The position numbers and the translations under genes are program-made. The notes under the pieces were generated by a model that saw only the letters and a program-made list of their open reading frames with translations, was not told the origin of the DNA and made no database searches. From assembly GCA_016213105.1 (NCBI GenBank), contig JACRBN010000026.1, forward strand, positions 806,001 to 870,000: a stretch of 64,000 nt of DNA. Direction: 5' to 3'. The stretch is from Chloroflexota bacterium (GTDB lineage: Bacteria; Chloroflexota; Anaerolineae; Anaerolineales; Villigracilaceae). Shown here one piece after another: positions 1-64,000 of this stretch. The stretch's first letter is position 1. Every line of letters starts with the position of its first letter.

Positions 1-326
1 ACAATGGACAGTTCCCGCGCGGGGTCGCGCTGCGAGGCGGCGATGAACAGGCTGTAGCCGCTTTCCTGGGCGAGATTTTCGATGCCCTGCACCACATTGC
101 TGAAGTAGGGATCGTTGATGTTGCTGACGATCACCCCCAGCACCTGGGAGCGGTTGGTCTTCAGGCTGCGCGCGGCAACGGAGGGGCGGTAGCCCATCTC
201 GGCGGCAATGCGGCGGATGCGTTCAGTGGTTTCAAGCGAGATGAGCGGACTTCCGCTCAGGGCGCGTGAAACCGTTGTGTGAACGACACCAGCTTCCTTT
301 GCAACATCCTTGATCGTAACTGCCAT
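1..326 (-). CDS. LacI-family transcriptional regulator (partial, N-terminal part)
   Basis: The reading frame starts at the ATG complementary to 324-326 and runs off the left edge, giving about 108 residues. The N-terminus (MAVTIKDVAKEAGVVHTTVS) is a textbook LacI/GalR helix-turn-helix, followed by the hinge helix region (RPSVAARSLKTNRSQ) and the start of the periplasmic-binding-like ligand domain (LGVIVSNINDPYFS). Members bind palindromic operators and release them on binding a sugar or sugar derivative. It is transcribed away from the phosphatase operon that begins at 490, and a 12-bp palindrome sits just in front of its start. The ligand cannot be told from this fragment. Confidence in the family is high. 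Confidence 0.95.
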   Translation of the reverse strand, partial: MAVTIKDVAKEAGVVHTTVSRALSGSPLISLETTERIRRIAAEMGYRPSVAARSLKTNRSQVLGVIVSNINDPYFSNVVQGIENLAQESGYSLFIAASQRDPARELSI

Positions 327-342
327 GTGATTGCTCCGTTTA

Positions 343-354
343 GCACACGTGTGC
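343..354. promoter_or_regulatory. Palindromic operator candidate (LacI type)
   Basis: GCACACGTGTGC is a perfect 12-bp palindrome with a central CG, placed 17 bp upstream of the LacI-family start codon. A palindrome with central CG in this place is typical of an autoregulatory LacI-family operator. It is about 57 bp from the -35 box of the phosphatase operon promoter, so control of both directions is possible but inferred. Confidence 0.6.
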
Positions 355-410
355 GCTTAAGCACAGTCTACCCATTTTGCTGGCAGTTGTCAATCCTTTT
401 GAAAGAATAC

Positions 411-462
411 TTGCAAAACAATAAAAAATGTTGTATGATATTCAAATGAATGAAATATTTCA
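411..462 (+). promoter_or_regulatory. Promoter and inverted-repeat operator of the HAD/phosphoglycerate mutase operon
   Basis: A sigma-70-type promoter is visible: TTGCAA at 411-416, a 17-bp spacer and TATGAT at 434-439. Directly downstream, where RNA polymerase would start, are the half-repeats TTCAAATGAA (441-450) and the perfect palindrome TGAAATATTTCA (451-462). The whole arrangement recurs almost base for base in front of the RpiR regulator gene at 8099-8150, with the same 17-bp spacer. The position over the start site suggests repression, and RpiR-type regulators commonly bind inverted repeats. The binding protein is inferred. Confidence 0.75.
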
Positions 463-489
463 AAAACTTCCATAATGAAGGACTGTCCG

Positions 490-1218
490 ATGAGCCAAAA
501 TATCGAAGCTATCTTTCTGGACGTGGGCAATACACTGCGGATCGTGGTCGAAGACCCGCAGTTTATGGCCCAGGCAAAAAAAGATTTGATGACCCTGGTG
601 GGAGCCACTGAGGCTGAGGATCAATTCTATGAGGATCTGGAGGTCAGGTGGAAGGCCTATCGCAGGCAGTCCAAGGGGACTTTGATCGAAGCTTCAGAAA
701 AGGATTTGTGGACAAAATGGCTGCTGCCCAATTATCCCGCCGAGGTCATTGGCCCGCTGGCGGGCAGGCTGACCCGCCTGTGGCGCGACCATGACGGGCG
801 ACGGGTTCCCCGTCCTGACGTCAAAGAGACAGTCATCGAATTGGACAAACGCGGTTATATCCTCGGCATCATCGCCAACACCATCACCGAGACGGAAATC
901 CCCGATTGGATGGAAGCGGATGGCCTGACGGACTATTTCAAGGCGGTGGTGCTTTCGTCCAAGGTTTTCATTCGCAAGCCCAACCCCGAGATCTATTGGG
1001 AAGCCGCCCGCCGCGTTGGGGTGGATCCCGCCAAATGCGCCTATGTGGGCGACAACCCCGTGCGCGACGTGGAGGGGACGCAGGCCGCCGGCTACGGAAA
1101 AATGATCCTGATCATGGAACCTGCCACGCTGGCGAAGGAACCTCCCACAGGCGAATATAAACCCGATCACACCATCCACACGATGAGCGACCTGCTCGCC
1201 ATTTTCCCTCCGCGCTAG
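490..1218 (+). CDS. HAD-superfamily hydrolase (first of three tandem paralogues)
   Basis: A 242-residue haloacid-dehalogenase-fold protein, probably a small-molecule phosphatase. Motif I is DVGNT near residue 11, with the nucleophile Asp followed two places on by Gly rather than Asp, as in E. coli YihX (glucose-1-phosphate phosphatase). The conserved Lys is in RKPNP, and motif IV is GDNPVRD. An alpha-helical cap lies between motifs I and II (residues about 20-100). An in-frame ATG exists at 475, but AAGGA at 478-482 sits correctly for 490 and both paralogues begin at the equivalent point. It heads a seven-gene operon behind the promoter at 411. It closely resembles the next two genes, which points to tandem duplication. 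The substrate is unknown. Confidence 0.9.
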   Translation: MSQNIEAIFLDVGNTLRIVVEDPQFMAQAKKDLMTLVGATEAEDQFYEDLEVRWKAYRRQSKGTLIEASEKDLWTKWLLPNYPAEVIGPLAGRLTRLWRDHDGRRVPRPDVKETVIELDKRGYILGIIANTITETEIPDWMEADGLTDYFKAVVLSSKVFIRKPNPEIYWEAARRVGVDPAKCAYVGDNPVRDVEGTQAAGYGKMILIMEPATLAKEPPTGEYKPDHTIHTMSDLLAIFPPR

Positions 1219-1236
1219 TCAAAAAGGAGGATGAAA

Positions 1237-1968
1237 ATGTCTCACAAAATTGAGGCAATCTTCATCGATACCGGCAATACCATGCGGATTGTCAAACAGG
1301 ATCAGACTTTTCAATATCAAGCCAAAGAGCAGCTTGTAAAACTGATCGGAGTTCAAAAATCCCCCGAGGCATTTTGCAGCGTTCTCAACGAGCGTTATGA
1401 AGCCTACAAAAAGTGGGCCAGGGAGACCCTGCTGCAGGCCTCCGAGGTGGAGTTGTGGACGCGCTGGATGCTGCCCGAATATCCAGTCTCGCAGATTTCG
1501 CCCCTGGTAACGGAACTGACCAACCTGTGGGTGAAGCAAAGCGGACGCCGCGTCATGCGCCCGGATGTGAAATCCACGATCATCGAACTGCATGAGCGCG
1601 GCTACACCCTGGGCATCATTGCCAATTCCCTGTCCCAGACGGAAATCCCGCAATGGCTGGAGGCTGAGGGACTAGCCCAATATTTCAAGGCGGTCATCCT
1701 CTCCTCCGAATTTGGACGCAGAAAACCCGATCCCTACATCTACATCGAAGCGGCCCGTGTTGCAGGCGTCGAGCCTGCGAAGTGTGCCTACGTGGGCGAC
1801 AATCCCAGCCGCGACATCGTCGGCGCGCGCCAGGCGGGCTATGGGATGGTCATCATCCTGCTCGAAAGGAAAACCCTGGCGAAGGAATCTCCCAGGGACA
1901 AGATCAAACCGGATGGGATCATCGGCCAGTTCTCCGACCTGCCGAATTTATTCTTCCCACTGAATTGA
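1237..1968 (+). CDS. HAD-superfamily hydrolase (second tandem paralogue)
   Basis: A 243-residue HAD-fold hydrolase with motif I DTGNT, conserved Lys in RRKPDP and motif IV GDNPSRD, so the catalytic and metal-binding set is intact. It shares long blocks with its neighbours on both sides, including the cap sequence around ELWTRWMLP. An upstream in-frame ATG at 1231 directly abuts the strong ribosome binding site AAAGGAGG (1223-1230), leaving no spacing, so the start at 1237 is preferred. It follows the first paralogue by 18 bp and is followed by the third after 8 bp, consistent with co-transcription. Predicted cytoplasmic, with no signal peptide. Confidence 0.9.
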   Translation: MSHKIEAIFIDTGNTMRIVKQDQTFQYQAKEQLVKLIGVQKSPEAFCSVLNERYEAYKKWARETLLQASEVELWTRWMLPEYPVSQISPLVTELTNLWVKQSGRRVMRPDVKSTIIELHERGYTLGIIANSLSQTEIPQWLEAEGLAQYFKAVILSSEFGRRKPDPYIYIEAARVAGVEPAKCAYVGDNPSRDIVGARQAGYGMVIILLERKTLAKESPRDKIKPDGIIGQFSDLPNLFFPLN

Positions 1969-1976
1969 GGGCAAAC

Positions 1977-2732
1977 ATGAAGCCGAATGATATCGAAGCC
2001 ATTTTTCTCGACCTGGGCAACACACTGCGGATTCTGCTCAAGGATGCAGATCACATGTCGCGGGCGCGGAAGATGATCACCGAACTGGTCGGGACGGACG
2101 AAGACCCCGACGCTTTTTTCGAGAAACTGAATGTCCGTTACAAGGTCTATCGCAAATGGGCTTTTGAAAACCTGGCCGAGGCCCCCGAAGCTGAATTGTG
2201 GACGCGCTGGCTCGTCCCTGATTTCCCTGTGGAAAAGATCGCGCCGCTGGGCGTGGAGCTGACCTACCAGTTCCGCCAGGGTATGGGGCGGCGCGTGGTT
2301 GTGGAGCATGGCAGGGAAGTGGTCGCCGAACTCCAACAGCGCGGATACGCGCTGGGCATCATCAGCAACCTGATCGGCTCGCGCGAGATTCCAGAATGGC
2401 TGGAGGCCGAGGGCTTTGCGCCTTACTTCAAGTCGGTCGTGCTTTCCTCCACCTTCGGGAAGAGAAAACCCGATCCGTCCATTTACTTCGAGGCGGCGCG
2501 CCTTGCTGGAGTCGATCCGTCCCGCTGCGCCTACGTGGGCGACAACCTCAAACGCGACGTGACCGGTTCCCGCCAGGCAGGTTTTGGCATGGTCGTGATC
2601 CTGATCTCGCCCGAGGATTTGGCGGAAGAAACGATCACAGACGAGAACCGCCCGGACATCATCATTCACAAATTCACAGACCTGCTGGATGTATTTCCAG
2701 TGCCCGAATTCCAGACTCTCAAGGCTTCTTGA
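1977..2732 (+). CDS. HAD-superfamily hydrolase (third tandem paralogue)
   Basis: A 251-residue HAD-fold hydrolase with motif I DLGNT (the same motif as YihX, DLGNV, apart from one residue), conserved Lys in KRKPDP and motif IV GDNLKRD. The frame is open far upstream, but the ATG at 1977 follows a GAGGG ribosome binding site and lines up with both paralogues. The C-terminus is slightly longer than in the other two. The gene lies between the second paralogue and the permuted phosphoglycerate mutase homologue. Three near-identical phosphatases in a row suggest either gene dosage or division of labour over related phosphate positions; that is inference. Confidence 0.9.
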   Translation: MKPNDIEAIFLDLGNTLRILLKDADHMSRARKMITELVGTDEDPDAFFEKLNVRYKVYRKWAFENLAEAPEAELWTRWLVPDFPVEKIAPLGVELTYQFRQGMGRRVVVEHGREVVAELQQRGYALGIISNLIGSREIPEWLEAEGFAPYFKSVVLSSTFGKRKPDPSIYFEAARLAGVDPSRCAYVGDNLKRDVTGSRQAGFGMVVILISPEDLAEETITDENRPDIIIHKFTDLLDVFPVPEFQTLKAS

Positions 2733-2765
2733 AACTTTCGGAGTCTCTCCCGTAAAGAGGCGACC

Positions 2766-4352
2766 ATGTTAACACGTCAATCCACGCGCGGCGCTGTGGC
2801 GCTGGGTGAAGCTGTCAGGGATTTATACGCAGAGGGGCAAACGGACTACTCGCTCGCCCCGATCGTGCTTGTGGATGATCAGGATGTACCGCTTGGCCGC
2901 ATCCAGGATGGCGACGCGGTCATCTTTTGCTGCCGCCGCGGGGAGCGTGAGATCCAATTGACGGAGGCATTCACCGCGCCTGGCTTCGACCGCTTTCCGC
3001 GCCCCCCATTCCATAATCTCAACTTTGTCATCCTGACGCTTTATCACGAAAAATTCAAAGACCTGCCGGTGGCCTTCGCGCCCTCCAGGGTTGGCGATAC
3101 GCTGGGAGAAGTCATCAGCCGCGCGGGTTTGAGTCAATTGCACACCGCTGAATCTGAAAAATTCGCGCATGTCACCTTCTTCCTCAACGGCGGGAACAAC
3201 CAGCCGTTCCAGGGTGAGGAGGATGTTCGCATTCCCTCCCCGAAGAATGTTCCCTTCGAGCAGGTTCCCGGGTTGAGTCTGCCCCAGGTCGCCGAACAGG
3301 TTGTGCTCGGCATCGAAAAGAAATATGATTTCATCGTGACCAACTTTGCCAACGGCGACGTCATCGGCCACACCGCGAACAACGAGGCCAAGGTCAGGTG
3401 CGCGAAAGCCGTGGATACCCATCTCGGCCAGGTCGTGGGTGCGGCCCTCGCGAACGATTACGTGGTGATGATCACCGCCGATCATGGTAATCTGGAAGAG
3501 ATGAACAATCCAGATGGGACGCCGCATGTTGCGCATACCACCAACCTGGTGAAGTTCGTTTTGATTGATCTCCGCTCCGCCTCGACCGTGAAACTGTGCG
3601 ATGGGAAACTGGCGGATGTGGCTCCGACGATTCTCTCCGCCCTGGGAGTGGATCAGCCTCCCGCCATGGACGGCGCCCCCCTCGCGTCTACTCACGACTG
3701 GGGCGGGCGGCGGCGGGTGCTGCTGGTCATCCTGGACGGGTGGGGCGTCGGCCGCGAGGATGACGGCAACCCGATCTTCCTCGCCGCGACTCCGCGTTGG
3801 GATGATCTGCTTTGCCGGTATCCCAATTCCCATTTGCAGGCCTGCGGCGACGCGGTCGGGCTGGGAGCTGGCAAGGCGGGAAATTCCGAGGCTGGGCACA
3901 TGAACATCGGTGCGGGCAGGGTCGTCCCTCAGGATGACGTGCGCCTCGACCAGGCCATGCAGGACGGCTCGTTTTACACGAATGAAATTTTCATCCACGC
4001 CATCGAGGATGTCAAACAACGCAAAACCAGCCTGCACCTGATCGGCCTGTTGACGGAAAAAAGTTCCCACGGCTCCATCGACTATCCGCTGGCCTTGCTG
4101 CGCATGGCCAGGGAACATGGCCTCGACCAGGTTTACCTCCACCTGATTTTGGATGGGCGCAGCACCGAACCCGGCAGCGCGCCCGCCCTGCTCGAAAAAT
4201 TGGAGACGCAAATCGAAGAGATCGGGCTTGGGCAGGTCGTCTCCGCCATTGGAAGAGGCATCGCGCTCGACCGCGGCGGCAATTATGGCAAGACCCAACG
4301 CGCCTTTGATGCATTTGTACATGGTGTCGGAAAAAAGAAAATCATGAACTAA
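2766..4352 (+). CDS. Circularly permuted 2,3-BPG-independent phosphoglycerate mutase homologue
   Basis: A 528-residue protein carrying the two halves of GpmI (alkaline-phosphatase superfamily) in reversed order. Residues 1-308 match the usual C-terminal half: Arg58/Arg61 region, EKFAHVTFF (Lys132), GDVIGH (Asp198, His202), ADHGN (Asp239, His240), His257, ending at the normal C-terminal MDGAPL. After a short linker the normal N-terminus follows: DGWG (Asp324), nucleophile Ser374 in GNSEAGH, His435, Arg465, Arg497, Arg503. Most residues that bind manganese or phosphate in GpmI are present, but the base after Arg465 is Ser466 where GpmI has Asp154, and the second His of GpmI's HSH is Ser437. The frame is uninterrupted and has its own ribosome binding site (AGAGG). 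It may be a mutase or phosphohydrolase on another phospho-compound. Confidence 0.9.
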   Translation: MLTRQSTRGAVALGEAVRDLYAEGQTDYSLAPIVLVDDQDVPLGRIQDGDAVIFCCRRGEREIQLTEAFTAPGFDRFPRPPFHNLNFVILTLYHEKFKDLPVAFAPSRVGDTLGEVISRAGLSQLHTAESEKFAHVTFFLNGGNNQPFQGEEDVRIPSPKNVPFEQVPGLSLPQVAEQVVLGIEKKYDFIVTNFANGDVIGHTANNEAKVRCAKAVDTHLGQVVGAALANDYVVMITADHGNLEEMNNPDGTPHVAHTTNLVKFVLIDLRSASTVKLCDGKLADVAPTILSALGVDQPPAMDGAPLASTHDWGGRRRVLLVILDGWGVGREDDGNPIFLAATPRWDDLLCRYPNSHLQACGDAVGLGAGKAGNSEAGHMNIGAGRVVPQDDVRLDQAMQDGSFYTNEIFIHAIEDVKQRKTSLHLIGLLTEKSSHGSIDYPLALLRMAREHGLDQVYLHLILDGRSTEPGSAPALLEKLETQIEEIGLGQVVSAIGRGIALDRGGNYGKTQRAFDAFVHGVGKKKIMN

Positions 4353-4364
4353 AGGAGGGGCCGC

Positions 4365-5570
4365 ATGGACGCGGAATTTCTAAAAAAACTGATCGCCCCG
4401 GCGCAGACGAAAATCGCGCTGGTCATCCTGGATGGGTTGGGCGGGCTGCCGATGGAACCGGGCGGCAAGACCGAGCTCGAGACGGCCTGCACCCCCAACC
4501 TGGACGCGCTGGCGGGCCGATCCGCCCTGGGGCTGACACAGCCGGCCGGGCCGGGTATCACCGTGGGCAGCGGCCCTGGTCATCTCGCCATCTTCGGGTA
4601 TGACCCGATCGAGAACGAAATTGGCCGTGGTGCGCTCGAAGCTCTCGGCGTGGATTTTGAACTCGGCCCCGAGGATGTCGCCGCGCGCGGCAACTTCTGT
4701 TCGGTGGACGCGGACGGGATCATTACCGACCGCCGCGCCGGGCGCATCCCAACGGAATTGGGCCGCGAGCTGGCGGAGTTGTTGAACACCATCCAGATCG
4801 ACGGCGTTGAATTCTTCGTCCGGCCGGTCAAGGAACATCGCTTCGCCTTCGTGATGCGCGGCGCTGGGTTAGGCGATGGCTTGAGCGAGACCGATCCGCA
4901 GAAGACCGGGGTCAAGCCCCTTCCCGTCTGCGCAACGGATCCAGGCTCCGAAAGGTCTGCGCAGTTTCTCAATCAATTCATCGAAAAGGCGCGCTGCCTC
5001 CTCGCGGAGAAACAACCCGCCAACATGATCATGCTGCGCGGCTTTGCCAAACTTCCGCGCATCCCCACCTATCCAGAGTTATATGGGCTGCATCCCGCGG
5101 CGGTCGCCATCAACGGCATGTATCGCGGCGTGGCGCGCCTGGCTGGAATGGAAGTTCTGCGCGTGGAAGGCGACACCATCGCCGACGAGTTTTCCATGCT
5201 CGAAAAACACTGGAACGATTTTGATTTCTTCTACCTGCACGTTAAGAAGACCGACACGTATGGCGAGGCGGGTGATTTCGCGGGCAAGGTGCGCGTGATC
5301 GAGGAAGTGGACTCGCTTAGTCCGCGCCTGATGGCGCTCGCCCCGGATGTGGTCATCGTGGGCGGCGATCACTCGTCGCCGGCGGTGCTCAAGTCGCACT
5401 CGTGGCATCCTGTCCCAGTCTTGTTGTACGCGAAGAACGTCCGCCCGGATGGGATCGCTGAATTCGGCGAACGCGCCTGCGCCCGCGGCAGTCTCGGCGT
5501 CCTGCCTGCCAAACACATCATACGGATCGCGCTGGCCAACTCGGGGCGCATCTCAAAGTATGGAGCTTAA
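4365..5570 (+). CDS. apgM: Archaeal-type 2,3-BPG-independent phosphoglycerate mutase (ApgM family)
   Basis: A 401-residue member of the ApgM branch of the alkaline-phosphatase superfamily, in the normal domain order and at the usual family length of about 400. Visible motifs are LVILDGLGGLP (metal-binding Asp), GSGPGHLAIFGYDP with the phosphoryl-accepting Ser, GRGALEALG, GGDHSSPA near the C-terminus, and SWHPVPVLLY with a metal-binding His. The family interconverts 3- and 2-phosphoglycerate through a phosphoserine enzyme. It starts 12 bp after the permuted GpmI-like gene with an AAAGGAGG site. Two different phosphoglycerate mutase-type enzymes side by side in a phosphatase operon is unusual, and here it may act on another phosphorylated acid or polyol. 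Confidence 0.9.
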   Translation: MDAEFLKKLIAPAQTKIALVILDGLGGLPMEPGGKTELETACTPNLDALAGRSALGLTQPAGPGITVGSGPGHLAIFGYDPIENEIGRGALEALGVDFELGPEDVAARGNFCSVDADGIITDRRAGRIPTELGRELAELLNTIQIDGVEFFVRPVKEHRFAFVMRGAGLGDGLSETDPQKTGVKPLPVCATDPGSERSAQFLNQFIEKARCLLAEKQPANMIMLRGFAKLPRIPTYPELYGLHPAAVAINGMYRGVARLAGMEVLRVEGDTIADEFSMLEKHWNDFDFFYLHVKKTDTYGEAGDFAGKVRVIEEVDSLSPRLMALAPDVVIVGGDHSSPAVLKSHSWHPVPVLLYAKNVRPDGIAEFGERACARGSLGVLPAKHIIRIALANSGRISKYGA

Positions 5571-5584
5571 CAAAGGAATTCTGC

Positions 5585-6775
5585 ATGTCAATCCATTTGA
5601 ACGATCCAGAAGTTTTTTCCGAGATTCTTTTTGAAAAGATGAAACAGATCAGCCCGGCCGTCGAAGACCTGGTGCTGTATGAATTCCGCTACGGACTCAA
5701 GAACCTGACGCCAGAGGCGGGCTGGGCGTCGGTGTCCGTCGAGAAAAAAGAAGTCGTCGAGCAGCGGGTCAACCTCCGCGCATTTTACGACGGCATCCAG
5801 ATCAAGCAGCGCGTCAACGATCACATCGTACTGGACGAAGAGATCGTCCGCCTGACGAATATGCTATTTGTCGGCCTCGTCACGGACGCGTATGATGTGG
5901 ACTGGGTCAATGCGCATTTCTACTTCGACGTGCGCGGTTTTTTCTTTTTGCATCGCACCCAATATTTTACCGAGGCAGTTCTGGCCCATTTGGGCGGGAA
6001 GCCGTTCAGGCAGTTCGAGCAAAAGCAGAAGGAATTTGTGCGCGTGCAGGATGTCGGGTACAAGGCCTTTCAGGAGGCGAACGCGGAGGTGGACGCCCTT
6101 TTCATCGAGAGCGTTCTCAAGCTCATCGCTGCGCGTGGAACCCCGCTTCTGCTGGCGATTGCCGGGCCGACTGCCGCCGGGAAGACCGAGATCGTGGAGC
6201 GCCTGCGCGAGGCCTTCGAGCGGGCCGGGCAAAAGACCACCTCGGTCGAGTTGGATAATTTCCTGACCGACCGCGATTACCGCGAGGAAAAGGGTATCTT
6301 CACGCAGGGGAAGGAAGCCCTCCACTTCAAGCTCTTCACGCAAAGCCTGAGGGACATTACGCAGGGAAGGAAAATTTCCATTCCGCGCTATGACTTCGTC
6401 TACGCCACGTCCAGCCACGATCTGGAAGGCAACCTGAAGCCCGAGGGCGTGCCCATCGAGATTGAACCCGCGGACATTATTTTCATCGAAGGCAACTTCC
6501 CATTTTTGATCGAGGAAGTCGTGGAGTTGATCGGCATCAAGGTGGTTTACCTCACCGATGACCCGATTCGCCTCAAGCGCAAGTGGAAACGGGACATCGA
6601 TTACCGCAAGAAATACGAGCCCACCTACTTCCGCAATCGATATTTCAAGGATCAATTCATCATGGCCGGGATCGCCTACCGTCCGCAAATGGAAGTATGC
6701 GACATGGTCGTGGACACGACCGGCGCGGCGCTGTGGACATCCCATGAAATCGCAAAAATCCTGACGGGCGATTGA
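5585..6775 (+). CDS. Uridine kinase/phosphoribulokinase-like P-loop kinase with N-terminal extension
   Basis: A 396-residue protein. The C-terminal half (residues about 188-390) is a P-loop kinase of the uridine kinase/phosphoribulokinase/pantothenate kinase group: Walker A GPTAAGKT at 194-201, a substrate-site LDNFLTDRDY region, an IPRYDF segment and an IIFIEGNFPF Walker-B-like strand. The first 180 residues are a separate acidic domain without a motif I recognise. The enzyme presumably phosphorylates a small hydroxylated substrate using ATP. It sits 14 bp after apgM and before the MFS gene. A kinase among phosphatases suggests that part of the imported compound is re-phosphorylated at another position to enter metabolism; this is inferred. 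Confidence 0.8.
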   Translation: MSIHLNDPEVFSEILFEKMKQISPAVEDLVLYEFRYGLKNLTPEAGWASVSVEKKEVVEQRVNLRAFYDGIQIKQRVNDHIVLDEEIVRLTNMLFVGLVTDAYDVDWVNAHFYFDVRGFFFLHRTQYFTEAVLAHLGGKPFRQFEQKQKEFVRVQDVGYKAFQEANAEVDALFIESVLKLIAARGTPLLLAIAGPTAAGKTEIVERLREAFERAGQKTTSVELDNFLTDRDYREEKGIFTQGKEALHFKLFTQSLRDITQGRKISIPRYDFVYATSSHDLEGNLKPEGVPIEIEPADIIFIEGNFPFLIEEVVELIGIKVVYLTDDPIRLKRKWKRDIDYRKKYEPTYFRNRYFKDQFIMAGIAYRPQMEVCDMVVDTTGAALWTSHEIAKILTGD

Positions 6776-6807
6776 TACATTGAATCTTTGCTGGTGTTTG
6801 TGAACCG

Positions 6808-8040
6808 ATGGTGATGCCTCCTGCTTTCAAGTCCAGGCGGTTTGTCATGTACTGGATCGGACACCTGGTTTCATTTGCCGGTTCACAGATGCAATTGTGG
6901 GCCATGTACTGGCACCTGCGCGCGCTATCGGATCAGCCGATGGTCATCAGCGGAATTGGGCTGGTGCGCTTCCTGCCGGTGATCCTCCTTTCGTTGATCG
7001 CCGGCGTGGCCGCAGACCGTTTTGACCGACGCAAGTTGACGATCCTCACCCAGGCCGCCCTGGGGCTGGTCGCCCTCGTCCTTGGCCTGGAGACCGCCCT
7101 GGGCGCCATGTCGCTGTGGATGTTGTTCAGCCTGGTGGCCGTCCAATCCATTGCGGTGGCGTTCGACGTGCCGGCGCGGCAGGCCCTGATCCCATCCCTG
7201 GTTCCGCGCGAAGACCTGGCCAGCGCCTACAGCCTGACCTCCATCGCATCGAAAGTGGGCGGCATTCTGGGGCCCGGCATCTCGGGCATCGTGATCGCAT
7301 TCTGGGGATTGCAGTGGGCCTATTGGATTAACGCAATATCCTACCTGGCCGTGATCCTGGCGTTGGCGGCCATGGGACACGTCCAGACTGTTGCAGAACA
7401 GAAGCCGTTCAGTCTTCAAAAAACATTCACCGACATTCACGAGGGGATCGAGTTCATCAAAAACTCCCCGGTCATCTTTTCAGCCATGATCCTGGATTTC
7501 TTTGGGTCTTTCTTCTCTTCGGCGAATACCCTGCTGCCCTTCGTGGCGACGGATATTTTGCACGTCGGCCCGATCCAGTATGGCTGGCTGTCTGCTTCGC
7601 AATCCATCGGCACACTGATCGTCGGGGTCTATCTCTCGCAGAAAACCAAACTTCTTCGCCAGGGATTGTTGATTTCCGTATCGGTGGTGATGTTTGGCCT
7701 GGCGACGATTCTGTTCGGGGTATCCACCTCGTTTTGGCTGACGATGCTGGCGCTCATCTTGATCGGCGTCTTCGACGGATTGAGCACGATCATCCGCAAC
7801 ACGGTCAGACAGTTGTTGACGCCAGACGAAATGCGCGGCCGCATGATGAGCATCACCCAGATATTTTTCAAGGGCGGCCCGCAGCTCGGGGAAATGGAAT
7901 CTGGTTTCGTGGCGCAGTTGCTGGGCGTCCCGTTTGCGATCATCTCGGGTGGGGTGGGGTGCGTGCTGGCGGCCTTCGTCGTGCTCAAAAAATTCCCGCA
8001 GCTTTGGACATTCAACGGAGACGAAGCGCCGGTGAAGTAG
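6808..8040 (+). CDS. MFS transporter
   Basis: A 410-residue integral membrane protein with about 12 hydrophobic segments. The loop between segments 2 and 3 carries the major facilitator motif (AGVAADRFDRRK), and the style is that of the MFS_3/enterobactin-exporter-like group. It closes the operon opened at 490, 32 bp after the kinase. The ribosome binding site is weak, and a start two codons later (6814) is possible. In this setting it could export a dephosphorylated product or exchange substrates; the sequence does not decide this. The RpiR promoter lies 58 bp downstream. Confidence 0.85.
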   Translation: MVMPPAFKSRRFVMYWIGHLVSFAGSQMQLWAMYWHLRALSDQPMVISGIGLVRFLPVILLSLIAGVAADRFDRRKLTILTQAALGLVALVLGLETALGAMSLWMLFSLVAVQSIAVAFDVPARQALIPSLVPREDLASAYSLTSIASKVGGILGPGISGIVIAFWGLQWAYWINAISYLAVILALAAMGHVQTVAEQKPFSLQKTFTDIHEGIEFIKNSPVIFSAMILDFFGSFFSSANTLLPFVATDILHVGPIQYGWLSASQSIGTLIVGVYLSQKTKLLRQGLLISVSVVMFGLATILFGVSTSFWLTMLALILIGVFDGLSTIIRNTVRQLLTPDEMRGRMMSITQIFFKGGPQLGEMESGFVAQLLGVPFAIISGGVGCVLAAFVVLKKFPQLWTFNGDEAPVK

Positions 8041-8098
8041 CTTTTCCCATGACGAACCCAGCGCAAAGTGACAAATAGCACCTTTTCTGAATTAATAC

Positions 8099-8150
8099 TT
8101 GCATTTTGTAAAATATTGTTGTATTATGTTTCAAATGAAAGATTTGTTTC
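8099..8150 (+). promoter_or_regulatory. Promoter and inverted-repeat operator of the RpiR gene
   Basis: TTGCAT (8099-8104), a 17-bp spacer and TATTAT (8122-8127) form a good promoter. It is immediately followed by TTTCAAATGAAA (8129-8140) and a further TTTCA half-site ending at 8151. The arrangement matches the region 411-462 in box sequence, spacer length and operator sequence, with one inserted T. The simplest reading is an RpiR operator used for autoregulation and for the HAD operon. Confidence 0.75.
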
Positions 8151-8206
8151 AAAAATGTCATTTTTGTAATTCTGTTTTAATGAACGATTCTGTCGAAAGG
8201 TGAACC

Positions 8207-9088
8207 ATGAGCGCAGACGAGACTCGCAGTAATCTTGATTTTAGCCAGATCATTAGTGAGCGCTACGGCCAGTTGACCAAAAGCGAAAAGCAAATTGCGG
8301 ACTATCTGCGTAAAAACCAGGAAGAATCCGCTTTTCTTTCTGCGGGGGAACTGGCAGATCACCTGGGGCTGAGTGAAGCCACCCTGGTGCGCTTCGCCCG
8401 TTCCCTGGGGTTCGATAGTTATCCCGCCATGCGCGAGGTCTTGCAGGAAAATTTCCGCCGCCGCGTCACCCACTCGACGAGATTGCGCAGCCGCCTGGAC
8501 GAACTGCGGGAGTCGGGCGATATTTTCGAGCGGCTGGTCGCCTCCGAGATCGACTACATGACCCAATCCCTGGAGTCGGTGAATCGGGAGGCCCTGCACC
8601 AGGCCGTCGATCTCATGAAGAATCGCAAGCGGATTTTTATCTTCGGGGTCGGCCCATCGGTTTCCCTGGTCGAATTGATGAAGATCCGCCTCGAACGCTT
8701 TGGCCGACAGGTGATCCCGTTGACGACGGCCGGGCGCGAATTCCTCGAACCCCTGATCTCCATGACGGAGAACAATCTTTTATTCGTGATCTGCTTTTTC
8801 GATGTAACCCCGGCCTTGCAGCTGGTGCTCGATTACGCGCGTGATGTGAACTGCCCGGTCATCATGCTGACCGATACGCTGGGTTCCATCATCGGGGACA
8901 GGGCCGACGTGGTTCTATCCGCCAAGCGCGGCCCGGTCTCGGGCTTCCACTCACTGGTGGTGCCCATGACCATCATCAATTCCATTTTGCTGGCGATGGC
9001 CAGCGAGGAGGGTGGCGTGATGGAAAACCTGGACAAGCTCGATCAGTTGCGGGAGCGCCTGAAAAAGTATAACGGCTCATCCACCTGA
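8207..9088 (+). CDS. RpiR-family (MurR/RpiR) transcriptional regulator
   Basis: A 293-residue regulator with an N-terminal HTH_6 domain (residues about 10-85, including LTKSEKQIADYLRKNQEE and LSEATLVRFARSLGF) and a C-terminal SIS phosphosugar-binding domain (about 125-260, with RIFIFGVGPS). The SIS domain of this family senses phosphorylated sugars. The ribosome binding site GAAAGG precedes ATG 8207. The gene lies between the HAD operon and the ABC importer, and its own promoter carries the same operator as the HAD operon. This is the main argument that the cluster handles a phosphorylated sugar-like compound. Confidence 0.92.
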   Translation: MSADETRSNLDFSQIISERYGQLTKSEKQIADYLRKNQEESAFLSAGELADHLGLSEATLVRFARSLGFDSYPAMREVLQENFRRRVTHSTRLRSRLDELRESGDIFERLVASEIDYMTQSLESVNREALHQAVDLMKNRKRIFIFGVGPSVSLVELMKIRLERFGRQVIPLTTAGREFLEPLISMTENNLLFVICFFDVTPALQLVLDYARDVNCPVIMLTDTLGSIIGDRADVVLSAKRGPVSGFHSLVVPMTIINSILLAMASEEGGVMENLDKLDQLRERLKKYNGSST

Positions 9089-9195
9089 AAATATCCGCAA
9101 CAGTGCTGAGTTGACCTCCTTTAGTGGTGCTTGATCCAAAGAGTTGATTCGTAGAATCCAGCTACATTATCACGTGCTCTTCAGGAGAAACCTAT

Positions 9196-11034
9196 ATGGC
9201 AAGCCTTGAAGCATCCACGGGGGAAACCTTCGTCTCACGCCTGCCCGCGAAAGCGAGGAGGTTTTTGCGATGGGTGACAACCCCGCAGGTTGTCCTGTCC
9301 CTGTTCATGCTGTTCCTGATGTTCTACATGGTGATCATCCCGCTCTACCGCATGTTGGTTACCACCATCACCTTCTCGGAAAATGACCTGCGTTATGCCC
9401 AGGATGCCGTGATCGGGCAGTTGACCCCCTTCCATTGGCTGAGAATGCTGTCCAGCAAGATCAGCATGATCATGACCTATGAGCCCCTGCTGCATTCGCT
9501 GACCATCTCGATGGGCGCCACCCTGCTCTCGTTCACCATCGGCGGGGCCATGGCCTGGATGGTTGTCCGCACCGATATGCCGGGCAGGAACATCATCAAC
9601 GTCCTGGCCACCGTGCCGTACATCATGCCCTCCTGGACGATTGCCATGGCGTGGAAGGTGCTGTTCAACAACGGCACGACAGGCGGCACGCCCGGAATTC
9701 TTATGTACCTGACCGGAACGCCGCCACCGGATTGGATCTCGTACGGCCCGCTGCCGATCATCATCAGCAGCGCGCTGCATTACTACACGTTCTTCTTCCT
9801 GTTCGTCTCGGCGGCGTTGATGTCCATCGACTCGAGCCTGGAGGAGGCGGGGGAACTGGCAGGCGCCAGCCGCGCGCGCATCCTGAGCAAGATCACCTTC
9901 CCGCTGGTCGTCCCGGCCCTGATGTCCGGTTTCATCATGACGTTCTCGAAGACCATGGGCACCTTCGGCGGCCCGAACGTGCTGGGCGTGCCGGTGCGCT
10001 ACTATACGCTCTCCACCATGATCCGCTCCAATACCACGATCAGCGCCTTCGGGGATGCGTTCGTGCTGGCCATCGTCCTGATCCTCTTCTCCATGACGAC
10101 CATATTCATCAACCAGAAAATCGTCGGCACCCGCAAGAGTTATGAAACCATCGGCGGGCGCGGATTCATGGCCCAGAAAACCAAACTGCGCAACTGGAAG
10201 GGCCTCCTGACCACTTTGGTGATCATCTTCCAGGTGTTGATCGCCGTCCTGCCGCTGATCCTCCTGATCTGGAGCACCTTGATGCTGCGGTCGGGCGATT
10301 ACAGCATCGGCAACATGGGTCTGGCGCATTGGATCGGCGAAAGCGACGTGAGCATCAACAGCGGTGAACCGGGCGTGCTGCGCAACCCCGCCATCTATAA
10401 AGGCGCCTGGAACTCGATCAAACTGTCCCTCTACACCGCCTTCTTTACCGCCCTGCTGGGAGTCGTCCTTGGCTATGCCATCGTGAAGGGAAGGGGCACC
10501 CGCCTGTCCAAGTTCGTGGAGCAGTTGGCCTTCATCCCCTACGTCATCCCGGGCATCGCCTTTGGCGCGGTTTATATTTCCATGTTCACGAAATCGGTCG
10601 GCCCGATCCCGCCGCTGTATGGCACCTTCGCCCTGCTGGTGGTGGTTTCGGTGGCCAAGCATATCCCGTATTCCTCCCGCAGCGGCGTTTCGGCCATGCT
10701 CCAGGTGGGGCGGGAGCTGGAAGAGGCGGCTGCGGTCGCGGGCGCCAATGCCTGGCAGCGTTTCACGCGCATCATCTTCCCGCTGACCAGCACCGGCTTC
10801 GTCTCCGGCTTCCTGCTGACCTTCATCACCACCATGCGGGAACTGTCCCTGATCATCCTGCTGGTGACTCCCACCACGGCGGTGCTGGCCAGCATGACCA
10901 TGCGCTACATCGAGAACGGCAACGAACAGCAGGCCAATGCGGTCATCATCATCCTGATCGTGCTGGTTTTGATCGGCAACTTCATCATCAGCCGTTTCCG
11001 CGGCGGCAGTCTTAAAAAAGGTCTTGGAATGTAA
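9196..11034 (+). CDS. ABC transporter permease, two fused permease units (FbpB/AfuB type)
   Basis: A 612-residue inner-membrane protein with about 12 transmembrane segments arranged as two homologous halves. Each half has the cytoplasmic EAA loop that contacts the ATPase: EEAGELAGASRARILSKI in the first half and EEAAAVAGANAWQRFTRI in the second. Fused permeases of this kind serve ferric iron (FbpB), thiamine and, in AfuB, hexose-phosphate import. A ribosome binding site AGGAG precedes ATG 9196. It is followed after 12 bp by the ATPase. The neighbouring phosphatases, RpiR and phosphate carrier favour a phosphorylated organic substrate over iron. Confidence 0.92.
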   Translation: MASLEASTGETFVSRLPAKARRFLRWVTTPQVVLSLFMLFLMFYMVIIPLYRMLVTTITFSENDLRYAQDAVIGQLTPFHWLRMLSSKISMIMTYEPLLHSLTISMGATLLSFTIGGAMAWMVVRTDMPGRNIINVLATVPYIMPSWTIAMAWKVLFNNGTTGGTPGILMYLTGTPPPDWISYGPLPIIISSALHYYTFFFLFVSAALMSIDSSLEEAGELAGASRARILSKITFPLVVPALMSGFIMTFSKTMGTFGGPNVLGVPVRYYTLSTMIRSNTTISAFGDAFVLAIVLILFSMTTIFINQKIVGTRKSYETIGGRGFMAQKTKLRNWKGLLTTLVIIFQVLIAVLPLILLIWSTLMLRSGDYSIGNMGLAHWIGESDVSINSGEPGVLRNPAIYKGAWNSIKLSLYTAFFTALLGVVLGYAIVKGRGTRLSKFVEQLAFIPYVIPGIAFGAVYISMFTKSVGPIPPLYGTFALLVVVSVAKHIPYSSRSGVSAMLQVGRELEEAAAVAGANAWQRFTRIIFPLTSTGFVSGFLLTFITTMRELSLIILLVTPTTAVLASMTMRYIENGNEQQANAVIIILIVLVLIGNFIISRFRGGSLKKGLGM

Positions 11035-11046
11035 GGAGAAGCACAA

Positions 11047-12135
11047 ATGTCAACCACCATTACCATAAAAAATCTCACCAAACGTTTCGGCGACGTGGCC
11101 GCGGTCAACAATGTCAGCCTGACCATCGAACCGGGCACATTCCTGACCCTGTTGGGACCTTCCGGTTGCGGCAAGACGACCCTGCTGCGCTGCATCGCCG
11201 GCCTGGAGGACCCGAACGAAGGCGAAATTTACGTCGGCGACAAACTGGTTTTTTCCAGCAAAAAGGGCATTTCCCTGCCCGCGGGCCAGCGCGACCTGGG
11301 ACTCGTTTTTCAAAACTATGCCTTGTGGCCGCACATGACGGTCTACAAGAACATTACCTTTGCGCTCGAGATCCAGAAAATGTCCAAGGACCAGATGGAC
11401 AGGCGCGTCAAGGAAGTGCTGGCCGAGGTGCAGATGGAAGGCTACGCGGACCGCTATCCGCGTGAGATGAGCGGCGGACAGCAGCAGCGCATTGCCCTGG
11501 CGCGCATGCTGGCCTACCGCCCCAAGGTCTTCCTGATGGATGAGCCGCTCTCCAATCTGGACGCCCGCCTGCGCATGGACATGCGCACGGAACTCAAGCG
11601 CCTCCATCATATTTCCGGCGCGACCACCATCTACGTCACGCACGACCAGGTGGAAGCCCTGACCATGTCGACCAATATCGCGGTGATGAAGCTGGGCGTC
11701 ATTCAACAACTGGACACCCCGGACAAGGTCTATCATTTCCCGGCGAATTTGTTCATCGCGGATTTCATCGGCAACCCGAAGGTCAACCTGCTGGACGGCA
11801 GTGTGAACGGGAACGGCAGCATCAGCCTGGGGTCGTTCTCGGTGCCCGTCGCCACCTACGGGGCCAGCGGGGAGGTGGTCCTGGCGGTGCGTCCCGAGGA
11901 TATCGCCGTCGCGACCAAACCGATGGAGGGCGGGGTCGAATTCAGCGCCTACTCCGTCCTGCCCTCCGGCGCCGATTCGACCATCGTTGCGCGCAGGGAA
12001 GAGATGGAGATCACGGTCAAGGTCATGGGCATCAGCACGATCAAGATGGACGAGAAAATCTGGCTGAAGTTCGATTCGGAAACGCTCAATCTATACGACA
12101 AGGAAAGTGGAAACCTGGTGGTTTCCCTTAACTAA
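11047..12135 (+). CDS. ABC transporter ATP-binding protein (FbpC/AfuC type)
   Basis: A 362-residue ATPase with Walker A GPSGCGKTT (about residues 38-46), Q-loop in VFQNYALWPHM, signature MSGGQQQRIALARML, Walker B VFLMDEPLSNLD, and the switch His in YVTHDQVEA. The C-terminal third (from about residue 245) is a TOBE-like domain with VRPEDIAV, as in the CUT1/FbpC/PotA group. It powers the permease encoded just upstream, from which it is separated by 12 bp with an AAGGAG site. The solute-binding lipoprotein follows after about 125 bp, completing an importer. Confidence 0.93.
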   Translation: MSTTITIKNLTKRFGDVAAVNNVSLTIEPGTFLTLLGPSGCGKTTLLRCIAGLEDPNEGEIYVGDKLVFSSKKGISLPAGQRDLGLVFQNYALWPHMTVYKNITFALEIQKMSKDQMDRRVKEVLAEVQMEGYADRYPREMSGGQQQRIALARMLAYRPKVFLMDEPLSNLDARLRMDMRTELKRLHHISGATTIYVTHDQVEALTMSTNIAVMKLGVIQQLDTPDKVYHFPANLFIADFIGNPKVNLLDGSVNGNGSISLGSFSVPVATYGASGEVVLAVRPEDIAVATKPMEGGVEFSAYSVLPSGADSTIVARREEMEITVKVMGISTIKMDEKIWLKFDSETLNLYDKESGNLVVSLN

Positions 12136-12261
12136 AGGCCTTTTCATTGCATCCTGTCCACATTTCGGAGGCACCGGAAGGAGGAAGCAGGGAACAAGTC
12201 ACTTGTGAACGAAAACGAGTCAGTTCGTATATTGTTTCAACCATCAAGAAGGAGAATTGAA

Positions 12262-13503
12262 ATGAAAGTGTTTGGTAAAATTTTGACCTTTGTATTGCTG
12301 ATCAGTTTCCTGGTCGGCTGCGCGGCGCCTGTCGCAACCAAAGCTCCGTCCGTCGATGTTCCCGCCACCGATGCCCCGGTGATTGATGTCCCTGCAACGG
12401 ATGCCCCGCTGTCTGCACAGGAGCAATGGCTGATGGACAATCAGCTCGGCCAGTACGACACCGGCGAGCAGGATTGGGATGCCATCGAAGCTGCCGCGAA
12501 ACTTGAGGGCTCGGTGATCGTGTATGCCAACTCCTCCAAGGTTGCAAAAGCGGCTGAAATCTGGGCCGAGAAGTACCCGGATATTGCACTGGAAGCCTAT
12601 GATCTTGGCGGCGACGACGTGCTGTCCAAGGTCATGGGAGAGCAGCAGGCCGGTTTGTTCGTCGGGGATGTATGGTTCAGCAGCGGCGGCGCCGAACTCG
12701 TTGGGAATGTGATCCCTCACAAGTATGTCTGGCGCTTTGTTCCCAGCGACCTTTCCGCACTCGTTCCGCCGGAATATACCCAGCCGTTGCTCATGTCCCG
12801 CTTTGGGACCACCATCCTGGCCTACAACTCCGAATTGAACGATGCCTGCCCGGTCAGCAATCTGTGGGAACTGACCCAGCCGGAGTGGAAGGGCAAGATC
12901 TTCATCGAGGATCCGTTGAATGACGCCTCCACCCTGAGCAAGCTGCTCACTATTGCCTACCATGCCGACGAAATGAAGGCCGCCTACGTCGCCCTGAACG
13001 GCTCCGATCCCGTTCTGGATGACGACACTGCGGATGCCGGCTGGCTGTGGCTCAAGCGCTTCGCCCAGAACGCCCCCGTGCCCCAACCGGGCGGCGATGA
13101 AGTCGACTCCGCTTTTGCCACCCCCGGCATGACCGAGAGCTACCTGGCCTTCACGTCCTACTCGAACTATCCTGATGTGCAGGATGGCAACCTGGTCTTC
13201 GAACCCTGCTGGGGTGTCGCGCCTGTTACCGGCGTGCAGAGCCAGAGCTATTTGGGCATCATCAATCAAGCCCCGCACCCCAATGCCGCCAAGCTGTTCA
13301 TGCGTTTCATCACCAGCGAGGAAGGCCGCGATCCCTGGGCGAAATTCGGCACGTACTTTGCCGATACCACCTACGAAGTCCCGGATGGCCAGAAAACCCT
13401 GGCCGAGATCCAGGAAGTCACCTGGTTCATCGCTGAGCAGTACGCCTACGATAACCTCGTCCAGGCGCGCGACTTCTACCTGTTGAATCTGGGCCAGCCC
13501 TAA
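12262..13503 (+). CDS. ABC transporter solute-binding lipoprotein (AfuA/FbpA-like)
   Basis: A 413-residue exported binding protein. It starts at ATG 12262 behind AAGGAG, has a lipoprotein signal peptide (lipobox LVGC, Cys about residue 20), a Pro/Thr/Asp-rich tether with a repeated DVPATDAP unit, then a family-1 extracellular solute-binding fold from about residue 60 (GSVIVYANSSK, DVWFSSGGAEL, VSNLWELTQPEWKGKI). This domain style is shared by iron, phosphonate and sugar-phosphate binders (FbpA, PhnS, AfuA). An upstream in-frame start at 12205 would bury the signal peptide and is rejected. It gives the importer its specificity; the ligand is unknown but phosphorylated compounds fit the cluster. 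Confidence 0.9.
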   Translation: MKVFGKILTFVLLISFLVGCAAPVATKAPSVDVPATDAPVIDVPATDAPLSAQEQWLMDNQLGQYDTGEQDWDAIEAAAKLEGSVIVYANSSKVAKAAEIWAEKYPDIALEAYDLGGDDVLSKVMGEQQAGLFVGDVWFSSGGAELVGNVIPHKYVWRFVPSDLSALVPPEYTQPLLMSRFGTTILAYNSELNDACPVSNLWELTQPEWKGKIFIEDPLNDASTLSKLLTIAYHADEMKAAYVALNGSDPVLDDDTADAGWLWLKRFAQNAPVPQPGGDEVDSAFATPGMTESYLAFTSYSNYPDVQDGNLVFEPCWGVAPVTGVQSQSYLGIINQAPHPNAAKLFMRFITSEEGRDPWAKFGTYFADTTYEVPDGQKTLAEIQEVTWFIAEQYAYDNLVQARDFYLLNLGQP

Positions 13504-13531
13504 GTTCATTGTGGGATAAATAAACGATCAC

Positions 13532-13563
13532 CCCGGGCGCGGGTCGTCAGATCCGCGCCTGGG
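13532..13563 (+). terminator. GC-rich hairpin after the ABC importer genes
   Basis: CCCGGGCGCGG (13532-13542) can pair with CCGCGCCTGGG (13553-13563), 11 pairs with one G-U wobble and a 10-nt loop, 28 bp after the stop codon. No T-tract follows, so it may attenuate or stabilise the mRNA 3' end rather than act as a classic intrinsic terminator. Confidence 0.5.
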
Positions 13564-13674
13564 CCGACACTGAAAATCGCACGACAAGAGCCATTTATTA
13601 GAGCATCATATCGATAACAAGCGCCTGGCTCGAACTTCCCAGGGCGCCGTCTGGAATATTCTCGAAAGGCAAAT

Positions 13675-15105
13675 ATGGGTATGAAAATTCAGGCAGTGAT
13701 TTTTGACATGGGCGGCACGATCGAGACTTTTGGGTATACCCGTGAGCTCCGGCTGGAGGCCACCGCCGTCATCCAGCAGCGCCTGTTGCAGGCCGGGATC
13801 GACCTGCATTTAAGTACCGAACAACTTTTCGAAATCATCTCCAGCGGACTGGATCGATACAAACGCTGGAGCATCGCGAGCATGGATGAACTGCATCCCC
13901 TGCGCGTCTGGTCGAAATACGTTTTCGCCGGGCGGGATGTGGATGTGGACAAATTGGCGGCCGTCGCCGAGGACCTGGCGTTTTTGATCGAGACCCGTTT
14001 CTATCAACGCGCCATGCGGCCCGAGATGCCCGCCGTCCTGGAAGCCATCCAACAAATGGGCCTGAAGATCGGGCTCATCAGCAATGTCAACAGCCGTGGG
14101 CAGGTGCCCGCGAATTTGAAAGCGTACGGCATTTACCAGTACTTCGACCCGATCGTTTTATCCAGCGAGTACGGCCGCCGCAAACCCGACCCGGCCATCT
14201 TTCACCATGCGGCGCGGCTGGCCGATGTCCCTGCCAGCGCCTGTTTGTACGTTGGCGACCGCGTCGTCCGCGATGTGGACGGCGCCCAGTGCGCCGGGTA
14301 CGGCATGTCGGTTCAGATTCGGCATGATTTCGAGCACGGTGAAAACGATCAGGGCGCCACGCCCGACGCGGTCATCTGCAATATGACCGAACTGCTCGAC
14401 CTTCTGCGCGCCAACCTTGATTGCGAACAGACTCCGGCCGTGCCGGGCCAAATCCGCGCCCTGATCTTTGACGCAGGAGACATCCTCTATTACCGCCCCG
14501 AGCGGGGAGTCAAATTCGCCGCATTTCTCAAGGAACAGGGCCTGGAAGTCAGCCCGACCCATACCCAGCAGAAAAAGGCCATCGAATACAAGGCCTATCG
14601 CGGAGAGATCGACCACGACGAATACCGTGAGGCCATCGTGCAAATGTACGGCATCAACCAGCCTGAACTGGTGGCGCGCGGCAAACAAGCCCTGATCGAC
14701 GACGATGCCAACGTCGCGTTTTTCGAGGGCGTGCCCGAAACCCTGCTTGCCTTGAAGGCGCAGGGCTATATGCTGGGCATCGTGACCGATACGGCCAATT
14801 CGATTTCCGCCAAGTTGAGCTGGTTCGAGCGCGGCGGATTCGGCCGCGTCTGGGATTCGATCATCTCGTCGATGGACATCGGCACCCGCAAACCCGATCC
14901 CAAAATCTACCAGGCCGCCCTGCGGCAATTGGGCTTGACTCCCGACCAGGCCGTTTTCGTGGGGCACCGCGCCTCCGAGCTGGCGGGCGCGCGCGCGGTC
15001 GGCATGCAGACCATCGCCTTCAATTACGACCCGGATGCCAGCGCGGATTTTTACATCGAAAACTTCGCAGACCTTTTGAAGGTGCCTGTCGTTGGCCAGG
15101 GCTGA
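13675..15105 (+). CDS. Tandem two-domain HAD-superfamily hydrolase
   Basis: A 476-residue protein made of two HAD domains joined near residue 250. The first (1-245) has motif I DMGGT, Lys in RRKPDP and motif IV GDRVVRD, and looks active. The second (about 260-476) has motif I DAGDI, Lys in TRKPDP, but motif IV reads GHRASE, so the first metal-binding Asp is replaced by His; this domain may be inactive or regulatory. ATG 13675 follows AAGG. The protein is related to the phosphatases at 490-2732. It starts a second transcription stretch continuing through the phosphate carrier. A fused, partly degenerate pair is a likely duplication product. Confidence 0.88.
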   Translation: MGMKIQAVIFDMGGTIETFGYTRELRLEATAVIQQRLLQAGIDLHLSTEQLFEIISSGLDRYKRWSIASMDELHPLRVWSKYVFAGRDVDVDKLAAVAEDLAFLIETRFYQRAMRPEMPAVLEAIQQMGLKIGLISNVNSRGQVPANLKAYGIYQYFDPIVLSSEYGRRKPDPAIFHHAARLADVPASACLYVGDRVVRDVDGAQCAGYGMSVQIRHDFEHGENDQGATPDAVICNMTELLDLLRANLDCEQTPAVPGQIRALIFDAGDILYYRPERGVKFAAFLKEQGLEVSPTHTQQKKAIEYKAYRGEIDHDEYREAIVQMYGINQPELVARGKQALIDDDANVAFFEGVPETLLALKAQGYMLGIVTDTANSISAKLSWFERGGFGRVWDSIISSMDIGTRKPDPKIYQAALRQLGLTPDQAVFVGHRASELAGARAVGMQTIAFNYDPDASADFYIENFADLLKVPVVGQG

Positions 15106-15159
15106 CCCATTCGCGCGCAAATTTCCCCGCTTGCGGAATTATGAAAAGGTAGAACACCG

Positions 15160-16830
15160 ATGACAGAACAAATCGAAGCCATTTTATTTGATATGGGCGG
15201 CACGCTGCGCACCTCCGTCAAAAAAAGCGGAGCTGAAAAAAGGGAACTGATCCAGCGCATGCTTGATTTGCTTGGCGCACAGGACTCCGTGGATGAATTT
15301 ACCGTTTTACTCTCCAGCCGTGCCGATGCCTACAAAAAATGGGCCGAGGAAACGCTGGTCGAACTCACCGAAAGCGACCTGTGGACGAAATGGATGCTCC
15401 CCGACTGGCCCGCGGAGCAAATCAGCGGCATGGCCATCCAACTCAACCAACTCTACCGCGCCATGACCGGTACGCGCACCGTCTTCCCCGAGACCCACGA
15501 TGTCGTCCTGGAACTCTTCCGTCGCGGCTACCGCCTGGGGCTGGTCAGCAACACCACCAGCAGCGTCGAAGTCCCCGCCGCCTTGCAGGAACTGCATGTG
15601 ATCGGTTGCTTCGAAGCGATCATCCTGTCGACGGTGGTCGGAAAGCGCAAGCCCGACCCGTCCATCCTGTTGGAGGCCACCCGCCGCATGGGCATCGCTC
15701 CCGAGAAATGCGCCTACGTGGGCGACCGCGCCGACCGCGATGTGGCCGCCGCGCGCCGGGCTGGCTTCTCGAAGGCAGTGATCCTGCGCGACCCGCGCCA
15801 GGCAAAATTGGAAAGGGAAGCTGGCGCGCACCTCACGCCGGATGCCAGGATCACCAACCTGACCGGCCTGCTGGAGCTTTTCCCGCCGCGCCCCGCCCCG
15901 CAGCCTGACACCGTTTACAATGCCTCGCTCTCGACTATGTGGGCGCTGAAGAACTTCCCGACCCTGGCGGATTTTTTCGAGGCCGCCCGCCGCATGGGTT
16001 TCGCGCGCATCGAGTTGAATCACAAGGTCACCACGGCCATGCTGGCTGGCATCGATCTGAATCAGTACCGGTTCAGCAGCGTCCACGAACCCTGCCCCGC
16101 GGATATTGGCGAGGATGAACTCAAAAAGCGCGACTGGCTGATCTCCTCCACGGATGAGGCCTGTCGTGTCGAGGGCGTGAAGGCCATCCAGCGCAGCATC
16201 GATATGGCCAAACGTGTCGGCGCGGGCACGGTCGTCGTCCACGCCGGGCACTCCACCCCCGACAGGGATAAGCTGGAGAAGAAACTGCGGGAGATGATCG
16301 ACGCCGGCCAATACGATTCGAATGAGTACCGCGCCATCCAGGCGCGGATGATCACGATCCGCGCGGAGTTTGCGGCGGCGAGTTTTGCCTCGGTGAAAAA
16401 GAGCGTTCTCGAATTGCTGGCTCATGCGGAGCCGCTCGGCATCCGCCTGGGAATCGAGAATCGTTATCATTACCTCGAACATGCCAGCCCCGATGAACTC
16501 CAAATCCTGCTCGACCTGGCCGGCCCCCAGCGAATTGGCTTTATTTTCGATATTGGACATGCCGAAACCCTGGACCGCCTGGGCTTTTATCCGCGCGATG
16601 AATGGCTGCGGCGCTTCGCCCCGCGTATCCTCGGCACGCACCTTCACGATGTCATCACCACCACCGACCACTACGCGCCCGGCCTGGGCAGCGTGGACTT
16701 CGAAAGCGCCGGTGGCTATTTACCCGCGGAAGCTTTCCGCACCTGCGAATTCCAGAACTTCAACAGCCCCGAACAGGTAAAGCGGGGTCTGGATTTCCTG
16801 GTGGAACACGGTTGCATCAAAAAACTCTAA
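15160..16830 (+). CDS. HAD hydrolase fused to a xylose-isomerase-like TIM barrel
   Basis: A 556-residue fusion. Residues 1 to about 240 are a HAD phosphatase of the same family as its neighbours (motif I DMGGT, KRKPDP, GDRADRD, cap DLWTKWMLP). Residues about 255-556 form an AP-endonuclease-2/sugar isomerase barrel: VVHAGHSTPD, GIENRYH with a metal-ligand Glu, FDIGHAE, HLHDV and a closing Glu in CEFQNFN, the metal-binding pattern of IolE/IolI-type isomerases and epimerases. One chain could therefore remove a phosphate and then isomerise the freed sugar or polyol. It starts 55 bp after the tandem HAD gene and is followed 18 bp later by the DUF47 gene. The substrates are unknown. Confidence 0.88.
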   Translation: MTEQIEAILFDMGGTLRTSVKKSGAEKRELIQRMLDLLGAQDSVDEFTVLLSSRADAYKKWAEETLVELTESDLWTKWMLPDWPAEQISGMAIQLNQLYRAMTGTRTVFPETHDVVLELFRRGYRLGLVSNTTSSVEVPAALQELHVIGCFEAIILSTVVGKRKPDPSILLEATRRMGIAPEKCAYVGDRADRDVAAARRAGFSKAVILRDPRQAKLEREAGAHLTPDARITNLTGLLELFPPRPAPQPDTVYNASLSTMWALKNFPTLADFFEAARRMGFARIELNHKVTTAMLAGIDLNQYRFSSVHEPCPADIGEDELKKRDWLISSTDEACRVEGVKAIQRSIDMAKRVGAGTVVVHAGHSTPDRDKLEKKLREMIDAGQYDSNEYRAIQARMITIRAEFAAASFASVKKSVLELLAHAEPLGIRLGIENRYHYLEHASPDELQILLDLAGPQRIGFIFDIGHAETLDRLGFYPRDEWLRRFAPRILGTHLHDVITTTDHYAPGLGSVDFESAGGYLPAEAFRTCEFQNFNSPEQVKRGLDFLVEHGCIKKL

Positions 16831-16848
16831 CCCTGGAAGGAACCTACC

Positions 16849-17469
16849 ATGCGCGCCCTTTTTGTGAAACGCCAGAACGTCTTTATCAAACTGATCCACG
16901 ATCAGGCTTCCCTTACGCTCGATGGCCTGGAGGCGCTGAAGACGTATTTTGAAACTCACGACCCGGCTGCGGCGAAAGTGCTGACGGCCAAGGAAAAGGA
17001 AGCCGACGAAGCCCGCCGCATCCTGATCGACGAGTTGAACCGCACCTTCGTGACGCCCTTCGACCGCGAGGACATCTTTGCGCTCTCGCGCGCCATCGAC
17101 GACGTGATCGACTACGCCTACAGCACCGTCAACGAGATGGAAGTTTTTGATGTGAAGGCCACCCCGTTTATGCAGCGCATCGCCTCCCTGCTGCGTGACG
17201 CCGCCTACGAACTGCTCCAGGCCGTCGACCGGCTGGAACAGCATCCCAACGTGGCCGGTGACCATGCCCAGCGCGCCAAGGCGCTCGAAAACCGCGTGGA
17301 GGATGTCTATCGCGAGGCGCTGGCCGAACTGTTCAAAGGCGCCGCGGATCTCGAACACGTCATCCTGATCCTGAAACTGCGCGAGGTCTACCGCCACCTG
17401 AGCAACGCCGCCGACCGCGGCGATGAAGCCGCCAACGTCATCGCTGACATTGTCGTCAAGATAGCCTGA
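16849..17469 (+). CDS. DUF47/PhoU-like phosphate transport regulator
   Basis: A 206-residue, highly helical protein of the DUF47 (TIGR00153) family, distantly related to PhoU. Recognisable segments are the N-terminal basic VKRQNVFIKLIHDQA, the acidic FVTPFDREDIFALSRAIDDV that is hallmark of the family, and the central helix DRGDEAANVIADI near the end. Such proteins are encoded next to PiT phosphate carriers and are thought to modulate them. Here the PiT gene follows after 13 bp. A GGAAGGA ribosome binding site precedes ATG 16849. Its presence fits phosphate release by the many phosphatases in this cluster. Confidence 0.92.
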   Translation: MRALFVKRQNVFIKLIHDQASLTLDGLEALKTYFETHDPAAAKVLTAKEKEADEARRILIDELNRTFVTPFDREDIFALSRAIDDVIDYAYSTVNEMEVFDVKATPFMQRIASLLRDAAYELLQAVDRLEQHPNVAGDHAQRAKALENRVEDVYREALAELFKGAADLEHVILILKLREVYRHLSNAADRGDEAANVIADIVVKIA

Positions 17470-17482
17470 ACGGGCGGCCTGC

Positions 17483-18469
17483 ATGACTCCGCTCATTATC
17501 GCTGTCATCGTACTGGCGCTTGTGTTCGATTTTCTGAATGGCATCCACGATTCGAGCAACGTGGTCGCCACGATGATCTCATCGCGCGCCATTTCACCGC
17601 GCCTGGCCCTGGGGATGACCGCGCTGGCAAACTTTGTCGGCCCGTTCGTCTTTGGCGTTGCCGTGGCAAATACCATCGGCCATGAAATCGTCGCGGCGGA
17701 TGCCATCAGCACACAGGTCCTGGTGGCGGCCCTGTTCAGCGCCATCGTGTGGAACCTGCTGACCTGGTACCTGGGATTCCCGAGCAGTTCCTCGCATGCG
17801 CTCATCGGTGGGTTCATCGGCGCCGTGGTTATGGCCGCAGGCTGGGATGCCATTCAGATGCATGGCCTGGAGAAGATCCTGATCGCCCTGTTCACTTCGC
17901 CCATCCTCGGCTACCTGATCGGATTCATCGTTTTGCGGGTCGTCATGATGCTGAGTTGGAATGCCACCCCGCGGGTCAACAGCCTGTTCAAACGCAGCCA
18001 GATCGTCACGGCCCTGGCCCTGGCGCTCAGCCACGGCACCAACGACGCCCAGAAAACAATGGGCATCATCACGCTGGCGCTGGTCACCGGCGGGTACCTG
18101 GATACATTTGCGGTCCCATTTTGGGTCATATTGCTTTGCGCCGGCATGATCGGCCTGGGCACCGCGGTCGGCGGCTGGAAATTGATCAAGACCCTGGGCG
18201 GCAAATTCTACAAGATCCGCCCGGTGGATGGCTTCGCCTCCCAACTGGCTTCCGCGGTGGTCATCCTGAGCGCCTCCATCCTCGGCGGCCCCGTCAGCAC
18301 CACCCAGGTGGTCAGCTCCGCCATCATGGGCGTGGGCGCGGCTGAACGGGTGAACAAGGTGCGCTGGGGCGTGGCGCGGGAAATCGCCACCGCCTGGCTG
18401 TTGACCATCCCTGCCACGGCTTTGGTCGGGGCGGGAGTGTATTGGGTGGTCATTCAATACATCCATTGA
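17483..18469 (+). CDS. pit: PiT-family inorganic phosphate permease
   Basis: A 328-residue membrane protein with about 10 hydrophobic segments and the two inverted PiT signatures: FDFLNGIHDSSN near the N-terminus and ALSHGTNDAQKTMG in the second half, plus GFPSSSSHALIGG and GGPVSTTQVV. PiT carriers move metal-phosphate with a cation gradient, in either direction in principle. It is paired with the DUF47 gene and lies downstream of six HAD domains, so disposal or recovery of phosphate released from organic phosphates is the likely task. A 48-bp palindromic repeat follows the stop codon. Confidence 0.93.
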   Translation: MTPLIIAVIVLALVFDFLNGIHDSSNVVATMISSRAISPRLALGMTALANFVGPFVFGVAVANTIGHEIVAADAISTQVLVAALFSAIVWNLLTWYLGFPSSSSHALIGGFIGAVVMAAGWDAIQMHGLEKILIALFTSPILGYLIGFIVLRVVMMLSWNATPRVNSLFKRSQIVTALALALSHGTNDAQKTMGIITLALVTGGYLDTFAVPFWVILLCAGMIGLGTAVGGWKLIKTLGGKFYKIRPVDGFASQLASAVVILSASILGGPVSTTQVVSSAIMGVGAAERVNKVRWGVAREIATAWLLTIPATALVGAGVYWVVIQYIH

Positions 18470-18488
18470 TCCATGTGCTACCGTACAT

Positions 18489-18536
18489 CCGTCATTGCGA
18501 GCCGCCGATCTTTTTTGGGCGGCGAAGCAATGACGG
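18489..18536. repeat. REP-like palindromic repeat
   Basis: CCGTCATTGC (18489-18498) pairs with GCAATGACGG (18527-18536), with an inner GCCGCC/GGCGGC stem and a T-rich loop. The sequence resembles the widespread dispersed intergenic repeats that read GTCATTGCGAG and GAAGCAAT. Placed 20 bp after the phosphate permease, it can also act as a 3' stabiliser or terminator. Confidence 0.75.
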
Positions 18537-18597
18537 GAATGGCGGTTGTACGCTGGAGCATTAATCCATGTGCATTCTTTTGAAAGGATATTGAATC

Positions 18598-19500
18598 ATG
18601 AATCACAATAAAGTCTATGATGTTGTCTGCATCGGCAACTACACCAAGGATACGATCGTCACGCCCGGCGGGACCACCTACGTGGATGGCGGGGCGGTCA
18701 ATTATTCAGCCCATGCCATCGTCCGCCTGGGATTGAAGGTCGCCGTGGTGACCCGTCTCGCCCGGGAAGATGCGCGCGTGGTGGACAAGTTCGCGCAGTC
18801 CGAGATCGATTGCTTCCCCACGTACACGCCCTATTCGACTAATATGCGCCTCGAATATCCGACCACCAATCCCGACATCCGCAATCTGTCCGTCACGGAA
18901 ACGGCCGGGTCGGTCACGGTGGGCGAAGTGGACGGCCTGGATATGAAGGCCGCCATCATCGGCCCGAGTCTGCGCGGCGAGGTCGGCCTGGACGTGATCG
19001 AATACCTGCGTCGAAAAAACGTCCTGCTCGCGGCCGACGTGCAGGGCTATGTGCGCGTCCTGAGGGGACAGGAATTGAAATACGAGCCCTGGGATGAGAT
19101 GCGGGAGACCCTCTCCCACGTGGACATTCTGAAATCCGATGCGGTCGAGGCCGAGTATCTGACCGGCGAGAGCGACATCTACAAGGCCGCGCAGGCCTAT
19201 GCCCAAATGGGTCCCCGCGAAATCGTGTTGACCCACAAGGATGGACTGTTGATCCACGCCGATGGACAATTCCACGAGATGGGCTTCTACCCGCAGCAGC
19301 TAAGCGGCCGCAGTGGACGCGGCGATACCTGCGTCGGTACCTATGTGGCCATGCGCTTATCCAGCGACCCCAAGGAAGCCGGGATCTGGGCGGCGGCATT
19401 GACCACCCTGAAAATGGAAAAACTAGGCCCGTTCAGCCAAAACATCTCCGACGTCGAAGCGTTGATCCACAGCAAATACAATGGATCGAATCACAACTAG
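18598..19500 (+). CDS. PfkB-family carbohydrate kinase
   Basis: A 300-residue ribokinase-fold kinase. The N-terminal GGAVNYSAHAIVRLG is the substrate-binding signature, and SGRSGRGDTCVGTYVAMRL holds the anion hole and catalytic Asp (usually GAGD; here GRGD). Family members phosphorylate sugars, inositol or nucleosides with ATP. Ribosome binding site GAAAGGA precedes ATG 18598. The last 20 bp overlap the next gene, so the two are co-translated. With the HAD/TIM-barrel fusion upstream, a route of dephosphorylation, isomerisation and re-phosphorylation can be drawn, but the substrate is not determined. Confidence 0.88.
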   Translation: MNHNKVYDVVCIGNYTKDTIVTPGGTTYVDGGAVNYSAHAIVRLGLKVAVVTRLAREDARVVDKFAQSEIDCFPTYTPYSTNMRLEYPTTNPDIRNLSVTETAGSVTVGEVDGLDMKAAIIGPSLRGEVGLDVIEYLRRKNVLLAADVQGYVRVLRGQELKYEPWDEMRETLSHVDILKSDAVEAEYLTGESDIYKAAQAYAQMGPREIVLTHKDGLLIHADGQFHEMGFYPQQLSGRSGRGDTCVGTYVAMRLSSDPKEAGIWAAALTTLKMEKLGPFSQNISDVEALIHSKYNGSNHN

Positions 19501-20347
19501 GGAGGAGCAGCTCCGCCGGCGCCAGCTTGAGGCCATTGAGCGATTTCCATCGAGCTGGTCGCAGATGATCGAGGCATGGCGACAGCCAGGCGCGGAGGAC
19601 CGCGCCTGGTTGATGTATGCCGCCAATTACCTGTTCAGGACGAACAACGTCCGCTGGGTCATGGATCCGCTCAGGCTGACGCACAGACTCCCGCAGGCGC
19701 CGCAGGCCGACTTCGCGGGCGACCTGGAGCGACTGTCCTTCGTGGTGCTGACCCACCAACATTCAGACCACCTGGACCTGGACCTGATCCGCGACCTGAG
19801 CCGATTGCCCCTCGTTTGGGTTGTCCCCGGGTTCGTGCTTCAGTGGATCAGACTCAAAACGGATATCACCCTCAGGCAGGTCATCGTCCCCAGTCCATTG
19901 CACAGTTTTGAAATTCAGGGCATCCGAATCACGCCCTTCGACGGCCTGCACTGGGAGCAGGAAGTCGATGGCGGATTGCGCGGCCTGCCGGCGATGGGCT
20001 ACCTGATCGAATTCAATGGCAAACGCTGGCTGTTTCCCGGCGACACCCGCACCTACGACGCCAGCCGCCTGCCTTCCTTTGGCTCGCTGGACGGCCTCTT
20101 TGCCCATCTCTGGCTGGGACGCGGCTGCGCATACCAGGACGAACCTCCATTGACGGACGCCTTCAGCCAATTCTGCCTCGACCTGCGGCCGCGGCGGATC
20201 GTCCTGACCCATCTCAACGAATTTGGGCGCGACGCAAACGATTATTGGGACGAGAGCCATGCTCAATTGGTGGTTTCGAAGATTCGGGGAATGTCTCCCG
20301 ACATCCCTGTAGAACCTGCGCGCATGGGGGCGAGTGTTCTCTTGTAA
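19481..20347 (+). CDS. Metallo-beta-lactamase-fold hydrolase
   Basis: A 288-residue MBL-superfamily protein with the metal-binding motif THQHSDHLD (residues about 90-98), FPGDTRTYD with the bridging Asp, and a late LTHLNE with the final His. The overall shape is closest to the UlaG-like/MBL_fold group, in which UlaG opens ascorbate-6-phosphate lactone. The gene begins inside the last codons of the PfkB kinase gene (20-bp overlap), so the two products probably work together. A lactonase or phosphodiesterase role on a sugar derivative fits but is inferred. It ends the + strand cluster; the next gene runs the other way. Confidence 0.8.
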   Translation: MDRITTREEQLRRRQLEAIERFPSSWSQMIEAWRQPGAEDRAWLMYAANYLFRTNNVRWVMDPLRLTHRLPQAPQADFAGDLERLSFVVLTHQHSDHLDLDLIRDLSRLPLVWVVPGFVLQWIRLKTDITLRQVIVPSPLHSFEIQGIRITPFDGLHWEQEVDGGLRGLPAMGYLIEFNGKRWLFPGDTRTYDASRLPSFGSLDGLFAHLWLGRGCAYQDEPPLTDAFSQFCLDLRPRRIVLTHLNEFGRDANDYWDESHAQLVVSKIRGMSPDIPVEPARMGASVLL

Positions 20348-20360
20348 GCAGGCGGCTTTT

Positions 20361-20435
20361 CTATTTGCCACGGCAGCGGGTGTAGATTTCGAGGTCTTCC
20401 CCGTGCTTGAAGTAATCAGGGGTGACACAAGTCGG
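20361..20435 (-). pseudogene. Possible C-terminal gene remnant
   Basis: On the - strand a 24-codon open stretch ends in a stop at 20361-20363 and reads TPDYFKHGEDLEIYTRCRGK at its end, which has the composition of a genuine protein C-terminus. A stop codon lies directly upstream, so no full gene remains. I do not recognise the family. It could be chance; confidence is low. Confidence 0.25.
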
Positions 20436-20495
20436 TCACATGCTGCCGGTGCGGTTTGACCGCTCATCCGACCGATGTGAGGATGGGATGCGCCC

Positions 20496-21827
20496 CTACA
20501 GCCCGAAGCAAAATGTCAAATCGTTGACGTTCGTCCCCGTTGGCCCGGGCTTGAGCAGGTCATCGAGGGCGCTGAAGTAAGGATAGGCATCGTTGTTTTG
20601 TAAAAAGGCTTCGGGGGATAGGCCCAGGTCGAGGCCGCGCTGCAAGCTTTCCGCGCTGACGACCGCCCCCGCAGCGTCGGTGGGGCCGTCCTCGCCGTCG
20701 GTGGCGAGGGGGATGAGCAGGGCGTCGCGCAGTCCCGCCAGTTCGCGGACGGCGGCCAGGGCCAGCTCCTGGTTGCGCCCGCCAAGTCCATTGCCGCGCA
20801 GGGTGACGGTGGTCTCGCCGCCGGCGATGAGGCAGAAGGGCCGCGGAAGGGGGGATTGAATCAAGCGCTGGGACAGCTCGCGGGCCACTTCCCGCGCTTC
20901 GCCCTGCCAGTCGTTGCCGAGCCGTTGCGGATGAAAGCCCTCGCTGCGCGCCTGGCTGAGGGCTGCTTCGGCCGCCAGGGCATTGCTGCCCACGATGACG
21001 TTTTGCACCCGCTTGAATAGCCCGTCCCCGGGCTTGGGCGTTTCGGGAGCCGTTTTCAGAATATCGAGAATCGCCTGCGGGGTGTTCCCCGTCAAATCGT
21101 ATTTTTCCAATACGCCCAGCGCGTCGGCGCGGGAGGATGGGTCGGGCGCGGTGGGTCCCGAGGCAATCGCTTCGAGCGGATTCCCGACCACGTCCGAAAG
21201 GATCAGGCTGACCACGTTGGCTGGCGCTGCCAGCCTGGCCAGCCCTCCGCCCTTGAGGCGGTCGAGGTGGCGGCGCAGGGTGTTGATCTCGTCGATGCGC
21301 GCGCCGCAGGCCAGCAGCGCCGAGGTGAGTCCGCGCAGGTCGGCCAGGGAAACGCCGGGCTGGGGGGCGCTCATCAGCGCCGAGCCGCCGCCCGAGATCA
21401 GGCAGATCAACAGATCGTTTTCGTTGAGTCCACCCGCCAGTTCGAGGGCCTTTTCCCCGGCGCGCAGGCTGTTCCCGTCCGGGACGGGATGTCCGCCGGG
21501 CTGGAGGTCGAATCCGCCCGGGGCGTGGACGGGAGTCTGTTTTGGAATGAGCAGGCCGCGGGGCGAACGGTCCGAGAGCAGGTCCGCCAGGGGCAGGGTC
21601 ATGGCCAGGGCGGCCTTCCCCAACCCGAGGATGCGAATCCGCCCGACTTGGTCCAGCGGATATTCCCGCCCGTCGATGACCAGCGCATCCCCTTCGCGTT
21701 GGACGAAGCGGCGGACGGCCGTGCCCGGCTCGACAGCCTGAATGGCCGCGCACAGGATGCGCGTGATGGCCGCGCCGCGCGGGTGCTGGATCAGGGTGTG
21801 GGTGGCAAACGATTGCGGTTGAAGCAT
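20496..21827 (-). CDS. Glycerate 2-kinase (GckA/TtuD, MOFRL family)
   Basis: A 443-residue MOFRL-type glycerate kinase, which makes 2-phosphoglycerate from D-glycerate and ATP. Diagnostic parts are the N-terminal VLGLGKAAL-like strand (RILGLGKAALAMTLPL), the glycine-rich LISGGGSALMSAP, LSDVVGNPLEAIASGPTAPD, CLIAGGETTVTLRGNGLGGRNQELAL and the C-terminal MOFRL segment ATDGEDGPTDAAGAVV. An upstream in-frame ATG at 21888-21890 exists, but the start complementary to 21825-21827 matches the expected N-terminus. It is convergent with the MBL-fold gene. Glycerate kinase next to two phosphoglycerate mutase relatives may be meaningful, since its product is a mutase substrate. Confidence 0.92.
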   Translation of the reverse strand: MLQPQSFATHTLIQHPRGAAITRILCAAIQAVEPGTAVRRFVQREGDALVIDGREYPLDQVGRIRILGLGKAALAMTLPLADLLSDRSPRGLLIPKQTPVHAPGGFDLQPGGHPVPDGNSLRAGEKALELAGGLNENDLLICLISGGGSALMSAPQPGVSLADLRGLTSALLACGARIDEINTLRRHLDRLKGGGLARLAAPANVVSLILSDVVGNPLEAIASGPTAPDPSSRADALGVLEKYDLTGNTPQAILDILKTAPETPKPGDGLFKRVQNVIVGSNALAAEAALSQARSEGFHPQRLGNDWQGEAREVARELSQRLIQSPLPRPFCLIAGGETTVTLRGNGLGGRNQELALAAVRELAGLRDALLIPLATDGEDGPTDAAGAVVSAESLQRGLDLGLSPEAFLQNNDAYPYFSALDDLLKPGPTGTNVNDLTFCFGL

Positions 21828-21880
21828 GGCGACCCGCCTAGTGTAGCATGGAGTGGGGCTCAAACGGCTTAATTCCATAC

Positions 21881-21909
21881 TTGCACTCACAGGGCGAATG
21901 TGATAGCCT
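21881..21909 (+). promoter_or_regulatory. Candidate promoter of the two-component operon
   Basis: TTGCAC (21881-21886), a 17-bp spacer and TAGCCT (21904-21909) lie about 130 bp before the histidine kinase start in the divergent intergenic gap. The -10 box is a poor match to consensus, so confidence is moderate to low. Confidence 0.35.
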
Positions 21910-22041
21910 GAATCGGCGGATGATAAAGCGCGTTTGAAAGCGCCCCTGCCATGACAACTCCCTGCGCCGCCCCTCCAAAGTCAAGGTTCGAAAAAGTGAT
22001 CGAGCAAGACATCTGCGCGAGTTCAACAAGAGGTACGTTTT

Positions 22042-23604
22042 ATGAGCAAAGAGTCTGACGACCGTATAACTGCTGAAGAGGAGTATCGAACCATCTTCGA
22101 GGCTGCAAGCGACGGTTTGATCATCTATGATATTGAAGCGGACCTGGTGGTCGAGGCCAACCCCGCCGCTTGTGAAATGCACGGCTACACCCGCGCAGAA
22201 TTCATTGGGCTGAATCCTGCGGTCTTTATATTGCCTGAAAGCCATGCCCAATTCAGGGAGCACGTTCAGACGATTAAAGCGGGGGTTGCAATCGAATCGC
22301 TGGTCATCCATAAGCGCAGGGATGACTCGTTGTTTCATGCTGAAGTTCGCAGGTCGGCGATCAACTACCGCGGCAGGCCATGCCTGTTGAGCGTCATTCG
22401 GGACGTCAGTCAGCGCATTCAAACCGAAACCATTCTGAGCGAACAGGTACGAGCCCGGCTGCGCGAGCAGGCGACTCTGCTGGCCATCTCCCACACCCTG
22501 GCATCCACGCTGGAATTTCAGCCGGGCCTGATCCTGGACCAGTTGCGGGAGATCATCGAGTATACCCACGGCGGGTTGTTCACCCTGGAAGACTCCACCC
22601 TGGTCACCCTGGCCATGCGTGGGACGCCGCAAATCGAACAGGCCCTGCCCTTCCGCATTCATCTGGAAGGCCCCGAAACCTTGACCACGTTATTCAACGG
22701 GCACCGGCCCATTCGCATTGGCGACGTATCCAGTGACACGCCGCAGGCGCAATTTCTGCGTATGCTTCTGAACGATGGGAACGCCGTGCTGCTCGAAGGA
22801 GTTCGATCCTGGATGTGGGTTCCGCTGGCAGTGAAGAACCGAATTATCGGCGGTTTGGGTGTGGCGCACGAGATGCGGAATTATTTCACGTCCCATCATG
22901 CCGACCTGGCCCTCAGTGTGGCCAACCAGGCCGCGCTGACCATCATCAACGCCGAACTGTACGGGCATGCCCAGGAGTTTGCAGTTTTGGAGGAAAGACA
23001 ACGCCTGGCGCGCAACCTGCATGATGCCGTCAACCAGTCGCTCTTCTCCGCGGGGCTGATCGCCGAGGTCCTGCCCCGCCTTTGGGACCGGGACCAGGAA
23101 CTGGCGCGGGAGTCCCTGGAGGATCTGCGCAGGCTGACGCGGGGCGCCATGGCTGAAATGCGCGCTCTGCTGGCCGAGCTTCGCCCCTCCACCCTGACGG
23201 ATGCCGATCTGGGCGAACTGCTGCGCCTGCTGGGAAATGCCTTCACCGGGCGCACAAACGTCCCAATCAGCCTGGACATGGTGGGACAGGGCGCCCTGCC
23301 CGCCGAGGTGCAGGTGGCCATCTACCGCATCTGCCAGGAAGCGCTCAACAATGTCGCCAGACATGCCAGGGCCGAGCGGGTGGAGATCCATTTAAAGCAG
23401 GAAGAGGCTTTCATAGAATTGAGCATACGCGACGATGGCCTGGGGTTCGATCCTGAACAAACCTCTTCCGGGCATTATGGCATCAGCATGATGCGGGAAA
23501 GGGCCGAAGCGGTGAGCGCACATTTATCGATTACAAGTCAGCCGGGTCGCGGAACCGAACTTATGATCCATTGGGCGAAAGCCCCAGGCAAGGAGACCTT
23601 ATGA
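22042..23604 (+). CDS. PAS-GAF sensor histidine kinase (NarX/DevS-like, HisKA_3)
   Basis: A 520-residue kinase without obvious transmembrane segments, so probably cytoplasmic. Order: PAS domain (about 15-130, FEAASDGLIIYDIEADLVVE), GAF domain (about 150-310), HisKA_3 dimerisation domain with the phosphorylated His in RQRLARNLHDAVNQSLFS (about residue 335), and a HATPase_c domain with N-box ICQEALNNVARHA and DDGLGFDP. The partner response regulator starts inside its stop codon (ATGA overlap). GAF-containing kinases of this class often sense redox, oxygen or small ligands. Its gene lies immediately upstream of the stress island, making it a candidate controller of that island. Confidence 0.93.
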   Translation: MSKESDDRITAEEEYRTIFEAASDGLIIYDIEADLVVEANPAACEMHGYTRAEFIGLNPAVFILPESHAQFREHVQTIKAGVAIESLVIHKRRDDSLFHAEVRRSAINYRGRPCLLSVIRDVSQRIQTETILSEQVRARLREQATLLAISHTLASTLEFQPGLILDQLREIIEYTHGGLFTLEDSTLVTLAMRGTPQIEQALPFRIHLEGPETLTTLFNGHRPIRIGDVSSDTPQAQFLRMLLNDGNAVLLEGVRSWMWVPLAVKNRIIGGLGVAHEMRNYFTSHHADLALSVANQAALTIINAELYGHAQEFAVLEERQRLARNLHDAVNQSLFSAGLIAEVLPRLWDRDQELARESLEDLRRLTRGAMAEMRALLAELRPSTLTDADLGELLRLLGNAFTGRTNVPISLDMVGQGALPAEVQVAIYRICQEALNNVARHARAERVEIHLKQEEAFIELSIRDDGLGFDPEQTSSGHYGISMMRERAEAVSAHLSITSQPGRGTELMIHWAKAPGKETL

Positions 23605-24248
23605 TAATTCCCTCCTCCCAACCGATTCGTGTCATGCTCGTCGACGATCACATGATGGTGCGGCGGGGACTGGCCGCCTTTCTTAAAGTCTTTGATGATC
23701 TGCTGCTGGTGGGTGAAGCCGAAAGCGGCGAAGCGGCCATCCAACGCTGCGCCGAGGCCCGGCCGGATGTGATCCTGATGGATATGGTGCTGCCCATGAT
23801 GGATGGAGCCGCCACCACGCGCGCCATCCGCCAGCAATTTCCACAGGTGCAGGTCATCGTGTTGACCAGTTTCAAGGAAGGGGATTTGATCAAGAAGGCC
23901 CTGGAAGCCGGAGCCATTGGCTACCTGCTCAAGGATGTCTCCGCTGACGAACTGGCCCGCGCCATTCGCGCTGCGAACTCCGGGCGCGCCACACTCTCCC
24001 CCGAGGCGGCCCAGGTTCTGGTCGAAACGGCCAATCAACCGCCGACGCCCGGTCTGGACCTGACCGAGCGCGAGCGTGAGGTGCTGGCCCTGATGGTCGA
24101 GGGCTTGAACAATACGCAAATCGCGGGCAGGCTGACCGTCAGCCCTTCCACGATCAAATCCCACGTCAGCAGCATCCTGTCCAAATTGGGAGTTGCCAGC
24201 CGTACCGAGGCGGTGACGCTGGCCCTGCGTAACCGCATTGTGCCATAA
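23601..24248 (+). CDS. NarL/LuxR-type response regulator
   Basis: A 215-residue regulator with a receiver domain (residues 8-125: acidic DD pair in LVDDHMMVRRGL, phospho-acceptor Asp in DVILMDMVLPM, Lys in LLKDVS) and a C-terminal LuxR helix-turn-helix (about 148-210: LTEREREVLALMVEGLNNTQ, SPSTIKSHVSSILSKLGV). Start ATG 23601 overlaps the kinase stop by 4 bp and has AAGGAG at 23590. Such regulators bind inverted repeats as dimers. The first copy of the 69-bp element begins 9 bp after its stop codon. Confidence 0.95.
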   Translation: MIIPSSQPIRVMLVDDHMMVRRGLAAFLKVFDDLLLVGEAESGEAAIQRCAEARPDVILMDMVLPMMDGAATTRAIRQQFPQVQVIVLTSFKEGDLIKKALEAGAIGYLLKDVSADELARAIRAANSGRATLSPEAAQVLVETANQPPTPGLDLTEREREVLALMVEGLNNTQIAGRLTVSPSTIKSHVSSILSKLGVASRTEAVTLALRNRIVP

Positions 24249-24257
24249 CCATTCGCT

Positions 24258-24326
24258 CTCCCCCAAGTGGCGGAGGGGAACACTCCCCGGTCGATGGATG
24301 CGGCCGGGGAGAATTCGTTTTAATAT
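24258..24326 (+). repeat. 69-bp composite element, copy 1
   Basis: 5' box CTCCCCCAAGTGGCGGAG begins at 24258. The stem-loop CTCCCCGGTCG (24283-24293)/CGGCCGGGGAG (24301-24311) follows, with loop GATGGATG-type sequence. A -10-like TAATAT ends the element at 24321-24326. The upstream stop codon is 9 bp before it, and the dnaJ-type gene starts 155 bp after it. This copy has the least complete outer stem. Confidence 0.85.
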
Positions 24327-24481
24327 ATATTCAACTGAGTGTGGATTTATTGACGAGTATTTATTGGAGTTGCGCCATGGAATCCTATGGATGGCAGGCG
24401 CCTGCAGGGTCTTTGTGCCGAAAGTCGGAGGAAATTTAGCAGAGGTATTGGCTTAAAAATCATTAAGTGAGTTGGTGTCCG

Positions 24482-25459
24482 ATGGATTTCAAGGATTATT
24501 ACGCGATACTGGGTGTGCCCCCGACTGCCGACAAGAAGGTGATTCAGAAAACATTCCGTCAGTTGGCGCGCAAACATCACCCGGATGTGAACCCGGGCAA
24601 TAAGGACGCGGAGGAAAAATTCAAGACCATCAATGAGGCGTACCAGGTGCTGTCGGATGTGAAACAACGCAAGAAGTACGATGAGCTGCGCGCCCAATAT
24701 CAGCAATGGCAGCAGGCGGGCGGCCGCCAGGATTTCGACTGGCAGAACTGGTCGGCTCAACCCGGCAAAGCAGCGCGCGCGCAGTACACCAGCCCCGAAG
24801 ACCTGGAAGACCTCTTTGGAAGCGAATCGCCGTTTTCGGATTTCTTCACCAGCATTTTCGGTCAGGCGCGCGCGGGCGGGCGGGGCAGCGGACAGCAGGA
24901 TATTCCACCCAGCCCACGCCGCGGACGGGATGTTGATTATGAAGTCGATCTGACCCTGGAGGAGGCTTTCCACGGCACAGAGCGCGCACTGGAAGTGGAT
25001 GGACACCACATCCAGGCCAGCATCCCTCTGGGGGTGCGCACCGGAACCCGAGTCCGCCTGGCTGGCCGAGGGGAGCCAGGCAGGAACGGCGGGGCGGCAG
25101 GCGACTTGTATTTGATCATCAAGATCCTGCCCAACAACATCTTCGAGCGCGATGGAGACGACTTGCACTTCGATGTGCCCGTGGATATCTTCACGGCCAT
25201 TGCCGGGGGGGAAACCCGCATCCCCGCCCTGGAACGGCCGCTCACCCTGACGATCCCACCCCGCACCAACGCCAATCGCACCTTCCGTCTGCGCGGCAAG
25301 GGCATGCCCTACCTGCGCGAACCGCAAAAACGCGGCGACCTGTTTGCCCGCGTCAAGCTGGTGCTGCCTGACCTGCTGACCGACCAGGAAGTCGACAGCA
25401 TTCGCGCGCTGGCTTCCGCCAGGCAGAAATCCCCGTCGCTCAACGAGGTCCGCTCATGA
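24482..25459 (+). CDS. cbpA: CbpA-type DnaJ co-chaperone
   Basis: A 325-residue type-II J-protein. The J domain is at 1-70 with the essential HPD in ARKHHPDVNPG, followed by a Gly/Phe-poor linker (about 75-140) and two beta-barrel client-binding domains typical of the DnaJ C-terminal region (VDYEVDLTLEEAFHG, GTRVRLAGRGEPG, GDLYLIIKI). No zinc-finger cysteines are present, so it is CbpA-like rather than a full DnaJ. It stimulates DnaK ATPase. ATG 24482 is chosen over an upstream ATG at 24467 because the J domain begins there. It overlaps the CbpM-like gene by 4 bp and lies downstream of 69-bp element copy 1. Confidence 0.93.
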   Translation: MDFKDYYAILGVPPTADKKVIQKTFRQLARKHHPDVNPGNKDAEEKFKTINEAYQVLSDVKQRKKYDELRAQYQQWQQAGGRQDFDWQNWSAQPGKAARAQYTSPEDLEDLFGSESPFSDFFTSIFGQARAGGRGSGQQDIPPSPRRGRDVDYEVDLTLEEAFHGTERALEVDGHHIQASIPLGVRTGTRVRLAGRGEPGRNGGAAGDLYLIIKILPNNIFERDGDDLHFDVPVDIFTAIAGGETRIPALERPLTLTIPPRTNANRTFRLRGKGMPYLREPQKRGDLFARVKLVLPDLLTDQEVDSIRALASARQKSPSLNEVRS

Positions 25460-25722
25460 TCCCCGAAAATATCTACTGGTACGGTCAATATGAAGGTTTT
25501 GAGTCGCGCAGCCAGCGTCGCTTAATGAACGATTTGGGTGTGGATGAGGCTGCCGCCGAAACGATCCTGCGCCTGCGCCGCCAGGTCATCGAATTACAGT
25601 CCCATACCCACCAATTGGAAGCCGAACTGACCGCCCAATACGATGACCAGCATACGCGCCTGTCCCGTTATCGGGAGACCTATTATGAGGCCCACTGGAT
25701 CGAACTGGGATTTCAGGAATGA
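25456..25722 (+). CDS. CbpM-like chaperone modulator
   Basis: An 88-residue protein whose ATG overlaps the cbpA-type stop codon (ATGA). The middle (LGVDEAAAETILRLRRQVIE) and following coiled-coil-like helix (LQSHTHQLEAEL) resemble CbpM, the specific inhibitor and modulator of CbpA. The N-terminal helix-turn-helix part is shorter than in E. coli CbpM. Assignment rests on both the partial resemblance and the tight coupling to the J-protein gene. Confidence 0.7.
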   Translation: MIPENIYWYGQYEGFESRSQRRLMNDLGVDEAAAETILRLRRQVIELQSHTHQLEAELTAQYDDQHTRLSRYRETYYEAHWIELGFQE

Positions 25723-25779
25723 TATTGCGATGGCTTCCATGAAAATCGAAAGCGCGCGTGAGAGTTCAGGAGATATAAA

Positions 25780-26118
25780 ATGGATAAAGGGAATCTTCCC
25801 ATTGAGTTCAACAACGAGATCGATGAAGTTATAAAAAGCGGGAACGAATACTATACCCTCTCCATGGATCGCCTCAACAAGTTGGCGGAAGGTTTCACCG
25901 ACATTTCAGGCGGGGTCGTCAACCTGAAGCAGCCCGCCAAAGTTCCCCACGTGCAGTCTCTGTATGAAGTGACGGTCACCCTCAACATGGGAACGGATCA
26001 CATCACCACCACCGAAAAAGGCGAACAGTTTCACTCCACACTGGTCGGCGTCCTGGATGCGGTGGAACGGCAGGTGCAGGAACATCGCGCGCACCTTAAA
26101 ACTACCTGCCTGCCCTGA
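25780..26118 (+). CDS. Ribosome hibernation-promoting factor-like protein (HPF/RaiA family)
   Basis: A 112-residue protein similar to short HPF/YfiA (sigma-54 modulation/S30AE) proteins: the segment SLYEVTVTLNMGTDHITTTEKG and the C-terminal helix VLDAVERQVQEHRAHLKTT match the second strand-helix part of that fold. Such proteins bind the 30S subunit and silence ribosomes in stationary phase or stress. An AGGAGA site precedes ATG 25780. It sits between the J-protein pair and clpB, consistent with a proteostasis operon. The N-terminal part is divergent, hence moderate confidence. Confidence 0.75.
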   Translation: MDKGNLPIEFNNEIDEVIKSGNEYYTLSMDRLNKLAEGFTDISGGVVNLKQPAKVPHVQSLYEVTVTLNMGTDHITTTEKGEQFHSTLVGVLDAVERQVQEHRAHLKTTCLP

Positions 26119-26205
26119 CCTCGCATGGTCGGATTCCATGCAAAGGGCGTGAGGCGTGCTGACAATTTCATCGAAAAATAACCTTGAGATATTACGGATG
26201 TTTCC

Positions 26206-28803
26206 ATGAACCTCGACAAGTACACACAGAAATCCCAGGAAGCCTTGCTTGCTGCCCAGCGTCTGGCGCAGGATTACCAGCATCAGGGCATCGACCCCAC
26301 CCATCTGCTGCTGGCGCTTGTCCAGCAACAGGACGGGATCGTGCGGGCCATCATCACAAAGGTATCCGGCGGAACCCAGGCTCTTCAGGAGGAACTGAGT
26401 AACGAACTTGAGAAAAGGCCGAAGATCCAGGGAACCAGCCTGGACGTGAGCATGTCGCCCCAAACCGCAGAAGTCCTGTCTGGCGCCGAACGCTACGCCA
26501 AGGGCATGCAGGACGATTATGTTTCCACCGAGCATATCCTGTTGGGTCTGGCAGATGGCAGTGAAAGCAAACGACTGACTCAATTCGGGCTGACCAAGGA
26601 CGCGATCCTGTCCGCGCTGAAACAGGTGCGCGGTTCCCAACGCGTCACCTCGCAGAATCCCGAAGGAACTTTTCAATCACTGGAAAAATATGGACGCGAT
26701 CTGACCGCCATGGCGCGGCAGGGAAAACTCGATCCAGTCATCGGGCGTGACGAGGAAATTCGCCGCACGATTCAGATTTTATCCCGCCGCACCAAGAACA
26801 ACCCCGCGTTGATCGGTGAACCTGGTGTCGGCAAGACTGCCATCGTCGAGGGGCTGGCTCAGCGCATTATCAACGGAGATGTCCCCGAAGGTCTCAAACA
26901 CAAACGCCTCGTCCAATTGGATATGGGCGCTCTGGTGGCAGGCGCAAAATATCGCGGCGAATTTGAAGAACGCTTGAAAGCCGTCTTGAAAGAAATCGCA
27001 GATTCAGAAGGGGAAGTCATTTTGTTTCTGGATGAAATGCACACAGTCGTCGGCGCGGGCGCGGCGGAAGGCGCAATGGACGCCAGTAACATGCTCAAGC
27101 CGATGTTGGCACGCGGCGAATTACATCTGATCGGCGCAACCACGCTCGACGAGTATCACAAGCACATCGAGAAAGACCCAGCTCTCGAGCGCCGCTTCCA
27201 GCCAGTGGTGGTGGAAGAGCCGACTGTCGAAGATACAGTCAGCATTCTGCGCGGACTCAAGGAACGCTACGAAGTCCATCACGGCGTGCGGATCACAGAC
27301 GCTGCGGTTCTTGCCGCGGCAACGCTTTCACAGCGTTACATCAGCGACCGCTTCCTACCCGATAAAGCCATTGACCTGATCGATGAAGCCGCCGCGCGTC
27401 TGCGCACCGAAATCGATTCCAAGCCGCAAGCGTTGGATGAGGTGGACCGTCAGGTAATGCAGTTGGAGATCGAACGTCAGGCACTGAAGAAGGAAAAGGA
27501 TAAGGCTTCCAAAGAACGGCTTGGCAACATCGAAAAAGAACTGGCGAACTTGAAGGAAAGATCGCACGAACTTCAGGCACGCTGGCAGACCGAGAAACAA
27601 GCCATCGCCGAACTGCGTACGATCAAGGAGAAAATCGAAGGGACGCGTCAGGAGATCGAACGCTTCGAGCGGCAATCTGATCTGGAAAAGGTCGCCCGCC
27701 TGCGCTACGGGACTCTGCCCGAGTTGGAAAAGAAATTCGCAGATGGGGAAAGGCGCATGAAAGAGGTGCAGGCTCAGGGCGGTGCCCTGCTCAAAGAGGA
27801 AGTGGACGCCGAAGAGATCGCCCAGATCGTCTCGCGCTGGACTCACATCCCAATTGCAAAATTGCTCGAAGGCGAGACCCAAAAACTTCTGCACATGGAA
27901 GACCGTCTGCGTGAAAGAGTGGTCGGGCAGGAGGATGCGCTGAAAGCCGTCTCGAATGCTTTGCGCCGCGCGCGGGCGGGACTGCAAGACTCGAACCGTC
28001 CGCTGGGGTCATTTATTTTTCTGGGACCCACTGGCGTCGGCAAGACCGAACTGGCGCGCGCACTGGCTGAATTCATGTTCGACGACGAGCACGCCATGAT
28101 CCGCATTGATATGAGCGAATATCAAGAGAAGCACACCGTCAGCCGTTTGATCGGCGCGCCGCCTGGATATGTTGGCTATGAAGAAGGCGGTCAACTGACT
28201 GAGTTGGTTCGCCGTCGTCCGTACAGTGTGGTGCTGTTCGATGAAATCGAAAAAGCTCACGCGGATGTATTCAACGTGTTGCTGCAACTGTTGGATGATG
28301 GACGCCTGACGGATGGTCAGGGGCGCACCGTGGATTTTCGCAACACGCTGGTGGTGATGACTTCCAACCTGGGCGGCGAGTTGTGGATGGGCGGCAGGGA
28401 AGTCAGCGTCATGCGCGATTCGATCACGCATGTTTTGCAGGCGCATTTCAAACCTGAATTTCTGAATCGCATTGACGAGATCATCATCTTCCATTCACTT
28501 ACCCGAGAGGATTTGGTGCATGTGGTCGAGATTCAACTGCGGCATGTTTCTGCGTTGTTGGCGGAGCGCGGCTATCGGCTGGACATTAGCCCAGACGCGC
28601 GCGCCTATCTGGCGGAGGTCGGCTACGATGCGGATTATGGCGCGCGTCCGCTCAAACGGGCGATCCAGCGCGAGCTGCAAGACCCACTCGCAGTTAAGAT
28701 TCTGAGCGGCGATTTCCATGAGGGTGAAGTTATCCATGTGGAGCGCGGCAAGGAGAGGCTGGAATTCACTGCACAATTGGCGGACAAATTAGCGGTTCTG
28801 TAA
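26206..28803 (+). CDS. clpB: ClpB protein disaggregase
   Basis: An 865-residue AAA+ disaggregase of standard ClpB length. It has the Clp N-domain (1-145), nucleotide-binding domain 1 with Walker [11 protein letters not shown] (about 205-214) and Walker [11 protein letters not shown], the coiled-coil middle domain (about 405-525, [16 protein letters not shown] style) that binds DnaK, and domain 2 with Walker [11 protein letters not shown] and Walker [12 protein letters not shown], followed by the D2-small domain. With DnaK/J it rescues aggregated proteins. It lies 87 bp after the HPF-like gene. No CIRCE-type (GCACTC/GAGTGC) operator is visible upstream. Confidence 0.97.
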
Positions 28804-28846
28804 CAATGGGACCACAATTCAACCTGACAGAAAAGGAAAATCGATC

Positions 28847-29431
28847 ATGAATACTTCAACACAGACCTTACCAGCCGGATATATCCAATCCGGTCAGATT
28901 GACCTGAAAAAAGACAAACGCCTGGCCATCCTGCTGAATATTGGCGCGTTTATTATCTTCATCCCTATGTTTTACTTGTTGTCTGGTTTCATAGCGTTGG
29001 TTCGCCCGGATATCACAAACTTTTCGGTGACCATAACAATCTTAAAGGTGTTCAGCGCGATTGGGTTGGTAGTGCTTGTCTTAATCATTCATGAAATCAT
29101 CCACGGACTATTCTTCTGGATTTTTTCTCGCGGCATGCCTGTGTTTGCTTTGCGCCCGCTATATGCGTATGCTGGCGCGCCCACCTGGTTCTTCCCCAAG
29201 CTCCAATACGCCGTCACCGCGCTTGGCCCGCTGGTCATCATCGGCGCTGTGGGGCTGCTACTCTTGCTGCTGGCACCCATAAGCTGGATTCCAATGATTG
29301 CGCTTTTGGTGGCTTTGAATACGGGCGGGGCGGTGGGAGATCTATTCGTTTTCATCCGCCTTCTAAAGTGTTCCCCAACGAGTTTTGCGAACGATACCGG
29401 GGAAGTCGTGACTTTCTTCGAACGTCCATGA
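28847..29431 (+). CDS. DUF3267 family putative zinc metalloprotease, membrane-bound
   Basis: A 194-residue protein with four or five transmembrane segments. HEIIHGLFF in the second or third segment is an HExxH zinc-protease motif, which with the overall layout fits the DUF3267 (putative zincin peptidase) family. The substrates of this family are not well defined. It follows clpB by 43 bp with an AAAGGA site and overlaps the next gene by 4 bp (ATGA). A membrane protease beside ClpB and a rhomboid protease fits an envelope-stress setting. Confidence 0.8.
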   Translation: MNTSTQTLPAGYIQSGQIDLKKDKRLAILLNIGAFIIFIPMFYLLSGFIALVRPDITNFSVTITILKVFSAIGLVVLVLIIHEIIHGLFFWIFSRGMPVFALRPLYAYAGAPTWFFPKLQYAVTALGPLVIIGAVGLLLLLLAPISWIPMIALLVALNTGGAVGDLFVFIRLLKCSPTSFANDTGEVVTFFERP

Positions 29432-29958
29432 TTGAGATGAGTCGCCAAAAAATTATTCGCCGCCTGCTGGTCCTCCGCAATTTGGAACTTTTCAACATAT
29501 TCTGGTTGCCAATTTGTTTGTATGTTGCATTAACCTCGCGAAATGTCTTGCATTGGCAGCCGTATGCATATGGCATGTTCCTGATATGCGCCGTTCTCGC
29601 TCAGGGTGTTTTTTATTGGCACCTAAAACTTCAAACCATCTCCAAAACTGGAACGACTTTCCCCGATTATTTTTATGCTCTCTTTTCGTTTTTCACATGG
29701 GCGGATGTGGTCCTGTTATCAATCTACCCAATATTAATTTTCTGTAACCAGATTACCCCGCTGGTCAATTTTCAAGTTTCCATCGGGTCAAGCCTGTTAT
29801 TTCTTTTTGCGATTCTTGAATACACAAACTATTATCACTATCAACTCAGCCACGATAACCTGAATGATCTTCGCTATCTGTTCAAGTATAGAAAAATTCG
29901 CAGGTCTCCTATGTTTATGGATATGCTGCGAAATCAAAAACAAGACCGAAAGCCCTGA
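29428..29958 (+). CDS. Hypothetical membrane protein
   Basis: A 176-residue protein starting at the ATG that overlaps the DUF3267 gene stop codon. It has an amphipathic basic N-terminus (SRQKIIRRLLVLRNLE) and four predicted transmembrane segments, then a basic cytoplasmic tail rich in Arg and Lys. I do not recognise the family. Translational coupling to the DUF3267 protease suggests the two proteins act together. AT content is higher than in the preceding 28 kb, which may mark an acquired segment. Confidence 0.7.
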   Translation: MIEMSRQKIIRRLLVLRNLELFNIFWLPICLYVALTSRNVLHWQPYAYGMFLICAVLAQGVFYWHLKLQTISKTGTTFPDYFYALFSFFTWADVVLLSIYPILIFCNQITPLVNFQVSIGSSLLFLFAILEYTNYYHYQLSHDNLNDLRYLFKYRKIRRSPMFMDMLRNQKQDRKP

Positions 29959-30001
29959 TGAGCTGGATCAATTTTCAAAATAAGTTATGAAGGAGAAACC
30001 C

Positions 30002-30192
30002 ATGTCCAATGAACAGAAAGACCCCCGACCAGAGAAAACCCCGATCAAATTGGACTGTGGCTTGCCATTGGAGCCGGTGTCGACACCTGGCTTGGCATCG
30101 TCTTCCATAATATAGCAATGGGTATCATCATGGGGGCTGCCCTCGGTTTGGTTTTTGACGCCGCGGTTTCGCAAAAGAACAAAAAGGGTTGA
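30002..30192 (+). pseudogene. Small glycine-rich membrane protein, frameshifted
   Basis: ATG 30002 follows AAGGAG and opens MSNEQKDPRPEKTP, but that frame stops at 30115. One missing base in the CCCC run near 30041-30044 would continue as DQIGLWLAIGAGVDTWLGIV and on to a stop at 30190-30192, giving a single-membrane-pair protein of about 63 residues with the glycine pattern of small stress-associated membrane proteins. The two halves together clearly look like one gene. The defect is either a real mutation or a base-calling error in a homopolymer. Confidence 0.6.
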
Positions 30193-30233
30193 GGTATCGA
30201 GGTTCGTACCCAAACGACAGGCCAATAAAATAT

Positions 30234-30302
30234 CTCCCCCAAGTGGCGGATGCGAACTCTCCCCAGCCGATGGATGTGGCTGGGGAGAGTTCGTCATAAG
30301 AT
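30234..30302 (+). repeat. 69-bp composite element, copy 2
   Basis: 5' box CTCCCCCAAGTGGCGGA from 30234. The perfect 15-bp stem GAACTCTCCCCAGCC (30254-30268)/GGCTGGGGAGAGTTC (30278-30292) encloses a loop reading GATGGATGT. A -10-like TAAGAT lies at 30297-30302. Relative to other copies the stem has changed on both arms in step. An ATG begins 6 nt after the hexamer. Confidence 0.88.
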
Positions 30303-30308
30303 GAATGT

Positions 30309-30419
30309 ATGACCCGCGACCGGCAAGCGCGCGATTCCCATCGACCGCACACTGGCGGTTTTATTTACACGCTGTCTGTTCTCATTGTCCTCCTGATTAT
30401 CATGAAGTTCCTGCCGTAG
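30309..30419 (+). CDS. Small single-pass membrane protein, probable leaderless mRNA
   Basis: A 36-residue open frame starting MTRDRQARDSHRP and ending in a hydrophobic helix (GGFIYTLSVLIVLLIIMKFL). There is no ribosome binding site; the ATG is 6 nt downstream of the -10-like TAAGAT of element copy 2, so the transcript would start at or next to the A of ATG. The same geometry and the same first residues (MTR) occur at 39629, a clear receiver-domain gene, which supports this tiny gene. Function unknown. Confidence 0.55.
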   Translation: MTRDRQARDSHRPHTGGFIYTLSVLIVLLIIMKFLP

Positions 30420-30452
30420 TTACAACATTTACTTGCCAAGGAGATAAATCTT

Positions 30453-31103
30453 ATGATGCCAATTGGTGATGATAATTCCTCCCGCAGAATTGTTCCGCTC
30501 GTCACGTATGCCCTGATCGTCCTGAACGTCCTGTTCTTCCTGGTGGAGATGAACGGCGGCGACGCCTTTATCATGCAGTGGGCTTTCGTTCCCAGCCGCT
30601 TCCTGGCCAACCCTGTCGGCGAGTTTGCGACGCTTTTCACGTCCATGTTTATGCACGCCGGCTGGCTTCACCTGGGCGGCAACATGCTTTACCTGTGGAT
30701 CTTCGGTGACAATGTGGAAGACCGTTTTGGTCATGCCAGGTTCATACTCTTCTACCTGCTCTGCGGGCTTGGAGCAACCTTTGCGCAGTTGGCATTCAGC
30801 CTCGGGTCGAACATACCGAATTTGGGCGCATCAGGGGCGATTGCAGGCGTGCTCGGCGCTTACATTTTGATGTTCCCAAAGGGAAGCGTCAGAGTATTGC
30901 AGGGCCAGCGAGTCATTCAAGTGCCCGCGCTGATCGTGATCGGGCTGTGGATCGCCTTGCAGCTATTTAGTGGTATCGGCTCCATTTCCGCGGCGGATAC
31001 GGGCGGCGTGGCATACATGGCGCACGTCGGCGGCTTTGTCTCTGGGTTCGTTCTGACCTATTTGCTTGGAGGAAGTACAGCATCGCGGCGGTTGTCAGGT
31101 TAG
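30453..31103 (+). CDS. Rhomboid-family intramembrane serine protease
   Basis: A 216-residue protein with six transmembrane segments. The catalytic Ser is in GASGAIAGVLGAY, the catalytic His in AYMAHVGGFVSGF, and the supporting HLGGNMLYLW loop is present, so the protease is probably active. Rhomboids cut transmembrane helices of substrate proteins. The ribosome binding site AAGGAG is at 30438; either ATG 30453 or the adjacent 30456 may be used. It follows the small leaderless gene and precedes two AI-2E-type carriers. Confidence 0.93.
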   Translation: MMPIGDDNSSRRIVPLVTYALIVLNVLFFLVEMNGGDAFIMQWAFVPSRFLANPVGEFATLFTSMFMHAGWLHLGGNMLYLWIFGDNVEDRFGHARFILFYLLCGLGATFAQLAFSLGSNIPNLGASGAIAGVLGAYILMFPKGSVRVLQGQRVIQVPALIVIGLWIALQLFSGIGSISAADTGGVAYMAHVGGFVSGFVLTYLLGGSTASRRLSG

Positions 31104-31121
31104 GCCCAACAGCAGGCTGGC

Positions 31122-32405
31122 ATGACACTTAATCCATCTTCACAACCGTATGATTGGACATTTCGACGGGTCGTGTGGGCGACCCTGACGCTCGTATGTG
31201 TCATACTGGGCTTCTGGCTTCTCTACCGTTTTAACCAGGTCGTCTTTATTTTATTTGTCTCCATCGTGATCGGCACAATCATCAGGCCTGCCGTGGCCTG
31301 GCTATACAAGCGGGGACTTTCCCGCGCAGCGGGGGTTATTCTTGTCTATCTCCTGCTATTCATGCTGCTTGCAGGTTTTGTGCTGCTGCTCTCCCCGTTG
31401 ATTGTCGAACAAGGCACAACGATTGCTGCCACCATGCCGGGCTATTACCAAACCCTGCGTGAGTGGCTGGGCGGTTCTCCCAATCAATTGGTAATTCGCC
31501 TGGGCGAGTTTCTCCCAGCGGTATTGCCAGGCTTGACGCCAGGCATAACGATACAAAGCGGGGAGGATGTGATGGCTTCAGCGGGGCAGGCGCTGGGTTA
31601 TATAACATGGACGGCTCGTTTCTTCTTTATCACCATCGTGACCCTGATGCTGGCTTTTTACTGGACACTGGATGGGGCGCGCATCATCCAGGCATTCTTA
31701 ATGCTGGCGTCACAGGATCGGCGCGAGAATATCAGGGAATTGATCTCAGCCATGGAAAGCAGGGTTGGGTATTACATGATCGGACAGGGCATCCTTTGCC
31801 TGGTGATCGGCGTCATGGCGTTGATTGCCTATCTGCTGATCGGCCTGCCCAATGCATTGGTGCTGGCGCTTATGGCTGGCGCGCTGGAGGCTGTACCGAT
31901 GGTCGGTCCGCTGTTGGGTGCTGTCCCCGCGGCATTGGTGGCGCTGGCGCTTGGGCCTGACAAACTGGTCTGGGTAATCGTCGCCACGGTCGTGATTCAG
32001 CAGTTGGAAAACAATCTGCTGGTGCCGCGTGTCATGAGTAAAGCGGTGGGGGTCAATCCATTCGTCACGCTGCTGGCGCTTTTTGCCTTTAGCTCCTTCT
32101 TTGGCATTGTCGGGGCATTGATGGCGATTCCCATGGCAGCCATTATTCAGCTTGTGCTCAATCATTTTGTCTTTCGCCCAGCGGTGATCGAACCGGAGGT
32201 TTCGGCTGGACGCGATTATGCCAGCCGCCTGCGCTATGAGGCACAGGATCTTGCCAATGACCTGCGCAAACAGGCGCGTCTCAAAAAGAGAGGCTCGGAT
32301 CTGCGCATCAGGCAGATCGATCAGGTGATGGATGAGATCGAGACGATCACCACCGATCTCGATGCGCTGCTAACCCAGGACGACGCTGCCTTGGATGCAC
32401 CATGA
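31122..32405 (+). CDS. AI-2E transporter family protein (first of two)
   Basis: A 427-residue membrane protein of the AI-2E/PerM family with about eight transmembrane segments. Family features include the early tandem helices (FNQVVFILFVSIVIGTIIRP), the amphipathic middle and the C-terminal LENNLLVPRVMSKAVGVNPF motif, which is conserved across the family. It has an added charged cytoplasmic tail of about 60 residues. Members export autoinducer-2, act as Na+/H+ antiporters or have unknown substrates, so the substrate is left open. The next gene, a paralogue, overlaps it by 4 bp. Confidence 0.9.
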   Translation: MTLNPSSQPYDWTFRRVVWATLTLVCVILGFWLLYRFNQVVFILFVSIVIGTIIRPAVAWLYKRGLSRAAGVILVYLLLFMLLAGFVLLLSPLIVEQGTTIAATMPGYYQTLREWLGGSPNQLVIRLGEFLPAVLPGLTPGITIQSGEDVMASAGQALGYITWTARFFFITIVTLMLAFYWTLDGARIIQAFLMLASQDRRENIRELISAMESRVGYYMIGQGILCLVIGVMALIAYLLIGLPNALVLALMAGALEAVPMVGPLLGAVPAALVALALGPDKLVWVIVATVVIQQLENNLLVPRVMSKAVGVNPFVTLLALFAFSSFFGIVGALMAIPMAAIIQLVLNHFVFRPAVIEPEVSAGRDYASRLRYEAQDLANDLRKQARLKKRGSDLRIRQIDQVMDEIETITTDLDALLTQDDAALDAP

Positions 32406-33607
32406 TGAAGCAAGTGGTGGTAATTGGTACTGCGGTAATGACCACCCTGCTGGCGCTGGTGGTGATGTGGCAGTTCCGCAGCGTGGTGGTTTACGTTCTG
32501 ATCTCGCTTGCGCTTGCGGCAACAGTCCGCCCAATGGTTGTGGATTGGAAAAGACGCAGGCTTGTGATGCGCATTGCCTTGGCTTTGCTCTACACCGTTG
32601 GCCTGGGTGGTTTCGGTTTCCTGATCTTCCATGTGGGAAGATTTGCGGTCAGAGATATTCAGCAGGTCGCCCAAACGATGTCTGTGCAGGGCGACTGGGT
32701 GCTGCCGCCGTGGTTGGAGGGCAGTCCGTTTCAATATGGGCTGGTGGCACAACTGCCAACGCCCGATAAACTCTTTGAGGCTATTACCGGCGAACGGGGC
32801 CAACTTGTGCTGCCCGCCGTTCTCGGCTTCACGGAGGGCATCGGCGGTGTCGCGAGCGGTGTGTTCCTCGTTCTATTCCTGAGCATCTATTGGAGTATCA
32901 ACCAAGTCCATTTCGAGAGGCTCTGGCTTTCGCTGCTTCCGGCTGAACAGCGCAAACAGGCGCGGGGGATATGGCGAACCATCGAGCCCAACCTCGGCGC
33001 TTACATCCGCAGTGAGATCGTTCAAAGCCTGTTGGCGGCATTGCTGCTGGGACTTGGGTACTGGCTGCTTGGTTCCCAATACCCGGTACTGATGGCTCTG
33101 ACCGGTGCGCTAGTGTGGCTGATCCCCGTGGTGGGCGCGCCGCTGGCAATGATCCTGCCGCTGTTGATGGGGCTGCTGACCAGTGTTCAGCTTAGCCTGT
33201 TCACGATCCTTTATACATTTGCCGTGCTGCTCGCTCTGCAAGCATGGGTCGAGCCGCGCCTTTTCAAACGCAAATGGGATAACCCAATCCTGACCCTGGT
33301 GATGGTGCTTGCCCTGGCAGATGCGTTCGGGTTACCCGGCATACTTGCCGCGCCGCCGCTGTCGGCTGTGTGCCAAATCCTGTGGAGTCGGCTGGTCAGC
33401 AATCGGATTGGGTCGGGGGCGGCGGTTCAGGCATCAAACCTCAAGGAGCGGCAGGCCCACCTGTGGGCCGTCATCGAAGAGATGGAGGAGCCGCCTCCGC
33501 CGTTGGTGATCAGCAGCATGGAGCGGCTTGCAAATCTGCTTGAGAAAGCTGAACCCATTCTGCCCGTGGTCCTGCCACCTGACTCCACCGTACAGCTCAT
33601 AAGATAA
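32402..33607 (+). CDS. AI-2E transporter family protein (second of two)
   Basis: A 401-residue paralogue of the preceding protein, starting within its stop codon (ATGA). It keeps the multi-helix plan but the C-terminal family motif is altered (QAWVEPRLFKRKWDNPIL), and there is a long cytoplasmic tail. The tight coupling suggests the two may form a hetero-oligomer. Substrate unknown. The 222 bp after its stop hold no gene that I can see, but a GACGG/CCGTC stem lies directly before the cupin ribosome binding site. Confidence 0.85.
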   Translation: MMKQVVVIGTAVMTTLLALVVMWQFRSVVVYVLISLALAATVRPMVVDWKRRRLVMRIALALLYTVGLGGFGFLIFHVGRFAVRDIQQVAQTMSVQGDWVLPPWLEGSPFQYGLVAQLPTPDKLFEAITGERGQLVLPAVLGFTEGIGGVASGVFLVLFLSIYWSINQVHFERLWLSLLPAEQRKQARGIWRTIEPNLGAYIRSEIVQSLLAALLLGLGYWLLGSQYPVLMALTGALVWLIPVVGAPLAMILPLLMGLLTSVQLSLFTILYTFAVLLALQAWVEPRLFKRKWDNPILTLVMVLALADAFGLPGILAAPPLSAVCQILWSRLVSNRIGSGAAVQASNLKERQAHLWAVIEEMEEPPPPLVISSMERLANLLEKAEPILPVVLPPDSTVQLIR

Positions 33608-33829
33608 CGATTGTCATTGCAGGCGGTTTTGCCGAGGTTATGATGTGAAAAGAGGAAGGAAGGGCGTGCACGGATCGAATCGTTCCGGTCTTTGAAAGCA
33701 GCTTTGCTGGAGCCAGTCCAGGTGAGAGTATGCACAGGACATTGAAAAATGCTTTTTGATGCTGCCGAGTACAGCATTGAAACAAATTAATAGGTGACGG
33801 TATTAAAGCCGTCAATTGGAGGATCTACC

Positions 33830-34222
33830 ATGAAAGGTTTTGTTCAGAACATCGAAGCCCTTGCGATCAAGAATGAAGATTTTCGCCAGGTGCTCTATAC
33901 GGCAAGGAATTGTCAACTCGTGGTCATGTCGTTAAAACCCGGGGAGGAAATCGGAATGGAAGTACACAAGCTCGATCAATTCTTTCGCGTGGAGGAAGGG
34001 ACGGGTGAAGCTATTCTCGATGGCGTTCACACGAGCATCAGCGCTGGCTTCTCCGTGCTGGTTCCCGCCGGGACGAATCATAACATCATCAATACCGCTA
34101 CTGCCTCGCTGAAACTCTATACGCTTTATTCACCGCCGAACCATCGGGATGGCGTTATCCACCACACCCGCGCTGAAGCAGAGGCGGATAACGAACAATT
34201 CGACGGCAAAACGACTGAATAA
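33830..34222 (+). CDS. Cupin-domain protein
   Basis: A 130-residue single cupin. The two conserved cupin motifs are visible: PGEEIGMEVHKLDQFFRVEEG (metal-ligand His and Glu) and GFSVLVPAGTNHNIIN (second His). The C-terminal tail HHTRAEAEADNEQFDG is typical of small cupins annotated as mannose-6-phosphate isomerase-like or stress cupins. Start ATG 33830 is chosen because GGAGG precedes it; an upstream ATG at 33794 lies inside a small hairpin. Enzymatic role not determined. Confidence 0.88.
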   Translation: MKGFVQNIEALAIKNEDFRQVLYTARNCQLVVMSLKPGEEIGMEVHKLDQFFRVEEGTGEAILDGVHTSISAGFSVLVPAGTNHNIINTATASLKLYTLYSPPNHRDGVIHHTRAEAEADNEQFDGKTTE

Positions 34223-34254
34223 AGGTCAATAAATTAATAAAAAGGAGAAATCTC

Positions 34255-34656
34255 ATGAATAAACAGGCAGGTTTGTGGATCGACCATCGGAAGGCTATTA
34301 TTGTCCTGATTACCGATGAAGGCGAAGAAGTAAAGAAAATCGTATCCGACATCGAAAAACATGTTCGTTTTACGGGTGGTGACGGCTCGGAGGATGGCTC
34401 GTCAGAGGACGTGCGAGATCGTCAATTTGGGAATCACCTCAACAGTTACTATGATCAGGTCATTGCTGTTGTTCGTGACGCAGACTCAATTCAGATATTC
34501 GGTCCCGGCGAAGCCAAGGGCGAGCTTGAAAAACGAATTGAACATGAAGGCCTCAAAGCTAACATCCTTGCCGTCGAAACCGTGGACAAAATGACGGATC
34601 GCCAAATCACGGCAAAAGTTCGTGAGCGTTTCCCGGTGCAACATCCGGCAAGTTAA
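34255..34656 (+). CDS. Hypothetical protein, possible eRF1/host-attachment-like domain
   Basis: A 133-residue acidic soluble protein. The opening QAGLWIDHRKAIIVLITDEG and a later ADSIQIFGPGEAKGELEKRI strand-helix unit resemble bacterial eRF1-like (baeRF) or host-attachment proteins, which recur in stress gene clusters. The match is from memory of sequence style and is not firm. It has a clear AAGGAGAAA ribosome binding site and a strong hairpin 10 bp after the stop, so it looks like the last gene of its transcript. Confidence 0.6.
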   Translation: MNKQAGLWIDHRKAIIVLITDEGEEVKKIVSDIEKHVRFTGGDGSEDGSSEDVRDRQFGNHLNSYYDQVIAVVRDADSIQIFGPGEAKGELEKRIEHEGLKANILAVETVDKMTDRQITAKVRERFPVQHPAS

Positions 34657-34665
34657 TGAAAACAA

Positions 34666-34696
34666 CCTGCCGCCATCACCCCAATATGGCGGCAGG
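34666..34696 (+). terminator. Strong hairpin, probable terminator
   Basis: CCTGCCGCCAT (34666-34676) and ATGGCGGCAGG (34686-34696) form a perfect 11-bp stem with a 9-nt loop, 10 bp after the stop of the preceding gene. No T-run follows, so termination would be weak or factor-dependent. Confidence 0.6.
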
Positions 34697-34749
34697 CATG
34701 GTATTGCGGATCCTGGGTTCAACACTGAAGTGCAACAAAGAGGAATAAA

Positions 34750-35721
34750 ATGAAACGATTGGCTGTACTCACCAGCGGCGGCGATGCCCCCGGCATGAAC
34801 GCTGCCATTCGGTCTGTCGTGCGGGTTGGAATTGACAAGGGCTGGCAGCTTCTGGGCATCCGACATGGCTACACTGGCCTCATCACCAACAACGTCATAC
34901 CGTTGGGCGCCCGCGATGTCAGCGGCATCATCCAGTTGGGAGGCACAATGCTGGGCAGCGCCCGTTGTCCCGAATTCAAGACCGAGGCAGGGCGCCTGCA
35001 AGCCTTGCGTGTTTTGGCGGAACACGAAATTGAAGCGTTGGTCATCATCGGGGGCGGAGGTTCTCAAACCGGCGCACATGCCTTGTCGCAGATGGGCTTT
35101 CCTGTCATCGGCGTGGCTTCCACCATTGACAATGACCTGTACGGGGCAGATATCACCATCGGCGTGGATACGGCGCTCAACATCGCCCTGGAGGCGATCG
35201 ACCGGCTCAAAGTCACCGCCCTGTCTCACGAACGCGCCTTTCTCATCGAAGTGATGGGGCGTGGCTGCGGTTATCTGGCTTTGATGGCGGGCATTGCCGG
35301 TGGAGCCGAAGCGATTGTCATCCCCGAGGTGGAGACCGATCCCGAAGCCGTGGCGGGGGAATTGCGCAGCGCCTACGAGCGGGGACAAGCCCACGCCCTG
35401 GTGGTTGTCGCCGAAGGCGCTCGATATAACGCTGCGGCGCTGGCGGACTACTTCAAGGAACATCACGAACGCATTGGCTTTGATTTGCGGGTGACCATGT
35501 TGGGGCACGTCCAGCGGGGCGGCGCTCCCAGCGCCTACGACCGTCTGCTCGCAACCCGCCTGGGAGCAGACGCGGTGGAACGTCTGACTCGCGGCGAGCA
35601 CGGGGACCTGGTGGGACTCGTCAAAGGCGAGATCTCTGCCACTCCGCTAACCGAGGTGGTTGTCCATAAAAAGCCGCTGGATTTGCGCCTGATGGAACTG
35701 GCGCGAATGCTGGCAAGGTAA
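34750..35721 (+). CDS. 6-phosphofructokinase (PfkA family) with altered nucleotide site
   Basis: A 323-residue PfkA-family protein at the normal length. N-terminal LTSGGDAPGMNAAIR, STIDNDLYG (with the catalytic Asp-Ile-Asp-Asn-Asp-type site), MGRGCGYLALMAG and GHVQRGGAPSAYDR are all present. However, the segment that is GGDGS in ATP-dependent enzymes and GGDDS in many PPi-dependent ones reads GGGGS here (codons at 35050-35064), so the metal-coordinating Asp103 of the E. coli enzyme is missing. It may use another phosphoryl donor, act on another sugar phosphate or be regulatory. GAGGA precedes ATG 34750. It stands alone between two hairpin-bounded regions. Confidence 0.88.
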   Translation: MKRLAVLTSGGDAPGMNAAIRSVVRVGIDKGWQLLGIRHGYTGLITNNVIPLGARDVSGIIQLGGTMLGSARCPEFKTEAGRLQALRVLAEHEIEALVIIGGGGSQTGAHALSQMGFPVIGVASTIDNDLYGADITIGVDTALNIALEAIDRLKVTALSHERAFLIEVMGRGCGYLALMAGIAGGAEAIVIPEVETDPEAVAGELRSAYERGQAHALVVVAEGARYNAAALADYFKEHHERIGFDLRVTMLGHVQRGGAPSAYDRLLATRLGADAVERLTRGEHGDLVGLVKGEISATPLTEVVVHKKPLDLRLMELARMLAR

Positions 35722-35986
35722 AAGAAGAGATCTGCGTTGACAGGTATTTGTTAATTGGAGGAAAGCCAGTTCATCAAAACTGCAACGAATTGCCAGAATT
35801 CCGCCTGGCCCGCTCCCGCAATTTTGCCGCTTCCACTTTTATATTTGCGGATCTCCCGTAATTAACGGGAAAGAGCCTGACCACGAAGGACACCTTTGTG
35901 TTTGAAAGGGGTTTCCCGTTAAACGCGGTGGAACCGAAATATTCTGCTGCACGAGAAAGTCCAGGTCGGGTAATAACTGTTTGCAT
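35722..35986. other. Intergenic region without a convincing gene
   Basis: Between the phosphofructokinase stop and the third 69-bp element I see no gene with a credible start or protein style. A small palindrome CCCGT-AATTA-ACGGG lies near 35857-35871. Short open frames on both strands are judged accidental. Confidence 0.5.
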
Positions 35987-36055
35987 CTCCCCCAAGTGTA
36001 TGAGATGAATCCTCCCCGGTCGGTGGATGTGACCAGGGAGGATTTTGTATATGAT
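35987..36055 (+). repeat. 69-bp composite element, copy 3
   Basis: 5' box CTCCCCCAAGTG starts at 35987; here CATCTC (35984-35989) can pair with GAGATG (36002-36007). The main stem AATCCTCCC/GGGAGGATT differs from other copies on both arms while pairing is kept. A -10-like TATGAT lies at 36050-36055. The lipoprotein operon starts 118 bp after it. Confidence 0.85.
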
Positions 36056-36173
36056 AAGTTATAAACTGCGTATCCCAGGCAGTGAGAATATTTGTGTTTC
36101 TGAAACATCCCAAACATCCAAGCCATCGCACTGCCCGTTAAAGGGCATGAACGAATAAACAAGGAGATCATAC

Positions 36174-37109
36174 ATGAAGATGAAAAAGTTTTTCGTTGTG
36201 AACACCGCTCTGATTTTATTGTTGCTGGCCGCCTGCGGCGCAGTGAAGCCGACACCCATGCCCGCACAACCCACTGAGCTTCCACCCACTACGGGCGTGG
36301 ATTATCTCTTCGTCACCAACAGACTGCTGATACCAACCACCCAGGAGCAGGCGCAAACATTTGCTTTGAATGTCGATGGTGATACGCAGCAGCGATCCGA
36401 CAACCTGTTTGGTGGGCTGGTTACCTTGCTTACATCGGCAGCGCCGGATCTTGAACTGCAATCGAGCCTCGATCAAGCCATTAATACCGGCCAGGTGGTC
36501 GCGCTCCACCTCATTAAGGCAAACGATCCCCTGAATGATCCAAGTGTTTCATGGGCCATCCTCCAGGGACAAAAAGCGCAGGAGGCGCCCAGTTTTGGAG
36601 GCTCGGATAATTTCACACTCGATTCTGCTGCGCCGGCAAACACTCTGATTGTCGGCTCGCTCACGAACGGTCACTTCACAGGCGGCCCAGGCACGGTACG
36701 AATCCAAATGTTTATCCTGGGACAGTTGGTCGAGGTGAATTTGATCGGAGTTCGTCTTGAGGCTGACTTCAGCCCGCAGGGCTGCGCCAACGGTAAACTG
36801 GCCGGCGGTGTGACCATCGATGAGTTCCGCAGCAAGATTCTTCCAGCCATTACGGACGGGCTCAATCAATATATCAAAACAGAAAATTCCCCTCCCCTCC
36901 TGCAAACCTTCGACTCGAACCATGATGGGACAATCACCATCCAGGAACTTGAAACCAATCCCCTGTTGATGATCGCAGTCTCCCCTGACATGGACCTGCT
37001 TGACTCATCCGGTAATTTCAATCCGGGCCAGGATGGTGTAAAGGACTCCTTCTCGATGGGTTTGGGCTTTACCTGTGTCCCTGCCAGTTTTGCCACGCCG
37101 GCAAATTAG
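36174..37109 (+). CDS. Secreted lipoprotein with EF-hand-like calcium site
   Basis: A 311-residue lipoprotein (lipobox LAAC, Cys about residue 21) with a Pro/Thr tether. The body has a beta-rich domain with a possible redox or structural Cys in QGCANGK and FTCVPA. Near residue 245 is a canonical EF-hand loop (DSNHDGTITIQE), suggesting calcium binding. I do not recognise a named family for the rest. AAGGAG precedes ATG 36174, and the promoter is probably the -10 box of element copy 3. It precedes TPM and LemA genes, so the three probably form an envelope-associated operon. Confidence 0.75.
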   Translation: MKMKKFFVVNTALILLLLAACGAVKPTPMPAQPTELPPTTGVDYLFVTNRLLIPTTQEQAQTFALNVDGDTQQRSDNLFGGLVTLLTSAAPDLELQSSLDQAINTGQVVALHLIKANDPLNDPSVSWAILQGQKAQEAPSFGGSDNFTLDSAAPANTLIVGSLTNGHFTGGPGTVRIQMFILGQLVEVNLIGVRLEADFSPQGCANGKLAGGVTIDEFRSKILPAITDGLNQYIKTENSPPLLQTFDSNHDGTITIQELETNPLLMIAVSPDMDLLDSSGNFNPGQDGVKDSFSMGLGFTCVPASFATPAN

Positions 37110-37240
37110 TGTCGATTTTACAGAATTGAAGCACTACTCTGCCTGTCCCTCCGGTAATTGAAGAGCAGGCTGGAAAAATGGTGCAATGAATGCAATCCGA
37201 GAACCCAGGAACGAATGGTGTTTGAAATGAAGGAAGCATC

Positions 37241-38113
37241 GTGAAACGTAACGCCGCCCGGCCAGGTATTACGATGATTGTGGCTGGCATCACAGCGATC
37301 ATGGTGCTGGCGCTCAGCTTTTTGATCGATTTCACCCCCGCCAGCGCCGGCGCGATTTTCGCTGCACCTCTGTGCGGCAGCGGCTCAGCTCCAGATTACG
37401 GCTTTACCTACGATCTGGAGCAGGCGCATTGGACGGTAAACTGGCAGGAGTACGTCTCGGAGCAAACAGTAACCAAGGTGGACGCGGTCCTCGACCGGCT
37501 GAATGGAGATGCCATCGCGCAGACAATGATCCTCATCCAATCACAAGATCAGGTTGGCAACAGGGTCAACTGCGCTGTGCATTTCCTGCGTTACATGAAG
37601 CTCGGGCAGCCGACGGGTGAGCGTAAGGATAATGGTTTTGTCTTCTTGATCGTGGTTGAACCCACCCGCATTGACGTGCACTATGGTGTGGGATTGGGCC
37701 TGCCGGCCCTGACCGCCCCTGAACTGACAGCCCTTAACCGCGCCGCAGAAGATACCTACCAATCCACCCACAGCCTCGACCAGGCGCTGCTGTCCCTGGT
37801 GCAGGGATTCGATGCAGTTGCACGCAGCAATTATGCGCCGCTGATTTCTCCCACGCCGCCCCGGGAGACGATCAACCAGCAACCACTGCCTTCAGAGCCG
37901 CTGGGCATTTTGACCATTTGCGGTCTGCTGTGCATGGGCATCATTCTGCTGCCATTTCTGGTGTGGATGCTCAGCCGGTTTGCCCGGGGTGGGATTTCCT
38001 ACCGCCCATCAGGTTCAGGCTCCTGGGGGAGGGGCTTCTCTCCTGGCGGGGGCAGAAGTAGTCCGCCAACACGCGGCGGCAGCGGCAGCGGGCGCTCCGG
38101 GCGCGGCAATTAA
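37241..38113 (+). CDS. TPM-domain membrane protein (TPM/Psb32/MOLO-1 family)
   Basis: A 290-residue protein starting at a GTG (37241) behind AAGGAAG. It has an N-terminal transmembrane anchor (about 10-30), an extracytoplasmic TPM domain (about 60-195, with DNGFVFLIVVEPTRIDVHYG and the YGVGLGL strand), a second membrane helix (about 220-245) and a Gly/Ser/Arg-rich cytoplasmic tail. TPM proteins pair with LemA proteins in many bacteria, as here. Proposed roles include phosphatase or envelope-protein maintenance. Confidence 0.88.
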   Translation: MKRNAARPGITMIVAGITAIMVLALSFLIDFTPASAGAIFAAPLCGSGSAPDYGFTYDLEQAHWTVNWQEYVSEQTVTKVDAVLDRLNGDAIAQTMILIQSQDQVGNRVNCAVHFLRYMKLGQPTGERKDNGFVFLIVVEPTRIDVHYGVGLGLPALTAPELTALNRAAEDTYQSTHSLDQALLSLVQGFDAVARSNYAPLISPTPPRETINQQPLPSEPLGILTICGLLCMGIILLPFLVWMLSRFARGGISYRPSGSGSWGRGFSPGGGRSSPPTRGGSGSGRSGRGN

Positions 38114-38134
38114 AAAAGATAAGGAGAATAATAC

Positions 38135-38824
38135 ATGAAACGCTCCATCAGACAGACTATTCCCATTTTAGTGTTGGCAGCCATGTTCGTCGGGCTGACG
38201 GGCTGCGGTATTGTGGAATCAGGCACAACGGAATACAACGAGTTGATTGCGCTGGTGCAGGGCGTGCAGTCCGCAGCGGCCAACTTTCAATTGGTGACAG
38301 ATACACAGTATGCCAAAATCCAGGCCAAAACGCAGATCACCAAAGATTATTACGATGCAGTCAGCAACAGCGGTGAAGTATGGACTGGCAACTTCCGTTC
38401 GCAGGCCGATGCGCTGACCGATCTGTTGAATAATTACCGGGATGAAAACGGACAGCCCCTGGACCCATCCAAGCTGAACTTGAACGAGTTGGAAGGCAAG
38501 GGCGCGCTGCCCAGCGGCCTGGGTCAGGGCTTTACGCTGTATGTCAACGCCATTACTCAGGCCCCTCCGCCCGTTCCGGATGCCCAGGTCACCCTGGCGC
38601 TTGGCGATACCATCGATGAGGCGATGAATACCATTCAATTGGGAGGCACCGATTGGAACGACGCCGTCAAAGCCTACAACACCCGCCGGGCACAGATCAA
38701 GGGTGAGATCGTAGCGCGCGTCTCTGCGTATTTTGGATTTGACCTGCCGGTAACCTTTCCCTATTATCAAGGCGGCAATGCCGGTCAGCCCGTCCAGAAT
38801 CCGCTGGCGACGCCAAAGCCTTGA
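38135..38824 (+). CDS. LemA-family lipoprotein
   Basis: A 229-residue helical protein with a lipoprotein signal (lipobox LTGC, Cys about residue 24) and the LemA layout: YNELIALVQGVQSAAANFQLVTD early helix, long antiparallel helices in the middle and a C-terminal FPYYQGG tail. LemA proteins are membrane-anchored helical bundles of unclear function, usually encoded beside TPM proteins. It follows the TPM gene by 21 bp with AAGGAG. A nested inverted-repeat element lies just downstream. Confidence 0.85.
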   Translation: MKRSIRQTIPILVLAAMFVGLTGCGIVESGTTEYNELIALVQGVQSAAANFQLVTDTQYAKIQAKTQITKDYYDAVSNSGEVWTGNFRSQADALTDLLNNYRDENGQPLDPSKLNLNELEGKGALPSGLGQGFTLYVNAITQAPPPVPDAQVTLALGDTIDEAMNTIQLGGTDWNDAVKAYNTRRAQIKGEIVARVSAYFGFDLPVTFPYYQGGNAGQPVQNPLATPKP

Positions 38825-38848
38825 GTAAGTTATAAAGAACAAGAGAAG

Positions 38849-39091
38849 ATTCGGTAATTCAAAAAACATTCATGTGTGTCATTCTCCCGAAGGATATCAG
38901 GACGATGTGAGCGCCCCCTTCGACAGGCTCAGGGTAATAAACTGCGGGAGCGAAGAATCTCGCTTTTGAGTAGAAATTGCCCACGGCATGAGAGATTCTT
39001 CGTCGCCGCTGCGCGGCTCCTCAGAATGACACTCCTGACATTAAATTGGAGGCGAAACCATCTTTGGGCGCCTCAAGTCTAATTACCGAAT
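38849..39091. mobile_element. Nested inverted-repeat element (MITE-like)
   Basis: Outer arms ATTCGGTAATT (38849-38859) and AATTACCGAAT (39081-39091) enclose inner arms TGTCATTCT (38877-38885) and AGAATGACA (39023-39031), and an inner GAAGAATCTC/GAGATTCTTC palindrome. The core CCTTCGACAGGCTCAGGG and CGCCGCTGCGCGGCTCCTCA are typical of dispersed non-coding bacterial repeats. No protein is supported inside. It fills most of the 343-bp gap between the LemA and GlsB genes. Confidence 0.7.
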
Positions 39092-39167
39092 CCTCTCAAA
39101 TCGTGATATGCGTGCCTATGTAAGATGGCAGGTTTGCGCATTCCGCACATTTACCCAGGAGAAGAAA

Positions 39168-39548
39168 ATGATTAACTTCCTTGTATGGATCATTGCAGGC
39201 GCCCTGGTGGGGTGGGCCGCCAGCGTAATTATGAAGACAAACAGACAGCAGGGTCTGATCGCCGATATCATCGTGGGCATCGTGGGAGCCTTTGTGGGAG
39301 GTTATTTCCTCAGCCCCCTGTTCAATATCAGCACGATCAACGAGGGCAACTTTAGCATCCCAGCCCTGCTGGTGTCGTTGGGGGGCGCCGTTATCCTGCT
39401 CGCAATTTCCAAGTTGTTTCGCAACGTGGGCGGATTCCTGGTGGTGGTCGTCCTCGTGCTGCTGGTCTACATATATTTCAACTGCTGGACGATGGCGTCG
39501 ACATCAGCCTTTTGCACCAGCATCAGGGCCTTGCCATTCCTGCAATAG
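39168..39548 (+). CDS. GlsB/YeaQ/YmgE-family membrane protein with C-terminal extension
   Basis: A 126-residue protein. Residues 1-85 match the GlsB/YeaQ (transglycosylase-associated) family: three helices with IIAGALVGWAAS, QQGLIADIIVGIVGAFVGG and a final VSLGGAVILLAI. Beyond the usual end it continues with another hydrophobic helix and a Cys-containing tail that stops 5 bp before element copy 4. A second family member of the usual 84 residues lies at 40445. The start at 39168 is set by AGGAGAAG. Function in stress tolerance is presumed from the family. Confidence 0.85.
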   Translation: MINFLVWIIAGALVGWAASVIMKTNRQQGLIADIIVGIVGAFVGGYFLSPLFNISTINEGNFSIPALLVSLGGAVILLAISKLFRNVGGFLVVVVLVLLVYIYFNCWTMASTSAFCTSIRALPFLQ

Positions 39549-39553
39549 CCCTT

Positions 39554-39622
39554 CTCCCCCAAGTGGCGGAGAGGAACACTCCCCGGTCGTTGGATGCGGC
39601 CGGGGAGTGTTTGTCGTAGGAT
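39554..39622 (+). repeat. 69-bp composite element, copy 4
   Basis: 5' box CTCCCCCAAGTGGCGGAG from 39554, 5 bp after the previous stop. The stem AACACTCCCCGG/CCGGGGAGTGTT is perfect over 12 bp, with inner TCG/CGG pairs and loop TTGGATG. A -10-like TAGGAT lies at 39617-39622, and the receiver-domain gene starts 6 nt later. Confidence 0.9.
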
Positions 39623-39628
39623 GAATAT

Positions 39629-40000
39629 ATGACCCGCGTATATATAGCCGATGCCAAAATTGAAGAACGTTCTGCCCTTCGCCTTGTACTCCTCGACCTG
39701 AAGATGGAAGTAGTTGGCGAGGCGGCCGACTGGGCAACCACGCTGGCACAAGCGCCCATCAACCGCACGGATATGTTACTGATTGATTGGGACTTGCTCC
39801 CCAGGTCGCCCGGTGCGGCGTTGGATCAACTGCGCAAGGCTTGCCCGGCCGCGCTGGTCATTATTCTCATCAGCCACCTGGACGCCCGTCACCAAGCCGC
39901 ACTCTCGGTCGGCGCCGATGCGTTTATCAGTAAAGGCGAAACGCCTGACCGGGTGGCCGAACACCTGCAAGCTGTAGCCGCAAGTATTCGCTCACGGTGA
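39629..40000 (+). CDS. Stand-alone receiver-domain (CheY-like) protein, probable leaderless mRNA
   Basis: A 123-residue single receiver domain: VYIADAKIEERSALR at the acidic pocket (one of the usual two acidic residues), phospho-acceptor Asp in MLLIDWDLL, and the conserved Lys in AFISKGE. No output domain is present. There is no Shine-Dalgarno sequence; the ATG lies 6 nt after the TAGGAT of element copy 4, so the mRNA is probably leaderless. It may act as a phosphate sink or adaptor for the kinase at 22042 or another kinase. Confidence 0.85.
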   Translation: MTRVYIADAKIEERSALRLVLLDLKMEVVGEAADWATTLAQAPINRTDMLLIDWDLLPRSPGAALDQLRKACPAALVIILISHLDARHQAALSVGADAFISKGETPDRVAEHLQAVAASIRSR

Positions 40001-40105
40001 GCCACCTGGCTGAATGGGAGACCAAAAAATCCGGCGCACCATAGCTGCCCCGAGCGCCGGCACAAATGGGACAGCTTTTTCAAAATGATCTGGAGGATCA
40101 AACTC

Positions 40106-40345
40106 ATGAACAAGGATATTGTCGAAGGCAAATGGAAGCAAATCCGCGGCGAGGCCAAGGCGTGGTGGGGCAAACTCACCGACGACGACCTGGACCGTGC
40201 GGCCGGCAAGTTCGAAGTTCTCGCTGGCCTGCTTCAGGAAAAGTATGGCTATACCCGCGAGCGCGCAGCCGATGAAATCGATAAGCGCGTGACGGAGTTC
40301 GAAACCAATTTGAACAGGAAAACCGCGCCCGCCCCAGTTAAATGA
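40106..40345 (+). CDS. CsbD-family stress protein
   Basis: A 79-residue charged protein of the CsbD family, with the hallmark MNKDIVEGKWKQIRGEAKAW opening and KFEVLAGLLQEKYGYTRE core. CsbD proteins are induced by general stress in many bacteria; their mechanism is unclear. GGAGGATC precedes ATG 40106, and an upstream ATG at 40085 is dismissed. A 10-bp perfect hairpin follows its stop. Confidence 0.92.
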   Translation: MNKDIVEGKWKQIRGEAKAWWGKLTDDDLDRAAGKFEVLAGLLQEKYGYTRERAADEIDKRVTEFETNLNRKTAPAPVK

Positions 40346-40362
40346 ATCGAAGCGGCCTCACC

Positions 40363-40386
40363 ATCCCTTCTCTTCTGAGAAGGGAT
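40363..40386 (+). terminator. Hairpin after csbD-type gene
   Basis: ATCCCTTCTC (40363-40372) pairs perfectly with GAGAAGGGAT (40377-40386) around a TTCT loop, 17 bp after the stop codon. No T-run follows, so it may work as a processing or attenuation stem. Confidence 0.6.
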
Positions 40387-40444
40387 ATGTACCAATGACC
40401 CAATACGGGCAACCGTGTATTTGAATATCCAATAGGAGAACAAA

Positions 40445-40699
40445 ATGAATCTCATCATATACCTCATCGCTGGAGCGATCGTTGGCTATATTGCCAGCCG
40501 GATCATGCATACGAATTCGCAACAGGGCCTGCTGCTCGATATCGTGGTGGGCGTCATTGGCGCGTTTGTCTCTGGTTACTTCATCAGCCCGCTGCTGGGC
40601 ATCGGGACGATCAATGATGCCATCACCCTTCCGACCATGCTGGTAACGCTGCTGGGTTCAGTCGTGCTGCTGTGGATCGTCAAGATGGTCCGCCGCTAA
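40445..40699 (+). CDS. GlsB/YeaQ/YmgE-family membrane protein
   Basis: An 84-residue, three-helix membrane protein at the normal family length: IYLIAGAIVGYIASRIMH, QQGLLLDIVVGVIGAFVSG and a final LLGSVVLLWIVKMVRR. It is a paralogue of the extended copy at 39168. AGGAG precedes ATG 40445. An intrinsic terminator follows about 35 bp after the stop. Confidence 0.92.
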   Translation: MNLIIYLIAGAIVGYIASRIMHTNSQQGLLLDIVVGVIGAFVSGYFISPLLGIGTINDAITLPTMLVTLLGSVVLLWIVKMVRR

Positions 40700-40734
40700 C
40701 CACAGCGGTCATGATATTGGCTTGCAAACTACAT

Positions 40735-40775
40735 GAGCAGGGCATGTCAAACCATCCCTGCTCGTAAGCATTATT
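40735..40775 (+). terminator. Intrinsic terminator
   Basis: GAGCAGGG (40735-40742) and CCCTGCTC (40756-40763) form a perfect 8-bp stem, followed at a short distance by a TTATTTTT tract. It separates the GlsB-type gene from the YggT-like gene. Confidence 0.75.
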
Positions 40776-40855
40776 TTTAACGTGAAATGTATCCAAGTTG
40801 GTGAGGATGGCCTGCCTTTGTTTCATCAGGTTCATCCTCAGAAAGCAAGATCAGA

Positions 40856-41269
40856 ATGTCAAATAACAATAGAGTAACAGAAGTCAGAACGTCACAAAAA
40901 GAAACGGGACAGGAGCAGCGCGTTTTCAGTTTCAAAGCCACCCAGTTGGTCTGGCTGTTGTTCGGGATCCTCGAAGCCCTGATCGCGCTCCGCATCGGGT
41001 TGATGCTGGTCGGAGCCAATCCCAACAGCCCAATCGTGGCCCTGATCTACGGAATTACCTACCTGTTCCTGTTTCCCTTTACTGGATTGATCGGCTCGCC
41101 AACATACGGCAGCTTTGTGCTTGAATTATCCTCCATGTTTGCCATGTTGATCTATGCCCTGATTGCGTGGGCCATGGAACGAACGATCTGGCTGCTCTTT
41201 TACCGTCCGCGTGGACAGGTGGTAGCCGTCACTGAAACCGCCACCGGCGAAAACCACATCACCCCATAA
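40856..41269 (+). CDS. YggT-like membrane protein
   Basis: A 137-residue protein with a charged N-terminus of about 28 residues and two or three membrane helices (VWLLFGILEALIALRIGLML, MFAMLIYALIAWAMERTIWL). The spacing and the FPFTGLIG loop resemble the YggT family, members of which take part in osmotic or division-related envelope functions. The start is at ATG 40856; no strong ribosome binding site is visible. It is followed after 14 bp by a small acidic ORF. Confidence 0.75.
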   Translation: MSNNNRVTEVRTSQKETGQEQRVFSFKATQLVWLLFGILEALIALRIGLMLVGANPNSPIVALIYGITYLFLFPFTGLIGSPTYGSFVLELSSMFAMLIYALIAWAMERTIWLLFYRPRGQVVAVTETATGENHITP

Positions 41270-41283
41270 CCCAAAAGGCCAGA

Positions 41284-41457
41284 ATGAAGGATCTCTTCCA
41301 TCGACAAGAATCGGATACGCAAGAATCAGCCGGCCTTTTAGCCTACCTGCAACAGGCACTCGATGACCTCCAACAGCGGCTGGTCCGCCTCGTTTGGTTG
41401 ACGGAAGAAGAACAAAAAGAGGCGGGCGTTTATCTTGACGACCGACATTACGAGTAA
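41284..41457 (+). CDS. Small hypothetical protein
   Basis: A 57-residue soluble protein, MKDLFHRQESDTQE at the start, then an amphipathic helix (LAYLQQALDDLQQRLVRLVW) and an acidic end. It follows the YggT-like gene by 14 bp and is open from ATG to TAA with good codon use. I do not recognise it. Its charged helical style is like other small stress-island proteins here. Confidence 0.55.
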   Translation: MKDLFHRQESDTQESAGLLAYLQQALDDLQQRLVRLVWLTEEEQKEAGVYLDDRHYE

Positions 41458-41542
41458 ATAAATGAGCAGGAATTACCCTCTGCCATCGGCATGACCATCA
41501 CAATAAAATAATTACCATATTGACAGGTAAGGAGTTGACAAA

Positions 41543-41896
41543 ATGATCAATGAGATTCAAGAACGCGACCATTCAGGTATCAATGTTTTCGGCGTACTCG
41601 TCGGAGTGCTGATCGGCGGTCTGGCTGGGGCCGTCACAATGTTATTACTGGCGCCCCAATCTGGAAAAAGAACCAGGACACTGATCCAACATAAGAGTGT
41701 CGAACTGCGTGACCGCGCCGCCGAATTGGTGGAAGATGGCATGGAGCAGGTGCGCGTGGATCGCGACAAGATTGCGATGAACGGGCGCAGGAAGGCCAAG
41801 GAATTAATGCGAAACGGCCGGGCGCTCGTTGCCGGGCAGTTGGAACACGTCTCCGAAGCCGTACGGGCCGGGAAAAAGGCAATCCTGTCTTCCTAG
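41543..41896 (+). CDS. YtxH-domain membrane protein
   Basis: A 117-residue protein of the YtxH family: a glycine-rich membrane helix (VFGVLVGVLIGGLAGAVTMLLLAPQSGKRTR contains the family's LLAPQSG turn) followed by a long amphipathic helix. YtxH is a general-stress protein in Bacillus. AAGGAG precedes ATG 41543. Immediately after the stop, the neighbouring frame continues to read like protein for about 35 codons to 42005, so the gene may once have been longer. Confidence 0.88.
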   Translation: MINEIQERDHSGINVFGVLVGVLIGGLAGAVTMLLLAPQSGKRTRTLIQHKSVELRDRAAELVEDGMEQVRVDRDKIAMNGRRKAKELMRNGRALVAGQLEHVSEAVRAGKKAILSS

Positions 41897-42007
41897 AACG
41901 ATCACGGGCCTGGCCGACATTCACCGCAAGGTGAGGAAGCTCGAACATGAGTTGGCCGCCCGACAGTCAAAATCGGATCATAATTTTTTCGGACTGCAAG
42001 CTTAAAT

Positions 42008-42034
42008 GTCACCCGGGAGACCCGACCGGGTGAC
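42008..42034 (+). terminator. Hairpin, probable terminator
   Basis: GTCACCCGG (42008-42016) and CCGGGTGAC (42026-42034) make a perfect 9-bp stem with a 9-nt loop, ahead of the BON-domain gene. A T-rich stretch (TTTTCTTTTTT) comes about 25 bp later, not directly adjacent. Confidence 0.55.
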
Positions 42035-42137
42035 CATTTGATTATCCGTAAGAGGATTTTCTTTTTTAGCCGATTGCCTGGCCTGGACGACCATTAATTC
42101 AAAATATCCAGGACAAGTGAACTTTAGAGGAGCAAAA

Positions 42138-43160
42138 ATGTCCCTGACGCGGAATCCCAGAATCAGTTCTCATGAATTTTCCAGGTGCGATGAGCGACGG
42201 GAGATGATCGTTCTTGGAAAAGACCTGAGCCTGACGCAAAAATTGGATACTGTTATAAGGCAGTCCATCTACACTGCTCTTTGGAAGGACGAAGTATTGC
42301 GGGCAACGGACTATGACGAGGTCGATGTCCATGTAAAAAACGGGACCGTCCACCTGAACGGCCACATCCTGAACACGGCCAGCCAGAATCGGATAAAAAA
42401 CGCCATTCAAGCCATACCCGGAGTCCTTAGAATAGCCAATGACCTCGTTTTGGATGACGAGCTGACCCTTGAAGTTTCTGCATTGCTGGGCACTTTGGAG
42501 AAGGCTTGTGGCTGCAATTTTTTTACAGGTGTATCGCATGGGGTGGTTGTATTGAATGGAAAAGTGAACAGCGTGCAGGTGCGCACGAGCGCCGAGCAGT
42601 ATGCTTCCAGTCACCCCAAAGTTCGCGGCGTCATCAATTATCTGTACATCCCCGGGGTCGAGCTTGGCAGGCAGGATCATCGTCTGGTGCAACCGTCCAT
42701 TGGAAAGGAATTTAGCTTCCGCGATGGTATCTCCGGCATTGTGAGGCAGGTTGTGATCAATCCCGACAACCGCCGGGTGGTCGCCATGCTTCTTCAATGC
42801 CATTTTTCCACCCCACAGCCAACTCCAGCTTTGCCGAAGAAGAACGGCGATAAAAAAGCAGAGCAAATGCTGGTTATTCCGGTGAGCGTCATTGGTTATT
42901 TGACAAAAAGATCAGGGTCCCTGACCATTCAGAGCACCGAGTATACAAAATATCAGGTTTTTGACACCGCCCTGTTCACCGCCCCGATCAAGGATTGGGT
43001 CCCGCCCTATCCCTATTGCATCGATGATGTATTGTTTATGGTTGACCCTCCACAGGTGGATGATACCATCGAAGACGCGCCGATCCTGGCTTCCGCTGCC
43101 ATAACGGAAGCGCAGGAGTTGAGTGAGGAACTTCTTGTAAATGACAGCCTGGGCGGATGA
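42138..43160 (+). CDS. BON-domain protein
   Basis: A 340-residue protein. Two BON-like units lie in the first half: IRQSIYTALWKDEVLRATDYD with VHVKNGTVHLNGHILNTASQ, then a second with GVVVLNGKVNSVQVRTSAEQ. The second half (about 185-320) looks like a PRC-barrel-type beta region followed by an acidic tail. BON domains bind phospholipids or associate with envelope structures, often in osmotic stress. No signal peptide is visible, so the location is uncertain. The start is set by GAGGAG before ATG 42138. The next small gene overlaps or nearly abuts. Confidence 0.8.
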   Translation: MSLTRNPRISSHEFSRCDERREMIVLGKDLSLTQKLDTVIRQSIYTALWKDEVLRATDYDEVDVHVKNGTVHLNGHILNTASQNRIKNAIQAIPGVLRIANDLVLDDELTLEVSALLGTLEKACGCNFFTGVSHGVVVLNGKVNSVQVRTSAEQYASSHPKVRGVINYLYIPGVELGRQDHRLVQPSIGKEFSFRDGISGIVRQVVINPDNRRVVAMLLQCHFSTPQPTPALPKKNGDKKAEQMLVIPVSVIGYLTKRSGSLTIQSTEYTKYQVFDTALFTAPIKDWVPPYPYCIDDVLFMVDPPQVDDTIEDAPILASAAITEAQELSEELLVNDSLGG

Positions 43161-43171
43161 GGAAATGCAGC

Positions 43172-43378
43172 ATGCACATCCAAACCACCCGGCGTCACAG
43201 GCAACCATTGCACAAGCGGGACGCAAACCAAACGATTGAACACGCAGGGGATGTTTTGGCAGGAGGGGAGATCGAACTTGACACCATTCTGCGTTGGGAG
43301 GATGACGGCGGTAGAATCATCGAAGACAATGGTTCAGAGATCGATTTGAACTCTTTTCCACTCGTTCAGATGGAGTAG
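43172..43378 (+). CDS. Small hypothetical protein
   Basis: A 68-residue protein with a basic first third (MHIQTTRRHRQPLHKRDANQ) and an acidic remainder. GAGGAAA before ATG 43172 supports this start, although an ATG at 43157 overlapping the BON gene stop is also in frame. No family recognised. It ends 3 bp before the fumarase/aspartase start, so it is probably co-transcribed. Confidence 0.5.
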   Translation: MHIQTTRRHRQPLHKRDANQTIEHAGDVLAGGEIELDTILRWEDDGGRIIEDNGSEIDLNSFPLVQME

Positions 43379-43381
43379 TGC

Positions 43382-44800
43382 ATGACCCTTCCCCACAGGA
43401 TCGAACGGGACTCGCTCGGCGAAGTCCCTGTCCCGGCAGATGCATTGTACGGTGCGCAAACCCGGCGCGCGCTCGAGAACTTCCCCATCTCGGGACTAAA
43501 ACCCCGCCAGGCCTTCATCTGGTCGATGGGCATGATCAAAAGGTCCGCCGCGGAAGTCAACCGGGACCTGGGGCTGCTCGATATGGAAAAGGCCGCTGTC
43601 ATCATCCAGGCCGCGCAGGAAGTGATCGATGGGAGGTGGAACGCGCAGTTTGTCGTCGATCCATTCCAGGCCGGCGCGGGCACCAGTCATCACATGAATG
43701 TCAACGAAGTCATCGCCAATCGCGCCACCCAGCTCCTGGGTGGAAACCTGGGGGAGTACCGTGTCCATCCCAACGATCATGTCAACCTGGCCCAATCCAC
43801 CAACGATACCATCCCGACCGCCATTCGGCTGGGCTGCCTATGGCGATTGGATGAGCTTCTGGGCGCGCTAAACGATCTGACCTCCGCATTGAATATCAAA
43901 GCCGGGGAATTCGATCCTATTGTCAAATCGGGTCGGACGCACTTGCAGGATGCCGTCCCGATACGCCTGGGCCAGGAATTTGGCGCATATGCCAAGGCCG
44001 TCGAGCGGGATACGGAGCGGATCCGCCAGGCAGCCGGGGGCTTGAGGCGGCTGGGGATCGGTGGAACAGCCGCCGGCTCCGGGTTGAATGCCCCCCCTGA
44101 ATATCATCGTCGAATGGTCAAAAAGCTGTCTGAACTCACCGGACTTCCTCTGGTCGAGTCGGACAATTTGTTCGAGTCGATGCAATCGATGGCGGATGCG
44201 GCTGCCTTTTCAGCCTCGCTGCGAACTCTGGCCCTGACCCTCATCCGCATTGCCAATGATTTTCGCCTGCTTTCCTCGGGACCCGCTACGGGGCTGGATG
44301 AGATCCGTTTACCGGCGGTCCAGCCGGGGTCCAGCATCATGCCGGGCAAGGTCAACCCGGTCATGGCGGAGATGCTCGACATGGTCATGTTCCAGGTGAT
44401 CGGCTGCGATGCGACCATCGCGCTGGCGGCCCAGGCTGGACAGCTCGAATTGAACGTGATGATGCCGGTCATCGCCTACAATCTTTTCGAGATGATGCAG
44501 ATCACGATCGGTGCGGTGCGGGTTTTCACGGAACGGGCCGTCCGTGGTATCACTGCAAACCAGGCAAAGGCCGAAGGCTGGCTGGCGCAGAACACGATTG
44601 TGGTCACCGTGCTGAACCCGTTGATTGGTTACAGCCAGGGCGCGGAACTGGTTAAAGAAGCGGCCGCGCGCGGCCTGACGATTCACGCCATCGCGCTGGA
44701 AAAAGCAAAAGACGGCACGCTTAGACACATCGCGGACGGACGGACGGTCAGCATCGAGGAGATTGAAGCCGCATTGGGTGATCTGCGACGATTGACGTAA
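43382..44800 (+). CDS. Class II fumarase/aspartase superfamily lyase
   Basis: A 472-residue lyase with the superfamily signature GSSIMPGKVNPVMAEM (about residues 318-333), the GRTHLQDAVPIRLGQEF segment, NVNEVIANRA and STNDTIPTA. The family eliminates fumarate from malate (FumC) or aspartate (AspA). HLQDAVPIRLGQEFGAYA leans to aspartase but the call is not settled by eye. GTG/ATG choice: ATG 43382 directly after the preceding stop. The C-terminal segment is of full family length, so the enzyme should be active. Element copy 5 begins 29 bp after the stop. Confidence 0.9.
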   Translation: MTLPHRIERDSLGEVPVPADALYGAQTRRALENFPISGLKPRQAFIWSMGMIKRSAAEVNRDLGLLDMEKAAVIIQAAQEVIDGRWNAQFVVDPFQAGAGTSHHMNVNEVIANRATQLLGGNLGEYRVHPNDHVNLAQSTNDTIPTAIRLGCLWRLDELLGALNDLTSALNIKAGEFDPIVKSGRTHLQDAVPIRLGQEFGAYAKAVERDTERIRQAAGGLRRLGIGGTAAGSGLNAPPEYHRRMVKKLSELTGLPLVESDNLFESMQSMADAAAFSASLRTLALTLIRIANDFRLLSSGPATGLDEIRLPAVQPGSSIMPGKVNPVMAEMLDMVMFQVIGCDATIALAAQAGQLELNVMMPVIAYNLFEMMQITIGAVRVFTERAVRGITANQAKAEGWLAQNTIVVTVLNPLIGYSQGAELVKEAAARGLTIHAIALEKAKDGTLRHIADGRTVSIEEIEAALGDLRRLT

Positions 44801-44829
44801 AAAATTAAATTCACATTGCCTTTTCTCAC

Positions 44830-44898
44830 CTCCCCCAAGTGGCGGAGAATAACACTCCCCGGCCGATGGATGCGGTCGGGGTGTGTTCATTGTAGGAT
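44830..44898 (+). repeat. 69-bp composite element, copy 5
   Basis: 5' box CTCCCCCAAGTGGCGGAG starts at 44830. The stem AACACTCCCCGGCCG pairs with CGGTCGGGGTGTGTT with one T-T mismatch, around loop ATGGATG. A -10-like TAGGAT is at 44893-44898; the small membrane protein starts 38 bp further on, behind AAAGGAG. Confidence 0.88.
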
Positions 44899-44936
44899 AA
44901 AGAGAGACCGATTCTTTATAAATTCAAGAAAGGAGT

Positions 44937-45092
44937 ATGACCTTGAAATTCAATAGAAACATGGGTTTCCTGTTGTTGGGTATCTGGCTTGTTTTAACAG
45001 GCCTGTCTGCATTCATCTCGCTCGGAGGTCTTTCGGTCATTCTGGCTCTGCTTGCCATAGCAGCGGGTGTTTTCATCCTGTTAAACCGCTAG
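44937..45092 (+). CDS. Small two-helix membrane protein
   Basis: A 51-residue protein, MTLKFNRN followed by two hydrophobic helices (MGFLLLGIWLVLTGLSAFI and LSVILALLAIAAGVFILLNR) split by SLGG. AAAGGAG lies just upstream of ATG 44937. The pattern is that of small membrane proteins often present in stress clusters. No function can be assigned. The 203 bp that follow contain short inverted repeats (for example GCAATTT/AAATTGC-like near 45118-45139) and no gene that I can support. Confidence 0.75.
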   Translation: MTLKFNRNMGFLLLGIWLVLTGLSAFISLGGLSVILALLAIAAGVFILLNR

Positions 45093-45295
45093 TATCGTTG
45101 CCGGTTGAAGTTGTAGTGCAATTTGCTAAATTGCGCCTGGCAATTTTCCCGGCAGATTTAACTTATTAAGATACAGTGAAATGCCATCTGGCACTTGGAT
45201 GAAAATATCCAAATCGTGTGTGGCCCCACCAGTTTCCATTCGTAAAAATGTTGAAGGCGGTACCACCCTTTTTATTCAATCATTGGAGATAAAAC

Positions 45296-46342
45296 ATGAA
45301 GGCACTCGTCTATCACGGCCCGGGCAAACGCGCCCTCGAAAACATACCCAAGCCCGAAATCAAGGCACCCACAGATGCCATCGTCAGGATTACAAAGACG
45401 ACCATTTGCGGGACTGACCTGCATATCATGAAAGGGGATGTGCCGACTGTGACGGAGGGACGCATCCTGGGACATGAAGGGGTGGGCGTTATCGAACAAC
45501 TGGGCTCGAATGTCTCCAACTTCATCGTCGGCGACCACGTCCTGATCTCGTGCATCAGTTCGTGTGGGAGATGCGTCAACTGCAAGAATGGCATGTACTC
45601 ACACTGCAAGAACGGCGGCGGTTGGATTCTGGGGAATCTGATCGATGGGACCCAGGCCGAGTACGTGCGCACCCCATTTGCGGATAACAGCCTGTACCCG
45701 ATCCCGGACGGGGCCGACGAGGAGGCGCTGGTGATGTTGAGCGACATCCTGCCGACCGGATTCGAATGCGGCGTGCTCAATGGGCAGGTAAAACCCGGCG
45801 ATACGGTGGCAATCATCGGCGCCGGCCCGATCGGGCTGGCAATCCTGCTGACGGCGCAGTTCTATTCGCCGGCGGCCATCATCATGGTCGATAACGACGA
45901 CAACCGTCTGGAGGTCGCCAGGAAATTTGGGGCGACGGTGGTCATCCACAACGACCTCGGCAACGCCGCTGACAAAATCATGGCGCTGACCGACAACCGC
46001 GGCGTGGACGTGGCCATTGAAGCCATTGGAATTCCGGCGAGTTTCGATATTTGCCAGGCCATTGTCACGGCCGGCGGGCATATTGCCAATGTCGGCGTGC
46101 ATGGCAAACCTGTCCAGTTAAACCTGAACACGCTCTGGGCGCAAAACATCACCATTACGACCCGCCTGGTCGATACCACAACGACTCCAATGCTCTTAAA
46201 AACGGTGGTCTCGGGAAAGCTCCAGCCAAAGGAACTGATTACCCACCACTTCACGCTGGATCAGGTGATGCAGGCCTATGACACGTTTGGCGATGCGATG
46301 AAGGAACAGGCGCTCAAGGTAATCATTACCAACCCGGGCTAA
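45296..46342 (+). CDS. Zinc-dependent alcohol dehydrogenase (MDR family)
   Basis: A 348-residue medium-chain dehydrogenase. Catalytic zinc ligands are in CGTDLHI (Cys about residue 39) and GHEGVG (His-Glu), the structural zinc loop has CISSCGRCVNCKNGMYSHC, and the NAD(P) site is IGAGPIGLAILL (about 173). Family members oxidise alcohols or reduce aldehydes; relatives act on ethanol, isopropanol or formaldehyde. GGAG upstream supports ATG 45296. It precedes a lipid kinase gene by 26 bp. Confidence 0.93.
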   Translation: MKALVYHGPGKRALENIPKPEIKAPTDAIVRITKTTICGTDLHIMKGDVPTVTEGRILGHEGVGVIEQLGSNVSNFIVGDHVLISCISSCGRCVNCKNGMYSHCKNGGGWILGNLIDGTQAEYVRTPFADNSLYPIPDGADEEALVMLSDILPTGFECGVLNGQVKPGDTVAIIGAGPIGLAILLTAQFYSPAAIIMVDNDDNRLEVARKFGATVVIHNDLGNAADKIMALTDNRGVDVAIEAIGIPASFDICQAIVTAGGHIANVGVHGKPVQLNLNTLWAQNITITTRLVDTTTTPMLLKTVVSGKLQPKELITHHFTLDQVMQAYDTFGDAMKEQALKVIITNPG

Positions 46343-46368
46343 AAGCCAGGCCAAATGCAAGGAGCACC

Positions 46369-47358
46369 ATGCAGTTGCACCTGCCGCGCAAACTTAAATC
46401 GGTTTTTCACCGCCCATTGCGGGCGAAACTGATCTTTAACGCAGGCTCCGGCCGGCCGGAAGAATCACCCCAACAGCTCGCCAGCATCCTCTCGGAGATG
46501 CAGGATCATCAAATATTGCCTGAAGTTTATATGACACGTCCCGACAGCCGCCTCGATGAGGTTGTTCACGGCGCAATCAAATCGGGCATCAAACTGATTG
46601 TCGTGGCGGGCGGGGATGGGACCATCGACAACGTGGTTGGGGCCATGATCGGGAGCGACGCGACCCTCGGCATCATCCCCACCGGCACGCGCAACAACGT
46701 CGCCTTCAACCTGGGGATCACAGGGAACATACCGAACTGTGTGGAGCTGCTGCGGCATGGCCGGCGGGTGAAGGTCGACGTCGGCCGGGTTCACTACGGC
46801 CATACCCGCCACTGGTTTCTGGAGGGTATGGCATTGGGGCTCATCTCCGATCTGTATCCAATGGCGGACGATTTTCAGCATGGGAATCTGGCACAGATTG
46901 GCGGATTACTTTCGACCCTGGTCTCCGCCATCCCGGCCCACCTGCGGATCGACCTGGATGGTCATCAACTTCTCGACATGACGACGCATATGATCCTGAT
47001 CGCGAATATGTCCTATCTCGGGCCGCACTTTCAGATTTCACCCAAGGTATCCTTCCGGGACGGCCACCTGGACGTGTTTACCTTTTCAGATATGAGCAAA
47101 TTGAATATGGTTTCATACGCCATACTTTCGCGTGGGGGCCTTGTGGAGGATGCCGGCATCCAGCATTTTCGCGCCAAACACGTAACGGTCAGCTCAAAGC
47201 CGCACATGCCCATCCTTGCGGACGGTAACCTGTTGGGGCAGGGCCCGTTTTCCGTCCACGTTCATCCGCGCGTCCTGACGGTCATGGCCGGCACGGAATT
47301 GACGGGACAACCTTCGATGTCCCTGGTGATCGACCCCAAGTTGGCGCCCATTGAATAA
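46369..47358 (+). CDS. Diacylglycerol kinase-family lipid kinase
   Basis: A 329-residue protein of the DagK/YegS/BmrU family, with the nucleotide site VVAGGDGTIDNVVGAMIG (about 80-97), IIPTGTRNNVAFNLGI and the C-terminal beta domain (KPHMPILADGNLLG). Members phosphorylate diacylglycerol or related lipids. It overlaps the PAP2-type phosphatase gene by 8 bp, so a kinase and a lipid phosphatase are translated together, a sensible pair for lipid headgroup recycling. AAGGAG precedes ATG 46369. Confidence 0.92.
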   Translation: MQLHLPRKLKSVFHRPLRAKLIFNAGSGRPEESPQQLASILSEMQDHQILPEVYMTRPDSRLDEVVHGAIKSGIKLIVVAGGDGTIDNVVGAMIGSDATLGIIPTGTRNNVAFNLGITGNIPNCVELLRHGRRVKVDVGRVHYGHTRHWFLEGMALGLISDLYPMADDFQHGNLAQIGGLLSTLVSAIPAHLRIDLDGHQLLDMTTHMILIANMSYLGPHFQISPKVSFRDGHLDVFTFSDMSKLNMVSYAILSRGGLVEDAGIQHFRAKHVTVSSKPHMPILADGNLLGQGPFSVHVHPRVLTVMAGTELTGQPSMSLVIDPKLAPIE

Positions 47359-48121
47359 TCCCATTCCCGCACCGGCTCCACTGCCGGCGGCGCCCCCCCG
47401 CACCTCCTTTTGGTCCGCCCATCGGCGGCGACCCGTTTTCCTGCTGCTCCTGGTGGCGGGACTGGCCGCGTTCCTTGTATGGCTGCCGGGCGGAGCGCGC
47501 GCATCGCTCTGGACGGCGTTAAATGCCCAACGGGAACTGTTCATCCTGCTTTTCCTGTTTGCGCTGGTCACCCTGTCGCTGATCTGGTCGGCTGGTCAAC
47601 GCCTGGATGCCCGGGTGTTCACGCTTTTCAACATGCGCGGCTATCCCGTGTGGCTGGATCGCTTCATGTGGTTTGCAACACAGCTTGGCAACATGCTGAC
47701 CGCATTCATCCTTGCTTTCATTCTTTTTATTTTTAACTATCGCCGTTTGTCAGTTGAGATTGTCTTCGGGACACTCACCCTGTGGCTGCTGGTGGAGACC
47801 ATCAAGGCGCTGGCGGACCGTCAACGCCCATTTCTTGTTCTCGAATCCACGCGAGTCGTGGGCTTGCGGGAGAAAGGCGATTCGTTTCCCAGCGGTCACA
47901 CAACCCAGATATTTTTCCTGACGACCATATTCATTCATCACTTCCAGCCTGGGATGGGCGCATCCGTTGCCTTGTATGCGGTCGCCGCCCTGGTCGGTTT
48001 TACGCGGATCTACGTCGGCGCGCACTACCCGCGGGATGTCATTGCCGGGTTGGTGCTGGGGTCGGTCTGGGGGCTTCTGGCGGCCTTGCTGGAGCCCTAT
48101 TGGACCGTGCTGCGCCTCTGA
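47351..48121 (+). CDS. PAP2-family membrane phosphatase, TTG start
   Basis: A 256-residue membrane protein with five or six helices and the three PAP2 motifs: KALADRQRP, PSGHTTQ and RIYVGAHYPRDV. Family members remove phosphate from phosphatidic acid, undecaprenyl pyrophosphate or similar lipids on the outer face of the membrane. The N-terminus most likely starts at TTG 47351, inside the end of the lipid kinase gene; no ATG is available before the first helix. A Pro/Ala-rich segment precedes the first helix. Element copy 6 begins 6 bp after the stop. Confidence 0.9.
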   Translation: MNNPIPAPAPLPAAPPRTSFWSAHRRRPVFLLLLVAGLAAFLVWLPGGARASLWTALNAQRELFILLFLFALVTLSLIWSAGQRLDARVFTLFNMRGYPVWLDRFMWFATQLGNMLTAFILAFILFIFNYRRLSVEIVFGTLTLWLLVETIKALADRQRPFLVLESTRVVGLREKGDSFPSGHTTQIFFLTTIFIHHFQPGMGASVALYAVAALVGFTRIYVGAHYPRDVIAGLVLGSVWGLLAALLEPYWTVLRL

Positions 48122-48127
48122 TTCAGC

Positions 48128-48196
48128 ATCCCCCAAGTGGCGGAGAATAACACTCCCCGGCCGATGGATGCGGCCGGGGGGTGTTTGTTGTAGGAT
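48128..48196 (+). repeat. 69-bp composite element, copy 6
   Basis: 5' box ATCCCCCAAGTGGCGGAG from 48128, differing from the others only in the first base. The stem AACACTCCCCGGCCG pairs with CGGCCGGGGGGTGTT around loop ATGGATG. A -10-like TAGGAT is at 48191-48196. The next gene starts 102 bp later. Confidence 0.88.
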
Positions 48197-48298
48197 GAAA
48201 TCAGGCCCCACGCAGGCCCATGACCCCATCTCCCGCAAACGCGGGTCAACTCAAACCACCATCGCCAAATTGGCACATCGCTTGAAAGGAAAAATATC

Positions 48299-48457
48299 AT
48301 GTTGTGGACTATCGTAGTAATTTTGTTGATCCTCTGGCTGCTTGGCTTCTTCGGCCGGAACATCAGCCCGAGCTTCCCGCAAACAGGCAGTTGGATTCAC
48401 ACCCTGCTCGTTCTCGCCATCATCCTCATCATCCTGAATGTGTTGGGCGTTATCTAG
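48299..48457 (+). CDS. Lmo0937-type small membrane protein
   Basis: A 52-residue protein beginning MLWTIVVILLILWLLGFF, the hallmark of the lmo0937/DUF5670 family, with a second helix (TLLVLAIILIILNVLGVI). A polar loop of about 15 residues separates the two. The family is common in stress-induced regions. GAAAGGA precedes ATG 48299. Confidence 0.88.
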   Translation: MLWTIVVILLILWLLGFFGRNISPSFPQTGSWIHTLLVLAIILIILNVLGVI

Positions 48458-48518
48458 AGCAGCCCATCCATGGATCATGGCAAAAAAATCTGCTTCCATC
48501 CCAAATCAGGAGACCTTC

Positions 48519-48956
48519 ATGAAGAAGTGCAAGAAAGTAATGACAAGAAATACCCTCTGCTGTCTGCCGGATGACCTGGTAATCAAAGCGGCTGAGTTAA
48601 TGAAGAGCGGGAACGTCGGATCGATACCGGTCGTTGACAACGAACAGACCCAAAATCTGGTCGGTATTGTGACCGATCGCGATCTGGCTTTGAAGGTCAT
48701 TGCCATGGGTCTTGATCCAAACTCCACGATCGTGGATTTGGTCATGACGCGCAAGGTCGTAACCTGCCGGGCGGGAGCCGATTTGAAAAAAGCCCTTGAA
48801 GCAATGACCGAGAACCAATTGCGCCGCATTCCCGTTGTGAACCGCAGTAACAAGCTCCTGGGGATCATCTCCCAGGCGGATGTGGCAACGCGCTCCAATC
48901 ACCCCAGAAAAACTGCCGCAATGGTAAAGGGAATTTCGCGCTCCATCGCGAACTAG
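48519..48956 (+). CDS. CBS-domain pair protein
   Basis: A 145-residue protein of two CBS domains: VMTRNTLCCLPDDLVIKAAE to GIVTDRDLALKV, and LVMTRKVVTCRAGADLKKAL to GIISQADVATRS. CBS pairs bind adenine nucleotides and signal energy state. AGGAGA precedes ATG 48519; upstream in-frame ATGs (48438, 48477) lack a suitable site. The family is frequent in dormancy regulons next to universal stress proteins. It is followed 12 bp later by a lipoprotein gene. Confidence 0.92.
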   Translation: MKKCKKVMTRNTLCCLPDDLVIKAAELMKSGNVGSIPVVDNEQTQNLVGIVTDRDLALKVIAMGLDPNSTIVDLVMTRKVVTCRAGADLKKALEAMTENQLRRIPVVNRSNKLLGIISQADVATRSNHPRKTAAMVKGISRSIAN

Positions 48957-48967
48957 GAAGAGCCTGG

Positions 48968-49915
48968 ATGCGCCCCGATTTTCGCCCCGCTGCTGGTTTG
49001 ATATTGGTTCTGGCCTTGGCCGTGATCATTCTGGCCGCCTGTGCACCGCCCCAAACCCTGTCTGCCCAGGAAATGGCCATGATTGCATCAACACAAACAC
49101 TGATGCCATCCTTCTGTGAAGGATGCGCCCAGGCAACCCTCTCGGCCTTGCAAACCCAGGAGCAGATCAGCGCAGATGCACAGGCGGCTGCGGCTGCAGA
49201 GATCATGCGCGTCAATGCGCAGGAAACCCTGAATGCCGCCAGTTCCACCTTGAGCGCAGCCCAGACCCAGGCGCAAAACAGCGCCAATATCATTGCGGCC
49301 CAGATGGCGGCCACCGCTGAAATCATACGCGCCAACGCACAGGCCACCTTGAATTCAGCGGGGGCAACCCAGAGCGCCGCCCTAACCCAGGACGCGATCC
49401 ACCAGACCCAGGTTGCGGCGCTGGCAACCAGCGACGCACAATCCCTACTGGTTCAACAGAATATGAATGCAATTGCCGCCAATACCCAAACAGCAGTGGC
49501 CAATAATATCGCTACGCAGACCCAGGCTGCCCTTGCCACATCGCAATGGTACGCCGACCAGGATCGTCAGCGTGACGAGCAAAGAGCCATTCCCATCAAC
49601 TTCCTGTGGATGTGGTGTTTTCCAACCTTTCTTGTGGTATTGGCGGCACTGTTCCTGTGGGGAGGCTGGCGCTGGCTAAAGAACCAGCAGGCCAGACAAC
49701 GTCTTCCAGAAATTCCCGTTGGAAGGCTGCCTGCGCCAGTGATTGAAGTCGTCCCCCATCAGCATGATGACGCACTGCCGTATATTGAAAGTGATGTCAT
49801 CGATGACAGCTATCAATCCGCGCAATCCGACGACCAGATCCGCCACTGGCTGGATGAGGTCAAGCGCAAACTGCTGCGCGGCGACAGGAAGGACCAGGAT
49901 GACACAGGTGATTGA
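48968..49915 (+). CDS. Lipoprotein with Ala/Gln-rich helical repeats and a C-terminal membrane anchor
   Basis: A 315-residue protein with a lipoprotein signal (LAAC, Cys about residue 25). Residues about 60-190 form a long helix rich in Ala, Gln, Thr and Asn with an internal repeat: AAEIMRVNAQETLNAASSTL and later TAEIIRANAQATLNSAGATQ. A membrane helix follows at about 215-240, then an acidic cytoplasmic tail. Signal at one end and membrane helix near the other would make a hairpin across the periplasm-side. Not a family I recognise. Its gene overlaps the next by 17 bp, suggesting the pair works together. Confidence 0.7.
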   Translation: MRPDFRPAAGLILVLALAVIILAACAPPQTLSAQEMAMIASTQTLMPSFCEGCAQATLSALQTQEQISADAQAAAAAEIMRVNAQETLNAASSTLSAAQTQAQNSANIIAAQMAATAEIIRANAQATLNSAGATQSAALTQDAIHQTQVAALATSDAQSLLVQQNMNAIAANTQTAVANNIATQTQAALATSQWYADQDRQRDEQRAIPINFLWMWCFPTFLVVLAALFLWGGWRWLKNQQARQRLPEIPVGRLPAPVIEVVPHQHDDALPYIESDVIDDSYQSAQSDDQIRHWLDEVKRKLLRGDRKDQDDTGD

Positions 49916-50555
49916 AGCTCGCCATTTCAACCAAAAGGCCGTGCAGGTCAGAACCCAGGTATCGGCAGTCCTGACAAAATGGGGCTTGCTGCCGCGATTC
50001 AAACGCTGGCGGCTGACGCAGGATCCGGAGACGGGCATGATCGTCTTGTTTGGCGTTCTGAATAATAAATATATTGCCTCACATACCACGATCCCCTTTG
50101 GCGATTACTTCGACCCGCGCCTGCTGCAAGATCTTGAGAATGAATTACAGATGCAGGTGGTGTTCTGCCACAGCGACGGCCTCCGTTATGCCTTTGTTCT
50201 TGACCGCGGCCAGCTTGGAAAATTACCGACACACATTGACTTCCCTTATATCGATAACGGGAAATATCTGGTCAGGGTCGTGTACGGCGATCACCCGCTG
50301 TCCGAGACGGTACCGACGGCGGATCCCGCGCCAGTCGACGATCACACACTGGTTCACGAGGGCGTGGGAGCTTTCCTGAAGGTCTTTGACGACATCAAAC
50401 GCAGAGATGACGCAGCCTCGCTTCTTCCTGCCCAGGGATTGCCCGATATCGTGGTCATAGACGAAGTCGAATTCAAAAGACGGGTGGCAGAGCACGAAGC
50501 CACTCGGCAAAGACACACCCGCATCAGAAAACTGTTCAATGAGCCGCTGGAGTAA
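49899..50555 (+). CDS. Hypothetical protein, partner of the repeat lipoprotein
   Basis: A 218-residue soluble protein with alpha/beta character. The frame is open far upstream, but ATG 49899 lies 17 bp inside the lipoprotein gene and follows AGGA, giving MTQVIEARHFNQKAVQVRTQ. Noticeable parts are MIVLFGVLNNKYIASHTTIP and IDFPYIDNGKYLVRVVYGDH. No known domain recognised; the tight coupling to the membrane-anchored lipoprotein suggests a cytoplasmic binding partner. Confidence 0.65.
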   Translation: MTQVIEARHFNQKAVQVRTQVSAVLTKWGLLPRFKRWRLTQDPETGMIVLFGVLNNKYIASHTTIPFGDYFDPRLLQDLENELQMQVVFCHSDGLRYAFVLDRGQLGKLPTHIDFPYIDNGKYLVRVVYGDHPLSETVPTADPAPVDDHTLVHEGVGAFLKVFDDIKRRDDAASLLPAQGLPDIVVIDEVEFKRRVAEHEATRQRHTRIRKLFNEPLE

Positions 50556-50632
50556 CTTTACGAACCACTTACTGAGCGCACAATTGGCAATATCCAACCT
50601 GCAATTCATGATTGAAAAAAAGGAGCAATGAA

Positions 50633-50812
50633 ATGGGACGCAAAGGCGTAAGTAAACGCAAGACGAAAAAAGCCAAAACGGTTTCCAATAACGCGCACCA
50701 GAGTGGAAATTCACCCGTGCAATCCCTGGTGAAGGACAAGGGTTCACCGCTCGGCACGGGCGGCCTGAATTCCCAGGCTGGATCGAATAACAAGAACAAA
50801 AAAGGAAAATAG
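50633..50812 (+). CDS. Small basic hypothetical protein
   Basis: A 59-residue Lys-rich protein (MGRKGVSKRKTKKAKTVSNN at its start, NKNKKGK at its end) with a low-complexity Gly/Ser/Asn middle. AAGGAGC precedes ATG 50633. It is probably disordered and may bind nucleic acid, which is a guess from composition. Confidence 0.6.
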   Translation: MGRKGVSKRKTKKAKTVSNNAHQSGNSPVQSLVKDKGSPLGTGGLNSQAGSNNKNKKGK

Positions 50813-50837
50813 GGAATAAAGTCACCACGGAGAAAAA

Positions 50838-50966
50838 ATGAAACTGAAGTTGCTCTTTCTTGTTATGGATGTACTTACCTTGATCGCATACCCGATCGTG
50901 TTTGCATACGGCATGCTGTGTCAGGTTACAAAGCCAAGGCAGATTCCCGTCCCGGTACACTATTAG
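50838..50966 (+). CDS. Small membrane peptide
   Basis: A 42-residue frame from ATG 50838 to TAG 50966, with one hydrophobic helix (LKLLFLVMDVLTLIAYPIVF) and a basic end. A CGGAG site sits just upstream. The frame is short, so this is a tentative gene. Confidence 0.45.
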   Translation: MKLKLLFLVMDVLTLIAYPIVFAYGMLCQVTKPRQIPVPVHY

Positions 50967-51087
50967 CCGCTGTCCCAATCGTATCCTTTACATTCAGTGA
51001 TCGAAGAAAAAATACAAGTCAGCGCCGAAAAGTACGTCATCGGCAAGGCTCAGGCGCTCAAAAACTGAATCAAAAAAGAAGGCGACC

Positions 51088-52566
51088 ATGAAGATCCTGC
51101 TTGTTTATCCAGAGTTTCCAGACACCTTTTGGAGTTTCAAGCATGCGCTAAAGTTTGTCAGGAAGAAAGCCGGCGCCCCGCCGCTGGGTCTGTTGACCGT
51201 TGCCGCGATGCTTCCATCCACCTGGGAAAAACGGCTGGTCGATCTCAACGTGACGAACCTCACGGAAAAAGACCTGGCATGGGCCGACTATGTCTTCCTG
51301 AGCGCCATGGTCGTTCAACGCGAATCCGCGCGCGTCGTCATCGAACGCTGCAAGGCCGCCGCCGTGAAAGTGGTGGCGGGCGGTCCGCTCTTCACAATGG
51401 AACATGAGCAATTTCCAGACGTGGATTATTTCGTCCTGAACGAGGCCGAGCTGACGCTTGCGCCCTTCCTGCGCGACCTGGAGCAGGGCCTGGCCCAACG
51501 CGTGTACGCCTCGGCGGAATTCCCCGACATCCACCAGACCCCCGTCCCGCTTTGGAAGCTGGCCGACCTCAGACATTACGACACGGTCAGCATTCAGTTC
51601 TCGCGCGGCTGTCCCTTCAATTGTGACTTTTGCAATGTGACCGCGTTGCTGGGACATCGTCCACGCACCAAGACCGCCGCGCAGATTATCGCCGAACTGG
51701 ACAACCTGTACGCGCTGGGCTGGCGCAAAAGCATCTTTTTTGTGGACGACAACTTTATCGGAAATAAAAAGCAGATCAAGTCCGAGGTGCTGCCCGCCTT
51801 GATCGCATGGCGCAAGGGGAAAGCCGGCATGCCGTTCAGCACGGAGGCTTCCATCAACCTGGCCGACGACCCGGAGTTGCTCAGGCTCATGGTGGCAGCC
51901 GGTTTCGACACGGTCTTCGTCGGCATCGAGACGCCCAATGAAGACAGCCTGACCGAATGCAGCAAGAGCCAGAACAAGGGCCGCGACCTGGTGGAGAGCG
52001 TCAAGCAACTCCAGCGGGCGGGCCTTCAGGTGCAGGGAGGTTTCATCGTCGGGTTCGACAACGACTCCTCCTCGATCTTCCAACAGCAAATTGATTTCAT
52101 CCAGAAGAGCGGCATTGTGACAGCCATGGTCGGCTTGCTGCAAGCCCCTTTGGGAACGCGCCTGTACGAGCGCATGCAACAGGAAGGCCGCCTGGTGAAG
52201 GAATTTTCAGGCGACAACGTGGATGGCTCGACCAATATCGTCCCCAGGATGGGTCTCGAACCGTTGCAGGAAGGGTATCGCAGGATCCTAAACCAGATCT
52301 ACGCCCCCGGACTTTATTACGAGCGCGTGCTGACATTTCTGCGCGAGTACCAACCGCCCCAGATCAGAGTCCAATTGGAGCCGCAATATATCCTCGCCCT
52401 GTGGCGCTCCATCTATCAGTTGGGGATTCGCGGCGTCGAACGGGTCCACTACTGGCGGCTCTTCTTCTGGACCCTGTTCCGCCGCCCGCGCCTGTTCCCG
52501 CTGGCGATCACCTTTGCCATCTACGGCTTCCATTTCCGCCAGGTGGCCGCCCTGCATGTCAATTAA
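51088..52566 (+). CDS. B12-binding radical SAM protein (DUF4070 family)
   Basis: A 492-residue enzyme with an N-terminal cobalamin-binding-like domain (residues 1-145), a radical SAM core with the cluster motif CPFNCDFC (about residue 176) and a C-terminal DUF4070-type extension. Close relatives include hopanoid C-2/C-3 methylases (HpnP/HpnR) and other B12-dependent methylases, so methylation of a lipid or cofactor-like substrate is plausible. A GAAGGCG site precedes ATG 51088. The site-2 protease gene follows 33 bp later. Confidence 0.88.
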   Translation: MKILLVYPEFPDTFWSFKHALKFVRKKAGAPPLGLLTVAAMLPSTWEKRLVDLNVTNLTEKDLAWADYVFLSAMVVQRESARVVIERCKAAAVKVVAGGPLFTMEHEQFPDVDYFVLNEAELTLAPFLRDLEQGLAQRVYASAEFPDIHQTPVPLWKLADLRHYDTVSIQFSRGCPFNCDFCNVTALLGHRPRTKTAAQIIAELDNLYALGWRKSIFFVDDNFIGNKKQIKSEVLPALIAWRKGKAGMPFSTEASINLADDPELLRLMVAAGFDTVFVGIETPNEDSLTECSKSQNKGRDLVESVKQLQRAGLQVQGGFIVGFDNDSSSIFQQQIDFIQKSGIVTAMVGLLQAPLGTRLYERMQQEGRLVKEFSGDNVDGSTNIVPRMGLEPLQEGYRRILNQIYAPGLYYERVLTFLREYQPPQIRVQLEPQYILALWRSIYQLGIRGVERVHYWRLFFWTLFRRPRLFPLAITFAIYGFHFRQVAALHVN

Positions 52567-52599
52567 TTTCCGTTCTGTTGGATTCGAGAGGCTGTAACA

Positions 52600-53724
52600 A
52601 TGATGAACCGAAGCTCGATCTCCCTGGGGCGCATTCTCGGCATTCCAATCGGGTTGGATTATTCGTGGTTCCTGATCTTCGCGCTGCTCACCTGGTCGCT
52701 GGCCACGAGTTACTTTCCGACGGAATTTAAAGGCTGGCCTGCGGCGCAATATTGGATTACGGGAGCGGCCACGGTCATCCTGATGTTTGGCAGTGTGCTG
52801 CTGCATGAACTGGGACATTCCGTGGTGGCCCTGCGCTATAAGATCCCGGTGCGCAGTATCACGCTCTTCGTCTTTGGCGGGGTCGCCCAAATCGGCGCCG
52901 AACCACCCAGCGCCATTGCGGAATTCTGGATTGCCATCGCCGGGCCGATCACGAGTTTCGCCCTGGCCCTTTTCTTCGCCCTGTTGCAACCCCTGGTATC
53001 CACGCTCGCTCCCCTGCTGGCCATCGCGAAGTATCTGGCCTATATCAACGGCACGCTGGGACTCTTCAACCTGATTCCCGGTTTCCCATTGGACGGCGGC
53101 CGCGTCTTCCGCGCCATGATCTGGGGAACCACACACAGTTTGCGGCGGGCCACCCTGATCGCGGCGACCCTGGGACGCTTCATCGCCTATGGCTTTATCG
53201 GCCTGGGCGTGTGGCAGATGTTCAGCGGCAATTTCGGCAATGGTTTATGGGTTGCCTTTATCGGTTGGTTCCTGGAAAACGCCGCCTCCTCGCAGATCCA
53301 CCAGCAGACGATCCATGACCTGCTGGCCGGCCATCTTGTGTCGGATGCGATGCGCAGTAACTACACCCCTGTAGCCCCGGACACCACCCTTCAGCAATTG
53401 GTCACGGAACATATTCTGGGCAGCGGCCGCCGCAGTTTAGTGGTCAAGCAGGATGACAGGTTCCTGGGCCTATTAACCCTGCATAACGTCAAGGACATCC
53501 CGTCTTCCGCCTGGTTAACCACCACCGCCGCCCAGACGATGATTCCGGTCGCGCAATTAAAGGTCATCCAGCCCGATGCCGAGCTGTCAGAAGCGCTCGG
53601 GGCAATGGACCGCGACGGCGTCAATCAACTGCCCGTCATGGCAGGCGATCAGTTTCTGGGCATGCTGGGACGGGACGATGTCATCGGCTTTTTACGCACC
53701 TTGAGCGAGTTCAGCCGCCGATAA
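52600..53724 (+). CDS. Site-2-protease-family metalloprotease with CBS pair
   Basis: A 374-residue M50B protease of the SpoIVFB-like type. The zinc motif is in LLHELGHSVVAL (about residues 67-78) and the second zinc ligand region in FPLDGGRVFRA. Six membrane helices are predicted. The C-terminal part (about 250-374) is a CBS pair (VSDAMRSNYTPVAPDTTLQQ and further to LGMLGRDDVIGF), which could gate activity by nucleotide binding. Substrates are unknown membrane proteins. It ends just before a nested inverted-repeat terminator. Confidence 0.92.
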   Translation: MMNRSSISLGRILGIPIGLDYSWFLIFALLTWSLATSYFPTEFKGWPAAQYWITGAATVILMFGSVLLHELGHSVVALRYKIPVRSITLFVFGGVAQIGAEPPSAIAEFWIAIAGPITSFALALFFALLQPLVSTLAPLLAIAKYLAYINGTLGLFNLIPGFPLDGGRVFRAMIWGTTHSLRRATLIAATLGRFIAYGFIGLGVWQMFSGNFGNGLWVAFIGWFLENAASSQIHQQTIHDLLAGHLVSDAMRSNYTPVAPDTTLQQLVTEHILGSGRRSLVVKQDDRFLGLLTLHNVKDIPSSAWLTTTAAQTMIPVAQLKVIQPDAELSEALGAMDRDGVNQLPVMAGDQFLGMLGRDDVIGFLRTLSEFSRR

Positions 53725-53731
53725 AGCCTGT

Positions 53732-53808
53732 GGCTTATGTGTAATTTGTGCGCAGGTGACTTCTGCGCAATCGTGGTTTAGCACACATGTTACACATGAG
53801 CCGTTTTT
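53732..53808. terminator. Nested inverted repeats, bidirectional terminator region
   Basis: Outer arms GGCTTATGTGTAA (53732-53744) and TTACACATGAGCC (53790-53802) pair with one wobble; inside them TGCGCAG (53749-53755) pairs with CTGCGCA (53763-53769). TTTTT follows on the + strand at 53804-53808. It lies in the 108-bp gap between the convergent protease and cyclic-glucan synthase genes. Confidence 0.7.
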
Positions 53809-53832
53809 ACCTTAGCCTTTTATTAACGTTAT

Positions 53833-56800
53833 TCATCCCATCACAACCCACACCTCATGCGGCAGACCATCATCTGCCAGCGGAATTAAGCCATCGGACA
53901 ATGGAACTCCATCCAATAACGCCTGTTGAATGCCCCGATTAACTCCATTTGGATTCTTCACGCTGATCTTGTAATGCGTATTTCCAAAACGGTAATCCAC
54001 TTTGAAGCCCGTCCAATCGCGCGGAATGCACGGGTTGATTTTGAGCGTATTGCCGACTCGCGTGATTCCCAAAATGGCTTCGATACCCAAACGATACATC
54101 CACGCGGATGAGCCTGTGTACCAAGTCCAGCCGCCTCTGCCGACATGCGGAGGCACACCATAAATATCAGCGGCGATCACGTACGGCTCCACTTTGTAGC
54201 GTGTTATTTTCTCAGGGGTATCGGCGTGGCTGATGGGATTCAACATGCGGAATAATTCCGCAGCCCGATCTCCCTGACCGAGTTTGGCAAATGCCCAGGC
54301 AGTCCAGATGGCAGCGTGGGTATACTGTCCGCCGTTTTCGCGGACGCCAGGCAAATAGCCTTTGATGTAGCCAGGGTCATGCGCCGATTTATCGAAAGGC
54401 GGAGTGAACAATAAAATCATCTGTTCGGCTTCTTTCACCAGCCGCTTGTTGACTGATTCCATCGCCTGCGTCGCCCGCGCTGAATTCGCCGCACCTGATA
54501 ACACCGCCCATGATTGCGCAATCGAATCGATCTGGCACTCAATGCTTTCGTGCGAGCCCAACTTCGAGCCGTCATCATAAAAGGCACGCAGATACCATTC
54601 GCCATCCCAGGCATGGAATTCGAGTGCCTGCGCTAATTTATCAGCCTGTTGAAGATACGGCACGGGGTCGTCATTCATCAAAACTGCCAGCGGCGCAAAA
54701 CGCTTGAGCGTGGCGTACAGGAACCAGCCGAGCCAGATGCTCTCGCCGAGCCCGTCCATGCCGACACGGTTCATGCCGTCGTTCCAATCGCCGCCTCCCA
54801 TCAACGGCAGGTTGTGTGTGCCTGCGGTTGTGCCTTTTTGTAGGGCGCGGCGACAATGCTCGTAAAGCGTGTAAGGTTCCTGCGCCGTTGCATATTGCGT
54901 GTACCGTTCGGCTTCGCCCGCTTTGAGCGCTTCGCCTTTCAGGAAGGGGATGGTCTCGCTCAAAATAGATTCATCGCCCGTGGTGGAAATATACTCGGCG
55001 GCGACAAATGGCAGCCAGAGCAGGTCATCCGAGAAGCGCGTGCGAACTCCGCGACCCGCAGGCGGATTCCACCAATGGAGCACGTCGCCCGCCTCGAACT
55101 GGTGCCGCGCCGCTTCCAAAATTTGCGCGCGTGCGATGTCGGGTCGGGTGTGCAGCAGCGCCATCACATCCTGCAATTGGTCGCGGAAGCCGAATGCTCC
55201 GCTCGATTGATAAAGCGCGGTGCGTCCCCACAAACGACAAGCCAGCGTTTGATACATCAGCCAGCGGTTGAGCATGAGATTCATGGCTGGGTCAGGCGTT
55301 TCAACGGTGATGACGTTTAGAATTTCATCCCATTTCTGCTGGACAGATTGCCAGACCGCTTCGACCTGACCTTGAACCTGCTCAATCAACGCGATACTTT
55401 CATCCCGATTTTTTCCTTCACCAATCAGGAAAGAAACTTCTTCCGATGCGCCAGGCGCAAGGTCAATGTGGAGTTGGATGGCTGCGCACGGATCAAGCCC
55501 TGCATTGACCGCGCTTTCCAATCCAATACGACCAAGCGCGGCAGGCGCGCGCAGACTTCCCATGCGACCCAAAAACTCGGTGCGGTCGGTGGTGATGTTG
55601 TGCGGATATTTACTGGCGGCGAGAAATGCCACACGCCCGCCGAACTCGCTGTTGAAATGATTCGTGGCAATCAAAGCATTTTGCTCAGGGATGAACTCAG
55701 GCATGATGTGGGCTTGCTGTGTGTCGCGCGTTGTGCCAAGTACCCATTCAGCATAATAGGTGACCGTAACGCGTCGCGGACAATCCCACAGATTTTGCAA
55801 ACGAAGTTGCACAATTTTGACAGGCGCGTCGGGCGCGGCAAATAATTTTAGATTTTGATTCAGTCCGTGACTCTGACTCTCAAAAATTGAATAGCCCGCG
55901 CCGTGACGAATCACATGCGCTGTATCCGCGCCTGCGGGCATGAGGGTCGGCGACCAGACCAAGCCAGTTTCTTCATCGCGCAAGTAGATCGCTTCGCTCG
56001 GCATATCGGTGACGGGGTCGTTGCGCCACGGGGTCAGGCGATTCTCGCCGCTGTTCTCTGCCCAAGTGGAGCCGAAGCCTGATTCAGAAACCAAAAATCC
56101 AAACTGCGGATTGGCGATGACGTTAATCCACGGGTGCGGCGTGTGCTGACCTGATTTCAGATGAATGACATATTCCTTGCCGTCGGGACTGAATCCGCCG
56201 AGACCGTTATCCATTTGTAGGTCAACTGGCAGAGGCAGCGAATCCGTCGGTTCAGGATCAACTGTCGGGGAGAGCGAAGCGGTGAACTGCGGCAGGCGGG
56301 TGGTTTGCAAGGTCAATCGCAAAGCATGTTCGGCAAGCGTCCCGTTCTTTTCATCCAAAATAACACCCGCCACAGTTTCAAATAAAATCTTATCGGCAGG
56401 TTGAAGTTGATCTGCGCGCAGGATGAAAATTCCGTTGCGCTGGTTCAGTGAATCCGCCGCGCCCATGCGCGAGATCTGGCGGACGATGGTATTGTGCAGA
56501 TCGAGGGCATAGCCTGTATCCTCTTCATTGAGGATGACCAAATTGACCGTGACATGGCGGCTGCGCCAATAAGTAAAGGCTTGCAGGGCTTCAACGAGCA
56601 GGGGCGATTCGCCGTCGCGGATGCGCGTCATCAAAATCGGATAATCGCCAGAAACGCCGAACGCCCACAGGTCAGATTGCCCCTTCACATTTTGTGCGAG
56701 GACATGCGGCGCGGCGCGCAAGACGCCTGTCGGGTAAAGCAGGGCAGATAAAAGACGTTGGATGTTTTCAACCGCATACGCATTCAACCCGAGGTCGAGC

Positions 56801-59800
56801 AATTCATGCTCGCTTTGAGCGCGGGCGTCGTCAAAGGCGCGGTGAATGGATTGCCCCGACTGATAGCGGGAAAGTTTTTCCAAGGCTTCGGCGCGCGATG
56901 GAGCCGCCAGAGTCAGGAATGTGACGCGTGTTTTTCCGTGCGGCTTCAAATCAATTTCCTGACCGAGCGACATGATTGGGTCGAGCGTGCCACCTGTGGT
57001 TCCAGAAAGATGACGCCTGGGGCTTTGCAAAGTCTGCGGCGTGTGCATGGTCTGCGACCTGCCGAGGAATTTAGCGCGGTCACTTTCGTGTTCGCCCGTC
57101 ACTTTGCGACCCAATTCGATAATCATCGCATGGATTAATACAACAGGCTTTTCGTCTGACGAGCGCGGACGACGCGTGAACAGCAGCGCGTTCTCTTTGG
57201 GGAGATATTCGCTTTCGATAAAAAGTTTGTTGAACGCGGGATGCCGCCTATCGGCAGCCTGCTCCGCCAGCACCACTTCACCATAACTGGTCAGTTTCAA
57301 CTTGCGGGGTTGATGACTGTCGTTCAGAATGTTCACGCGCCGAATCTCAACCCCATCCGTGCTGATGGTGACTCCCGTCCGCAGGGAGATTCCATTGTCC
57401 GAACGCTGGAACTCAACCTTGTGCGGATAAAACATTACGTCAAGATGTTCAGGCGCGCATTCGATGGGCTGACGGGTAGCAGACCAAAGCGCTCCGCTCT
57501 CGCGGTCTTGCAAATAGACCCACGTGCCCCACGGGTCGAGGGTGGTGTCGGCATTCCAGCGCGTCAACGCAAACTCGCGCCACTGGCTGTATCCGCCGCC
57601 CGCGTTGGTGATCATGAGGCTCGTGTCGCCTTGCGAAAGGACATGCACCTGCGGAATGGGACTATCCACCGCCACGCGCCACGGCTCACTGCTGACCAGA
57701 CGCGTCCCTTCGGGCAAGTCTGCTGGCTCGTCGAGATGCGGATATTCAATCGGCGGGTTCTGCGGAATTTTTTCCTGCAACAGTAGTTCGATACTTTGGA
57801 TATGCTCATCGGCATGGAAACGCTGCACCATCACATCGCCCAACAGGTAGTTACAAGCCGCCACCAGAATCATGCCCTGATGATGTGCCATGTAAGACTG
57901 CACTTTATTATGCGTCTCTCCCGCTGGCAAACGTGTTTTGGTGAAATCAAGCGCTTCATAAAAGCCGAAACGCCCAAGCATTTTCAACTCTTCCAAGCGC
58001 GCCATATTTTCCAACACGGCTTGCGGCTGCAACGAAAGTCCGATCAGCGACGCATAAGGCGTAATGACCAGATCGTCGGGCAGGTCGCGTTTGTATCCCA
58101 GCACAGGCACGCCAAACGCCTGATACTGATAATTTAGATTTAAATCGAAAGCATGATAGCCTGATTCAGAAATACCCCACGGAACTTCCTGCTCCGCGCC
58201 ATAACTGACCTGCGCCTCAAGCGCAACGTAACAGCTATCCGAAAGAAATGTCCCGTCGTAATTTTTGGTGAACAAAGTCGGCATGAGATATTCAAACATC
58301 GTGCCGCTCCACGAGAGCAACACCTGTTTACCGTCCACCTTCGTCACGGGTCGTCCAAGATGCTGCCAGTGACTGTGCGGCACATCGCCTTTTGCAATCG
58401 CGATCAGGCTGGCAATCCGCGCTTCGGACGCGAGCAGGTCGTAATAACTTGGATCCAGTTTTTCGGTGCTGGCGTTGTAGCCGATGTGAAAAACTTGTCG
58501 GCGTTCACTGAACAGGAAGCGAAAATTCATGCCCGTCACAACGGCGTTTGCCCGATCTGCCAGCTCTTGAAACTCGATCAACATGGACGCCACCGTCATT
58601 TGCGCCGACGATAGATCATCTTCAAATTTTTGACACCACTCACCCTCCGCTTCATTTTGCAATTTGAAATTGCTCAACGCGGTTTGGATGTTTTCATAGA
58701 CCGCGCCCGCCTGTCCCAGCGTGGGCATTTCAACGGGCAGGCAGTCACGCAACGCAGGCGGCATATCCCGACCCAGCCAGGGCGCGAACAAATTCAAACT
58801 GCGCTGCATGTCCTGCAAACTATGATGCAGCAAGTCGAGATAGAGTTGGAGTTCGGTCAGGGATTCGGCTTTGAGATTGGGATGAGTCTCCAGCAATTCG
58901 ATCAAGCGACGCGCGACTCTTTCCCAACCTTCGCCTGACAGCCAGACGATGGTTTCTGTCCACGCTGATGGCTGGTTCTGGATCGCGCTGACGCGCTCGT
59001 AAATGCTGGTCAATTCCACTTCAAAAGATTCAAGCGAAGCATGTGGATTATTTTTTTCGAGCGCTTGCAATGTCTCTGCCAGAATATCAAGAATGACCAG
59101 TAGCCCCTGCCAGCGGTTTTGTCCCAACAGCGGCGCAGAGGTCAGGGTCAAGCAACCCTGCCTGAGCGTGATGAGACACGCCGCCAGGTTTCCGCTATCC
59201 ACCGTGGAAATATATCGCGGCGGCAGTGCCGTCATAGTCTGAGAGTCGTACCAGTTCAGCAAGTGTCCGCGATAATGTTCCAGCTTGTCCATGTTCTCAA
59301 AAGTTGAGCGCAAACGGACGGACAGTTCAGCCAATCCCATATAACCGAAATCATACGCCGACAATGTGGAAACAAGGAACAGACCGATATTGGTCGGCGT
59401 GGTGTAGTGCGCCACATTGCCGCGCGGCGACTCTTGATAATGATCGGGGGGCAGCCAATGATCATCAGGTCCCGCGAATTGCTCAAAGAACGCCCAGGTA
59501 CGCCGCGCCAAACGTCGCACTTGTCTGCGCTGAGTTTCCGAGAGCGGCGCGGTGACGTGTGTTACGGGCTGGCTGATGACATAGGCGACTTGCGGCGCGA
59601 CAAGCCAGGCAATCACAAAAGGCAAAGCAACCCAAAGAGCGGCTGGATTAAAAATGGCAACAGCCGCATCTAATAGAATAGCGAAAATCAAAGACCCCGA
59701 CATCTCGCCCCAGATTTCATATTGCGCCTTCGACCGAAACGCCCTTGCTGTGTTCGCTGCTGTTGTCCATTGCAACATTTTTTTGCGCTCGAACAGCAAA

Positions 59801-62283
59801 CGAGTCAGTGTTGTGCTGATTGCGCTCAACATAAGCAACGCTTCGTATGGCAGAAACAAAACAGAAAGCGCCCACCGTGTGAGCGGAAGTTGGCTGGTCT
59901 TGAGAATTTGTTTGAGGCTTAGCTTTCCGATATTGTGCCTGCCGTGCTGGAAAGTTTGCACAAAGATGGGCAGAACAGAAGGCAGAAAAACTAGAACAGT
60001 CCAGACCCACGGTGAGCCAGGCAGGAACAGCCAGCCCGCAGCGAGAAGCAGGAGCAGGGTCGGCGGCAGAAGACTGCGCCGCAAGTTATCAAAAATTTTC
60101 CAAAGGTTAATCGTGCTCAGGCGGTTGGGAGCCGTTCCGCTTTGAGTGTGGACGACGGGGAATAGCCAAGGCAACAGTTGCCAGTCACCGCGAATCCAAC
60201 GGCGTAGTCGGCGGGCGTACACCAAATAGCGCGACGGGTATTCTTCATATAAAGTAATATCCGTGACCAGTGCGGCGCGTCCGTAAATCCCTTCAAACAG
60301 GTCGTGGCTGAGCAAAGTATTCTGGCGCACCTGACCCGCCAGACTGCGTTCGAAAGCCGCGACATCATAAATGCCTTTGCCAACGTAACTGCCTTCACCA
60401 AACAGATCCTGATACACGTCCGAGACGGCGAAGGAGTACAGGTCAAAGCCAGCGTTGCCTGCAAAGATTTGCGAGAAGAGCGAACGGTTCGCGCTGGTGG
60501 GTTTGATCGCCACACGCGGTTGCAGAACCGTATACCCAGCGACAACGGATTGCCCATCGGCGGCAAACTCCGCGTGATTGAGCGGATGTGCCAAAGTGGC
60601 TATCAGCCGATTGGCGCTGCCCTGCGGCAGGGAGGTGTCCGCGTCGAGCGTGATGACATATTTGACGTCGGTCAAAATGCTCGCATCCCCAACCTGAGTC
60701 GAGTACGGCGTTTCGCCCAAGTCGAGCAGCAGGCGATTGAAATCCGCCAGTTTGCCGCGCTTGCGCTCCCAGCCCATCCAAACCCCTTCGGATGGATTCC
60801 ACTGGCGATGGCGATGAAACAAATAAAAGGGTGAGACCTTCTCGTATTTTTTATTGAGGTTTTCAATGCCAGCGCTTGCCAGCGCAAGCAGTTCTTCATC
60901 CTGCGGCATATCTTCAGTGGGCGCATCGCCGAAGTCGGTTAGCAGGGCATAAGTCAACAGCGGGTCGGGATTGGATAAATAATAAAGTTCTAACTCCTGT
61001 AGAAGATGATTAAGTTCTTCCTCACTCTCCAGCAGGGTTGGCACAACCACCATGGTGCGATTGCCCGCTGGAATGCCCTCGGAGAAATCCATGCGCGGCA
61101 GGCTTTGCGGCTTGATGCGATGAGTTATATCCCAGTGGACAATTGTGATGGCGGATTCGAAAGCGAGTCCAAGCCCAAGCATGCCTGCGATAATAAGCTG
61201 GATCGGCGAACCGCCCAAAAGTTTTGCATAGGTTAACAACCCCAAAACAAACAGGACGGAAAGCACAGCAATACTTCCCAGATACGTGGCAGTTGGAAAT
61301 GCAAGCAGAGCACGCTGCATGCGGACTCTAAATCCAGGTTTGTAGTTGATGCTATTTTCGAGCGTCGCGCGCCCTGCGTCTACCAGATAAAAGCCAACGT
61401 GTAATTTCCGCGGTGAACTTTTATTTTCCGCATTGCGGGCAAAATCCACTGCGGCAAGCGCGACCTGTTCTTCGCCATGTTTTGAGTGGCGCGCCAATTC
61501 TTCAATCACACTGCGGTAACTGTTGCGGGTGTCGAAGTCCATGTCCGCATAAATTTGCGCGGGGTCGTTCCGCAAAATCTGTTCTACGCGGCTGGTCTGC
61601 TCAAAGAAATCTTTCCAATCTGTAGCGGAGAGCAATCGCAGGCTGAGAAAACAATTGGCGACAACCGTATCATTCGGCAGGGTGACGGTAAATTGATTCG
61701 GAACTTCGCTCAGGCTTTTGGGTACTTCGATACCTGTCAACTCGGATGTGGCGTAGATCAGCCGCTCCAAAATCCCGATGCGCAGCATGATCGGCAAAGC
61801 CCAAAGCTCTCCAATTGTCAGGGGCATGACCTGTTGATAATCCTGCATAAAAATTGTAGATTGAGTCAGGTCAATTTGCCCCTGACTGTATCCGATCCAT
61901 TCGCGAGCCAACGCAAAAATGCGGGTGTGTCCCTGCAGCGATGTTTCGCTCAGTTTTGGCAACTCGGTGAGAAAACTGTCTGGCAAGTCCTCTTCAATCT
62001 GGCGGATGGTTTGTTTGATGATGTAAAAATTATCCAACATCCATTCGCCTGCGCGCGAAAACGAACCATCCTTCGACGGCGCGGCTTTGAAGATGGCATA
62101 CGCGTTGTGTAAAGCCAGCTCCCAACTTTGCAGATATTCCAACAGGGTTGTTTCTTCGGAACGGGATAATTTTGCTGTTTCGATCTCGTGCGTTTTTGCC
62201 AGCCGATGCGCAAATTCTCTCAGCCGCATATCCACGCCAAGGCTGGGCGATTCGGGCAGGATGACCTGGGGAGCAATTAACAT
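53833..62283 (-). CDS. ndvB: Cyclic beta-1,2-glucan synthase (NdvB/Cgs type)
   Basis: A 2816-residue protein with the full layout of cyclic beta-1,2-glucan synthases. The N-terminal region is helical, with membrane segments near 325-390 and again about 760-870. A GT84 glycosyltransferase domain lies between (about 395-750: VITLDADTSLP and RRWIRGDWQLLPW). A glycoamylase-type domain is near 1290-1490 (GYNASTEKLDPSYYDLLASE). Two GH94-type phosphorylase-like halves follow to the end. Length fits the family (about 2800). It makes cyclic glucans used for osmotic adaptation or surface functions. It lies just 3 bp after the universal stress protein on the same strand. Confidence 0.93.
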   Translation of the reverse strand: MLIAPQVILPESPSLGVDMRLREFAHRLAKTHEIETAKLSRSEETTLLEYLQSWELALHNAYAIFKAAPSKDGSFSRAGEWMLDNFYIIKQTIRQIEEDLPDSFLTELPKLSETSLQGHTRIFALAREWIGYSQGQIDLTQSTIFMQDYQQVMPLTIGELWALPIMLRIGILERLIYATSELTGIEVPKSLSEVPNQFTVTLPNDTVVANCFLSLRLLSATDWKDFFEQTSRVEQILRNDPAQIYADMDFDTRNSYRSVIEELARHSKHGEEQVALAAVDFARNAENKSSPRKLHVGFYLVDAGRATLENSINYKPGFRVRMQRALLAFPTATYLGSIAVLSVLFVLGLLTYAKLLGGSPIQLIIAGMLGLGLAFESAITIVHWDITHRIKPQSLPRMDFSEGIPAGNRTMVVVPTLLESEEELNHLLQELELYYLSNPDPLLTYALLTDFGDAPTEDMPQDEELLALASAGIENLNKKYEKVSPFYLFHRHRQWNPSEGVWMGWERKRGKLADFNRLLLDLGETPYSTQVGDASILTDVKYVITLDADTSLPQGSANRLIATLAHPLNHAEFAADGQSVVAGYTVLQPRVAIKPTSANRSLFSQIFAGNAGFDLYSFAVSDVYQDLFGEGSYVGKGIYDVAAFERSLAGQVRQNTLLSHDLFEGIYGRAALVTDITLYEEYPSRYLVYARRLRRWIRGDWQLLPWLFPVVHTQSGTAPNRLSTINLWKIFDNLRRSLLPPTLLLLLAAGWLFLPGSPWVWTVLVFLPSVLPIFVQTFQHGRHNIGKLSLKQILKTSQLPLTRWALSVLFLPYEALLMLSAISTTLTRLLFERKKMLQWTTAANTARAFRSKAQYEIWGEMSGSLIFAILLDAAVAIFNPAALWVALPFVIAWLVAPQVAYVISQPVTHVTAPLSETQRRQVRRLARRTWAFFEQFAGPDDHWLPPDHYQESPRGNVAHYTTPTNIGLFLVSTLSAYDFGYMGLAELSVRLRSTFENMDKLEHYRGHLLNWYDSQTMTALPPRYISTVDSGNLAACLITLRQGCLTLTSAPLLGQNRWQGLLVILDILAETLQALEKNNPHASLESFEVELTSIYERVSAIQNQPSAWTETIVWLSGEGWERVARRLIELLETHPNLKAESLTELQLYLDLLHHSLQDMQRSLNLFAPWLGRDMPPALRDCLPVEMPTLGQAGAVYENIQTALSNFKLQNEAEGEWCQKFEDDLSSAQMTVASMLIEFQELADRANAVVTGMNFRFLFSERRQVFHIGYNASTEKLDPSYYDLLASEARIASLIAIAKGDVPHSHWQHLGRPVTKVDGKQVLLSWSGTMFEYLMPTLFTKNYDGTFLSDSCYVALEAQVSYGAEQEVPWGISESGYHAFDLNLNYQYQAFGVPVLGYKRDLPDDLVITPYASLIGLSLQPQAVLENMARLEELKMLGRFGFYEALDFTKTRLPAGETHNKVQSYMAHHQGMILVAACNYLLGDVMVQRFHADEHIQSIELLLQEKIPQNPPIEYPHLDEPADLPEGTRLVSSEPWRVAVDSPIPQVHVLSQGDTSLMITNAGGGYSQWREFALTRWNADTTLDPWGTWVYLQDRESGALWSATRQPIECAPEHLDVMFYPHKVEFQRSDNGISLRTGVTISTDGVEIRRVNILNDSHQPRKLKLTSYGEVVLAEQAADRRHPAFNKLFIESEYLPKENALLFTRRPRSSDEKPVVLIHAMIIELGRKVTGEHESDRAKFLGRSQTMHTPQTLQSPRRHLSGTTGGTLDPIMSLGQEIDLKPHGKTRVTFLTLAAPSRAEALEKLSRYQSGQSIHRAFDDARAQSEHELLDLGLNAYAVENIQRLLSALLYPTGVLRAAPHVLAQNVKGQSDLWAFGVSGDYPILMTRIRDGESPLLVEALQAFTYWRSRHVTVNLVILNEEDTGYALDLHNTIVRQISRMGAADSLNQRNGIFILRADQLQPADKILFETVAGVILDEKNGTLAEHALRLTLQTTRLPQFTASLSPTVDPEPTDSLPLPVDLQMDNGLGGFSPDGKEYVIHLKSGQHTPHPWINVIANPQFGFLVSESGFGSTWAENSGENRLTPWRNDPVTDMPSEAIYLRDEETGLVWSPTLMPAGADTAHVIRHGAGYSIFESQSHGLNQNLKLFAAPDAPVKIVQLRLQNLWDCPRRVTVTYYAEWVLGTTRDTQQAHIMPEFIPEQNALIATNHFNSEFGGRVAFLAASKYPHNITTDRTEFLGRMGSLRAPAALGRIGLESAVNAGLDPCAAIQLHIDLAPGASEEVSFLIGEGKNRDESIALIEQVQGQVEAVWQSVQQKWDEILNVITVETPDPAMNLMLNRWLMYQTLACRLWGRTALYQSSGAFGFRDQLQDVMALLHTRPDIARAQILEAARHQFEAGDVLHWWNPPAGRGVRTRFSDDLLWLPFVAAEYISTTGDESILSETIPFLKGEALKAGEAERYTQYATAQEPYTLYEHCRRALQKGTTAGTHNLPLMGGGDWNDGMNRVGMDGLGESIWLGWFLYATLKRFAPLAVLMNDDPVPYLQQADKLAQALEFHAWDGEWYLRAFYDDGSKLGSHESIECQIDSIAQSWAVLSGAANSARATQAMESVNKRLVKEAEQMILLFTPPFDKSAHDPGYIKGYLPGVRENGGQYTHAAIWTAWAFAKLGQGDRAAELFRMLNPISHADTPEKITRYKVEPYVIAADIYGVPPHVGRGGWTWYTGSSAWMYRLGIEAILGITRVGNTLKINPCIPRDWTGFKVDYRFGNTHYKISVKNPNGVNRGIQQALLDGVPLSDGLIPLADDGLPHEVWVVMG

Positions 62284-62286
62284 AAG

Positions 62287-63244
62287 TTAACGCTCTGCGC
62301 GTTCAGTTGAAAGTAAATCTGGAGATGTCGGTTCTTGTTTGGCTGGCAAGTCCTGCACGATAAGCAGAGACACCTTGCCATACATGATGAAATTATTGAC
62401 CATACTTCCATAAGGCCATTGATGATTCCCCGAATATCCGTGCGCACTCAGCGCCACCAGATCAATCTGTTCCTGATCGGCCAGTTGATGCAATGCCAAT
62501 GCCGCGTTGTCGCTCGCAATGAGATGCGTCTGAATGGTAATGCCTTCTAGATACGAGCGCGACTTCAACTGTTCGAGATAGCGTTCCGCTTCCTCGCGGT
62601 TGCGTTCGACGACACGATTGGATAACTCAACATCTTCGCGGACGGGCGGCATTTGGCGCGCCATCTCTGGCGTTTGAATCACCTGCACAAGATGAATCTT
62701 GGATTTATGGAAATTCGCCAGTTGCGTGACGATGGGCAAAACATTTTCCGCCCGCTGGGAACCATCCAACGGCACAAGGATATTTCGATAAACTGGGGCT
62801 TCTGTTAATTCACCAGCGTGCGCCCGCACAATCAACAGCGAAGTTTGCGCGCTCAAAATGGTTTTTTGCGTAACGCTGCTGATTCCCCATTGGGTTAATC
62901 CATGTCGCCCATGACTGCTCAAGATGATTAATTTCATGCCCCGGCTTTGAGCATATTCCGTAATGCCTTCAGCGATCAAGCCTTCCAACACTTCAGTCTG
63001 CACTCGAATATTTGATGTCTCAAGCCGCTCCTGTATTTTATCCAAATACAAAGCCGATTTTGTTTTGTTGATTTGCCAATTAAGCAAATCAAACATTTGG
63101 GCTGATGTTCCCGCATGTTTTTTTTTCCAAAATTCTAAGCAGCGTGATTTCCGCATCAAAAGGACGGGCAATGGCAACGACGTGGGGCAGAACACAGTCC
63201 GCCAGTTGAGAGCCATCCAATGGGACGAGAATAGTATCGAACAT
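62287..63244 (-). CDS. Tandem universal stress protein, frameshifted near its N-terminus
   Basis: Two Usp domains in one chain of about 318 residues if repaired. The start is the ATG complementary to 63242-63244 behind AAGGGATG; it opens FDTILVPLDGSQLADCVLPH, a proper Usp beginning. At a run of nine A (63118-63126) the frame breaks; removing one A joins it to HAGTSAQMFDLLNWQ and on through VYRNILVPLDGSQRAENVLP of the second domain to the stop at 62287. Usp proteins bind ATP and help cells through growth arrest. The gene precedes the cyclic glucan synthase by 3 bp. The break may be a base-calling error or a slippery site. Confidence 0.8.
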
Positions 63245-63546
63245 GGGGCATCCCTTCGATTCTTTCATATAGCCAATTTGAGTCGGATTAAGGAATTGAA
63301 ACCTTAGTCAGCTGTGTTATGGCCGATATTGAAAATGTGATGAGGTATGGGAGTCATCTCGCGTATGCGAGTGGAATGACGGGGGCCGCGGAATGTTACT
63401 CTACAGAGGGTTCGTAACGCACCTGGCAGAAATGAGTCTTCCAACCGTAAGCGGTATAGCCTACTAAAATCAGTATACTCCACTTTAATGTTGTTTATGG
63501 AAGTTCTGATGTCTGAAGAGCATTAATGTTTGGCTGGAATTTTACT

Positions 63547-63698
63547 CAAGGATAAATCTGCCGGATGATGTCGGGGCCGAAGAATATTTTGCTGATACCA
63601 TCAACCATGGCAATTACTTCCAGCCGCTTGTATACATCTTGAGCGAAGCCAGGTTTTTCCTTAATAGTATTGCTCTTCGTCTTGGTGTATGCTTCGTG
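63547..63698 (-). pseudogene. Gene remnant, possible SPFH-like C-terminus
   Basis: A - strand frame of about 50 codons with protein-like composition ends at TGA (63547-63549): KEKPGFAQDVYKRLEVIAMV then DGISKIFFGPDIIRQIYP. It begins after a stop with no credible start codon. The ending vaguely recalls SPFH/band-7 protein C-termini, but this is not a firm match. Surrounding sequence (63245-63546) holds no other gene that I can support. Confidence 0.35.
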
Positions 63699-63713
63699 TT
63701 AGAAATGTATCCA

Positions 63714-63815
63714 TGGCCTGTCCGTGTGTAAATGGTTGGCATTTGAGCCTTTGTGCTCCTCATCGGCGCCTTTGGGCGTTACGTTAGCCTTCATTTTCAC
63801 ACATAAGACAGGCCA
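63714..63815. mobile_element. Short inverted-repeat element (MITE-like)
   Basis: TGGCCTGTC (63714-63722) and GACAGGCCA (63807-63815) are perfect 9-bp terminal arms; GTGTGTAAA and TTTTCACACA extend the pairing imperfectly. The 102-bp span has no gene. No convincing target-site duplication is seen. Its arms resemble ends of IS256-like elements from memory only. Confidence 0.5.
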
Positions 63816-63885
63816 CCTTCTTTCTATTTGGTTACAGTTGGATGCCGCGCTATGCATTCACCGATTTTCGGACAGGGGTTCGGAC

Positions 63886-63918
63886 AAAAAACGCCCCTCG
63901 CCGTGGGGAGGAGGGGCG
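63886..63918 (-). terminator. Intrinsic terminator for a - strand gene entering from the right
   Basis: Read on the - strand, CGCCCCTC and GAGGGGCG (63918 to 63892) form a perfect 8-bp stem followed immediately by six T (complement of 63886-63891). It lies about 36 bp after the stop codon at 63954-63956. Confidence 0.8.
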
Positions 63919-63953
63919 CTTGCATGCGTGAAAATTTGCGACGTTCAGGAGGT

Positions 63954-64000
63954 TCAACTTTTCCACACGCCACTGGCACGGATCATCGAACCAGCTTCAA
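63954..64000 (-). CDS. C-terminal end of a gene cut by the right edge
   Basis: The last 14 codons of a - strand frame, ending EAGSMIRASGVWKS and TGA (63954-63956). A strong intrinsic terminator follows, which supports it as a real gene end. Too short to identify. Confidence 0.6.
   Translation of the reverse strand, partial: EAGSMIRASGVWKS

Follow-up and report, generated by a model that had tools for sequence, protein, structure and literature searches.

A naturally permuted homologue of the phosphoglycerate mutase GpmI with an altered active site and an inferred change of specificity

The gene reported here stands closest to the phosphoglycerate mutase GpmI (iPGM), the chain of which opens with the start of the phosphatase domain, runs through an inserted phosphotransferase part, and closes with the end of the phosphatase domain. 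In iPGM, the phosphoryl group is transferred through a phosphoserine, the motif around this nucleophile usually has the form GNSEVGH, and Asp154 is positioned at the glycerate hydroxyls (all active-site positions are given in the numbering of 1ejj); on the role of this aspartate we found nothing useful in the open-licence literature. The substrate residues, which we take to be H123, R153, D154, R185, R191, R261, R264, and K336, were checked together with the nucleophile and a metal centre made up of D12, D403, H407, D444, H445, and H462. The latter list agrees with the residues given for Caenorhabditis elegans in PMC5382265. A further system bears on the gene clusters described below: cyclic 2,3-diphosphoglycerate (cDPG) is reported from hyperthermophilic methanogens (PMC10690619), and the archaeal synthetase uses 2,3-diphosphoglycerate (PMC12136491).

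Within the whole stretch of DNA analysed (64,000 nt, hereafter the window), we found a GpmI homologue that does not meet this domain order (Table 1). The gene proved to be a single unbroken frame of 528 codons plus a stop, with zero internal stops, and every GpmI motif quoted in the preliminary description was recovered from its translation. That description had also placed the C-terminal half of GpmI first, and the matches to 1ejj, to the equivalog model TIGR01307, and to Pfam all returned the swapped order. Specifically, codons 15 to 306 cover the end of the phosphotransferase part and most of the phosphatase domain, and codons 315 to 522 cover the start of the phosphatase domain, with the nucleophile, and the first stretch of the phosphotransferase part. 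TIGR01307 was matched in two stretches with 483 bits (cut-off 330.65), the better of which placed residues 12–306 of the query on positions 212–503 of the 504-position profile, and Pfam placed Metalloenzyme at 105–296 (profile 64–251) ahead of iPGM_N at 395–524. The cut-off of another iPGM model, NF003897, was not reached (383 against 862), nor was that of the ApgM model TIGR00306, which matched only locally (29.9 bits against 320). The linker between the native ends was present, at about eight residues where about ten had been estimated, and the new ends map between 1ejj residues 210 and 218, a gap which, by the domain limits that we presume, lies inside the phosphotransferase part as had been proposed. 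A lack of homology between the halves and GpmI would have refuted the description and can be set aside, given the i-Evalues of both 1ejj matches. Sequence comparison therefore supports the reading of this protein as a circular permutation of GpmI.

The permuted gene stands in a tight row on the plus strand: the HAD gene before it stops at 2732, its own ATG at 2766 follows an A/G-rich stretch that resembles a ribosome-binding site, and the ApgM gene begins 13 bases past the permuted-gene stop. A scan for promoters and terminators gave no dependable signal. No duplicated half that might be a trace of the origin of the permutation was present in 1900–5600. The best short repeat pair in this region, 26 nt at 92% identity (3722–3747 and 4418–4443), sits in an LVILDG-G motif common to the permuted gene and the adjoining ApgM gene, and could reflect either shared motif ancestry or local exchange.

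Table 1. Genes and features of the permuted-gene cluster in the window.
Feature	Position	Strand	Basis
HAD-family gene, motif I DxGxT	475..1218	+	ORF and alignment
HAD-family gene, motif I DxGxT	1231..1968	+	ORF and alignment
HAD-family gene directly upstream, motif I DxGxT	1977..2732	+	TIGR02253-like, below cut-off
Circularly permuted iPGM (GpmI) homologue	2766..4352	+	528 aa; ORF and Pfam, NCBIfam, and 1ejj matches
Codons 15–306 = iPGM residues 218–508	2808..3683	+	1ejj alignment, i-Evalue 1.8e-62
Linker over native C- and N-termini	3684..3707	+	Codons 307–314; gap between 1ejj matches, and alignment rows
Codons 315–522 = iPGM residues 3–210	3708..4331	+	1ejj alignment, i-Evalue 1.7e-49
Ser374, equivalent of the phosphoserine nucleophile Ser62	3885..3887	+	Alignment; invariant 58/58
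Ser466, replacing iPGM Asp154	4161..4163	+	Alignment; LDGRD to LDGRS
ApgM-type phosphoglycerate mutase homologue	4365..5570	+	PRK04135, 548 bits, cut-off 468
P-loop kinase of the PRK/uridine kinase/PanK/glycerate 3-kinase class, N-terminal extension	5585..6775	+	Profiles and model
MFS transporter	6808..8040	+	Weak association: its cluster has 3 genes in 3 loci
MurR/RpiR-type regulator	8207..9088	+	Profile match
ABC permease, two permease units fused	9196..11034	+	PhnU2-like, below cut-off
ABC ATPase	11047..12135	+	UgpC/PhnT2-like, below cut-off
ABC substrate-binding protein	12205..13503	+	SBP_bac_8
Two HAD units in one frame	13675..15105	+	ORF and alignment
HAD unit fused to xylose-isomerase-like TIM barrel	15160..16830	+	Profile match

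An AlphaFold model built with 21 permuted sequences had a mean pLDDT of 88.4 and a pTM of 0.80. VIA-align superposed model residues 9–308 on 212–510 of 1ejj, 1o98, and 1o99 (Z 20.3–20.4, 291–292 residues, 3.5 Å), its best match being 4nwj, with Z 20.7 over 282 residues at 6.0 Å, again within the first ~300 model residues, and all 22 Foldseek matches at E ≤ 0.001 were iPGM chains. Both aligners being sequential, these results speak for the first half only, and closure of the fold in the permuted protein is inferred.

The preliminary description had called for a database search for the permuted order, and we recovered it, aligned, in 58 distinct genes, the two closest pairs of which were 97% and 95% identical. 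A scan of contigs gave 24 loci with a relative, from Chloroflexota (Anaerolineales, Levilinea, Longilinea, Flexilinea, and others) and Clostridia, all of them collinear with the permuted query; 23 matched over at least 500 residues and one (L051) over 24–433. The complete chromosome of [Clostridium] asparagiforme carries two permuted copies alongside one normal-order gpmI. Misassembly, named at the outset as something that would overturn the finding, is ruled out because 58 distinct genes, two of them in a complete chromosome, have the same order; for an assembly or cloning artefact more generally we found no supporting evidence, and the number of assemblies involved, together with residues and a linker specific to the family, leaves it virtually no chance.

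The spread of the permuted form was patchy. Collinear matches were found in six of 100 genomes of the host family, two of them partial, and none was found in G014, a genome of the same genus, in this search; normal-order gpmI was present in 3/100 of the same sample. The permuted gene occurred in 23 of 296 genomes of the host class, in at least two of 400 of the host phylum (among the top matches listed by E value, a figure that could miss partial permuted genes), and in at least 12 of 398 of the phylum of [Clostridium] asparagiforme at E ≤ 1e-85. The last count is a lower bound, since one genome, G559, was missed at this threshold and was added through its neighbourhood, giving 13. On plasmids, 44 records matched, and the best 15 of these 44 were all two-piece matches, 10 of them annotated as gpmI.

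In a tree of de-permuted sequences, 37 permuted and 34 normal-order rows were split by a branch supported at 100/98. These 71 rows comprised 37 of 40 permuted genes (three partial ones dropped), 31 native sequences from Chloroflexota, and three of 12 from the other phylum. A second tree, with Clade 4 (see below), separated 28 permuted from 26 normal-order rows at 100/99; it held 28 of the 58 permuted genes, 16 of the 31 Chloroflexota native sequences, and 10 of the 12 from the other phylum, L119 and L120 being excluded. Because the root is unknown, a single origin here means only that nothing in the trees calls for two, and the sequences thus appear to require no more than one. The permutation seems to have become fixed a single time before spreading across two phyla.

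The permuted genes formed four groups, which we refer to as Clades 1 to 4. Clade 1 is the group of the window gene and includes named records in both Chloroflexota and Clostridia, Clade 2 is its sister group, marked by a cDPG synthetase operon, and Clade 3 has four loci, near three of which lies a RapZ-type gene (Pfam match on one). Clade 4 comprises genes from 14 of the 296 class genomes and from G119.

The preliminary description held that nearly all ligands of GpmI are kept, and this was right, with a single exception. Positions 12, 62, 261, 264, 336, 403, 407, 444, 445, and 462, which include the nucleophile serine and all six metal-centre residues, were invariant in all 58 permuted genes, as were 123, 153, 185, and 191 in the rows that reach them, the gaps falling in the partial genes L005, L051, and L095. 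Seven of the eight substrate residues were therefore kept and 14 active-site positions were invariant where readable. The exception, Asp154, was absent from all 55 readable permuted genes, being serine in 40/40 of Clades 1–3 and glycine in 15/15 of Clade 4; all 41 normal-order rows keep it within DGRD (31 from Chloroflexota and 10 from the phylum of [Clostridium] asparagiforme). Further residues differed as well, and the analysis included a wider comparison of 40 permuted with 31 native rows. The GGV that precedes His123 was replaced by xSS (GGVH to xSSH) in 56/56 readable permuted rows, and in Clades 1–3 the Asn-Phe before Arg261 had become Cys-Arg in 43/43 genes (Phe260 to Arg), with lysine or arginine at position 120 in 39 of 42 readable rows and glycine in the other three. 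Clade 4 had neither the Cys-Arg nor the basic residue at 120.

Several families of genes accompany the permuted gene, counted here within 11 kb of it on contigs many of which are short. The 31 rows of Clade 1 represent 30 distinct genes, since L002 and L031 are the same gene, and their neighbours included HAD proteins (26), ApgM (17), the kinase (17), an ABC ATPase (14), an ABC permease (13), a binding protein (11), and RpiR (10); one of the ATPases, on the other strand and 9 kb away in L097, is probably unrelated. In Clade 2 (eight loci), we found a permease in eight (on the opposite strand in L105), an ATPase in eight, a binding protein in seven, cDPG synthetase in six, and GntR in five, in the operon order GntR, cDPG synthetase, binding protein, permease, ATPase, permuted gene. 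The closest PDB entries to the Clade 2 binding protein were 4r72 and a pyridoxal-phosphate binder; 4r72 is AfuA of a sugar-phosphate importer (PMC4546632). One of the asparagiforme permuted copies runs divergently from RpiR and from the tripartite carboxylate importer TctC/TctB/TctA. No cluster genes were found in the four Clade 3 and 15 Clade 4 loci, except for ABC ATPase matches in two of Clade 4. A histidine phosphatase-type gene adjoins the permuted gene in four Clade 4 loci (Pfam match on one). Besides lacking a HAD/ABC cluster, the Clade 4 genes (L136–L149 and L055) share the motif LGRRGER, LGRRGEH, or LGRRGEK; their role may differ and could be a housekeeping one.

The second aspartate of HAD motif I is the acid/base residue of the usual phosphatases. 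In the window, motif I read DxGxT, not DxDxT, at 475–2732, 13675–14400, and 15160–15903, in all eight aligned rows. Across 25 loci, 45 of 59 HAD frames could be parsed, and all 45 had glycine at the position of the second aspartate; among the 14 others, eight showed glycine by eye and six had no motif I in the printed stretch. Going by these sequences, the HAD proteins of the cluster may not be ordinary phosphatases. The model of the neighbouring kinase (5585–6772, pLDDT 85.2) matched pantothenate kinase (Z 14.6), YGR205w (Z 12.1), glycerate 3-kinase (Z 11.4), and uridine-cytidine kinase 2 (Z 11.3), four kinases that do not discriminate, so a substrate could not be assigned from structure. Approximately 180 residues precede its P-loop domain, and no family match was found for this N-terminal part. 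Directly after the cluster (16849–18469) follow a DUF47 (PhoU_div) gene and a PiT-like phosphate transporter, named by eye, and a glycerate 2-kinase-like gene lies nearby on the minus strand (20496–21890; 203.5 bits, below the cut-off of 550).

The cDPG synthetase homologues of Clade 2, exemplified by those at L099:3863–5203, L100:3915–5252, and L133:9041–10381, matched 8ork, 8oru, and 9sxb with E values of about 1e-133, over ~437 aligned residues, and about 1e-127; the one that was scanned had no Pfam or NCBIfam match. Among the 398 genomes of the asparagiforme phylum, seven encoded the synthetase and all seven had the permuted gene. In five, the permuted gene starts 5.2–5.3 kb downstream of the synthetase, and in a sixth (G559) it is in the same operon. 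The seventh, G749, has its operon divided between the ends of two contigs, with GntR, synthetase, and binding protein on one and permease, ATPase, and permuted gene on the other. The association (7/7 versus 6/391) gave a Fisher p of 5.8e-12, or 1.2e-9 without G559, ignoring the relatedness of the genomes. The class of G531 adds no new test, because the three of its 17 genomes that have the synthetase are already among the seven. We did not find the synthetase in the other six of the 13 genomes in this sample that carry the permuted gene, namely one of Clade 1 (G104), G704, which belongs to Clade 2 and has its permuted gene on a short contig, and four of Clade 3. Nor was it found, at E 1e-5 and with no positive control, in 13 Clade 1 genomes, including the host, and one of Clade 4; the same query does find the seven among 398 in the other sample. 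A link to cDPG for the window itself was therefore not upheld, within the limits of that search.

Other phosphoglycerate mutases were present in the genomes that carry the permuted gene. The host genome encodes a GpmA (TIGR01258) on a contig away from the permuted gene (C18), and its only ApgM match at E ≤ 1e-20 is the gene that adjoins the permuted one. Because of this GpmA on another contig, the permuted gene is unlikely to be the housekeeping phosphoglycerate mutase of the host. Of GpmA and ApgM, only GpmA was found in G014, and over 14 genomes (G014 and 13 with the permuted gene), ApgM was present in 13 and GpmA in eight; all 13 permuted-bearing genomes had either GpmA or an ApgM on a different contig from the permuted gene. 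Native gpmI was found beside the permuted form in 12 of 24 genomes searched (4/12 and 8/12) and not in the other 12. In L121, L122, and L125, the normal-order gpmI of permuted-bearing genomes has the nucleophile motif GGSEVGH or GDSNVGH.

We propose that the protein is a naturally permuted iPGM paralogue with altered specificity, acting on a phosphorylated small acid, a reading that we hold to be probable, short of confident, with activity and substrate both inferred. It would fold like iPGM, with the phosphoserine at Ser374, the two-metal centre, and the same arginines and lysine, and since the phosphoserine and two-metal machinery is intact, it is natural to infer that phosphoryl groups are transferred through Ser374. 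The acceptor or substrate would differ from 3- and 2-phosphoglycerate, as the lost Asp154 and rebuilt substrate loops suggest, and the same loss, together with the gene neighbourhood, suggests that the protein is not merely a phosphoglycerate mutase whose ends have moved. In the window group, the ABC transporter would import a phosphorylated small molecule, for which we have inference only, and the HAD proteins, the P-loop kinase, and ApgM would then process it. The permuted enzyme would most likely either pass a phosphoryl group to a phosphorylated small acid chemically close to bisphosphoglycerate or act on it as a phosphatase. Such an acid is the common denominator of the linked genes, which include transporters related to a sugar-phosphate importer and to aminoethylphosphonate models, in one case a carboxylate importer, and the cDPG synthetase homologue, which would use 2,3-diphosphoglycerate if it works as the archaeal enzyme does. 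The permuted protein probably does a new job; against altered specificity stand the half of the 24 genomes that lack a detected native gpmI, the permuted-bearing genomes in which no synthetase was found, and Clades 3 and 4, which lack the cluster.

The missing native gpmI and the cluster-free Clade 4 would suit an ordinary phosphoglycerate mutase that interconverts 2-PG and 3-PG and simply tolerates both the permutation and the change at Asp154: its Clade 4 genes could stand without a cluster as a housekeeping gene does, the missing native gpmI would be accounted for, and the TIGR01307 score above cut-off and the retention of metal ligands, nucleophile, and arginines would be expected. We consider this quite unlikely, since the loss of Asp154 in every readable permuted gene and the remodelled loop argue against standard isomerisation, and neither the GpmA or ApgM elsewhere in all 13 genomes checked, nor the patchy distribution in family, genus, and class, nor the ties to transporter clusters in two groups favours it. 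An enzyme of 2,3-bisphosphoglycerate (2,3-BPG) or cDPG metabolism, for instance one that places phosphate on 2,3-BPG used or made by the synthetase, or removes it, overlaps with the altered specificity that we propose and is unlikely while remaining a serious possibility. The Clade 2 operon ends in the permuted gene, which accompanies the synthetase in 7/7 genomes, and the loss of the aspartate together with Arg57 (43/43) and a lysine or arginine at 432 (39/42) in Clades 1–3, both numbered on the permuted protein, would suit a more anionic ligand; however, the synthetase was found neither in the 13 Clade 1 genomes and the one of Clade 4 nor in sampled Clade 3, and both the pocket location of the new basic residues and the activity of the synthetase homologue are only presumed.

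Use of phosphonates is a further candidate, in which the importer would take up a compound like 2-aminoethylphosphonate and the alkaline phosphatase-fold (AP-fold) and HAD proteins would act on C–P compounds. Phosphonatases have a small residue at the motif I position where phosphatases have aspartate, as the DxGxT proteins do. The ABC parts also resemble the PhnS2, PhnT2, and PhnU2 models, the GntR gene of Clade 2 has similarity to HutC and PhnF, and ApgM scores 177 bits to the phosphonate-pathway model PhpG. This last score is below its cut-off of 545, the Phn-type scores likewise fall short of theirs, none of the matches listed for the cluster proteins scanned (two of the five window HAD genes among them) was to a phosphonatase, PhnW, or PhnA model, and the nearest solved binding protein is AfuA, so we view phosphonate use as very unlikely. 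A bolder version of altered specificity, which we find speculative and rather unlikely, would make the permuted subfamily a new enzyme class of bacterial bisphosphoglycerate or cyclic diphosphoglycerate metabolism. Through permutation, the loss of Asp154, and the gain of basic pocket residues, a mutase would have become a phosphotransferase or phosphatase acting on a more highly charged ligand, its partners being an importer and a synthetase that is characterised from archaeal methanogens.

The preliminary description knew of no permuted form of this enzyme, and we likewise found no such title in the open-licence literature on phosphoglycerate mutase and the alkaline phosphatase superfamily, a search of titles only that left most subscription journals out of scope; we regard the genes as a permuted, diverged subfamily of iPGM. 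As a natural permutation of a textbook glycolytic enzyme, it offers a ready-made test of how permutation and functional change are connected. Because TIGR01307 calls the permuted protein GpmI, databases may well be crediting it with mutase activity on phosphoglycerate that it need not possess. The linked clusters, for their part, suggest that imported organic phosphates are handled by a route not yet characterised, and those of Clade 2 indicate a cyclic diphosphoglycerate synthetase in bacteria.

Set against described systems, the permuted protein is homologous to GpmI/iPGM (TIGR01307; 1ejj, 1o98, 5vpu) along the length of both halves and shares with it the nucleophile serine, the six residues of the metal centre, and all but one of the eight substrate residues checked; it differs from it in the swapped halves, the new ends in the phosphotransferase part, the linker over the native ends, the replacement of Asp154 by serine or glycine, and the loop change from GGVH to xSSH; moreover, in the genomes checked it occurs beside ordinary phosphoglycerate mutases, often in importer clusters. 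With ApgM (TIGR00306/PRK04135), it has in common the Pfam Metalloenzyme core and the phosphoglycerate mutase family, whereas ApgM is not permuted, has a different insert (PF10143), and is met by the permuted protein only through a local TIGR00306 match. The linked transporter genes belong to the same binding-protein and permease families as the AfuABC and PhnSTUV-type importers, but their NCBIfam scores are below the curated cut-offs. Finally, the Clade 2 partner gene is homologous over ~437 residues to the archaeal cDPG synthetase (8ork, 9sxb), in contrast to which it is found in the phylum of [Clostridium] asparagiforme and in an importer operon.
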